Shown: positions 1 to 34,468 of the stretch, piece by piece
Numbering within the stretch: the stretch's first letter is position 1
Layout of the letters: the number at the start of each line of letters is the position of its first letter
NCBI GenBank assembly: GCA_002841785.1
Contig: PHAW01000003.1
Location: forward strand, 1 to 34,468
DNA from: Deltaproteobacteria bacterium HGW-Deltaproteobacteria-3
Lineage (GTDB): Bacteria; Desulfobacterota; Desulfobulbia; Desulfobulbales; Desulfurivibrionaceae
Reading direction: 5' to 3'
DNA: 34,468 nt
Position numbers and translations under genes: made by a program
The notes under the pieces: model-generated
Told to the model about the DNA's origin: nothing
The model's database searches: none
Seen by the model: only the letters and a program-made list of their open reading frames with translations

Positions 1-231
1 CCGGTATGCCTTCATCCCTTCGAAGATCGCCTGCCCGTAATGCAGCACCATGGCCGCCGGGTCCAGGGAAAAATTCCGGTATGGCTGGATCGTGGCATCA
101 TGCCAGCCCCGGCCCTCGGTGTAAGGGATGACCAGCATGTGATCGGTGAAATGTCTGCCAAAGCCCAAGGCGTTTTGGTCCGGCTTGGGCTTTGCTTCTT
201 GTGGTGTGATTTTTTCCAGATGTAGTTCCAT
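1..231 (-). CDS. ilvE: Branched-chain amino acid aminotransferase, N-terminal part (partial)
   Basis: This is the first 77 codons of a fold-type IV PLP aminotransferase; the gene runs off the left edge. IlvE transfers the amino group between glutamate and the keto acids of leucine, isoleucine and valine in the cytoplasm. The reading shows the block typical of the BCAT2 class: FGRHFTDHM, then [12 protein letters not shown], then [22 protein letters not shown] at the edge. The start at 231 is preceded by GAGGAAG. An in-frame ATG at 261 is an alternative that would add ten residues. The gene lies outside the island and is transcribed away from the integrase. Identification is firm; the start is less so. 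Confidence 0.9.
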
Positions 232-448
232 GCGCTCTTCCTCGAACAAAAAACTCTCCATTGCCCTGCGACACAGGCATGCTTCCCTGTTTTTCCGGCC
301 ACTGCAGGACGAAAACCTGTTTATTGAACCAAAATCAAGGTCAACAAATATAAATGATAATGCGTCCGGCTGAAACAACTTATTGATAATGGCACGGCAA
401 ACATGCGAATTACATGGCGAGGGAACAGACAGGGGAAGGGGAAAAAGG

Positions 449-496
449 TGGTCGGGGCGAGAGGATTCGAACCTCCGGCCTCCTGCTCCCAAGGCA
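449..496 (-). repeat. attL: 48-bp direct repeat of the tRNA-Pro 3' end
   Basis: These 48 bases are identical to 28261-28308, the CCA end, T arm, variable region and anticodon 3' side of the intact tRNA-Pro gene. The match stops at 496/28308, and the fragment lacks the 5' half of a tRNA. A duplicated tRNA 3' end beside a tyrosine integrase is the classic footprint of site-specific integration, so this is the left attachment site. One attachment copy plus the insert spans 449-28260, about 27.8 kb. Confidence 0.95.
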
Positions 497-633
497 AAAA
501 ATACATCTTCTCTCCCCTTTTCTCCTACCTTCTTTACACTTCACAAACACCATAAAACTTCTTGACTTTACAAGGAAATTGCCATATTTCCTTATTCAAG
601 GCTCTTCAGTGTTTTTCATCCCAATCAAGAGCG

Positions 634-657
634 ATTTTGTATCAAAATTTGTATCAC
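634..657 (+). promoter_or_regulatory. Paired TTTGTATCA site, left copy (candidate integrase arm site)
   Basis: A 24-bp sequence contains TTTGTATCA twice, 12 bp apart. The identical 24 bp recurs at 28180-28203 near the other island end in the same orientation. Such repeats near both ends suit the arm-type binding sites of DUF4102 integrases or an excisionase operator. This copy lies just upstream of the integrase start, so binding could also control integrase expression. The function is inferred. Confidence 0.6.
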
Positions 658-683
658 AAAACAACAAGAGGAACGGCGCAATC

Positions 684-1904
684 ATGGGACTTAGCGATGC
701 TCAATTGCGAAAAATACGACCACGGGAAAGCCGCTTCGAACTGACCGACGGCAAGGGGCTGGTCTTGTTGGTCCTCCCGAGCGGCAGAAGATCATGGTTA
801 CTACGTTATCAGTTTGAAGGCAAGCCTCGCCGTATCACCTTGGGGGAATACCCCGATATGAGCCTGTTACAGGCACGCAATGCATCCGAGGCAACCAGAA
901 GTATCATCAAGCAAGGCCTTGACCCCGCTCTTAAGCGGACGGAAGAAAAAACCGCCCACAAAACATCGCCAACCGTAAGTGATCTGCTGACGGAATACTG
1001 GGACATGGAACTAAAAGACTCGCCCAGTGGGAAAGAACGACGGCGACTGGTAGAAAAAGATGTTCTGCCGCCCTGGGGCAAGCGTAAAGTGGCTGAAATC
1101 ACCCGTCGCGATGCAGCCCTGTTACTTGATACCGTGCGGGCAAGAGCGCCTGTTACCGGGAACCGGCTTCAAGGGGTGCTGGTCCGCATGTTCAATTTCG
1201 CGGCAGAACGCGGGGTGCTGGAGCATTCTCCCCTTATGGGGCTACGGAAAAAGAAAGAACAGCCGCGCAGCCGCGTCCTTGCTGACAAAGAAATAAAACT
1301 CCTCTGGGACGCCCTGGCCTTGGATAACACGGCCATGGACATCTACCGCGTCTCAAAACTGGCGCTGAAAATGATCCTGCTGACCGGCCAGCGCCCAGGT
1401 GAAGTCTGCGGTATGACCTGGGACGAAATTGACGGCGACACATGGAACATCCCCGCAGAACGGATGAAAAGCAAAGAGCCCCACAGCGTGCCGCTCGGCA
1501 GCATGGCCTTGGAAATCATCGGGCAGGCCCGACTTTATTCACCCAGGGGAAGCGCGTTCGTTTTCAAAAGCTCACATTTTAAGGAGGGTCCCATTACTCC
1601 TCATAGTTTGTCCAAGGCTATTCTGCGCCATTGGCAAGAAATGGGAATCACGGAGCGCTTCACCCCCCATGACTTGCGACGAACGCTACGCACCAGACTC
1701 GCAGAGATCGGAGTTGATGATGTGGTGGGGGAGCGCGTTCTTGGCCACAAACTTCAAGGAATCATGGCTGTCTATAACCGACACAGCTACGACAAGGAAA
1801 AACGGCTGGCACTGGCACAATGGGAGAAGAAGCTGCGCGAGATTGTCTGCATTGAGTCAGTAGAACAACCTGCAGAAATTATATCCCTTCGGTTTGCTAC
1901 TTGA
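684..1904 (+). CDS. int: Tyrosine recombinase / island integrase (DUF4102 type)
   Basis: A 406-aa tyrosine recombinase of the P4/CP4-57 type that would integrate and excise the island at the tRNA-Pro gene. The N-terminal ~85 residues form the DUF4102 arm-binding domain (DGKGLVLLVLPSGRRSWLLRY, then ITLGEYPDMSL). A SAM-like core-binding domain follows, then the catalytic domain. Catalytic residues are visible: Arg237 (TGQRPGEV), His329 and Arg332 (HDLRRT), His355 (LGH) and nucleophile Tyr364 (VYNRHSY). The ATG at 684 was chosen because AAGAGGAA precedes it and the family N-terminus starts here; the upstream open frame crosses attL. The gene appears intact. It sits beside attL rather than beside the intact tRNA, which is the less usual arrangement. 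Confidence 0.95.
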   Translation: MGLSDAQLRKIRPRESRFELTDGKGLVLLVLPSGRRSWLLRYQFEGKPRRITLGEYPDMSLLQARNASEATRSIIKQGLDPALKRTEEKTAHKTSPTVSDLLTEYWDMELKDSPSGKERRRLVEKDVLPPWGKRKVAEITRRDAALLLDTVRARAPVTGNRLQGVLVRMFNFAAERGVLEHSPLMGLRKKKEQPRSRVLADKEIKLLWDALALDNTAMDIYRVSKLALKMILLTGQRPGEVCGMTWDEIDGDTWNIPAERMKSKEPHSVPLGSMALEIIGQARLYSPRGSAFVFKSSHFKEGPITPHSLSKAILRHWQEMGITERFTPHDLRRTLRTRLAEIGVDDVVGERVLGHKLQGIMAVYNRHSYDKEKRLALAQWEKKLREIVCIESVEQPAEIISLRFAT

Positions 1905-1941
1905 AAAACTATCAAATTCTAATGGCTCGGAGGAAGGCGGG

Positions 1942-2664
1942 GTGACAAAAAAAACTAAAGAATTAAAACGAAAAGACCTTGGTGAGAATCCCCCTCAACT
2001 CCTTAAAGGAGATACTCCGCTGCAAGAATTTCTCGAAGTGCTTCCCCATCCAATTTTACCTGATTTTGTAGGTGTAGCTCAGGAACTTAAAAAACGCATG
2101 ACCCAAAAGAAGCCCAGCGACAATAGGGAGATTGCACAAATAAAAGACGCAATCAGGGAGGCAGAAAGAGAAACATATGCGTCGCTTATGCTTAATGATG
2201 CACTGTACCGAGCAATTTACCATACGGTCAAGGCTGATGAGGCTGAGCATAAATTTAAGGAAACGGGAAATCCGATATATGCATGGCATGCGTTTTTAGC
2301 CTGTAGGCCTTGTCGGGGAATAGTAGCTCAACCTTTACCTGATTGGATACTGGAGTACCTCGACGGCGTGGCAGAGAGAGTGGTTGCAACCAATAAAGAG
2401 TACTCGGCTCAAGCCGCAGAATATATGTTGGGATTTCGAAAAACATCCGCAGACGAATACAAAGGAGGCGGTGTAGGGCCTGTAACACAGTGCCACCGTA
2501 GTGAAAAAAGAGAAGCCACTATCCGGCTAATAAAAAAACGTAAATTGGAAAATCCAAAAGCCAGTATAGATAGTCTCTGTGAGCAATTAGCAAACGAAGG
2601 ATTCGGGGAAAAATGGGAAACGATTCGGAAGTGGTATTTCTCAAATAAGAAAAAACCAGGGTAA
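1942..2664 (+). CDS. Hypothetical protein next to the integrase
   Basis: A 240-aa protein of unknown function, not recognised as any named family. It is charged and mostly helical, with no signal peptide or membrane segment. The last ~45 residues (REATIRLIKKRK to WETIRKWYF) could form a helix-turn-helix, hinting at DNA binding. The GTG start at 1942 has a strong GGAGGAAGG ahead of it. A TTG at 1894 in the same frame would overlap the integrase end but has no better signal. The gene follows the integrase by 37 bases on the same strand and is probably co-transcribed. Its position suggests a recombination or maintenance role, but that is only inference. Confidence 0.7.
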   Translation: MTKKTKELKRKDLGENPPQLLKGDTPLQEFLEVLPHPILPDFVGVAQELKKRMTQKKPSDNREIAQIKDAIREAERETYASLMLNDALYRAIYHTVKADEAEHKFKETGNPIYAWHAFLACRPCRGIVAQPLPDWILEYLDGVAERVVATNKEYSAQAAEYMLGFRKTSADEYKGGGVGPVTQCHRSEKREATIRLIKKRKLENPKASIDSLCEQLANEGFGEKWETIRKWYFSNKKKPG

Positions 2665-2734
2665 GCCGAGTTGGTTTTTTGGTGACACAACTTCTAAGTC
2701 GTGTCACTTTTTCTTGTAATAACATGCTGTTACT

Positions 2735-2773
2735 ATGCCATGCAGGATACACATCTTGCATGGCATTTTTTTT
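2735..2773 (+). terminator. Intrinsic terminator or attenuator upstream of the alpA-like gene
   Basis: A perfect 10-bp inverted repeat (2735-2744 and 2757-2766, core TGCCATGCA) with a 12-base loop runs into eight T residues (2766-2773). It ends the integrase operon and sits directly before the Shine-Dalgarno GGGAG of the next gene. It could therefore also attenuate the alpA-rep operon, or act as a palindromic operator. Confidence 0.75.
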
Positions 2774-2784
2774 GGGAGATCCGC

Positions 2785-2982
2785 ATGGAACAAAAACAAG
2801 AAAGGGTTATGAGAAAAAAAGAAGTTCTTGCCGCAGTTGGATTGAGCGATGTTTCTGTCTGGCGACAAGAGAGAGCCGGGACTTTTCCAAAACGTTTGAG
2901 GCTCGGAGGAAACAGCGTTGGCTGGCTGCAATCAGAAATTTTGGGCTGGATTGAAGAGCGGGCAGCAGCGCGTGAGGGCTGA
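2785..2982 (+). CDS. AlpA-family small regulator / excisionase-like protein
   Basis: A 65-aa DNA-binding protein of the AlpA (CP4-57 regulatory protein) family. The reading shows the winged-helix pattern of the family: KKEVLAAVGLSDVSVWR, then GTFPKRLRLGGNSVGW, then EILGWIEERAA. AlpA-like proteins activate or repress integrase or excision genes of P4-type elements. GGGAG lies 7 bases before the ATG, and the stop codon is only 3 bases ahead of the repA start, so the two are translated together. It occupies the place of the small repressor gene in IncQ rep operons, which suggests control of the rep genes. The exact target is not shown by the sequence. Confidence 0.85.
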   Translation: MEQKQERVMRKKEVLAAVGLSDVSVWRQERAGTFPKRLRLGGNSVGWLQSEILGWIEERAAAREG

Positions 2983-2985
2983 AGG

Positions 2986-3846
2986 ATGGCAATTGATATT
3001 CTCGCGGCATTGCAAACAGACCCCCCAGAACTCGACTTTATTTGGCCCGGGTTCCTGGCCGGAACAGTCGGCGCGCTTGTGGCTCCAGGGGCGACAGGCA
3101 AAAGCTATTGGACATTGGAGGCTGCCATATCCATCGCCTGCAGTGTTGCCGGCGGAGATCTGGTGGGGCTCGCCCCCACCAAGACGGGCCGAGTCGTGTA
3201 TCTAGCAGGAGAAGATCCCCCCTCCGCATTGATTCGGCGAATTCACGCCATCGGGCAACACCTACCTCCTGAATCAAGGGTGGCTGTTTCTCAAAATTTA
3301 ACCCTTGAACCAGTAATGGGGAAACGGCTCAACATAATGGACTCGAAATGCCTCGACCAGCTAATCGCATTGGGCACCGGCGCACGATTAATCGTGTTGG
3401 ACACATTAAGCCGCATTCATCTGCTCGACGAAAACAGTAATGGCGACATGGCCCAGTTGGTCTCGACACTGGAGTATGTGGCCGACTCGACCGATTCGGC
3501 GGTTCTCTTCCTACACCACGTCAACAAAACAAGCGGGAAGGAAGGCCATACCTTGCAACAAGCAGCACGGGGCGCTTCCGCCTTAATCGACAACGTCCGT
3601 TGGTGTGGCTTCATGACAAGGATGAACGAACAAGAAGCTGAACACCTCAGCAATTCCAGCCAGGGATACCAGCCGATTGGAAATGATAGAAAGAGTGCCT
3701 TTGTGCGATTTGGCGCGTGCAAGCAAAACTATGCCGATCTTCAACCGGATCGCTGGTATGAGCGCAAAAAGGGTGGCGTATTGCTTCCTGTGAAGTTAAC
3801 GAATATGAAACCCCTCAACAAGGTGAAGCGCCGTGAAGAAGCATGA
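2986..3846 (+). CDS. repA: IncQ-type RepA replicative helicase (RecA-fold ATPase)
   Basis: A 286-aa hexameric-helicase-type ATPase resembling RSF1010 RepA over its full length, including the opening INIL-like segment, AGTVGALV and the end GGVL-P. Walker A is PGATGKS (residues 34-40), GED follows at ~75-77, Walker B is LIVLD (135-139), and FLHHVNK (176-182) and RGASALIDNVRW complete the pattern. In IncQ plasmids RepA unwinds oriV DNA together with RepC and the primase RepB. The gene overlaps repC by 14 bases. Its presence inside an integrated element is unusual and suggests that the excised circle can replicate autonomously. Identification is firm; activity is inferred. Confidence 0.93.
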   Translation: MAIDILAALQTDPPELDFIWPGFLAGTVGALVAPGATGKSYWTLEAAISIACSVAGGDLVGLAPTKTGRVVYLAGEDPPSALIRRIHAIGQHLPPESRVAVSQNLTLEPVMGKRLNIMDSKCLDQLIALGTGARLIVLDTLSRIHLLDENSNGDMAQLVSTLEYVADSTDSAVLFLHHVNKTSGKEGHTLQQAARGASALIDNVRWCGFMTRMNEQEAEHLSNSSQGYQPIGNDRKSAFVRFGACKQNYADLQPDRWYERKKGGVLLPVKLTNMKPLNKVKRREEA

Positions 3847-4690
3847 TCTCACTCACGCGCGGCACGACCCGGCGCATTGCCTTGCCCCCGGCCTCTTCCT
3901 TTCACTGAAGCGCGGCGACCGGAAAAAACTCAAACTCGATGTGGTCTATCAACTTTCAGAAGATGAAACCATTGAGTTTTCCGGCCCCGAGCCTCTTGGG
4001 GTTGATGACATGCGAATACTGCAAGGACTTGTCGCCATGGCGGGACCGGTGGGCATCGTTTTGTCTGATGATCCAAAAACGGAAACCGGCAAGCAGTTGC
4101 GGTTGTTTTTGGAACCCCGGTGGGAATCGGTAAGCGAAAACGCACTGGTTGTCAAAGGATCGCTTCGGAATCTCGCAAAAGAAATAGGCTATGCGGACAT
4201 AGACGGTGGAAAAACATTCCGCGATATCCGGGCCAGCATCGAGCGGCTCTGGAAGGTGTCGATAATTGCCCGCCAAGGGGCCAAGAGAAGAGGCTACAGG
4301 CTGCTCTCGGAATATGCCTCTGATGAAACGGAAGGCAAACTATTCGTGGCCCTGAACCCAAGGTTAACGCAAGCCATCATGGGAGAACGCCAACATTCAC
4401 GCATCGACATGCAAGAAGTTCGAGCACTCAAAACAGACCCAGCCCGCCTTATACACCAACGCCTCTCTGCGTGGGTTGACCGAGGGAAAAAACGGCGAGC
4501 CACCATAGAAACCCTCATGGCGTATGCGTGGCCAAATACTTGCGGACCAAGCGGGACGCGAGACAGGAAGGCCAGAATCCGAAAGACTCTGCAAGAGATA
4601 GAAACCGTCGGCTGGACCATAAATGAGTATGCCGCTGGAAAATACGAGATCACCCGGCCCCGGACTAACACCGACACATCCCCGGACTAA
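3833..4690 (+). CDS. repC: IncQ-type RepC replication initiator (iteron-binding)
   Basis: A 285-aa protein resembling RSF1010 RepC from end to end: LTHARHDPAHCLAPGLF, then EFSGPEPLG, RILQGLVAMAGP, QLRLFLEP, IERLWKVSIIA, RLLSEYASDE, ALNP and AAGKYEITRP. RepC binds the oriV iterons and opens the origin. The GTG start at 3833 has AAGGTGAAG upstream and lies inside the repA end, so translation is coupled. The last residues are encoded by the first two iterons, so the origin begins inside the gene. The usual family length is near 283, so this is full length. Confidence 0.94.
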   Translation: MKKHDLTHARHDPAHCLAPGLFLSLKRGDRKKLKLDVVYQLSEDETIEFSGPEPLGVDDMRILQGLVAMAGPVGIVLSDDPKTETGKQLRLFLEPRWESVSENALVVKGSLRNLAKEIGYADIDGGKTFRDIRASIERLWKVSIIARQGAKRRGYRLLSEYASDETEGKLFVALNPRLTQAIMGERQHSRIDMQEVRALKTDPARLIHQRLSAWVDRGKKRRATIETLMAYAWPNTCGPSGTRDRKARIRKTLQEIETVGWTINEYAAGKYEITRPRTNTDTSPD

Positions 4691-4723
4691 CGGCGACAAC
4701 TCCCCGGACCAACAGCGACACCC
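4658..4723 (+). repeat. Three tandem 22-bp iterons (oriV)
   Basis: Three contiguous direct repeats occupy 4658-4679, 4680-4701 and 4702-4723. All start CCCCGGACTAAC or CCCCGGACCAAC, followed by a variable pair, CGACA and a variable tail. The 22-bp period and the position next to repC match the RepC-binding iterons of IncQ origins. The first copy and half of the second lie inside the repC coding end. Confidence 0.9.
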
Positions 4724-4950
4724 GAGAACCTGGAACTTCGCAACAGATAAGGCCGCAGGGCAATCTCATGAGTCCCGTCCAGATTATCCAGGATAATCCA
4801 CATGCGCGGTGCAACCCCGCGCCTTGAGGCGGGGAAGCTGACCTTGCAACTCAACTCTTTCTTTTCCTATTACCCAAAAGAAAAGGGCGATAGGGAAAAA
4901 GAATGGTGGGACCGAACGACGCACCAAATTTTAAGCACGGGCATGCCAGC
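4724..4950. other. Probable oriV flank with palindrome
   Basis: Downstream of the iterons no convincing gene is seen. A near-perfect palindrome, GATTATCC-A-GGATAATC, occupies 4782-4798, and the adjacent TAATCCACA differs from a DnaA box by one base. A GC-rich segment (4802-4835) and an A/T and purine-rich stretch (4856-4910) follow. This layout recalls the iteron, GC-rich, AT-rich order of IncQ origins, but the strand-initiation sites cannot be named from sequence alone. Confidence 0.5.
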
Positions 4951-5055
4951 CTACCCCTTGTGGCCACAAACCGCGTTGCGGTGTTGTGACCCCGGCGGGG
5001 GCTGGCGAGGGACAAGCCCCTTCGAACCCCTTTTCGCAACCAGCATGAGCGCATG
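4951..5055. other. Candidate oriT upstream of the mob genes
   Basis: Immediately before mobC lie several inverted repeats: a perfect 12-bp palindrome TTGTGGCCACAA (4958-4969), an imperfect hairpin CACAAACCGC/GCGGTGTTGTG (4966-4988) and GGGGCT/AGCCCC (4998-5003 with 5015-5020) around GGCGAGGG. MobP-type origins of transfer usually have such repeats beside the nick site, next to the relaxase genes. The nick site itself cannot be assigned. Confidence 0.45.
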
Positions 5056-5059
5056 AGAG

Positions 5060-5437
5060 ATGCAACGAGAGCAGCGCACGGCAATCATCAAAATCCGACT
5101 AACTGGCGCTGAGCAAGCGGCGTGGCAGGCCAAGGCTGAAGCCGCTGGGTTGTCTGTATCGGAATTGATACGTCGTGCTGTAGCCAGGGTCAAAACATGG
5201 ACTGCAGCCAATGCCGAGGTCGAACGACAACGGAACCGGGAATTAGCCAGAATCGGCAACAACCTCAACCAGATTGCACGGTGGGCCAACACCCACAAGA
5301 CCGCAGCGGATGCCATAGAGGTGATTTCTCATCTCCGTTCCATCGAGCAATTACTGGATTTTTCTTATGCCATTCGTCTCGCCCATTCTGACACCGGGAT
5401 AAGCGACCGCCGGGATGAGGTCGGGGATGCACATTAA
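5060..5437 (+). CDS. mobC: MobC-like relaxosome accessory protein (ribbon-helix-helix)
   Basis: A 125-aa protein with the MobC layout: an N-terminal ribbon-helix-helix (IIKIRLTGAEQAAWQAKA, then GLSVSELIRRAV) and a helical C-terminal part with the family signature RIGNNLNQIARW. MobC proteins bind oriT and help the relaxase melt and nick it. The gene lies between the candidate oriT and the relaxase, and its 3' end overlaps the relaxase start. The ATG at 5060 has only a weak GAG-rich Shine-Dalgarno. The arrangement (mobC then relaxase, same strand) is that of ColE1-type loci, not the divergent one of RSF1010. Confidence 0.88.
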   Translation: MQREQRTAIIKIRLTGAEQAAWQAKAEAAGLSVSELIRRAVARVKTWTAANAEVERQRNRELARIGNNLNQIARWANTHKTAADAIEVISHLRSIEQLLDFSYAIRLAHSDTGISDRRDEVGDAH

Positions 5438-7895
5438 ATTTACCGCCGGCCGCGGGCAAGGCAAAGGTTCCGGCCGAGGGGTGGCTAAGTATCTCACTGG
5501 CGCCAAGGATTGGAAGGGCCGCACACGTCCAGCCATAGAGGTCTTGCGGGGCGATCCCTTCCTGGTGGCTTCCGTCGCGGACTCGCTGGACTTCAAATAC
5601 AAATACACTTCCGGCGTCATCACCTTCGCCCCGGAAGACGCGCCCAGCCACGAAGAGATCAATGAGGTGCTCGACGAATTTGAGCGCACCGCCTGGTCTG
5701 GGCTCGACCCCGATCAGTATATCTGGTCTGCAGTGCTCCATCTGGAGGAGGGTGGCGGCTGCCATATTCATATCTTTACTCCGCGAGTGGATTTGCGGAC
5801 CGGAAAATCGCTCAATATCGCTCCTCCCGGACGTAAAGGCCCAGAGGGATTCAAACCGAACCCTCTGTTCGACAGCCTGCGGGACTATTTTAACTATCGC
5901 GAGGGGTGGGCTCGGCCCGATGATCCTGCCCGTTCGCGGCTGCTCCAGCCGGGGCATCGCAAATTCCTGAATATCTCCAGACTCGCGGCAGAGCAAAATC
6001 CGCGACAGATGATCACCGACTATCTGGTTCATTGCATAGATCTCGGTGAAGTAACTGATCGCGCTGGGATCGTGACTGCGCTCAAGGCGGCCGGCTTCGA
6101 GATCCCCCGGCAGGGCAAGGGCTATCTCACCGTGCATGACTTGACCAGTGGGCAAAGATGGCGATTAAAAGGAGCCATATATGAAGAACATTTCGACGTT
6201 GGACAGCTTGCAGAAACACCTCCTGCAAAAGCAGAAGGAGAAACGCGAGCAGATCGAGTCCCTGACCCGGCGCGAGCTGGAGCAGCTTGGGGCGAACTTA
6301 CAAGACGCCGTGAATCACGCGCTGCATACCATCGAAAGCGATATGCAGAAGCGCATAGGGCGGATGAACCAATCCCTGCAAAAAAGCCTGGACCAGACCG
6401 GGAGACAAATTGGGACTCTGCAAACCTCCCTACGGAAGATATGGCTCAAGCCAGCCCTGATCGGCCTGAGCCTCTTTCTCGGCATCTCATCCGGGAGCTG
6501 GGGCCTGATGCAGTTTCTGGCGGCCCGCATCCAGAACCAAGTCGAGACGCTATCCCAACTCCGGCTCCAGATCGGGCAGGAGCAACAGGCTCTTCAACTG
6601 CTTCGGAACGAATCCTGGGGGGTGACCTTGCGCCAGGACAAACAGGGGAAATTCGTGGTGCTGCCGGTGGGCATTCAACCAAAAGCCTTCTGGAGCGTGG
6701 AAGGAAGACCTGCCTTGATGCTTTCCAACGAGTGAGGGCAACCTATGACCGAATTAGAGCAACAGTTGACCACCGCATTGACCAGGCTATCACGGCAATA
6801 CTCGCTGGAACAACAACAGCAGGCCGAACTTATCACAGCCTTGTCGCGGCAGGTGGAGCAGCTCACCAAGCAAGTCTCCACCTTGGCGCACTCCTACAGG
6901 CGGCTGACCGAACTCTGGAAAGAGGAATGGGAGAGCTGATCATGTACCGCGATAACGAACTGGAGCAATTCAAAGGCAAGATCAACTTGGTGGAGTTCGC
7001 CCAGAGTCTCGGCTATCAGGTGGACCGCAGGGAATCGTCACGGAATTCGAAGGTGATGCGCCATGATAATGGCGATAAAATCGTCGTGGCCACCGGTCAA
7101 AATGGCCATGGTATCTACTTCTCGGTCCGGGATGACCGTGACAACGGGTCGATCATCGACTTCGTCCAGAAGCGAACAGGGGCAAGCCTTGGCCAAACCC
7201 GCAAAGCCCTGCGACCCTGGATCGATGGAGCCGAGGTGTCACCGCAACAACAAAGGCATCCGGAACCGAAACCTGTTCCGACAAGCAGGGATCGCCAGCA
7301 AGTGATTCTTGCTTACGCCAAAACTGAGCCGGTGCAGCATCACGCCTATCTTGCCTCACGCGGCATCGAAGACTCCACCTTGGCCGATCCCCGTTTTGTC
7401 GGCATGGTCCGTCAGGACACTCGGGGTAACGCAATCTTCCCTCACCATGACAGCGAGGGCTTAGCAGGATACGAACTGAAAAACAACGGCTTCACCGGCT
7501 TTGCCCGAGGGGGCACAAAAGCTATCTGGCACTCCAATAACCTTGCCATCGCCAAACGTGTGGTAATCGTAGAAAGTGCCATTGACGGACTTTCCCATGC
7601 GCAGCTCCATAAAAATCCCGATTCGGCCTATGTGAGCATTGGCGGACAAATGAGCGAGCATCAACAGACATTATTGCGCAGAGTATTTGAACGTGCGACA
7701 AACCGGGAAGCCGAGATAGTCATCGCGACCGACAATGATCCTGGCGGTGACAGCCTTGCCGGGGAAATCCAAAAGCTTATTCCTGCTCATGGGCAATTTT
7801 TGCGATCCGTACCAGCAAAAAAAGACTGGAATGCAGAACTGCAACACAAACAATGTTCTCGGGAAAAAACCGCGTTACCTTATCCTCATTCCTAA
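5427..7895 (+). CDS. mobA: MOBP (MbeA-like) relaxase fused to a DUF3991/TOPRIM domain
   Basis: An 822-aa fusion. Residues 1 to ~200 form a relaxase like ColE1 MbeA: Tyr22 in VAKYLTG is the likely nucleophile, YTSGVITFA follows, and His105, His113 and His115 (HLEEGGGCHIH) form a three-His metal site where MbeA itself has HEN. Residues ~250-505 are a Pro/Ala/Arg-rich linker overlapping two nested mob genes. Residues ~506-822 carry a zinc-finger-like/DUF3991 segment (YLASRGIEDSTLADPRF) and a TOPRIM domain with Glu716 (VVIVESAIDG) and Asp769/Asp771 (ATDNDPGGD), as in primases. The start at 5427 has GAGG seven bases ahead; ATG 5415 is an alternative. The protein should nick oriT and may prime replication, like MobA/RepB of IncQ but with an unrelated primase fold. 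Confidence 0.9.
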   Translation: MHIKFTAGRGQGKGSGRGVAKYLTGAKDWKGRTRPAIEVLRGDPFLVASVADSLDFKYKYTSGVITFAPEDAPSHEEINEVLDEFERTAWSGLDPDQYIWSAVLHLEEGGGCHIHIFTPRVDLRTGKSLNIAPPGRKGPEGFKPNPLFDSLRDYFNYREGWARPDDPARSRLLQPGHRKFLNISRLAAEQNPRQMITDYLVHCIDLGEVTDRAGIVTALKAAGFEIPRQGKGYLTVHDLTSGQRWRLKGAIYEEHFDVGQLAETPPAKAEGETRADRVPDPARAGAAWGELTRRRESRAAYHRKRYAEAHRADEPIPAKKPGPDRETNWDSANLPTEDMAQASPDRPEPLSRHLIRELGPDAVSGGPHPEPSRDAIPTPAPDRAGATGSSTASERILGGDLAPGQTGEIRGAAGGHSTKSLLERGRKTCLDAFQRVRATYDRIRATVDHRIDQAITAILAGTTTAGRTYHSLVAAGGAAHQASLHLGALLQAADRTLERGMGELIMYRDNELEQFKGKINLVEFAQSLGYQVDRRESSRNSKVMRHDNGDKIVVATGQNGHGIYFSVRDDRDNGSIIDFVQKRTGASLGQTRKALRPWIDGAEVSPQQQRHPEPKPVPTSRDRQQVILAYAKTEPVQHHAYLASRGIEDSTLADPRFVGMVRQDTRGNAIFPHHDSEGLAGYELKNNGFTGFARGGTKAIWHSNNLAIAKRVVIVESAIDGLSHAQLHKNPDSAYVSIGGQMSEHQQTLLRRVFERATNREAEIVIATDNDPGGDSLAGEIQKLIPAHGQFLRSVPAKKDWNAELQHKQCSREKTALPYPHS
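6181..6735 (+). CDS. mobB: MobB (MbeB)-like protein nested in the relaxase gene
   Basis: A 184-aa protein read in a different frame wholly inside the relaxase gene. AAAGGAG precedes the ATG at good spacing, which supports real expression. The N-terminal half is a long amphipathic, coiled-coil helix (LLQKQKEKREQIESLTRREL onward). A membrane segment follows at ~100-120 (ALIGLSLFLGISSGSWGL), then a second coiled coil. ColE1-type loci nest mbeB in mbeA in the same way; MobB proteins tether the relaxosome to the membrane or stabilise the relaxase. Similarity is by architecture and position more than by residue identity. Confidence 0.8.
   Translation: MKNISTLDSLQKHLLQKQKEKREQIESLTRRELEQLGANLQDAVNHALHTIESDMQKRIGRMNQSLQKSLDQTGRQIGTLQTSLRKIWLKPALIGLSLFLGISSGSWGLMQFLAARIQNQVETLSQLRLQIGQEQQALQLLRNESWGVTLRQDKQGKFVVLPVGIQPKAFWSVEGRPALMLSNE
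6745..6939 (+). CDS. mobD: MobD (MbeD)-like protein nested in the relaxase gene
   Basis: A 64-aa, Gln- and Leu-rich coiled-coil protein (MTELEQQLTTAL, RQVEQLTKQVSTL) in the same alternative frame as the MobB-like gene and starting 9 bases after it. GAGGG precedes the ATG. Length, opening MTELE and position inside the relaxase gene match ColE1 MbeD, which has been linked to entry exclusion and mobilisation. Its stop codon is two bases before an in-frame ATG (6942) of the relaxase frame, which could allow coupled internal initiation there. Confidence 0.78.
   Translation: MTELEQQLTTALTRLSRQYSLEQQQQAELITALSRQVEQLTKQVSTLAHSYRRLTELWKEEWES
6942..7895 (+). CDS. Possible separately translated TOPRIM primase (internal start in mobA)
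   Basis: In the relaxase frame an ATG at 6942 follows GGGAGAG at suitable spacing, two bases after the mobD stop. Translation here would give a 317-aa protein consisting of only the DUF3991/TOPRIM part. RSF1010 makes its RepB' primase by exactly such an internal start in mobA. The domain boundary coincides with this codon. Expression from this start is an inference. Confidence 0.5.
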   Translation: MYRDNELEQFKGKINLVEFAQSLGYQVDRRESSRNSKVMRHDNGDKIVVATGQNGHGIYFSVRDDRDNGSIIDFVQKRTGASLGQTRKALRPWIDGAEVSPQQQRHPEPKPVPTSRDRQQVILAYAKTEPVQHHAYLASRGIEDSTLADPRFVGMVRQDTRGNAIFPHHDSEGLAGYELKNNGFTGFARGGTKAIWHSNNLAIAKRVVIVESAIDGLSHAQLHKNPDSAYVSIGGQMSEHQQTLLRRVFERATNREAEIVIATDNDPGGDSLAGEIQKLIPAHGQFLRSVPAKKDWNAELQHKQCSREKTALPYPHS

Positions 7896-8391
7896 GCAAT
7901 CCAAAGAAAATAGCCCTGTTCCGGAGAGATTGACCCAGAGGAATACTTTGCGTGATGGTTTTAGCTACGGTTATCGGCGCGCGCTAAATTTACGAGTGTG
8001 CGGGAGAAGATTCTTGTTTCCGATTTGCTAACTCGAGTGTTCAGTTTTCAGGCAATCGTATCCAGCTCCTTTTGAGTGAATTGACTCAAGTCGATCTCCT
8101 TGGGCAGGTCCTGCCGCAAGGGGACCAATTTTAAAAAGGTCACGGAAGAAGCTGTTGCGGAGGCTGTCAAAAAACTGAATAACCGACCACGAAAGTGCCT
8201 CGAATACCAGACACCGCATGGAGTATTCTGACTGGCGGCTCGTGGTGCACTTTCAATTTGAATTCACCAAAGAGCCGCTTGGGATTTGAATTGTCGGACT
8301 GCGGAAGGGAGCACTATCTGTGAAAAAAATCGGCTGACATTTCCAGAGTTCAAAAATTTCATCTTTGTCCACATGATATTTCAACGCGCAC
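7896..8391. other. Gene-free stretch with an IS30 remnant
   Basis: Between the relaxase stop and the cargo gene the only recognisable content is the 3' end of an IS30-type transposase (8112-8231) and its adjoining non-coding end (8232-8269). Bases 7896-8110 and 8270-8391 show no gene or repeat that can be named. Confidence 0.6.
8112..8269 (+). pseudogene. IS30-family transposase remnant, C-terminal end
   Basis: Reading 8118-8231 gives KGTNFKKVTEEAV, then LNNRPRKCLEYQTP and a stop, the characteristic C-terminus of IS30-family transposases. The frame is lost upstream, so only about 38 codons survive. The bases after the stop (8232-8253) recur at 22062-22083 and look like the IS 3' end. The element is dead and marks an old insertion at the backbone/cargo border. 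Confidence 0.85.
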
Positions 8392-8754
8392 TTAGACAAA
8401 AATAGCCATACCAATCAAACCGGTGGCCCACAGCCATAAGGGTGGACAGACCCCCGCCGGAAACCAGTACAAGCCGTATTCCCTTTGCAGCAGGCGGGCT
8501 ATAGGTTTGGGTGGCTGCGGGTAAATCGTAATAATATCCGCTTCCCAAGTAAGGCGCAACCAAAGGTCAAAGGCTCCGACTGGCAACAAGGGGAGTAGCA
8601 AGATGGCAGCGAAGAACTTTGGCGTAGCACTTTCAACGATCCCAATCCAGGTCAACAGCCCAAGCCAAAAGCCGTAGAACACCAATAACCCGAGCATGAA
8701 AAATATGGCGCGGGAGCAATGCCCCACTCCAGGGAGAAATTGACGGCGAGTCAT
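8392..8754 (-). CDS. Small membrane protein downstream of the ankyrin gene
   Basis: A 120-aa protein with three or four hydrophobic segments (AIFFMLGLLVFYGFWLGLLTWIG, FFAAILLLPLLPVGAF and LWLWATGLIGMAIFV at the C-terminus). It has no named family. It starts 10 bases after the stop of the S41/ankyrin gene on the same strand and is probably co-transcribed and co-translated with it. A GAGGGAA ribosome site lies before the ATG. A membrane partner for the exported ankyrin protein is a guess from position. Confidence 0.7.
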   Translation of the reverse strand: MTRRQFLPGVGHCSRAIFFMLGLLVFYGFWLGLLTWIGIVESATPKFFAAILLLPLLPVGAFDLWLRLTWEADIITIYPQPPKPIARLLQREYGLYWFPAGVCPPLWLWATGLIGMAIFV

Positions 8755-8764
8755 GGCTGTTCCC

Positions 8765-10870
8765 TCATTTGTCCTTGGACTGGGAAGCCTCCGGATGCTC
8801 GATCATCCGTTGCAGCATTTCCATGGTTTCGGTTTGCCGAGATTTTTGCCAATGGCTATCCTGACGTGGGGCGTTCTGGATCAAGGAATAAATCTTTTCG
8901 GCGTCCGCGCTTCCGTGTTGTCGTTTGGCTTCGGCATACTCAAAAATGTTCTTCCCCCGATAGGGATGGTCATCAATCGTGGCACCATACTCAAGCAGGA
9001 GTTGGACCTGGACAAGATTCGCATCCTGGACCGAGCTCATCAGGGCCGTGTTTCCCTGGGGTGCGATGTAATCCGGCGACACCCCTGCGGCCAATAACAC
9101 GCGCAAGGTCGGAGTGTCATTGGTGTATGCTGCAACCCAAACCTGTTCGGCTACTTCCACCGTCGCATATTTTTCCTTGGGGATCGCCGCGATCAAGAGA
9201 GCGACCGCCTCGCTTTGTTTTTCTTGTACCGTCAGGGCCAGTGGTGTGTTGCTGGTTGGATACTTGTTGGCGCGCTTGATAGGATCAAGCCCTTGGCTGA
9301 TGAGATAGCGTGTGCTTTCCAAGAAGCCGCTACGGGCGGCGTAGGCTAAAGCGGTCCGACCATTGATGTCGGTCGCCTGCAGGTGCTTGTAATCGCGCTG
9401 GCCGATGGCCTTCAATACCTTGGGCATGCCGACGGCTGCGGCGGCTATGGCGAGGGGGTAGCCGACTAGCGGGGTGCGACCGTCCCGTTCCATCACACGA
9501 TGGTATGGCAGCAAGCGGTCCAGCGAATTCGGACTAGCTTCGGCGTCCAGATCGGCACCGGCTTCGATCAGGCGTACAGCCTCATCCTGCTGCTCGGCCA
9601 GAATGGCGCGAATCAGTGGGGAAATCTTTTCATCTTTGCGAATAAAGGGGTTCTCCGGCATCCGGCCATTGACAGCCAACGTGGCGAGGGCTATTTCCAG
9701 CGCTTTGCCAGCAGGCACGGAAACGTCAGGGAGAATTCGGTCTTGGGTTTGCGACTTGCCTGGGAACTTAAGTAATTCATGGGTCAGCAATATCGCCCGG
9801 CTCTTGCTGAATTTGATGATGGTCTTGTGACTCGCCAATCCGGCAGTCGGCTCACCATACACTTTGGCATGTCCGGTGGCCTGCAACACCCCGGCGATAA
9901 TCTCCGCGCCACCGCGCGTCTTGCTCGAAACCAAGACTAGGATGGGAATATCCAACACCCTGGCAGGCAACGTCGTCGATTTGAGCCGCACCTCATGGCC
10001 TTGCCTCTGCGGGTTGATTGCCTCATAGATCAGTGCCCCCTGAGGTAAGAAGCGGCCAAGTATGGCATACAACATATCAAGGCTGCCGCCGCCGGAATCG
10101 CGCAAATCAAGCAGCAAGGATTTAACCGGCGCTTCGTTCTGCAAGGCTTTCAGCCCTTCATCGAAATGTAAGTCACGGCTTATAAACAGGTCGGGGAGAT
10201 AGATTCGGGCAATGCCCATCCTCTTATCCATCCAGTGTGCGGAAAAGTTCTCCGAAGGCGACACATTGCCTTTTGCCTGAACCGACAGCGAGATCGGATC
10301 AAAACCAAACTCGGCTGCTGGGTCCTGCAGGGCTTGGAGGAACGCCGCTTCGAATTCGTCTGCAACACCGCGAAAGCCGGTGAATAATTTCTTGTCGGGT
10401 TCATGCGCCCGCACGAGCGCACAGGCCTCGGCCAGGGTGTGATGGACTTGGCTGACCAGATCGGTGCGGAGGCGCGGGTCATCCAGGCGAGAATCCGTGG
10501 GGACCTGTCCCCTCCATCTTGCTTTCCAGCGCGGCGTATCGCCAAGTTTGCCAGGCAGAGTTTCGAGGGTAAGGTGTTTGTCCAAGCTGGGTAGGAGGTA
10601 AGCGAGCGTCTTTTGCATTATTTTTTCGGTGACAGGGAAGCCATGTTCCTTCACCAGATAATCCAATAAGGCCCCGATCTCCGGCATCCAGTTGATGGTT
10701 CCGCAGGCGCTGAGACTGGTCGGCAGCTCTCCCAACCATAGGGCCTCAGAATCAGCAGCCGGGGACTCGTCCGCCAACGCCGCCGGGCACGGTAGGCCCA
10801 GCATCAAGACGGTGACCACAACTATGGCTAGAAGAAACAGGGGCCGTTGATTCACAGAATGCCTTCTCAT
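8765..10870 (-). CDS. Exported S41 protease-like protein with C-terminal ankyrin repeats
   Basis: A 701-aa protein. Residues 1-33 form a signal peptide (RRHSVNQR, a hydrophobic run, cleavage near ALADE). Residues ~215-395 have the S41 (tail-specific/C-terminal processing protease) core: LLLDLRDSGGGSLD, then KTRGGAEIIAGVLQ and VYGEPTAG. In Prc-type enzymes Ser, Asp and Lys lie at offsets 0, +11 and +25; here those positions are Gly320, Ala331 and Leu345, so catalysis of that kind is not expected. Residues ~415-690 form ankyrin repeats (NGRTALAYAARSG, GNTALMSSVQDANL), suggesting protein binding in the periplasm. The ATG lies inside a RAYT end repeat and overlaps the RAYT stop, so the native start may have been replaced. 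A downstream start is possible. Confidence 0.85.
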   Translation of the reverse strand: MRRHSVNQRPLFLLAIVVVTVLMLGLPCPAALADESPAADSEALWLGELPTSLSACGTINWMPEIGALLDYLVKEHGFPVTEKIMQKTLAYLLPSLDKHLTLETLPGKLGDTPRWKARWRGQVPTDSRLDDPRLRTDLVSQVHHTLAEACALVRAHEPDKKLFTGFRGVADEFEAAFLQALQDPAAEFGFDPISLSVQAKGNVSPSENFSAHWMDKRMGIARIYLPDLFISRDLHFDEGLKALQNEAPVKSLLLDLRDSGGGSLDMLYAILGRFLPQGALIYEAINPQRQGHEVRLKSTTLPARVLDIPILVLVSSKTRGGAEIIAGVLQATGHAKVYGEPTAGLASHKTIIKFSKSRAILLTHELLKFPGKSQTQDRILPDVSVPAGKALEIALATLAVNGRMPENPFIRKDEKISPLIRAILAEQQDEAVRLIEAGADLDAEASPNSLDRLLPYHRVMERDGRTPLVGYPLAIAAAAVGMPKVLKAIGQRDYKHLQATDINGRTALAYAARSGFLESTRYLISQGLDPIKRANKYPTSNTPLALTVQEKQSEAVALLIAAIPKEKYATVEVAEQVWVAAYTNDTPTLRVLLAAGVSPDYIAPQGNTALMSSVQDANLVQVQLLLEYGATIDDHPYRGKNIFEYAEAKRQHGSADAEKIYSLIQNAPRQDSHWQKSRQTETMEMLQRMIEHPEASQSKDK

Positions 10871-11912
10871 CTGATCCCGTCCTCTTCCCGAGCGAGAGCC
10901 CGGTTAATGCTCGATGTGTTCACGCCAAGATGGCGCGCGATCTCTGCACCGGACAGGCCAAGCTCATGCCGACTTCGACGGGCAATGGTCATTCTGGCCT
11001 CGCACACGATGCGGCGTCTGTTCCCCAGTTGCAGTTCTTCGGAACTGATCTTACTCCGCTCGCATTCTTCCCGGATAATATCGGTTATCGTGCGGCCGTC
11101 TCGCCGGTGTTTCAGTTGCCGTGCCAAGTTTCCCTCGGCTTCATTCAGGATTTCCCGAATAAAATCCCCGTTACCCAGTATCCGCTGATCGTATTCCTCT
11201 TGCAGGACCTTTCCTCGCATGGCAAGCACCCGGGACCAGCCGCCCTGGCTCCGGATCAGCCCGCCGCCGGTCAGTACCGGATCTCGTCCCTGCCCAGTCC
11301 CCTCCTGCACGAATCGTCGGTAGGCCTCCCGCGCTTTTCGCGTTGTCTTGCCGAATTGAAGCAGTACCTGCTCGGTGTCCATCCAAGGGCATTCTCTCTT
11401 GTTCATCAGGGCACTGTGACCACACCAAGGATAGCAGTCCAGATCTTCCAGGGTATTTACCATTCCGGCCCGCATGGGGTTGAGATGGATGTAGCGAACC
11501 AGGGCCAGAAGGTACTGGTCCTCATCGCAGAGGATGGATTTGTAGCGGTTTTCGAAGAGATGGCCGGTGCGGCGGTGACGACAATTAAAATAGAGGGCGT
11601 ACCCGGTGAGAAGTTTGCGCATGGCAGTGGAAACGCCCGTCTCACCGCTCTTGAAAATGAGGTGGACGTGGTTGTCCATCAGGACCCAGGCGTAAACAAC
11701 GCACTTCCCCTCCGTGACAATTCGGCCGAGTCTTTCGAGGAATCGGATTTTATCCTCGTCATCTCGAAAAATGTTCGTCTTATCAATGCCCCGAACCATG
11801 ATGTGATGCAAGGCGCCGGGGATATCCAATCGTGCTTGGCGTGGCATGATGCGATCCTACGGAAGGCTCTTGGTATTGTCAACTGAAAGCACTCTGTGAA
11901 TCAACGTCCCCC
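10840..11912 (-). mobile_element. REP-associated tyrosine transposase element with inverted ends
   Basis: The transposase gene is flanked by an inverted repeat of about 23 bp: 10840-10862 reads GGGGCCGTTGATTCACAGA and so on, and 11889-11911 is its inverse with two or three differences. Solo copies of the 3' end occur at 12870-12901 and 18656-18697. RAYT proteins mobilise or maintain short palindromic REP sequences. The inverted pair and scattered solo ends fit such an element. Confidence 0.75.
10867..11847 (-). CDS. rayT: REP-associated tyrosine transposase (Y1 HUH family, RAYT)
   Basis: A 326-aa protein. The N-terminal ~150 residues are a Y1/IS200-like HUH domain: opening MPRQARLDIPGALHHIMVRG, HUH motif DNHVHLIF, and the tyrosine region LVRYIHLNPMRAG typical of RAYTs. 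The C-terminal part has a helix-turn-helix (HELGLSGAEIARHLGVNTSSINRAL), seen in RAYTs with a DnaA-like tail. It would nick and join single-stranded REP DNA. The gene seems intact, on the minus strand, and its stop overlaps the ATG of the ankyrin gene by four bases. Confidence 0.92.
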   Translation of the reverse strand: MPRQARLDIPGALHHIMVRGIDKTNIFRDDEDKIRFLERLGRIVTEGKCVVYAWVLMDNHVHLIFKSGETGVSTAMRKLLTGYALYFNCRHRRTGHLFENRYKSILCDEDQYLLALVRYIHLNPMRAGMVNTLEDLDCYPWCGHSALMNKRECPWMDTEQVLLQFGKTTRKAREAYRRFVQEGTGQGRDPVLTGGGLIRSQGGWSRVLAMRGKVLQEEYDQRILGNGDFIREILNEAEGNLARQLKHRRDGRTITDIIREECERSKISSEELQLGNRRRIVCEARMTIARRSRHELGLSGAEIARHLGVNTSSINRALAREEDGIR

Positions 11913-11920
11913 AACTCTTC

Positions 11921-12547
11921 TTAGCGCGTAACTATTTCAGCAAATCCGTCCCACCTATTGACATCCCAATCGTTCTCAAAAAGGTAGCGAATGATCACAT
12001 TACCTTTCCTGTCGATTAGATAGGTGTCGGGTTGCCCACCCATCCTCTCCTCATATCCTGATGAGGCTGAGGCTCCGAAAGCCTTAGCGGTGGCGTAGTC
12101 GCCCATCACCACAGGATAGTTAACCCCTTTTTTCTTGAGGGCTTCAGAGACCTTAGCCATATACCCCAGAGAAACATCGGTCAACGGGCCAGTATCATTC
12201 GCTTTATCCATAAGGATACCAATAACAGTGAAGCCCTTGGGGCCGTACTTTTTTTGTAAGGCAATAAAGATAGGAGGAAGCATTACAGGATTGAATCCTG
12301 TAGCGGGTCCCAAAAAGAAATGCACCACCATACCCTGCCCTTTGTACTTGTCAGAGTCAAGAATGGCACCACCATCTACGGAGGGGAGCTTGAAGCTTGG
12401 CATCTTCTTTGGCGCGGCATGGGCCTGTGCTGCGAACAGGCAAAATAAAACAGACAGCAGTCCGGTGAACAATATTTTGGAAATAATTTCTCTTAAGGTA
12501 AACCCCCGGCTTTGCCGGTGGGCTCTGACTTGCATTATGGTTTTCAT
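11921..12547 (-). CDS. Exported thioredoxin-fold (TlpA/redoxin-like) protein lacking CxxC
   Basis: A 208-aa protein with an N-terminal signal peptide (hydrophobic ILFTGLLSVLFCLFAAQAHA, residues ~25-44). The redoxin fold is recognisable: FKLPSVDGG, MVVHFFLGP, PPIFIALQKKYGPKGFTVIGI, and the cis-proline region GGQPDTYLIDRKGNVI. Where TlpA proteins have the WCxxC active site this one reads GPATGFN, with TGFN at 83-86, so no redox cysteines exist. It may act as a binding or chaperone domain. The ATG at 12547 is preceded by a run of nine C and has no clear ribosome site; ATG 12535 is an alternative. The start is uncertain. Confidence 0.8.
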   Translation of the reverse strand: MKTIMQVRAHRQSRGFTLREIISKILFTGLLSVLFCLFAAQAHAAPKKMPSFKLPSVDGGAILDSDKYKGQGMVVHFFLGPATGFNPVMLPPIFIALQKKYGPKGFTVIGILMDKANDTGPLTDVSLGYMAKVSEALKKKGVNYPVVMGDYATAKAFGASASSGYEERMGGQPDTYLIDRKGNVIIRYLFENDWDVNRWDGFAEIVTR

Positions 12548-12660
12548 GGGGGGGGGAAGCCTTCTATGGTAGTGGTTGATAATTACTATGGCCCGCTCAA
12601 TGTCAATGAGCACCATAATTTTGGATAGATCCTGAATCCGTGACGCCCGAAGACGTTTGT

Positions 12661-12707
12661 GAGGCTTTGTGGCCCCCGAAAAAGTTTTGCGGAGCCACAC
12701 AGGCCTC
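12661..12707. repeat. Imperfect palindrome upstream of the thioredoxin-like gene
   Basis: Arms 12661-12678 and 12690-12707 pair imperfectly around a short loop. On the minus strand it precedes the thioredoxin-like gene by about 110 bases. It could be a REP-like hairpin, a leader structure or a terminator of upstream transcription; no T run follows. Confidence 0.4.
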
Positions 12708-12869
12708 TTGATGGTCAAAAAATCGCCCTTATGGGCCAGCCGGCATTGTCATGCCCTCCTTTTTGCCAAAAATCGCTGCATCCAGACGTGCTGCTCCTGT
12801 TGAAACATGCGGACGACATGCTCCCGCCTCAGGGAGGAGCAAGCTTATTATAGAGAAACAGGGTACGTG

Positions 12870-12901
12870 TGATTCACAGAATGCCTTCTCATCTGATCCC
12901 G
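12870..12901 (-). repeat. Solo RAYT 3'-end repeat
   Basis: Thirty-two bases match the RAYT element end at 10848-10879 almost perfectly, in the same orientation. Here the repeat abuts an IS3 orfB fragment, with no transposase gene attached. Confidence 0.75.
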
Positions 12902-12903
12902 AC

Positions 12904-13000
12904 TCGCCTCTTGTCTGGTTTTGAAATGACAATGGCGGACAAGCTCATTTTTCAGTGTACCCCAGAAACTTTCCATGGGGGCGTTGTCGTAGCAGCTTAA
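12904..13000 (-). pseudogene. IS3-family transposase orfB fragment
   Basis: Minus-strand reading gives SCYDNAPMESFWGTLKNEL then HCHFKTRQEA, the conserved region with the last catalytic Glu in IS3-group orfB. Only about 32 codons remain. The fragment begins inside the 3' end of the S41-PDZ gene in another frame and ends at the RAYT solo repeat. Confidence 0.85.
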
Positions 13001-14186
13001 GCTCAGCCAACGCGCTAGCCAACACCTTGTCATCTTGCTCAGTTGCAGCCACGTCTTCAACACGAATGTCCGGGGTGATACCTTCCGGTGCCGAAGAGTG
13101 CCCCTTGGGGGTTCGCCAGCGAGCGGTAGTGAGCTTTACTGCCGACATGTCGTTCAGAAGCAGGATCGTTTGGATTGAGTCCTTGCCGAAGGTGGGCGTA
13201 CCGATAATGAGTGCCCGCTGGTAATCCTGCAAGGCACCCGCCACGATTTCTGATCCTGCCGCAGACTGGTCATTGACCAGCACGACCAAGGGAAGGTGCC
13301 TCACCTCGTCGGATAGTTTCCCTCGCTCGCGTTTATCTCCCCTGGAGAGAATATCATTGTTGCCTTTGTATTCCTGGGTGGCGTCCTTCGTTTGGCCTTC
13401 GGTGGAGAGCAGGAGGGTATTGTTGGGCAGGAAGGCCCCGGCGAGCGCAATTGCCTGGTCGAGCAGCCCGCCTGGATTGTCACGTAGATCGAGCGCCAAA
13501 CCGTTCAGTGTCCCCTGGTTCTGCCTGTATAGGGATTGCACGGCCTCGACGAATTTTTCCAGGGTATTGCGGGGGAAGGCCCGAACTTTGATATAGCCGT
13601 AGCCCGGCTCCAAAAGTCTGGAGTTGACGGTCTGATAGGCGACGATCTTGCGAGTCAGAGTAAATTCCAGTGGCGAATTCACGCCCTCGCGCTTGATGGT
13701 AAGACGAATTTTCGTATCAGACTTGCCTCGCAAGTGTTTAGCAACCTCGGAGAGCGACAATTTGCCGATGGGCTTCCCATCAATCTTGGTGATGACATCA
13801 CCCCGGTGGATGCCCGCCTCGATGGCTGGCGAATCGTCGAGGGCGGACACGACCTGGTGGCGATCATTCTTTATCCTAAGCTCAAGACCCACCCCCGCCG
13901 AATTTTCCGAATCGCTGAACATTTCACTGAATGCCTCGCCTTCCAGATATTCTGAATAGGGATCCAGTTTGGCCATACCCGCCAGGCATGCATTGAACAG
14001 CCGCTTATCATCGACAGGATCAACATAGGCGTCCTTAATCCGCCTCGAGAGCTCTCGATAAACTTTCCATTCTTCTGGTGTGAGGGGAGATATATCTTGG
14101 TGTGGCTCTTCTGCCAATACTGGTGAAATAGAGATGGGCAGCACCAAGACGAGCATTACCGCGATAACCAACAGACGTAGTTTCAT
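12945..14186 (-). CDS. Exported S41 C-terminal processing protease-like protein with PDZ domain
   Basis: A 413-aa CtpA-type protein: signal peptide (1-25, ending PVLAEE), helical N-domain with DPYSEYL, PDZ domain ~95-170 (GVGLELRIKND, GIHRGDVITKIDGKPI), then the S41 core (LALDLRDNPGGLLDQAI, SAAGSEIVAGALQDYQRALIIGTPTFGK). Asp321 and Lys335 match the catalytic Asp and Lys, but the residue 25 before Lys, normally the nucleophilic Ser, is Ala310; Ser308 and Ser312 flank it. The last ~16 residues come from IS3 DNA read out of frame, so the native C-terminus is lost. The start at 14186 has AGGAGAAGG upstream. It probably acted in envelope protein processing. Confidence 0.85.
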   Translation of the reverse strand: MKLRLLVIAVMLVLVLPISISPVLAEEPHQDISPLTPEEWKVYRELSRRIKDAYVDPVDDKRLFNACLAGMAKLDPYSEYLEGEAFSEMFSDSENSAGVGLELRIKNDRHQVVSALDDSPAIEAGIHRGDVITKIDGKPIGKLSLSEVAKHLRGKSDTKIRLTIKREGVNSPLEFTLTRKIVAYQTVNSRLLEPGYGYIKVRAFPRNTLEKFVEAVQSLYRQNQGTLNGLALDLRDNPGGLLDQAIALAGAFLPNNTLLLSTEGQTKDATQEYKGNNDILSRGDKRERGKLSDEVRHLPLVVLVNDQSAAGSEIVAGALQDYQRALIIGTPTFGKDSIQTILLLNDMSAVKLTTARWRTPKGHSSAPEGITPDIRVEDVAATEQDDKVLASALAELKLLRQRPHGKFLGYTEK

Positions 14187-14224
14187 GCCCTTCTCCTGTG
14201 TGACCTTTTTAGGAAATGAATGTA

Positions 14225-14569
14225 TTAGTTTGTGCACCACGCTTTATTCAGTCCTGGAGTAATCTCATTTAAAGCAGATCTTACAAAATCATCAATCATG
14301 TTATCAACACAAGATGTGCTTGCACCACAAGACTGCATACACTGAAATGTGTAATTTGATTCCCATGACCCATCAAGCATTTTTGAGATTTGTGCTTTTT
14401 TGGCGGAGGTAATGTTCTTGCCAGTGACTTCTCTGCATATCGTCTGCATTTTTTCCTGAACTCTGGCTAAAGCTACGCCCTTAAAATCTCCACATGTCCT
14501 GGCAGAAGCAGTTACAGGAATAGCGCATACAAAAACAAATATAAAGAACATGAATTTTATTAATTTCAT
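14225..14569 (-). CDS. Small secreted cysteine-containing protein
   Basis: A 114-aa protein not recognised as a named family. It has a clear signal peptide (KLIKFMFFIFVFVCAIPVTASA, about residues 1-22) and six cysteines after it, in a mostly helical mature part (TCGDFKG, MQTIC, QCMQSCGASTSCVDNM, AWCTN). The even number of cysteines suggests disulphides outside the cytoplasm. GAGGAGAG precedes the ATG. It lies 38 bases upstream of the S41-PDZ gene on the same strand and may share its transcript. Confidence 0.75.
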   Translation of the reverse strand: MKLIKFMFFIFVFVCAIPVTASARTCGDFKGVALARVQEKMQTICREVTGKNITSAKKAQISKMLDGSWESNYTFQCMQSCGASTSCVDNMIDDFVRSALNEITPGLNKAWCTN

Positions 14570-14782
14570 TTACTTCTCTCCTCGATATGAAAGCAATTTT
14601 TTGTTTCCAACTCTACTTGCGCTGAACAGACTCACCCGGTAATTTCAATTTATCCTTTCACTGCACTCATAGTCTTTGATTCATTTATATCTCCGATGCC
14701 CCGATAGAAAAAAAATAAGCCTGACGGGGTAAGCAGGCAAACCCTGGATATAATGCCCCTATTGCAAAGGTCGCCATCTGTT

Positions 14783-15595
14783 TCAATCGCACGCAGACGC
14801 TTCTCTGCTCACCTCAAAGGGTAACACCAACCGAAATCCAAGCACATCGGAACGGAACCCTGGCTCCCGACGCAGACGATTCGAGGCCCGTGCCCCCACA
14901 TGGTTAGTGCCCCAACTGCCGCCGCGAAAAACGCGATGTTCCCCTGTCTGTGGCCCTTGAGGATTACGACAGGGGCTGGCAGCGTAATAATGCGCACCGT
15001 ACCAGTCCTGCACCCATTCCCAAACATTGCCGGTCATGTCGTAGAGGCCGAAGGGGTTAGGTTTCTTCTCCCCCACTGGGCCACTCTGCCTTACCGAATT
15101 CTCCGCAAAACGGGCATACTCTTGCAACTCAAACCGGTTGTCCGTCCCGGCCCAAGTCTGCCCCTGACCGCCACGGGCAGCGTATTCCCATTCCGCTTCG
15201 GTGGGCAGGCGGTAGTTCCGACCGGTCAGGGTGTTCAGGCGGGTGATGAAAACCTGCGCATCATCCCACGACACCTGCTCTACCGGACAATTCCCGCCGC
15301 ACTTCTTATTGGCTGAAGGGTTCTCGTCCATGACCAACTGCCATTGTCCCTGAGTCACTTCGTGTTTGCCAATGGAGAAAGCTTCCAGGCACACCTGATG
15401 TGCCGGTTTTTCATCGTCGAAGGCATACCCATCGGCCTTGGTGTCCCCCCTGCGGAAACAACCACCAGGAATAGCCACAAACTCTATGTCGGGTAATATA
15501 CTGACGGTATTATCCCTAGCGCCCTCCGGCTGTCCAGCAAAACAAGGGGCAGCGACTAATAGCAAGGCGAGAGACAGGAGAAAACATTTTCGCAT
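14783..15595 (-). CDS. Exported SUMF1/FGE-sulfatase-domain protein
   Basis: A 270-aa protein: signal peptide (RKCFLLSLALLLVAAPCFAG), then a full SUMF1-type domain (FVAIPGGCFRRG, SIGKHEVTQGQWQ, PVEQVSWDDAQVFI, YRLPTEAEWEYAARGG, YDMTGNVWEWVQDWY, FRGGSW, RREPGFRSDVLGFRLV). Formylglycine-generating enzymes need a Cys pair after RGGS; here the segment reads GTNHVGARASN, so FGE activity is not expected. Such domains often act as lectin- or ligand-binding modules in surface or secreted proteins. It stands alone between small secreted genes, with no sulfatase nearby. Confidence 0.88.
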   Translation of the reverse strand: MRKCFLLSLALLLVAAPCFAGQPEGARDNTVSILPDIEFVAIPGGCFRRGDTKADGYAFDDEKPAHQVCLEAFSIGKHEVTQGQWQLVMDENPSANKKCGGNCPVEQVSWDDAQVFITRLNTLTGRNYRLPTEAEWEYAARGGQGQTWAGTDNRFELQEYARFAENSVRQSGPVGEKKPNPFGLYDMTGNVWEWVQDWYGAHYYAASPCRNPQGPQTGEHRVFRGGSWGTNHVGARASNRLRREPGFRSDVLGFRLVLPFEVSREASACD

Positions 15596-15645
15596 GGGAG
15601 GGGTGCTTCCTCTGGTGGGCTATTTGTTCAAACTAATATGCGAAT

Positions 15646-15687
15646 GGGGCGTTGTTGATTCGTCGACCAACATATCAACAACGCCCC
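15646..15687. repeat. Perfect 14-bp palindrome resembling a REP sequence
   Basis: GGGGCGTTGTTGAT (15646-15659) pairs perfectly with ATCAACAACGCCCC (15674-15687) around a 14-base loop. The arm resembles the GGGGACGTTGATT end of the RAYT element and the sequence at 22139-22163. It lies between a SUMF1 gene and a small secreted gene and could be a REP hairpin handled by the RAYT. Confidence 0.65.
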
Positions 15688-15733
15688 GCTTGAAGCCCTC
15701 TGATTCATTGGTTCATGAGAGAGGTGGGATCAA

Positions 15734-15976
15734 TTACTCACCACAAGCTTTACGGATGGCCACATTCTTTGAAGATTCATAAAAATAACCAGATGGTCCT
15801 TTAACAATAAATATACCATCGGAGCCCTTGTTGTTTCCGCCAAAGTATCCCCCATTGTCACATTTGCCAGAAAAATTACCATCATTATCGTTTGTTATTA
15901 AAGTATACGCGTATGCGTAGGAAGCAAGTAGAACGAACAAAAAGACAATGGCTGCAACTGTTTTTATTTTCAGCAT
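15734..15976 (-). CDS. Small secreted Gly/Asn-rich protein
   Basis: An 80-aa protein with a signal peptide (LKIKTVAAIVFLFVLLASYAYA) and a mature part of ~58 residues rich in Gly, Asn and Asp (NDNDGNFSGKC, NGGYFGGNNKGSDGIF) that could bind calcium. It ends IRKACGE, much like the end of the 192-aa secreted protein at 18938-19516. The start at 15976 was chosen because AAGGAGA precedes it and the signal peptide begins there. Function unknown. Confidence 0.7.
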   Translation of the reverse strand: MLKIKTVAAIVFLFVLLASYAYAYTLITNDNDGNFSGKCDNGGYFGGNNKGSDGIFIVKGPSGYFYESSKNVAIRKACGE

Positions 15977-16175
15977 AGCGTGAATCTCCTTACATATTAT
16001 AGTGTTATTGGTCGATTCGGCTGGGGAGGATAAATATCCATCACTGTTCAAGCCTACTTCAGTTTTCCTTGCACTTGATCTCCACCTTGACGATGTGGCT
16101 GCATGCTGCCGTCTTATATTATTTTAACCGCCCTATTCCCCCAAAAGGCATAACCTTATTTCTTATTTTTTCAAT

Positions 16176-16649
16176 TTACCTTTGTTTCTCCTCGCAACTT
16201 ATGGAACCAGACCTCATGGTCGTTCCCTTATAAAGACCTCCTTGAACATGTGCTTTAGAACAGATTTTTTTTGCCTCATCTTCAGCACGACTCTGAGCTT
16301 GGTAAGACTCATCGGCTTTAACTATAATCTTCATTTTTTCTGTGCTATCATACATAACAAAGCCATCCCCCCTGCATGAAAAGCTACATTCATAGTAGCG
16401 ATTCCCATTTCCTTTGGTTCTTTCTGCCTGATATTGTCTTGACGATTCTGCTGCTGTTGCCACCCGCCCTCCATCAACTTCATTAAAATTCCCGATGTAC
16501 TTACTCCCCTCGCTCCTCACCCCTTGAATGGTATATGATTTGGTCAGCGGCCTACCGGGGCGTTTAAGATCACTAAAATTGATATCCTGGGCTCCAACTG
16601 GAGCAGCAATAAGCACACACAGTAAAATCCAGAGAATATGGCGCATCAT
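16176..16649 (-). CDS. Small secreted protein of the OmpA operon
   Basis: A 157-aa protein of unknown family. Signal peptide MMRHILWILLCVLIAAPVGA; mature part with CSFSCRGDGFVMYD and KKICSK, suggesting disulphides. Its ATG overlaps the stop of the 456-aa gene (four-base ATGA overlap), so translation is coupled and the two products likely act together. It is the third gene of an ompA-456 aa-157 aa operon. Confidence 0.75.
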   Translation of the reverse strand: MMRHILWILLCVLIAAPVGAQDINFSDLKRPGRPLTKSYTIQGVRSEGSKYIGNFNEVDGGRVATAAESSRQYQAERTKGNGNRYYECSFSCRGDGFVMYDSTEKMKIIVKADESYQAQSRAEDEAKKICSKAHVQGGLYKGTTMRSGSISCEEKQR

Positions 16650-18016
16650 TTCTGCAACTCCATGCTTTTGTATGAGATGGATACATTTGCATCGCCAGTT
16701 GCCCAACTGGCACTGTACCCACCTGCGGAACCACGTTCAAAAAAAGCAACCCGCATAGTACCTAGGCTAACAGGTATGGTCGCCGTATAATGAGGGGGCT
16801 TCAGTATAACCGTATAATCATTTGAGACTACTTCGTCATCACGACCATCGAAATTTCCAAGCCACGCTGACCGCCGCTGCCCCTGACGCGGGAGCTTTAG
16901 AGTACTCGCAATATTAACCTTGTACTTTCCATGCGTAAGCATAATTGGTGCGCCCTTTTTGTTGGCGTGGACAGTCAGGGTGCCTTGCACGGAGCGCACA
17001 GCCGTGAAATTATACTTGCATGCAAGCCAGCAGGAGCCCTCGTGGGTATTAGTGCTGCTTTTATCCAGCTTGAGATCAAAATCGAGTAATCGACTTTTAT
17101 CCACCAATGTTGCAACAGCCATATGCTCTATCATGGCTTTATGCTCTTCGGTGCGGGCGAGTTTGCTGGCCATGTTAGCGTCCCGAGGATCCTGGATCAG
17201 GAGGTAGGCATTGTAATAGCCTTCGAAAGTCTGTTGTGCTCGCATGAGTTGAATCAATTTCATGAAAACTTGAGGAGCCCGTTTATCGGGATCGTTTTGG
17301 GCAAATTCGACAAGAAAATCTTTCATCGTTTCCGGAGAGGTGGCCGCCTGATATGAAGCGTCGTAGCGTTCTCGAAAACGTGGATCTATTTTTTCAAAAT
17401 AGGCGGAAAAAAGTCCATTCCAGTTCAAGTGCCGGAGAGAAAAAGGATGGTAGTCGTCCACCGGCTCCATCAGCAAATAAAGTGTTTCACCCGGATTGAG
17501 AACCAGCGCAGAGCCGCCACGACGATCTCGTAACTCTGTCACGCCATCAAAGGCAATGAGGTTTTTCCTTACGCCTCTAAACCCAAGAAGGTGCAGCGTA
17601 TCCCCACGCATAACCGCACTGTACTTATTTCCCTTGCGTGGCAACCCCAAGATTTCCAAAAGAGTTGCCTTCTCTCCAACCCACACTCGTTCGAGTCGCA
17701 CGGCGGGATTTTCATTATTTTCGCGATATGCTTCTGAATCCATATGCAGAACATGCTCGCGCGCTCCTGGATTTTCCGCCTTAAAGCGTTTTAAGAGGGC
17801 CTTTGAGAGATCTGCATCGACGGTCTCAACCTCACCCGGGTCCTCCTTAACCTGTGCCTCAACCTGCTCAAGTTTTTTCTGCACCTCATCGCTGCTTGCT
17901 GGTTCTTGCGAAAAAGCTGGCAGTTGGGAAAACATCAGCAAACTGCACACCACGCACAATACGACGGCGGGAGTCTTCCTTGCCCAAATTAAAGGAAACC
18001 TTTCTCGCCAGATCAT
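16646..18016 (-). CDS. Large exported protein of unknown function in the OmpA operon
   Basis: A 456-aa protein. Signal peptide at ~14-36 (PAVVLCVVCSLLMFSQLPAFSQ), then a charged helical segment (EVQKKLEQVEAQVKEDPGEVE), a middle domain with a GDTLHLLGFRGVRK core, a helical stretch with repeated Ala/Arg, and a C-terminal beta-rich part (GTLTVHANKKGAPIML, TATIPVSLGTMRVAFF) with two cysteines in CWLACKYNF. No named family was recognised. It overlaps the ompA stop by four bases (ATGA) and the following gene by four bases, a tightly coupled three-gene unit. A role with the OmpA lipoprotein in the periplasm is likely but unproved. Confidence 0.78.
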   Translation of the reverse strand: MIWRERFPLIWARKTPAVVLCVVCSLLMFSQLPAFSQEPASSDEVQKKLEQVEAQVKEDPGEVETVDADLSKALLKRFKAENPGAREHVLHMDSEAYRENNENPAVRLERVWVGEKATLLEILGLPRKGNKYSAVMRGDTLHLLGFRGVRKNLIAFDGVTELRDRRGGSALVLNPGETLYLLMEPVDDYHPFSLRHLNWNGLFSAYFEKIDPRFRERYDASYQAATSPETMKDFLVEFAQNDPDKRAPQVFMKLIQLMRAQQTFEGYYNAYLLIQDPRDANMASKLARTEEHKAMIEHMAVATLVDKSRLLDFDLKLDKSSTNTHEGSCWLACKYNFTAVRSVQGTLTVHANKKGAPIMLTHGKYKVNIASTLKLPRQGQRRSAWLGNFDGRDDEVVSNDYTVILKPPHYTATIPVSLGTMRVAFFERGSAGGYSASWATGDANVSISYKSMELQK

Positions 18017-18606
18017 TCGTCTTTTTTCCCACCGAATACATTTTTAATGAACCCGCTTGCGTCTTTCAGAAAGCGGTCAAGACCTTCGGCAAGTTGATCC
18101 GCCAAGGACGTTCCACCTATATTTTCAACCGATTCTCCCAGCACGATAATTTCTGTACGACGATTGGCCTGCCTTCCATCTGGTGTGGCATTGTCTGCAA
18201 CCGGCTTGTTCATGCCAAGCCCTTGCGCCTGAATCCGTGCGGCAGGAAGTCCCTTCGCAACGAACGCCTGCTTCACTGCATTGGCGCGACGGGTGGAAAG
18301 GTTTTGATTGTATTCTGCACCACCCACGCTGTCGGTATGTCCTTCCACCAGGACATTGGCCTTGGTTTTTTCTTTGAGGATTTTCACCACCCGATCAATA
18401 AACACCATGCCATCACTTTTGATTTCCGACTTGCCCGTGTCAAACAAAATGCGCTCGTCCGAGGTAATCTGGGCACCTCGAGTCGTTTGCGTAACCTTGA
18501 CCGCACTCTTTTTCGCTTGGTCATAATCGGGGTTGACGCCATTGCTCCCGGTTGTAACGCAGCCTGCCAGGAAAAAAACTAAACCAATTGCAATAAAGCT
18601 TCTCAT
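18013..18606 (-). CDS. OmpA-family peptidoglycan-binding lipoprotein
   Basis: A 197-aa lipoprotein. Lipobox LAGC with Cys16 as acylation site; a short linker; then an OmpA-C domain at ~50-155 (ILFDTGKSEIKSDG, VLVEGHTDSVGGAEYNQNLSTRRANAV, GLGMNKPVADN, QANRRTEIIV) that binds the peptide stem of peptidoglycan. A helical tail follows (LADQLAEGLDRFLKD). AGAAGGAG precedes the start. First gene of a coupled operon with two unknown exported proteins. It anchors something to the outer membrane and wall, most likely its operon partners. Confidence 0.9.
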   Translation of the reverse strand: MRSFIAIGLVFFLAGCVTTGSNGVNPDYDQAKKSAVKVTQTTRGAQITSDERILFDTGKSEIKSDGMVFIDRVVKILKEKTKANVLVEGHTDSVGGAEYNQNLSTRRANAVKQAFVAKGLPAARIQAQGLGMNKPVADNATPDGRQANRRTEIIVLGESVENIGGTSLADQLAEGLDRFLKDASGFIKNVFGGKKDE

Positions 18607-18655
18607 GCCAATCTCCTTCTCTGATCATTGTTATTTGTAGATATCCATACCCGTT

Positions 18656-18697
18656 GGGGACGTTGATTCACAGAATGCTTTCTTATCTGATCCCGTC
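18656..18697 (-). repeat. Solo RAYT 3'-end repeat
   Basis: Forty-two bases match the RAYT element end at 10840-10881 with few differences, same orientation, without a transposase. It sits between the OmpA operon start and the IS3 orfA fragment. Confidence 0.75.
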
Positions 18698-18719
18698 TGA
18701 TGCCGGTCGGAAATAATGG

Positions 18720-18864
18720 AGACCAAATCGTTCACGCCGCAGAGAAGATCTTTTGTAATACCGAGATGCTCGGCTACTTCGGTGGCTGTTCGACCCGGCT
18801 CCTCTGACAACCGAACCGCATTACGTTTAAAATCTGGATCGTATTTCCTGCGTTCTAAATTCAT
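18720..18864 (-). pseudogene. IS3-family transposase orfA fragment
   Basis: Minus-strand reading opens MNLERRKYDPDFKRNAVRL then EEPGRTATEVAEHLGITKDLL, the N-terminal helix-turn-helix of IS3 orfA. After about 40 codons it breaks off at a junction and runs into the RAYT end repeat. Together with the orfB fragment at 12904-13000, the two pieces lie in the order and orientation of one IS3 element split by the OmpA-to-S41 block. Confidence 0.85.
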
Positions 18865-18937
18865 GGCACCCTCCTGTCATTGTCTCTAACAATGACTTAA
18901 CCGAGCGTCCACTATTTCATAGCAGGATCAGACCTGA

Positions 18938-19516
18938 TTAGTCACGCCCTCCGCATGCTTTTCGCAAAGCTGACTCGACACCGATGCCTGCTTCAGTACC
19001 GGCGGTCTTTCCTCCGCCCCATGAATATATGTTTTTGTTATTGTGTTGAACATTTACAAAAACTTTCTCTCCACCAAGGCACTCAGCATGATAGGAATCA
19101 TAAGAAGATTCATGCACCGGATACTTCCCAGGTATGGTTTTGAATTTTCCAGTTTGTGAAGTCGTGTTTACTACATTGGCGGCAAGAGTCCAATAAACTA
19201 CTCCACCCCCTGCCGGATCATCAAAAATGAACCCATAGTAATTTTCCCCATTCGACTTTCCTGATTTTTGTATTTTGATCGGCGTATTCGTTGTTGTTTC
19301 CAAGATGGAGCACTCCCCCATACCGATCTGAAGCTTTATTAAGGCCATCCTAACCCCTTCTCTGTCTTTTTTTGTAGCAGGAAGCGTAAGCCCCTGGATG
19401 GTCTTTTCAGAAGAACAAGCTAAAGCTTCCGGCTTCAAATTCGTTCCTGCGATCGATGACGCAGGATACAAAAACATAAGCGATATCAGATAGAAGACGG
19501 ATACATTTTTTTTCAT
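18938..19516 (-). CDS. Secreted protein with RKACG tail
   Basis: A 192-aa protein with a signal peptide (KKNVSVFYLISLMFLYPASSIAG) and no recognised family. Mature part: LACSSEKTIQGLTL, ENYYGFIFDDPAGGGVVYW, KVFVNVQHNNKNIYSWGGG, ending ALRKACGGRD. Cysteines are few (three), so at least one disulphide is possible. The tail resembles the end of the 80-aa protein at 15734. AGAGGTG precedes the ATG at 19516; the longer frame upstream lacks a signal peptide at its start and was rejected. Confidence 0.75.
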   Translation of the reverse strand: MKKNVSVFYLISLMFLYPASSIAGTNLKPEALACSSEKTIQGLTLPATKKDREGVRMALIKLQIGMGECSILETTTNTPIKIQKSGKSNGENYYGFIFDDPAGGGVVYWTLAANVVNTTSQTGKFKTIPGKYPVHESSYDSYHAECLGGEKVFVNVQHNNKNIYSWGGGKTAGTEAGIGVESALRKACGGRD

Positions 19517-19925
19517 TTTGACACCTCTGTTCTGTAATTTCGATAACGGATTGGACTCGATAAGATGGTGCATTAGAGAAAACACTATTTTAGTAATTCA
19601 TTAAATTTCCCCTCTCTGTCATGGTTCTATATGGAAACAAAACCTTAACAAGGTCGGTTAAATCCGGTGCGTTTTCTTTTTCCTGCAGCTACTGGCTGTT
19701 GTTGAGTTGAAAAACTTTGACCTATCCACAAAAATCCTCCAAGATTAAGTAAAAAATTCACTTTCTTGCCTGCGGGGCTGAACAGAATCCGGCACCGCCC
19801 AGACCACGGGCGGGAGAAACTAGGAGCGAAAGCTTCGCCGATAGCGGGCAAAAAAATGGTTCACGTCATTCTCAAAAAGGCGGCGAAGCGCAAATACGCA
19901 GCCCGAAGATTCTTTATCATGGACT
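19517..19925. other. Gene-free stretch before the MotA-like operon end
   Basis: No convincing gene. A minus-strand 23-codon frame opens after GGAGG with GTG near 19738 but has nothing else to support it. The region is AT-rich near 19570-19660 and 19740-19770. A promoter for the 192-aa secreted gene should lie at its left part but no clear -35/-10 pair was chosen. Confidence 0.4.
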
Positions 19926-20489
19926 TTATTTCGACAACAGTTCGTCATCTGTTGCCATTGTTCCTGTATCCAGGCTGGCGAAAAAGACAGACATCTCCTC
20001 GTACAAAGAATCCCTGTCATACTCATCTGAAGGTCGCCCCGTAAGCTTCCGAAGCCAAGCTTCCCATGCTGCACTCTCTGGCCGGATGGCAACGGGAATG
20101 ACCTGCCTGGCAAGTTCAGCCGCCACCCATGGCGACTCGCCAATAGAAATGGCCCACAGGAAGGTCTGCGCAGTCTCGGCAAGGCGCAATTCATCCCCAG
20201 TCCACTCCCCATGCCTCACCATAAGGGCCAAGGATCGCTCAATCACCACAGGGTTATCCACCCCCATAAAAAACAGTCGAAAAATGTCAGCCACAGCATT
20301 GTACAGTCGGACCTGGGCGGGATCAAATCCACCCACCTGCACAAACAGCGGAGAATCAGGAAGGTTTTCGATGTGCTCCTCAAGGGACACCATGCCCATT
20401 TTATGCATCAGGCGAGTCATCAGATAGAGCACGCCGACCAGCCGCTGATAATGGGCCAGATCGGAGGGTTTAGTTTTTCGACTCAGCAT
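19926..20489 (-). CDS. Soluble protein resembling the MotA cytoplasmic torque loop
   Basis: A 187-aa protein without membrane segments. Residues ~25-90 resemble the cytoplasmic loop of the flagellar stator MotA: KMGMVSLEEHIENLPDSPLF matches E. coli MotA QMGMFSLERDIENPRESEIF, followed by ADIFRLFFMGVDNPVVIE versus VDYLRLIISGHMNTFEIE. The Glu equivalent to MotA Glu98 is kept; the Arg90 position is His. The remaining half is not recognised. MotA's loop contacts FliG, and the gene directly upstream, overlapping by a few bases, encodes a FliG C-domain-like protein. No channel helices are present in this protein. Similarity was judged by eye. Confidence 0.65.
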   Translation of the reverse strand: MLSRKTKPSDLAHYQRLVGVLYLMTRLMHKMGMVSLEEHIENLPDSPLFVQVGGFDPAQVRLYNAVADIFRLFFMGVDNPVVIERSLALMVRHGEWTGDELRLAETAQTFLWAISIGESPWVAAELARQVIPVAIRPESAAWEAWLRKLTGRPSDEYDRDSLYEEMSVFFASLDTGTMATDDELLSK

Positions 20490-21003
20490 GTGATTTGGCC
20501 CTCCTGCTGCAATCTGTCCACGATGCCCATTATTTCAGCCAGCGCTTCCCTGCCCCGGATGGCAACGGGTTCGAGAACAGTGTCTGGATCTTGCCCATAG
20601 TAGCGTTCATTGAGGTCCTCCAACAGGATAGCAATAACCCGCGTGCTTACATTGCGGAACACTGCCTGGGCAATTTCGAGGTTTTTCAGATACCACAAGG
20701 CTGTGGTCAGGCTGTCGCTTTGCACCTGGCGTAACAGGATTTGCCAGGAGCGGTCATCAAGGGAAAGAAGCCGCTCCCCGCTCTGACGAAAGCTGCCCTC
20801 GATCTCGGGCCGCGTGAGCGCAAACTTGAGCTGCGGCAGCAGGGCCTCCGCTTGGGTAGCCAAGGCGCGCATGGACATCTCGGAAAGGATCATGGAAATC
20901 TCTACGCTTTGCTGGGTGCAGTTCAGGACAAATTCGGAGCTGTCCTTCACCTTGGTAAGCCTGATGCCAGGTGCTGTATGGTCAGGCGGATTTCCGTGTT
21001 CAT
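20483..21003 (-). pseudogene. FliG C-terminal-domain-like protein (5' frameshift)
   Basis: From ATG 20893 the intact frame gives 136 aa. The region LLSLDDRSWQILLRQV, then TALWYLKNL, FRNVSTRVIAILLEDL and IVDRLQQEGQI follows FliG-C closely (LDDRSIQ..LREV, ALKGA, NMSKRAAEML.EDL, RLEEEGEI). The Asp-Asp and the Arg nine residues later match the torque-helix residues Asp288, Asp289 and Arg297 of E. coli FliG. The likely original start is ATG 21003, since a related copy at 21648-21776 is open from there; a one-base loss near 20965-20980 shifts this copy. Translation may now start at 20893. It overlaps the MotA-like gene downstream. Confidence 0.65.
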
Positions 21004-21235
21004 GATGGGTCCTTAGCGCTGGGCGTGGCCCTGTGGGCGGGGCGTTCCGCCACGCCGGCGTACCATTCCAGTAACGCGCATCCCGCAGCATCGTCAAAAT
21101 CGCGAAACGGATCCACCAGAATGAGATAGGGACAGTCTTCCGAGAAAAAAATTGCATGTCGTCCAAGGCTCTCCAGGAGGTATCAAGTTCACCGTGGAGT
21201 ACACCGTCGAAGTTCAGAAAGCTTATCTTACGCAT
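21000..21235 (-). pseudogene. HAD-like small protein, frameshifted in a poly-A/T run
   Basis: ATG 21235 overlaps the end of the membrane-protein gene. It reads MRKISFLNFDGVLHGELDT, as in HAD hydrolases, though the first Asp of DxD is Asn. After MQFF the frame changes at a run of seven T (21145-21151 on the plus strand as A). In the next frame the protein continues FSEDCPYLILVDPFRDFDD, ALLEWYAGVAE and stops at TGA overlapping ATG 21003. One extra base would give a ~79-aa protein. Sequencing error, slippage or true decay are all possible. Confidence 0.55.
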
Positions 21236-21642
21236 GAGTACACCAGCCATCCCACCCCGATCACGATGCTCCAGATAAACAGAACAACGCCCACGCCTGA
21301 TCGCCTCAGCAGTAAGACCCCCAGGCCATCCGCCAACAGGTAGACGCCTGCGGCGAGGAAACCAAGCGGAAGAACCATAAGGCTGCCGGCCATCTGATGT
21401 CGCAGCCAGTCCTGAAACCAGAGCATAAGCACGCCCAACGAAAGGCCCGTCGCGCCTGACAGGACGCGGAGGACGCCCTCCATTCGCGTCGCGTCCGGCT
21501 TCGTTTTGGTAAGTGCCAGACTGTAGCCAATCAACTGCCAGAGAATATAGAGCAGAAAGCCGACGACCAGGACAACCAGCGTCACTAGCAATATCTGGTA
21601 GTATAACGGCTGCGACAGAAAGCGTTCGAGAAAAGAAGGCAC
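21223..21642 (-). CDS. Four-helix membrane protein of the MotA/FliG-like operon
   Basis: A 139-aa protein with four hydrophobic segments: ILLVTLVVLVVGFLLYILW, a segment around GLSLGVLMLW, LMVLPLGFLAAGVYLLADG, and VGVVLFIWSIVIGVGWLVY. No family was recognised. The GTG start at 21642 has GAGGAG eight bases ahead. It is the first complete gene of a unit that continues with the HAD-like, FliG-like and MotA-like genes, all overlapping. A decayed copy of its C-terminal half lies at 21785-21930. It may supply the membrane part for the soluble MotA-loop-like partner. Confidence 0.7.
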   Translation of the reverse strand: MPSFLERFLSQPLYYQILLVTLVVLVVGFLLYILWQLIGYSLALTKTKPDATRMEGVLRVLSGATGLSLGVLMLWFQDWLRHQMAGSLMVLPLGFLAAGVYLLADGLGVLLLRRSGVGVVLFIWSIVIGVGWLVYSCVR

Positions 21643-21647
21643 GCGGG

Positions 21648-21776
21648 TTACTCCTCGGGAAGAACGGAAATCTCTACACCTTGCTGGGTGCAGTTCAAGA
21701 CAAATTCGGAGCTGTCCTTCACCTTTTCAAGCGTGACCCCGGGATGGTGCATGCTCAGACGTATTTCCGCGTTCAT
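21648..21776 (-). CDS. Truncated duplicate of the FliG-like gene's 5' end
   Basis: A 42-codon frame (MNAEIRLSMHHPGV, then KVKDSSEFVLNCTQQGVEIS) nearly identical to the DNA at 20885-21003 but without the one-base loss there. It ends with a stop just before the membrane-protein gene, which uses its last codons as ribosome binding site. Either a short remnant or a translated small peptide. Confidence 0.55.
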   Translation of the reverse strand: MNAEIRLSMHHPGVTLEKVKDSSEFVLNCTQQGVEISVLPEE

Positions 21777-21784
21777 TATAAACC

Positions 21785-21930
21785 CTTAACAGCCGTTTCA
21801 CGGTTTCAGGAAGACAATTCCCAGCCCATCCATCAATAGGTAGCCACTCGCGGCCAAAGATCCAATGGGAAAAACCATGAGCCCATCGCTTCTCTGGATG
21901 TGCAGCCAATCCAGTAGCCAAACTACACCC
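21785..21930 (-). pseudogene. 5'-truncated duplicate of the membrane-protein gene
   Basis: Minus-strand reading gives WLLDWLHIQRSDGLMVFP then GYLLMDGLGIVFLKP and a stop, matching FQDWLRHQMAGSLMVLP and VYLLADGLGVLLL of the gene at 21223-21642. The 5' part is missing. With the small frame at 21648-21776 it forms a decayed second copy of the operon head. Confidence 0.7.
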
Positions 21931-22061
21931 TGTTCAGTTTTCCCGTACCAACTCCGCCCAGAAAAGCATATTCCGTCTAGCAGGATATTGAAAAAGAGTT
22001 TTCACTGACGGCGCTCTTGCCGTCATGTTCTGATACCGAGCAATACGAATTAAATACCTGG

Positions 22062-22098
22062 CTGGCGGCTCGTGGTGCACTTGCAATTTCATTCACCT
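22062..22098 (+). repeat. Second copy of the IS30-type 3' end
   Basis: The first ~22 bases equal 8232-8253, the non-coding end just after the IS30 transposase remnant, in the same orientation; the rest is similar. No transposase sequence remains here. The two copies bracket the 8.2-22.1 kb cargo. Confidence 0.7.
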
Positions 22099-22138
22099 AG
22101 CCCTCTCCGGCTTGACTGGAAAGCCCCCCGTCTTTCTT

Positions 22139-22163
22139 AAGTCAACAAATCAACAACGTCCCC
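22139..22163 (+). repeat. REP-like sequence
   Basis: Reads AAGTCAACAAATCAACAACG then TCCCC. It is related to the inverse of the RAYT element end (GGGGACGTTGATT) and to the palindrome at 15646-15687. Probably a solo REP. Confidence 0.5.
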
Positions 22164-22231
22164 TTCTTTTCTTGTCGACGGGAGAAATATAGGATGCCCC
22201 CTTGTGCACGCATTCCCTCTTAGCAGAGGCT

Positions 22232-22269
22232 CTTTTCAATCAAGCTCCGTCACGGGCTTGATTGAAAAG
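22232..22269 (-). terminator. Hairpin overlapping the exoprotein stop codon
   Basis: A perfect 14-bp inverted repeat (22232-22245 and 22256-22269, arm CTTTTCAATCAAGC) with a ten-base loop; the stop codon of the exoprotein gene lies within it. No long T run follows, so it may act as an mRNA stabiliser or a weak terminator. Confidence 0.5.
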
Positions 22270-25200
22270 ATTATTCAATTTTTCTACTTTCCACTGTCTA
22301 AAAATCCCATCTTGACGCCATTTTTTATCTGCCAGCCTATCTGTCATAAGATTAAGTGTTTTTTGGTCTTTGGCATTAAGTTCTTTCTGGTTATTATTAT
22401 AGCTATTGTATTGAGCTATAATCCCACCTGCAACGGGGATAAACTCTCCTCCAAATAGCATGATATCCTTTGCAAGATCATTTGATATCTGGCCTTGTGC
22501 GGCGGATGCCGCAGTGAGAATTACAGTCTGAGTAATAAGCTTCGCTGCAAAATTTGCCACATTCAAAGAATTTCCAGTGCGCAAATCTGCCTCTAGAACA
22601 CCATAGCTATTCAACATCCCCCAAAGTGTTCCATCACTCTTTATTTGCTTTATGTCTTTCGAGCTAAGTGCCAAACCTTTATTAAGTGATTGGAATATCA
22701 ACTTCATACCTGGCGATGTTAATGCAGTGAGTACCTCTGTATTTACGCGTACAATTTTTTGGAGGTTCGTAGGTCTACCGACCAATTTATCCCCTATTTT
22801 GGCGCTCGTTTTGATAAAAGCAGAAATTTTATTAAAAGCACCCTCTGTCCTCATCGCCGTCCTTAGTGCTGTGCCACCGGCCACTGTTGCAATATCCCCG
22901 GCAACTGACAGGGTATTTATAAACGCATCTGCTGCATAGTTAAGCTTTGCAGCTTTTTCATTATTTCCAAATTGTGATTGTATGGAACCTAATACCGGAG
23001 TCCATTTTTCATCAAGCATTTTCAGCTCGGCGTGAAATTTGTCATCAATCACTTTGTTGCTAAAACTATTATCAACTATCCCGATGTCATTAAGGTGGCC
23101 CATCAACGATTTAATCTGCTTATCGCTGAGTTTTTCTATTTCAAGCCCTTCTGGGGTTAACCATTTAGAGAATTCTGGAGACATTTCAAGCTCTCTGATT
23201 TTCTTCATTTGAAGAGAGGACAACTTGAAACCGGGGGCGGATGATGCCAAAGCAAAACTCCTTACCTCGACAGCCTCAAATGTCTTCACATCGCCTTCAT
23301 CAAACACAACTTTTTCCATCTGTTCGATTTTAAGTTCGTTGTCTATTGACTGATTGACCGTTATCTGCGCAGTGGTTGTGTCGCTACCGTTGCAGATGGA
23401 GGGGGCAAGAATACATGGATCCACCGAAACGAGGGAGCCGGTGGTAAACACCCTGATGTTGGCTGGGGTGGTGACGATTTGCCAGGCAAGATAGGGATAC
23501 GAATTGCCCTCATTGATACGCCAGGTGTTGGTGAAATCCCAACCAGCATAGCTTGCTCGCTGCTTCATTTGGGCGGTAGTGCGGCCTGTGCCGCTGCCGC
23601 TTGTCATCCAGCCTGAAGTTCCTGTATTCCAGTAGGAGCTGGTGGTATTACCCCCATCGTACTGTTCACTCACCAGTCCTCCCCCAGGCCATCCTCCTGT
23701 ATCACTGACAGCTCCAGTGCTATAGGAATTGCTAATGCTACTTCCGGGATCACTATGTCCGACTAACCCGCCAGCAATTCCACCGCTCACACTGCCAGTG
23801 CTGTAAGAATTGGCAATACTGCCACCAGACTTATTATGGCCTACCAGTCCACCGACACAATGGCTCATTGCATCGCCCGGGATGATAGTCGCCGTGCTTG
23901 TGCTGTATGATTTCATAATAGCGCCGGAGTTATCGCCCACTAAGCCGCCAATTCCGTATACGCCGCTCACGCCTCCCGTGGTGTATGCATTGGTGATACT
24001 GCCAGAATTGTAGCCCGCCAGCCCGCCGACAAAATAATATCCATCGATATCAACACCAACAAGACCTACATTGCGTATAGCCCCTGCTGTTTTTCCAAAT
24101 AAGCCGACATAATCTGTGCCTAGCCTATTAATTCGAAGGCTGGTAATAATATGATTCAACCCATCAAAAATACCACCGAACGCTCCGCCTGAAGTACCCA
24201 CCGGTATAAATCCAGCGCCTCCATTCCATCCGCTGGTGGTACTGGCGGCGATATCCTTGCCCAAGGCATAATGGCCAGACAAGTTGGTATTCATTGCCTG
24301 TAATTGACTTACACTGTTCACCAACATGAAGGCATCCATGGTGCTGCCGCCATTGCGTGTTACTTTCCCGCTATATGGATTGCTACTATTGTCCGACTTG
24401 TAGGAGGCGTGGTTATAAGTTCCAGACGCTGGATTGTAATATATGCCTACCGCTGCCCCGTTGTTCACCGTTATATGGCCGCTACCTCCAAACGCCACTG
24501 TACCAAAACCGGTGCCGGTGTTGTCCGCCCGTAGGAGGACACTGCCGCCACCAGCTGAATTGATGGACGCGTTAACAACGATATTGCGGTAGGCGTTGAG
24601 GGTCAACTTGCTCAAGCTGGTCCAGTATACGGTGTCGTTCACAAAGATGTCGCCGTTGCCGCTACCGGAGGTAATGGTCTGTAAAGTGATATTACTGGTG
24701 TTAAGATAATTACCCAGGTCCGCCCCTCTGATGTCGCCACCACTGGCGGCGATTTTATAATCTGTGGGATCAATAAGCCATTGACCCATGGCGCCATAAG
24801 GAGCGGCAGTGGTGATTTTAACCGCCGGGTCGATAGTCACATGGGCGCCCGAGGTTTCGATGAAACCACCGTCGCCGCCATTGGGCGCGGAGGCATCCAG
24901 GGTACCGCTCACCGCCACCTCGCCTCCCATGGCTTTCAAGATGATGGTTCCTTCCTGCTGATCCACGGTGGTGGCTTTGATATGACCGGTCATGTTAATA
25001 GCCTTGTCCACCACGTTCTTGGCCACCTCGGCGGTGAGCAGCACCCAGCCGCCATTGGCCTCGATGGTGCCGCTGTTTTCCACCGCCGCAGCGAGCGAGT
25101 TGCCCAAGGCGTCCTGAAGCTGGCTGGTGATGGTGCTGTCCGCCTCAAAGAGGATCAGATTGTCACCATAGAGGTCGATGGTGAAGCTATTGGCCGAGGC

Positions 25201-25785
25201 AAGGGCCACCTTGCCCAACCGGGCGGTGATCAGACCGGAGTTCTGCACCGAGGGCGCGACCAGGGCCACCAGGCCGCCTTCCTGCACGGTGATTTTGCCC
25301 TGGTTGATAATCTGGGCACCGGCCTTGCCGGGGATGGTGAAGTCGAGCTTCCCGGCCATGAAGTCATCGTTTTTAATGTCGTGGCTGGTGGCAATGAGTG
25401 CGGCCACATCCACCTGGGAGTCCTTACCAAAGAAGACGCCGTTGGGGTTCACCAGCACGATCCGGCCATTGGCAGTGAGCTGGCCAAGAATTTGGGAGAC
25501 ATCGGGGCCGGTGACCCGGTTGAGGGTAATGGAGTTGCTGGATGGCTGGACAAAGCGGGTTTTCTCGCCTGCGCCGATGCTGAAGCTGTTCCAGTTGATA
25601 ATGGCCTTATCCGTGCTCTGGGTGATGGTGACCTGGGCCGGGGCGGTCTGGGCAATGGTTGCCTGGCCAGCGACCACGGTGCCGCCATTGGGGTTGGCAA
25701 GAGCTTGGCCATAGGTGGCGGCAAGCGCGGCGGTGGCTACCAAAAGAGAAGCCGTCAGTTGGGTGCGGCTGTATCGCTTTTTCAT
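22240..25785 (-). CDS. TpsA exoprotein: filamentous haemagglutinin-type with GLUG repeats
   Basis: An 1181-aa secreted protein. Signal peptide (1-30, ending ALANPN); TPS recognition domain ~31-150 with NRVTGPDVSQILGQL and NPNGVFFGKDSQVDVAALIATS; a beta-helix region; GLUG-type repeats ~585-715 (GGLVGDNSGAI, GGLVGHNKSGGSIANSYSTG); then, after ~790, a Lys-rich, mostly helical C-terminal third with hydrophobic stretches and no recognised domain. TpsA proteins cross the outer membrane through their TpsB partner and act in adhesion or contact-dependent effects. GAGG precedes ATG 25785, one base after the tpsB stop. The unusual C-terminus may be an effector or anchor. Confidence 0.92.
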   Translation of the reverse strand: MKKRYSRTQLTASLLVATAALAATYGQALANPNGGTVVAGQATIAQTAPAQVTITQSTDKAIINWNSFSIGAGEKTRFVQPSSNSITLNRVTGPDVSQILGQLTANGRIVLVNPNGVFFGKDSQVDVAALIATSHDIKNDDFMAGKLDFTIPGKAGAQIINQGKITVQEGGLVALVAPSVQNSGLITARLGKVALASANSFTIDLYGDNLILFEADSTITSQLQDALGNSLAAAVENSGTIEANGGWVLLTAEVAKNVVDKAINMTGHIKATTVDQQEGTIILKAMGGEVAVSGTLDASAPNGGDGGFIETSGAHVTIDPAVKITTAAPYGAMGQWLIDPTDYKIAASGGDIRGADLGNYLNTSNITLQTITSGSGNGDIFVNDTVYWTSLSKLTLNAYRNIVVNASINSAGGGSVLLRADNTGTGFGTVAFGGSGHITVNNGAAVGIYYNPASGTYNHASYKSDNSSNPYSGKVTRNGGSTMDAFMLVNSVSQLQAMNTNLSGHYALGKDIAASTTSGWNGGAGFIPVGTSGGAFGGIFDGLNHIITSLRINRLGTDYVGLFGKTAGAIRNVGLVGVDIDGYYFVGGLAGYNSGSITNAYTTGGVSGVYGIGGLVGDNSGAIMKSYSTSTATIIPGDAMSHCVGGLVGHNKSGGSIANSYSTGSVSGGIAGGLVGHSDPGSSISNSYSTGAVSDTGGWPGGGLVSEQYDGGNTTSSYWNTGTSGWMTSGSGTGRTTAQMKQRASYAGWDFTNTWRINEGNSYPYLAWQIVTTPANIRVFTTGSLVSVDPCILAPSICNGSDTTTAQITVNQSIDNELKIEQMEKVVFDEGDVKTFEAVEVRSFALASSAPGFKLSSLQMKKIRELEMSPEFSKWLTPEGLEIEKLSDKQIKSLMGHLNDIGIVDNSFSNKVIDDKFHAELKMLDEKWTPVLGSIQSQFGNNEKAAKLNYAADAFINTLSVAGDIATVAGGTALRTAMRTEGAFNKISAFIKTSAKIGDKLVGRPTNLQKIVRVNTEVLTALTSPGMKLIFQSLNKGLALSSKDIKQIKSDGTLWGMLNSYGVLEADLRTGNSLNVANFAAKLITQTVILTAASAAQGQISNDLAKDIMLFGGEFIPVAGGIIAQYNSYNNNQKELNAKDQKTLNLMTDRLADKKWRQDGIFRQWKVEKLNNLFNQARDGA

Positions 25786-25786
25786 G

Positions 25787-27496
25787 TTAGTACCTCGCCG
25801 TGGCGGTGAAGAAGATGCGGGGTTCCTTGCCGTCGTCTGGCAACTCGGCAGCCACATCACGGGTCAGCGGCTTGGTCAGCTCGACCGATCCGCTGAGATA
25901 GTCGGTAACGGCCAGCCTGAGCCCGAGACCGGCGGAAGCACCATCCTGATGATCGGGCCGGGTGTCGGAACGGTTCCAGATCGCACCGTAGTCATAAAAG
26001 AGATAGGGCTGTAAGTAGCGGACCTGCAAGGCGTCAGGACTCCCGGTGTACTGCAACTCGGCCCTTGCGGCCATGCCGCTGTCGCCGGTGATCTCGGAGG
26101 AATCGTAAGCTCGGCCAAACTGGCTGCCGCCATAGCCGAACTCCTCTGAGGAGAGCAGGGACATAAAGGCGTACTGGCCAGTGGCAGCCACCTCCAATGA
26201 GAAATTGTGGCCAAGCTCCTGCTTGCGGGAAAGATAGGCGGTGAGCTTGCTGAAGTCGCTGTGGCCGTCCACTCGGGTGAGATTCGGCGAGCCGGGCTCG
26301 GTGGCGTTGAGGATGTTCATGCCCTGATAAAAACCCAGAGTGGCCATATTGACGCCGCCGTAGGTGTCTGCCAGATCGTAGTTCATGGTCGCCACCAGCT
26401 CGCGGATGCGGTCGTGGGACTGGAGCTGGCCCAGGGTATCGGTTTGGGAATTGCGCAGAGTGAAGCCTCCAGCGAGAGTAAAATTCTGGCTCCGGCTGCG
26501 AAGCAAGGGAAAGCCCACGGTGAATCCGGCGGAAACGCTGTCGCCCTTGATTTCGTAGACCTCAAGATAGTCATCTGGCCGGGTAAGGCTCTGGCTGGCG
26601 GTAAGGGAGAGTTTGGTCCCCTCGCTGGTCAGCACCTCGTCGTGATTGACGGAGAAATAACGGAGTGCCCGGAAATCGCTTGTGGTGGAGTAGTTGACGC
26701 TGGTGCGCTCAAAGAGATTGAGCAGGGAATTGGCGGTGAGTCCAGCGGAATACTGCACCGGCCCCGAAGTCTTAGTGCCCCGGTTGTCAACGGTGGCGTT
26801 GGCGCCGAGAGCCTTATCCGTGGTGACAGCCAACACCAAGTCCGAAGCGCCGGGCGCGGTGGCCGAGGGCTTGAGCACCGTGCTCACCTTTACCCCGGCC
26901 AGATCGTTAGCCAGCAGGGAGTAGCGCTCCAGCACCGCATTGTCGAGGGGCCGGGAGGCCTTGATCTTTTCGGCCCATTCCCGAAACAAGCCGGACCGGG
27001 CCTGAACATCGCCCTCAATGACAACCTCATTCACATACCCTTCGATGACCTTGATATGGACGATGCCGCCTTCGATCTTCTGGGGCGGAACAATGGCCTG
27101 GCTTAGGATGTACCCGGCGTTGCGATACTTGGCGGTGATGGCGTCGGCGATGCGATAGACCTGGAGCAGGGAGATTTCCTTGCCCAGAAACTCCTGCCAC
27201 AGGGGAAGCAACTGCTCCCGGCTGTATACCGTGGCCCCCTCCACCTCGATGGCGGAGAGCACGAAGCGGACGGCCTCGGCCTGATCGGGCGGAAGCTGCT
27301 CGGCTGGTTCCGGCACGGTGATAGCCGGTTTTGCTTGGGGCTCGGGTGCTTTCTGAAAATGTTGCTCGACCCGGCCAGGATCAACGGAGGATGGTAGGGG
27401 TACAGGCGGGGCAGCGATTGCTACAGTCTGCCAGCACAGCAGAAAGATAAAGGCGTACATGGCTGGCACAAGAAGCCAGCGGAAACGAGTGGACAT
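25787..27496 (-). CDS. TpsB two-partner secretion transporter (ShlB/FhaC family)
   Basis: A 569-aa outer membrane transporter. Signal peptide (1-29), Pro-rich linker, POTRA domain ~75-160 (FVLSAIEVEGATVYSREQL, GYILSQAIVPPQKIEGG, IKVIEGYVNEVVIEG), then a 16-strand barrel (ShlB) to the C-terminus, with the conserved LRYLQPYLFYDYG and the end FFTATARY with terminal aromatic. It binds the TPS domain of the exoprotein encoded one base downstream and threads it across the outer membrane. AGGAG precedes the ATG. Full length for the family. Confidence 0.94.
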   Translation of the reverse strand: MSTRFRWLLVPAMYAFIFLLCWQTVAIAAPPVPLPSSVDPGRVEQHFQKAPEPQAKPAITVPEPAEQLPPDQAEAVRFVLSAIEVEGATVYSREQLLPLWQEFLGKEISLLQVYRIADAITAKYRNAGYILSQAIVPPQKIEGGIVHIKVIEGYVNEVVIEGDVQARSGLFREWAEKIKASRPLDNAVLERYSLLANDLAGVKVSTVLKPSATAPGASDLVLAVTTDKALGANATVDNRGTKTSGPVQYSAGLTANSLLNLFERTSVNYSTTSDFRALRYFSVNHDEVLTSEGTKLSLTASQSLTRPDDYLEVYEIKGDSVSAGFTVGFPLLRSRSQNFTLAGGFTLRNSQTDTLGQLQSHDRIRELVATMNYDLADTYGGVNMATLGFYQGMNILNATEPGSPNLTRVDGHSDFSKLTAYLSRKQELGHNFSLEVAATGQYAFMSLLSSEEFGYGGSQFGRAYDSSEITGDSGMAARAELQYTGSPDALQVRYLQPYLFYDYGAIWNRSDTRPDHQDGASAGLGLRLAVTDYLSGSVELTKPLTRDVAAELPDDGKEPRIFFTATARY

Positions 27497-27743
27497 AGAG
27501 GTCTCCTGGTGGTTGTTGGGGAAACCCCGGCTCTCGATAATCTCAAATTTCGGGAAAAATATCTATTCCCCGGTCAATCATCGCCTGAAGGCATTCCAAA
27601 AAGCTCATTGTTTCTCGCATGTGCTTGGCATATTGTCAATACTTGAAAAATACGGGGAAGAAGGGAGGGTAATCCCCCCAGAAAATTGAGATGTTCAGAC
27701 GTAGCACTTTCTCGTACCTTCATTAAGGTAACCCTACATTCTG

Positions 27744-27899
27744 TTAGGAGGCCTTGTAACCAACTCCGATAACTTCTGAAATGCCTTGTTTCAGTTTCAG
27801 CAGTAATTTCAGACGATCTTCAAAACGCTCCGCTTCGGCAATCCGGGTCGCGCTCATTTCCGCCACGAGCCGGTATTGTGACTGTTCGTTGGTTTCCAT
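27744..27899 (-). CDS. Possible 51-aa protein or gene remnant
   Basis: Minus-strand METNEQSQYRLVAEMSATRI then AEAERFEDRLKLLLKLKQG, a plausible helical protein ending in TAA at 27744. The frame is open upstream to 28007 (FIHFFYDLPQHHLCLGFNRF) without a usual start codon there, so it may be the tail of a lost longer gene. No ribosome site is clear. Family unknown. Confidence 0.35.
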   Translation of the reverse strand: METNEQSQYRLVAEMSATRIAEAERFEDRLKLLLKLKQGISEVIGVGYKAS

Positions 27900-28014
27900 T
27901 GGGTGACCGTGAACGGTTTCAGCGAAGAATCGATTGAAGCCGAGACAAAGATGATGTTGCGGGAGATCGTAAAAAAAATGAATAAATTCCGTCTGAACGA
28001 TTTGGTGTTAATTG

Positions 28015-28046
28015 CGTCAGACCGTCAGACCGTCAGACCGTCAGAC
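28015..28046 (+). repeat. Four tandem copies of an 8-bp unit
   Basis: CGTCAGAC is repeated four times without interruption (28015-28046). It is a simple variable-number repeat candidate near the right island end; no spacer structure, so not CRISPR. Confidence 0.8.
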
Positions 28047-28179
28047 CAAATATGAGTGGAATTGGCGAGAAAATATGCAAGGCTTTTTGAAGATTGACTA
28101 GGACCTGATCCGACTCAAGCTGGTCATGGATAGGGGACAACAAATTCCCTGCCCCTATCAGCCTTGCGGCCGCAGATTA

Positions 28180-28203
28180 ATTTTGTATCAAAATTTGTAT
28201 CAC
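28180..28203 (+). promoter_or_regulatory. Paired TTTGTATCA site, right copy
   Basis: Identical over 24 bp to 634-657, same orientation, 57 bases inside the right attachment site. Candidate integrase arm-type or excisionase site. Confidence 0.6.
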
Positions 28204-28260
28204 GAAGGAAAACAAGGTGGGAATAGGCGGCTGGAAATTACCGTAACATGCTTATTTTAA

Positions 28261-28308
28261 TGGTCGGGGCGAGAGGATTCGAACCTCCGGCCTCCTGCTC
28301 CCAAGGCA
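28261..28308 (-). repeat. attR: 48-bp repeat within tRNA-Pro
   Basis: The right copy of the 48-bp direct repeat, forming the 3' part of the functional tRNA-Pro gene. The tRNA stays intact because the sequence is restored on integration. Confidence 0.95.
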
Positions 28309-28338
28309 GGCGCGCTAACCAGACTGCGCTACGCCCCG
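28261..28338 (-). tRNA. tRNA-Pro(UGG)
   Basis: Complete cloverleaf on the minus strand: acceptor stem CGGGGCG with CGCCCCG, anticodon loop CTTGGGA (anticodon TGG), T arm GGAGG-TTCGAAT-CCTCT, discriminator A and encoded CCA. It is the integration target of the island. Confidence 0.97.
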
Positions 28339-28531
28339 ACGGACGATGAAGAGAAGCTGCTTTATTAGCACTCTGCCCGTGGCCGGTCAAGAGAATTGTT
28401 TTGAACCTGGGTAGTGGGGTTGTGCAAAATAGCAGCGATGTGGACGGCGACAGATATTTCGCACCAACGCCTAAAAATGTTGACGCACGGATGCGCACTT
28501 GCTATATTGCCCGCGTTCAGTTCAAAATCGA

Positions 28532-28607
28532 TCCTGGGTAGCTCAGTCGGTAGAGCAGGTGACTGTTAATCACCCTGTCGGGGGTTCGAATCCCTCCCCG
28601 GGAGCCA
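28532..28607 (+). tRNA. tRNA-Asn(GUU)
   Basis: Complete cloverleaf: acceptor TCCTGGG with CCCGGGA, D arm GTAGCTCAGTCGGTAGAGC, anticodon loop CTGTTAA (anticodon GTT), T arm with GGTTCGAATCC, encoded CCA. Divergent from tRNA-Pro. Confidence 0.97.
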
Positions 28608-28617
28608 CGAAAAATTC

Positions 28618-28653
28618 AAGGCCGCCTCCATGCATAATGGGCGGCCTTTTTTT
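28618..28653 (+). terminator. Intrinsic terminator of tRNA-Asn
   Basis: Stem AAGGCCGCC (28618-28626) with GGCGGCCTT (28640-28648), then a seven-T run (28647-28653), just after the tRNA. Confidence 0.9.
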
Positions 28654-28788
28654 GCGCCTTTTTCCCGGCCCCGCGCTGTGCTTCGATGATACCGGGTGAC
28701 AGCCAGAGAGTGATAGGGTATTTTAGCCTTATACCCGTATGGATTCCCCGCACAAAAAACCGGCTCATCAACATAACAAGGAGAAATC

Positions 28789-29934
28789 ATGTTTGACTTC
28801 ACCTTTCACAACCCGACCAAGATCATCTTCGGCGCAGGCAAGGAATCCTTAATCGGCTCGGAACTGAAAGCGGCAGGGATCACCCGGGTGCTGCTGGTTT
28901 ATGGCCGCAACTCGGTGGTCAAGAGCGGTCTGCTCGACCGGGTCATGGCCAGCCTCAAGGCAGACAATATCGGGTGTACCCAGTTTGGCGGGGTGGTCTC
29001 CAACCCGGTGCTTTCCCATGCCAGGGAAGGCGTGGCCCTGGCCAAACGGGACAAGGTTGAGGCGATCCTGGCCGTTGGCGGCGGCTCGGTGCTGGACGAG
29101 GCCAAGGCCATCGCCGTTGGCGCCCTGAGCGATTCGGATGTCTGGCAGTTCTTTGTGGGCAAGGAGGTGGAACGCGCCCTGCCCGTCTTCACCATTCTGA
29201 CCATCGCCGCCACCGGCAGCGAGATGAACGGCAACTCGGTGGTCACCAATGCGGAAACCCGCCAAAAATACAATATCTCCTCGCCCCATGTCTACCCAAA
29301 GGTCTCCATCCTCAACCCGGAACTGACCCATTCCGTCCCCCTTGACTACACGGCCTACAGCGCGGTGGACGCCATCGCCCATGTGATCGAGGGGTACTTC
29401 ACCAAACAGCCCGGCACCCATCTCCAGGACCGGCTGGTGGAAGGGATCATCAAGACGGTGATCGAAACCACCGATCTGATCATGGCCGAGCCCAGCCACG
29501 CCAAGGCGCGCGGGTCCTTCATGTGGACCGCCACCCTGGCCCTCAACGGCCTGACCCCGGCCGGGATCGGCGAATACAGCTTTCCCAACCACATGATCGA
29601 GCACGCCCTGAGCGCTATCTACAACATCCCCCACGGGGCCGGGCTCTCCATCGTCATGCCCGCCTGGATGAAATGGTATCTCCCGAAAAACCCCAGCCAG
29701 TTTGCGCGGTTTGCCAAGGAAATCTTCGGGCTGGATTCCGGCGAGGCAGCGATCAAGGCGTTGGAGCAGTGGTTTGTCGCGATCAAGTCGCCGGTGCGGT
29801 TGGGTGAGATGGACATCCCGGCAGTCGATATCGAGGCAATCGCGGAAAATGCCGAGGGCCTTGCCAAACAATGGGGGATTGGCGACCTCTACCCCACGGC
29901 AACCATTACCGAGATTTTGCGGCTGGCGGTGTGA
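28789..29934 (+). CDS. Iron-containing alcohol dehydrogenase (BdhA/YqhD type)
   Basis: A 381-aa cytoplasmic NAD(P)H-dependent alcohol/aldehyde oxidoreductase. Nucleotide-binding GGGS (97-100) with VLDEAKAIA; metal ligands Asp194 and His198 (AVDAIAHVIEGY), His268 (SFPNHMIEHALSA) and His282 (IPHGAGLS), at the same positions as in E. coli YqhD. AAGGAG precedes the ATG. It stands alone between tRNA-Asn and the convergent radical SAM gene. Substrate (butanol, other aldehydes) cannot be told from sequence. Confidence 0.93.
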   Translation: MFDFTFHNPTKIIFGAGKESLIGSELKAAGITRVLLVYGRNSVVKSGLLDRVMASLKADNIGCTQFGGVVSNPVLSHAREGVALAKRDKVEAILAVGGGSVLDEAKAIAVGALSDSDVWQFFVGKEVERALPVFTILTIAATGSEMNGNSVVTNAETRQKYNISSPHVYPKVSILNPELTHSVPLDYTAYSAVDAIAHVIEGYFTKQPGTHLQDRLVEGIIKTVIETTDLIMAEPSHAKARGSFMWTATLALNGLTPAGIGEYSFPNHMIEHALSAIYNIPHGAGLSIVMPAWMKWYLPKNPSQFARFAKEIFGLDSGEAAIKALEQWFVAIKSPVRLGEMDIPAVDIEAIAENAEGLAKQWGIGDLYPTATITEILRLAV

Positions 29935-29956
29935 AAATAAGGAAATCGTAAAAATA

Positions 29957-30047
29957 GCCCTTCGACAAGCTCAGGGCGAACGGTTGTTCTCATCGCGTAA
30001 AAAAAATCCGCTCGTGCTGAGCCCTTCGGCAGCACCGAGCCTGTCCT
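29957..30047. repeat. Inverted intergenic repeat between convergent genes
   Basis: GCTCAGGGCGAACGG (29969-29983) pairs imperfectly with CCGCTCGTGCTGAGC (30008-30022), followed by a second GAGC-rich arm. This TTCGACAAGCTCAGG-type sequence is widely dispersed in bacterial genomes and often lies between convergent genes; it may serve as a bidirectional terminator. Confidence 0.6.
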
Positions 30048-30052
30048 GGCTG

Positions 30053-31732
30053 CTACTTTTCCACAAAAAGCACTGCGTGTTGCTGGCGTTGGTGCCCAGC
30101 AACACGCTCCTGTTCCTGGAAAAAGCAGACATAGCCGCCAGGGGATGCTTCGCCTTGGGCCAACCCCACCACCGTGAGCAGCGGGCCGGAAAACCGGGCA
30201 AAGATCCCCCGCTTGAAAAATTCGTTCCTGGTCAGCCGGGTATAATGCGGGGGCAGCTCTTCCGGCAGGCGGCGCCAGAGATAATCCCGGATCTCCTTGG
30301 ACGGCTCCGCACCCAGCCAAGGCGGCAGCAGCCGCTGGCCGCTCACCAGCCAGTCAAAGCGCACCAGTTCGCAAAACAACTCCTCATCCGGCCTGGCATG
30401 GGCCAGTTCCACCAGCATCCGGGCCGTGAACTCCTGGGTTTTCGCCAGGGCGAAGAAATCCGCCGCCTGGCAGATCGCAAGCAGTTGCGCGAAAAAGCCG
30501 AAGGGCTCTTCTTCTTTTTCCCTGATATACGCCCAGAGGTTGCGGAAGAACCGGTTGTTATAAAAAGCCTCCAGGCACTCGCCCAGCCAGTACAGGCGGG
30601 AAAGCGTCGCATGGTCCAGCCAGCGGGTGGCCAGCACCGAATAGGGCGGCGTGCCGGAGCTGACCAGGCCGAACTCCGCTGCATCCCTGCTGATCGCGGT
30701 GCCCGGCAGAACTTTCAATAACCCCATCTGGAGATGGTGGGGCGCCATCCCGAACGCCTCGTTCAAGGAGGCCGTAAAGGTTGCCTCGGTCTCAGAGGGA
30801 AGCCCGAGAATCAGGTCAAGATGCAGGTGGATGTTATCACAGGCCACCAAACGACGGATGTTCTCCCCTGCCTTGGCCAGATCCATCCTCCTGTTTACCG
30901 CAGCCAGGGTGGCCGGGTTGGTGGACTGCAAGCCGATTTCGAACTGGAAGCGACCTTGGGGAACCTTCGACAAAAAAGCGAGCATCTCTTCAGTGAACAG
31001 ATCCGGGGCGATCTCGAAATGGAAGAGGGTCTCCCCCGGCTGGGCCAGGAGCCAGCGCCAGATGGCCAGAGAACGCTCGGGCAGGGCGTTGAAGGTCCGG
31101 TCCACGAAGCGGATGATCTTGGGGAAATGGGCCAGAATCCGGGCCAGCTCTTGCTCCACCTCGTCCAGATCCCGGTAGCGCACTCCCTGCCCCACCGAGG
31201 AGAGGCAGTAGCTGCAGGAAAACGGGCAGCCCCGGGAGGATTCGTAGTAGATATTGCGGTTGGCCAGGTGGAGGGCGAAATCGGCCTCCCAATAGGGCAT
31301 GGCAAACGGGGGAGCCGGGGCGGCGCGGTACTCGGCCTGGAGAGTACCCGCGGCCAGATCGCGGAAAAAATCATCCCCCAACCCCTCCACCTCGCCCCGG
31401 ACCACGGTGCAGCCCGTGGGCAGGCTTGCCGGGGCCATGAAGGTCGCCTCCGGCCCGCCCAAGATGATCGGGACCCCGGGCAGAATCCGGCGCAGGTCGC
31501 CAACCAGCCGCATGGTGTAGTCACTGTTCCAGATGTACACCGAAAAACAGATGGCCTGGGGCGCATCGTTGGTAATGCGGAGCAGGGTCTGGTAATAGGG
31601 GTCGTTGATGGTCAACTGGTGCAGCGCCAGGCTGCTTTCCGGCAATGCCCGCGCCAGGGCGTTGCGCACATGGAACAGCGCCGGGCAGGAGTGCGAGTAG
31701 CGGGCGTTGAGGGTGATCAGGCTGATTTGCAT
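30053..31732 (-). CDS. B12-binding-domain radical SAM protein (DUF4080 type)
   Basis: A 559-aa protein. N-terminal cobalamin-binding-like Rossmann domain (~1-140: ICFSVYIWNSDYT, GVPIILGGPEATF), radical SAM core with Cys169, Cys173 and Cys176 (RGCPFSCSYC) for the 4Fe-4S cluster, FEIGLQSTNP and LDLILGLPSET, then a DUF4080-like C-terminal part. Members are thought to be methyltransferases or related enzymes of unknown substrate. No His in the usual DxHxxG cobalamin motif was seen, which is common in this class. Convergent with the dehydrogenase gene. Confidence 0.88.
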   Translation of the reverse strand: MQISLITLNARYSHSCPALFHVRNALARALPESSLALHQLTINDPYYQTLLRITNDAPQAICFSVYIWNSDYTMRLVGDLRRILPGVPIILGGPEATFMAPASLPTGCTVVRGEVEGLGDDFFRDLAAGTLQAEYRAAPAPPFAMPYWEADFALHLANRNIYYESSRGCPFSCSYCLSSVGQGVRYRDLDEVEQELARILAHFPKIIRFVDRTFNALPERSLAIWRWLLAQPGETLFHFEIAPDLFTEEMLAFLSKVPQGRFQFEIGLQSTNPATLAAVNRRMDLAKAGENIRRLVACDNIHLHLDLILGLPSETEATFTASLNEAFGMAPHHLQMGLLKVLPGTAISRDAAEFGLVSSGTPPYSVLATRWLDHATLSRLYWLGECLEAFYNNRFFRNLWAYIREKEEEPFGFFAQLLAICQAADFFALAKTQEFTARMLVELAHARPDEELFCELVRFDWLVSGQRLLPPWLGAEPSKEIRDYLWRRLPEELPPHYTRLTRNEFFKRGIFARFSGPLLTVVGLAQGEASPGGYVCFFQEQERVAGHQRQQHAVLFVEK

Positions 31733-31768
31733 TGTTTAACCTGCGGGAAACGGGTACATGTTTGTTTG

Positions 31769-31857
31769 TAACGCAGAGGCGCAGAAAAGCATCGACTCGA
31801 AGGTACACCATTTGATTTTTAAAACAATTCTATTTGCGACCTTGCGCCCCTGCGTTA
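31769..31857. repeat. Inverted repeat of the AACGCAGGGGCGCA type
   Basis: TAACGCAGAGGCGCA (31769-31783) and TGCGCCCCTGCGTTA (31843-31857) match in 14 of 15 positions as inverted arms, with 59 bases between. It lies between the divergent radical SAM and lgt genes and resembles a dispersed repeat. Confidence 0.6.
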
Positions 31858-31893
31858 ATTTTTCACTCTTAACTTTTACCTTGTAATTGCCCT

Positions 31894-32691
31894 ATGCTCC
31901 CCTACCCTGAGATCGACCCCGTCCTCCTCCACCTCGGCCCCCTCCAGGTCCGCTGGTACGGCCTCATGTATGTCCTGGGCTTTATCGCCTCCTACCTGCT
32001 GGTCCAGCACCAGATCAAGCGATACAACCTCACCGTGCTGGCCAAACATTTTGAAAACCTCAATCTGGTGCTGATCGTCAGCCTGGTGCTGGGCGCCCGG
32101 TTGGGCTATGTCCTGTTCTACAACCCGAGCTACTATCTGGCCAATCCCCAGGATATCCTGGCCACCTGGCAGGGCGGCATGTCCTTCCACGGGGCGCTGG
32201 CCGGCATGCTGATCGGAGGGCTCATTTTCTGCCGGGTCACCGGCCTGCCCTTCTGGCAGAGCGCGGATGTCTACATCATCACCACCCCCATCGGCCTGGG
32301 GCTGGGACGGATCGGCAACTTCATCAACGGCGAGCTCTACGGCCGGATGAGCGATGTCCCCTGGGGTATGGTTTTTCCGGCGGGCGGGGTGATGCCGCGC
32401 CATCCCTCCCAGCTCTATGAGGCGTTCCTCGAAGGGGTGGTGCTCTTTTCCCTGCTCTGGCTGCTGAAAAACCGATACTGGCAACACCGCTGGCCCTCCG
32501 GCTCGCTCCTGGCTCTGTTTCTCCTGTTCTACGGGATCTTTCGCACCATTGTCGAGCTGTTCCGCGAACCCGACGCCCAGCTCGGCTTTTTGTTCGGTGT
32601 GCTCACCATGGGCCAGTTGTTGAGCAGCCTGATGATCGGAACCGGGTTGCTCATCCTGCTTGTGAGGCGAAAAAGCGGCGGATTGGCCTGA
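31894..32691 (+). CDS. lgt: Prolipoprotein diacylglyceryl transferase
   Basis: A 265-aa polytopic inner-membrane enzyme that moves diacylglyceryl from phosphatidylglycerol to the lipobox cysteine of prolipoproteins. Hallmarks: RWYGLMYVLGF, GARLGYVLFYN, GGMSFHGALAG with the essential His, GRIGNFINGELYGR, HPSQLYEA, and seven hydrophobic segments. It would lipidate, among others, the island's OmpA lipoprotein. The start is ATG 31894 with a weak ribosome site; the length fits the family. Confidence 0.96.
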   Translation: MLPYPEIDPVLLHLGPLQVRWYGLMYVLGFIASYLLVQHQIKRYNLTVLAKHFENLNLVLIVSLVLGARLGYVLFYNPSYYLANPQDILATWQGGMSFHGALAGMLIGGLIFCRVTGLPFWQSADVYIITTPIGLGLGRIGNFINGELYGRMSDVPWGMVFPAGGVMPRHPSQLYEAFLEGVVLFSLLWLLKNRYWQHRWPSGSLLALFLLFYGIFRTIVELFREPDAQLGFLFGVLTMGQLLSSLMIGTGLLILLVRRKSGGLA

Positions 32692-32807
32692 TCTCTTGAC
32701 GCAGAATCCACGGATGTTTACAGTGCTCGGGAAACAAAAGACAACGGCTGGAGCGTTTTCCACACAATTGCGCTTCTGCCGGTTGTTACAGCCCTCGGCC
32801 AAAAACC

Positions 32808-34468
32808 ATGACCCACACCATAAGCACGTCAGACGCGAAGCCTGAATCCGGGTTGTGCCGCCGGCTGCAGCCTTTCTTTTTCTTCCTTTTTCTCCTGTGT
32901 ATAGCCATGACCCCCACCTATGTAGAAGCCGTTGAAATCGCCCCGCACCTCCATAAAAACAAGCTCGACAACGGCCTGACCGTTCTGGTCAAGGAGACCC
33001 CCGGCACCAAGGTGGCCACGGTCCAGATCTGGGTCAAGGCAGGGAGCATCTACGAGGAAAAACATGAGGCGGGCATCACCCATCTCATCGAGCACATGAT
33101 CTTCAAGGGCACCCCCACCCGCGCCCCGGGCGAGGTGGCCGGAGCCATCGAGGCCATGGGCGGCCAGATCAATGCCTACACCTCCTACGAGTACACGGTG
33201 TACCACGCCACCCTTTCCTCCCGGAACTGGGGGGATGCCATGGAGGTGCTCGCCGATGCGGTGCTCCACTCGACGTTCGACGCCGGCGAGTTGGAACGGG
33301 AAAAAAAGGTGGTGCTGGAAGAGATCCGCATGCGCAAGGACCGGGCCAATATCGTCCTGTTCCAGGAACTCATGGCCAAGGCCTACACGGTGCACCCCTA
33401 CCGGCTGCCCATCAGCGGCACGGCGGAGAGCGTGACCGCCATCAGCCGCGACGACATCCTCCGCTACATGAAAAACCATTATCACCCCGATAATTTCACC
33501 GTGGTGGTGGTGGGCGATGTCCGGGTGCAGCAGGTGGTGGACGCGGTGAACAGTCTGATGGGGGGGTTGGCCAAAAGCGAGGCCAGGCCGCCGGCCATCC
33601 CGAGGGAGCCGCCCCAGAAGGCTACCCGCCTCTTCTCCCTGACCGAGGATGTCAACCAGACCCAACTGGCCCTGGCCTTTCCCGGCTCCGCCTTCAAGGG
33701 GCAGGATGCGGCCACTCTTGATGTGATGACCAGCATCCTCGCCAGCGGTGAAACCTCCCGCCTCTATACCCGGCTGCGCAACGACACGGGGCTGGTCTAC
33801 CGCATCGACGGCTCGGCCTTTACCCCCCGCGATCCTGGGCTCCTGGAGTTCACCGCCACCCTGGACGCGGACAAGCTGGCGCCCGCCCTGGAAGAGACGC
33901 TCACCGAGATCTTCCGGATGAAACGCTCCAAGGTCAGCGACGAGGAGCTTGACCGGGCCAAACGCAATCTGGAGAGCGATTTCATCTTCAACCTGGAACG
34001 GGCCGAAGGCCAGGCCAGGGTCCTGGGCTCCTTCGAGTTCCTGACCGGGGATCCCCGCGAGGACAAATATCTTGCCAAGGTCCGGGCGGTGAGCAAGGAG
34101 GATATCCAGCGGGTCGCAGCCTTTTATCTCCGGGGAGAGCATCTCACCGTGGGCACCATTGCCCCGCTTGGCACCGCCCTGAATCTGAATCAGGCGCAAC
34201 TGGCCAAGATTATTGCCAAGGCCGAGGCTGCGGCCAAACTGGGCCAGCCCGCCTCCCAGGTGGACAACGCCTTTCTCTCCGGGGTGCATCGCTTTGAACT
34301 GAAAAACGGCATCCGGCTGCTGGTCCGGGAAAACCATGACGTTCCCACGGTTTCCGTCCGGGCTGTCCTGCCCGGCGGGTTGCGCAGCGAAACCCCTGCC
34401 ACCAACGGCGCCTTCGCCTTTATCAGCGAACTCCTGCCCAAGGGCACCCAGCAACTGAGCGCCGAGGA
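32808..34468 (+). CDS. M16-family zinc peptidase, exported (partial)
   Basis: The gene runs off the right edge after about 553 codons; the two-domain M16 family often reaches 850-950 aa. Signal peptide ~18-41 (RRLQPFFFFLFLLCIAMTPT). First M16 domain: KNKLDNGLTVLVKETPG, the inverted zinc site HLIEH (His92, Glu95, His96), GGQINAYTSYEYTVYHA, and VVLEEIRM with the third ligand Glu. A second domain starts near HRFELKNGIRLLV (~490). It degrades peptides in the periplasm. It lies downstream of lgt on the same strand; the start was chosen to include the signal peptide. Confidence 0.92.
   Translation, partial: MTHTISTSDAKPESGLCRRLQPFFFFLFLLCIAMTPTYVEAVEIAPHLHKNKLDNGLTVLVKETPGTKVATVQIWVKAGSIYEEKHEAGITHLIEHMIFKGTPTRAPGEVAGAIEAMGGQINAYTSYEYTVYHATLSSRNWGDAMEVLADAVLHSTFDAGELEREKKVVLEEIRMRKDRANIVLFQELMAKAYTVHPYRLPISGTAESVTAISRDDILRYMKNHYHPDNFTVVVVGDVRVQQVVDAVNSLMGGLAKSEARPPAIPREPPQKATRLFSLTEDVNQTQLALAFPGSAFKGQDAATLDVMTSILASGETSRLYTRLRNDTGLVYRIDGSAFTPRDPGLLEFTATLDADKLAPALEETLTEIFRMKRSKVSDEELDRAKRNLESDFIFNLERAEGQARVLGSFEFLTGDPREDKYLAKVRAVSKEDIQRVAAFYLRGEHLTVGTIAPLGTALNLNQAQLAKIIAKAEAAAKLGQPASQVDNAFLSGVHRFELKNGIRLLVRENHDVPTVSVRAVLPGGLRSETPATNGAFAFISELLPKGTQQLSAE

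Follow-up and report, generated by a model that had tools for sequence, protein, structure and literature searches.

A relaxase-primase fusion with nested mobB- and mobD-like genes in an integrative mobilisable element carrying an IncQ-type replication module

Introduction

Can the relaxase-primase fusion of IncQ plasmids be built from other relaxase and primase families, and what would such a protein do? The question is raised by a gene in the genome of Deltaproteobacteria bacterium HGW-Deltaproteobacteria-3, found in a stretch of 34,468 nucleotides (hereafter the window; contig PHAW01000003.1) that is one of the contigs of an assembly estimated to be 85% complete. IncQ plasmids, which replicate autonomously by strand displacement, owe their broad host range in part to encoding their own helicase, primase and initiator. 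In RSF1010 (IncQ1), the primase RepB is fused to the relaxase MobA and is also made separately. The original prediction, made from the letters of the window, was that this locus mirrors RSF1010 MobA/RepB with different parts.

Results

The fusion is an 822-residue protein encoded on the forward strand at 5427-7895, within one open frame that extends over 5415-7895. Homologues align from ATG 5427, making this the conserved start. Overlapping its 5' end is a gene for a MobC/NikA-like relaxosome protein (5060-5437, forward strand; PF21983, 2e-18; PF05713, 2e-13), and a candidate oriT upstream of mobC (4945-5030) contains the blocks GCCAGCCTACCCC and GGGCTGGCGAGGG, with 11-mers common to up to 13 relatives. 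The first ~260 residues of the fusion (5427-6200, forward strand) correspond to a MOBP relaxase domain that matches the NCBIfam MbeA model NF047848 with 108 bits (E 6e-31) against a curated cut-off of 500, and that falls just under the cut-off of PF03432 (21.8 versus 24.6). Judged by these scores, the relaxase is related to ColE1 MbeA, yet lies outside that family in the strict sense; the homologues likewise uphold its description as an MbeA-like relaxase of the ColE1 type. The three-histidine site that had been predicted was found as well (His105, His113 and His115, together with Tyr22), an HHH arrangement rather than the HEN metal site of the ColE1 relaxase. Tyr22, His105 and His115 are invariant across 19 relatives, and His113 is replaced by Glu in the cyanobacterial members. 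This H-E-H site is intermediate between the HHH of the element and the HEN of ColE1.

The linker between relaxase and primase had also been predicted to encode mobB- and mobD-like genes in another frame. Both were located in frame +1 of the forward strand: an MbeB-like mobB with one hydrophobic stretch (6181-6735), preceded at 6 nt by the Shine-Dalgarno (SD) sequence AAGGAG, and an MbeD-like mobD (6745-6939) that scores 23.6 with PF04899 (cut-off 21.6). By phmmer, counting the window, 64 loci have a nested mobB and 41 a nested mobD, offset from the relaxase frame in the same way. In comparisons with the window, BLOSUM scores favoured conservation of the nested protein over that of the main frame in 98% of 63 cases for the mobB region and in 95% of 40 cases for the mobD region, an advantage that holds for alignments made in either the nested or the main frame. 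PF04899 (MbeD_MobD) matches all ten mobD members tried, and hits to PF04837 (MbeB_N) were obtained for three of nine mobB members, the best at 2e-5; the window's mobB reaches E 0.33, over its N-terminal region. By Pfam, the window's own mobB and mobD signals are weak.

Open reading frames of this kind, and the internal ATG that follows them, might be unexpressed by-products of the main coding sequence. The length of the nested open frame is in keeping with this reading, falling within the range of synonymous-codon shuffles (399 of 2000, or 20%, were equally long), and frame length was accordingly discarded as proof of nested genes. The nested genes are instead accepted because they are conserved in their own frame among homologues, and this conservation, together with the recurrence of the MbeD family and the fixed position of the mobD stop described below, makes a by-product very improbable. 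We infer that mobB and mobD are translated from their nested starts.

The end of mobD leads directly into the primase. As predicted, its stop codon (TGA, 6937-6939) lies 2 bases before an in-frame ATG at the primase border (6942), which has an SD-like GGAG 8 nt upstream, and homologues agree with this arrangement. In all 11 fusions that have both a detectable mobD and the primase motif 'ELE(R/Q)FK' ('ELEQFK' in the window), the first base of the mobD stop is exactly 26 nt upstream of the motif codon. The end of mobD, the relaxase linker and the start of the primase are thus packed within ~30 bases, in a register that is fixed across phyla. At the border, an in-frame start codon preceded by an SD-like site occurs in the window, in plasmid pPNAP08, in a Citrobacter plasmid, and in Campylobacterales and Rhodocyclaceae loci, the Campylobacterales junction being a GTGA overlap. 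Two loci (L010 and L011) have a border ATG without an SD, two others have TTGA, and no border start codon was found in eight cyanobacterial loci. In most of the cyanobacterial relatives the internal start is either missing or has no SD, so a free primase is not needed everywhere.

Free-standing homologues on Thioflavicoccus, Desulfosarcina, Prosthecochloris and Acidisarcina plasmids start ~0 to 17 codons from the residue encoded by ATG 6942, and in three of these cases at most 4 codons away. A product translated from ATG 6942, as the sequence suggests, would therefore be a complete enzyme. Relaxases that are not fused run on for 44-80 nt beyond the mobD stop and have their own tail, which in most cases finishes in '..GPSR'; the idea that they are decayed fusions is unsupported.

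The last 317 residues of the fusion (6942-7895, forward strand) form the primase half. The tail had been assigned to DUF3991/TOPRIM, and both domains indeed pass their Pfam cut-offs (DUF3991, 38.6 bits against 24.5; Toprim_2, 51.6 against 22.1). Numbered from 6942, the protein contains Glu211, the DxD pair Asp264 and Asp266, and the motif DWN at 295-297, a form of DaN; 13 of 15 aligned members retain the TOPRIM acids and DWN, and the two exceptions may be misaligned. A survey of mobile-element proteins links DWN to DnaG-like primases with catalytic activity (PMC5512222). An AlphaFold model built with 15 sequences (pLDDT 93.4, pTM 0.87) has nine PDB matches with E <= 0.001, all of them DnaG RNA-polymerase domains or T7 gp4 primase. 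The best E value is 1.2e-6, and TM-scores reach 0.62 over the target (6n9u) but a modest 0.33-0.43 over the query, as expected if the shared part consists only of the TOPRIM core and its N-terminal neighbour. Sequence searches of the PDB with either domain of the fusion gave nothing useful.

From its sequence and modelled fold, this half is predicted to synthesise primers as a DnaG/T7-type primase domain. Its N-terminal domain has no cysteine in the window's protein and no conserved cysteines in the family; lacking zinc ligands, it is not a normal zinc-binding primase domain, and template recognition must differ from that of DnaG. In viral contigs, only two free primases of this kind were found.

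Upstream of the mobilisation genes, the window encodes a replication module. Its repA (2986-3846, forward strand; PF13481, 2.6e-33) specifies a predicted hexameric helicase of the IncQ type, with phmmer matches of 1e-124 to the RepA of the IncQ-3-type plasmid pK433-qnrS and of 1e-64 to that of a second IncQ plasmid. The adjoining repC (3833-4690, forward strand) encodes an IncQ initiator (PF06504, 437 bits against a cut-off of 22.8) that shares ~62% identity with the RepC proteins of IncQ plasmids. Three 22-bp iterons (4658-4723; TRF score 93), a probable oriV, span the end of repC; iterons occupy the same site after repC in pK433-qnrS and pPNAP08, and the order repA-repC-iterons is common to all three. 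The IncQ-3 conserved 15-mer (PMC7557826) was not found in the window.

A profile search for the RSF1010-type primase PF16793, which gives 116 bits with an RSF1010-type plasmid as positive control, detected no match in the fusion or the host genome, nor in pPNAP08, pK433-qnrS or the Citrobacter plasmid. With PF16793 absent from all of these, the likeliest provider of the IncQ primase function is the TOPRIM domain of the fusion. Together with the IncQ RepA, RepC and iterons, this result reinforces the predicted parallel with RSF1010. Both systems have a relaxase-primase fusion, nested mobB, RepA, RepC and iterons, but RSF1010 joins a MobA_MobL-type relaxase (PF03389) to RepB_primase (PF16793), neither of which was found in the element's fusion. 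ColE1 mbeABCD resembles the element in having an MbeA-like relaxase after MobC with a nested mbeD and, probably, a nested mbeB in common, but has no primase and a different replicon.

These genes lie within a 27.8-kb (27,812 bp) integrative mobilisable element inserted in a tRNA-Pro gene. The element is bounded by a perfect 48-bp repeat that corresponds to the 3' end of tRNA-Pro(TGG) (28261-28338, reverse strand): attL at 449-496 is identical at 48 of 48 positions to attR at 28261-28308, which forms the right end. A tyrosine integrase gene (684-1904, forward strand; PF00589, 4e-23; PF13356, 1e-21) adjoins attL; its long ORF runs from 414, and the likely start at 684 was picked by eye. In three genomes of the same genus the flanks are contiguous around a single 48-bp copy, representing empty attachment sites. 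Integrase, tRNA-borne attL and attR, empty sites and a relaxase are thus all present, and no T4SS families were detected among the window ORFs scanned. A transposase gene and a large cargo also lie within the element.

An IncQ-like plasmid could have become trapped in this chromosome and decayed into a remnant that is now immobile. The element is integrated, it contains the transposase and cargo just mentioned, and a RepC search of 17 same-genus genomes found one carrier, the host genome itself. However, int, repA, repC, mobC, the fusion, mobB and mobD are all open, attL and attR are identical, and the empty sister sites fit a recent arrival. We therefore regard a decayed remnant as rather unlikely.

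The original prediction depended on similar fusions existing in related elements, and 18 further loci across several groups contain one. Carriers include cyanobacterial plasmids and contigs (Chondrocystis, Rippkaea and others), pPNAP08, the Citrobacter plasmid, Rhodocyclaceae, Campylobacterales and other assemblies. The closest in design is pPNAP08 of Polaromonas naphthalenivorans CJ2 (NC_008764; typed IncQ1/MOBP), which has mobC, a relaxase-DUF3991/TOPRIM fusion that is 39% identical, IncQ RepA and RepC, three 22-bp iterons after repC, and an ATG at the primase border. It differs from the element in being a free 6.5-kb plasmid without integrase or cargo, and phmmer detected no nested mobB or mobD in it. 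The Citrobacter plasmid is a reduced form of the design, with repA, one further gene and 21-bp iterons. Cyanobacterial fusions are found without IncQ genes; neighbours of fused loci include a TrfA-like initiator at two and RepL at one.

A single origin of the fusion was considered and is contradicted by the relaxase tree, in which a single fused clade is rejected (AU p 3e-8, contig-truncated rows removed); the primase tree is compatible with one (not rejected, AU p 0.097). Combined with the fixed junction register, the trees suggest either that relaxase parts were exchanged upstream while the junction was conserved, or that losses occurred repeatedly.

Related combinations occur outside this group. 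IncQ-3-type plasmids such as Aeromonas pK433-qnrS (NZ_OK017455) share RepA, RepC (62% identical), three iterons and MobC with the element. They too have a MOBP relaxase; an ORF is nested in its gene, and its C-terminal domain is a remote relative of DUF3991/TOPRIM (hhalign 92.5%, E 5e-7). That primase domain is, however, diverged, below the Pfam cut-offs and altered in its second acidic motif; the profile of the element's family did not detect the IncQ-3-type relaxase, and no mobD was detected there. The IncQ-3 gene has been named mobA-repB, and whether one or two polypeptides are made from it was not determined (PMC7557826). The same primase family as in the window is also fused to relaxases of other families, MobV in Cardinium pcBtQ1 and MobF in Methylobacterium CBMB27-p1; these have other replicons and are presumably independent fusions. 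Free DUF3991/TOPRIM (Toprim_2) primases of conjugative elements, such as that of Thioflavicoccus pTHIMO01, are 47-49% identical over the whole primase and have a similar start, but are free-standing with no relaxase fused.

This distribution bears on what the primase is for. It might serve conjugation only, being carried along by the relaxase and priming the complementary strand in the recipient, with the replicon using host DnaG or being defunct and the internal start incidental. Several free-standing homologues are located beside T4SS or mob genes, the family has joined MobV and MobF relaxases, the MOBP fusions of cyanobacterial plasmids occur without IncQ rep genes and mostly without the internal start, and conjugative transfer of TOPRIM primases is documented (PMC5512222). 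Against this, wherever IncQ repA is present (the window, pPNAP08 and the Citrobacter plasmid) it is accompanied by the internal start and an SD-like site, and none of the three has an RSF1010-type primase. A role confined to conjugation thus seems unlikely, though it is a more serious contender than decay.

Discussion

In our view, this locus probably forms the core for mobilisation and replication in an integrative mobilisable element that descends from a plasmid of the IncQ type, and its fusion replaces RSF1010 MobA-RepB. This reading is supported by the IncQ RepA and RepC, the placement of the iterons, the same gene set in pPNAP08, the predicted DnaG/T7 gp4 fold, the retained TOPRIM acids and DWN, the absence of PF16793, the conserved nested genes, the fixed register of the mobD stop and the empty attachment sites, and also by the free-standing homologues, which start at much the same residue and several of which lie close to conjugation or mobilisation genes. 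Being integrated and seen in a single incomplete assembly, the element may have lost autonomous replication. In the mechanism we propose, the relaxase half would nick oriT together with MobC and the nested MobB and MobD, and would stay bound to the strand exported by a helper conjugation system, so that the fused primase could prime that strand as it enters the recipient. Ribosomes terminating at mobD may reinitiate at ATG 6942 to yield free primase, which would prime the replication origin with the RepA helicase and RepC initiator after excision.

A more specific proposal, to which we give somewhat less than even weight, is that a DnaG/T7-type primase runs IncQ replication here, that unrelated relaxases and primases have given rise to the design on two or more occasions, and that translational coupling to mobD sets the ratio of free to relaxase-bound primase. 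RSF1010, IncQ-3 plasmids and the present group appear to realise one design with different parts. Should the RepB slot be filled by a structurally unrelated primase, again fused to a relaxase, the fusion itself is likely under selection, and swapping the parts would make it testable whether a relaxase-bound primase is for transfer, replication or both.

The element varies the known IncQ relaxase-primase theme, its relaxase and its primase both being drawn from other families. Among the open-access papers searched, we found none that join DUF3991 with a relaxase or describe such a swap in IncQ. Within that literature, what appears to be new is to recognise the fusion as a stand-in for the RSF1010-type RepB in a replicon of the IncQ type, together with nested genes of the ColE1 kind and a junction that is fixed and possibly coupled. 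The fusion is already present in annotated records, under uninformative names.

Putative replication genes of related loci and the region downstream of the iterons

In the IncQ-3-type plasmid locus L093, the C-terminal domain of the protein known in the literature as MobA-RepB (4701-7142) is TOPRIM-like rather than RSF1010-like, and its second acidic motif appears altered, reading GENE. In the related locus L004, a gene annotated as an ABC transporter ATPase (681-1409) lies between repA and the iterons, the place expected for repC. Its product has no Pfam match, and we regard the gene as a candidate for an unrecognised iteron-binding initiator. Within the window, a hairpin-like sequence, CCCCGCGCCTTGAGGCGGGG, is found 3' of the iterons (4816-4838) and is a possible single-strand initiation site.

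Element ends and cargo

Just within both element ends lies an imperfect direct repeat of 38 nt (634-671 and 28180-28217; 84%), inside which TTTGTATCA occurs in two copies; these repeats are likely to be integrase arm-binding sites. Close to the right end, the 8-mer CGTCAGAC is present in four perfect copies (28015-28047).

The cargo includes a two-partner secretion pair, consisting of a TPS-domain exoprotein (22240-25860) and a ShlB/FhaC-type transporter (25787-27496). The stretch 8765-14240 carries genes for two peptidases of the S41 family, of which one contains ankyrin repeats, as well as for a redoxin and an IS200-like (Y1) transposase. Part of the cargo region is flanked by a 32-nt repeat (8228-8259 and 22058-22089; 94% identical), which may be the trace of a cargo insertion. 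Additionally, 42-nt repeats at 10840, 12862 and 18656 are positioned at or between genes.
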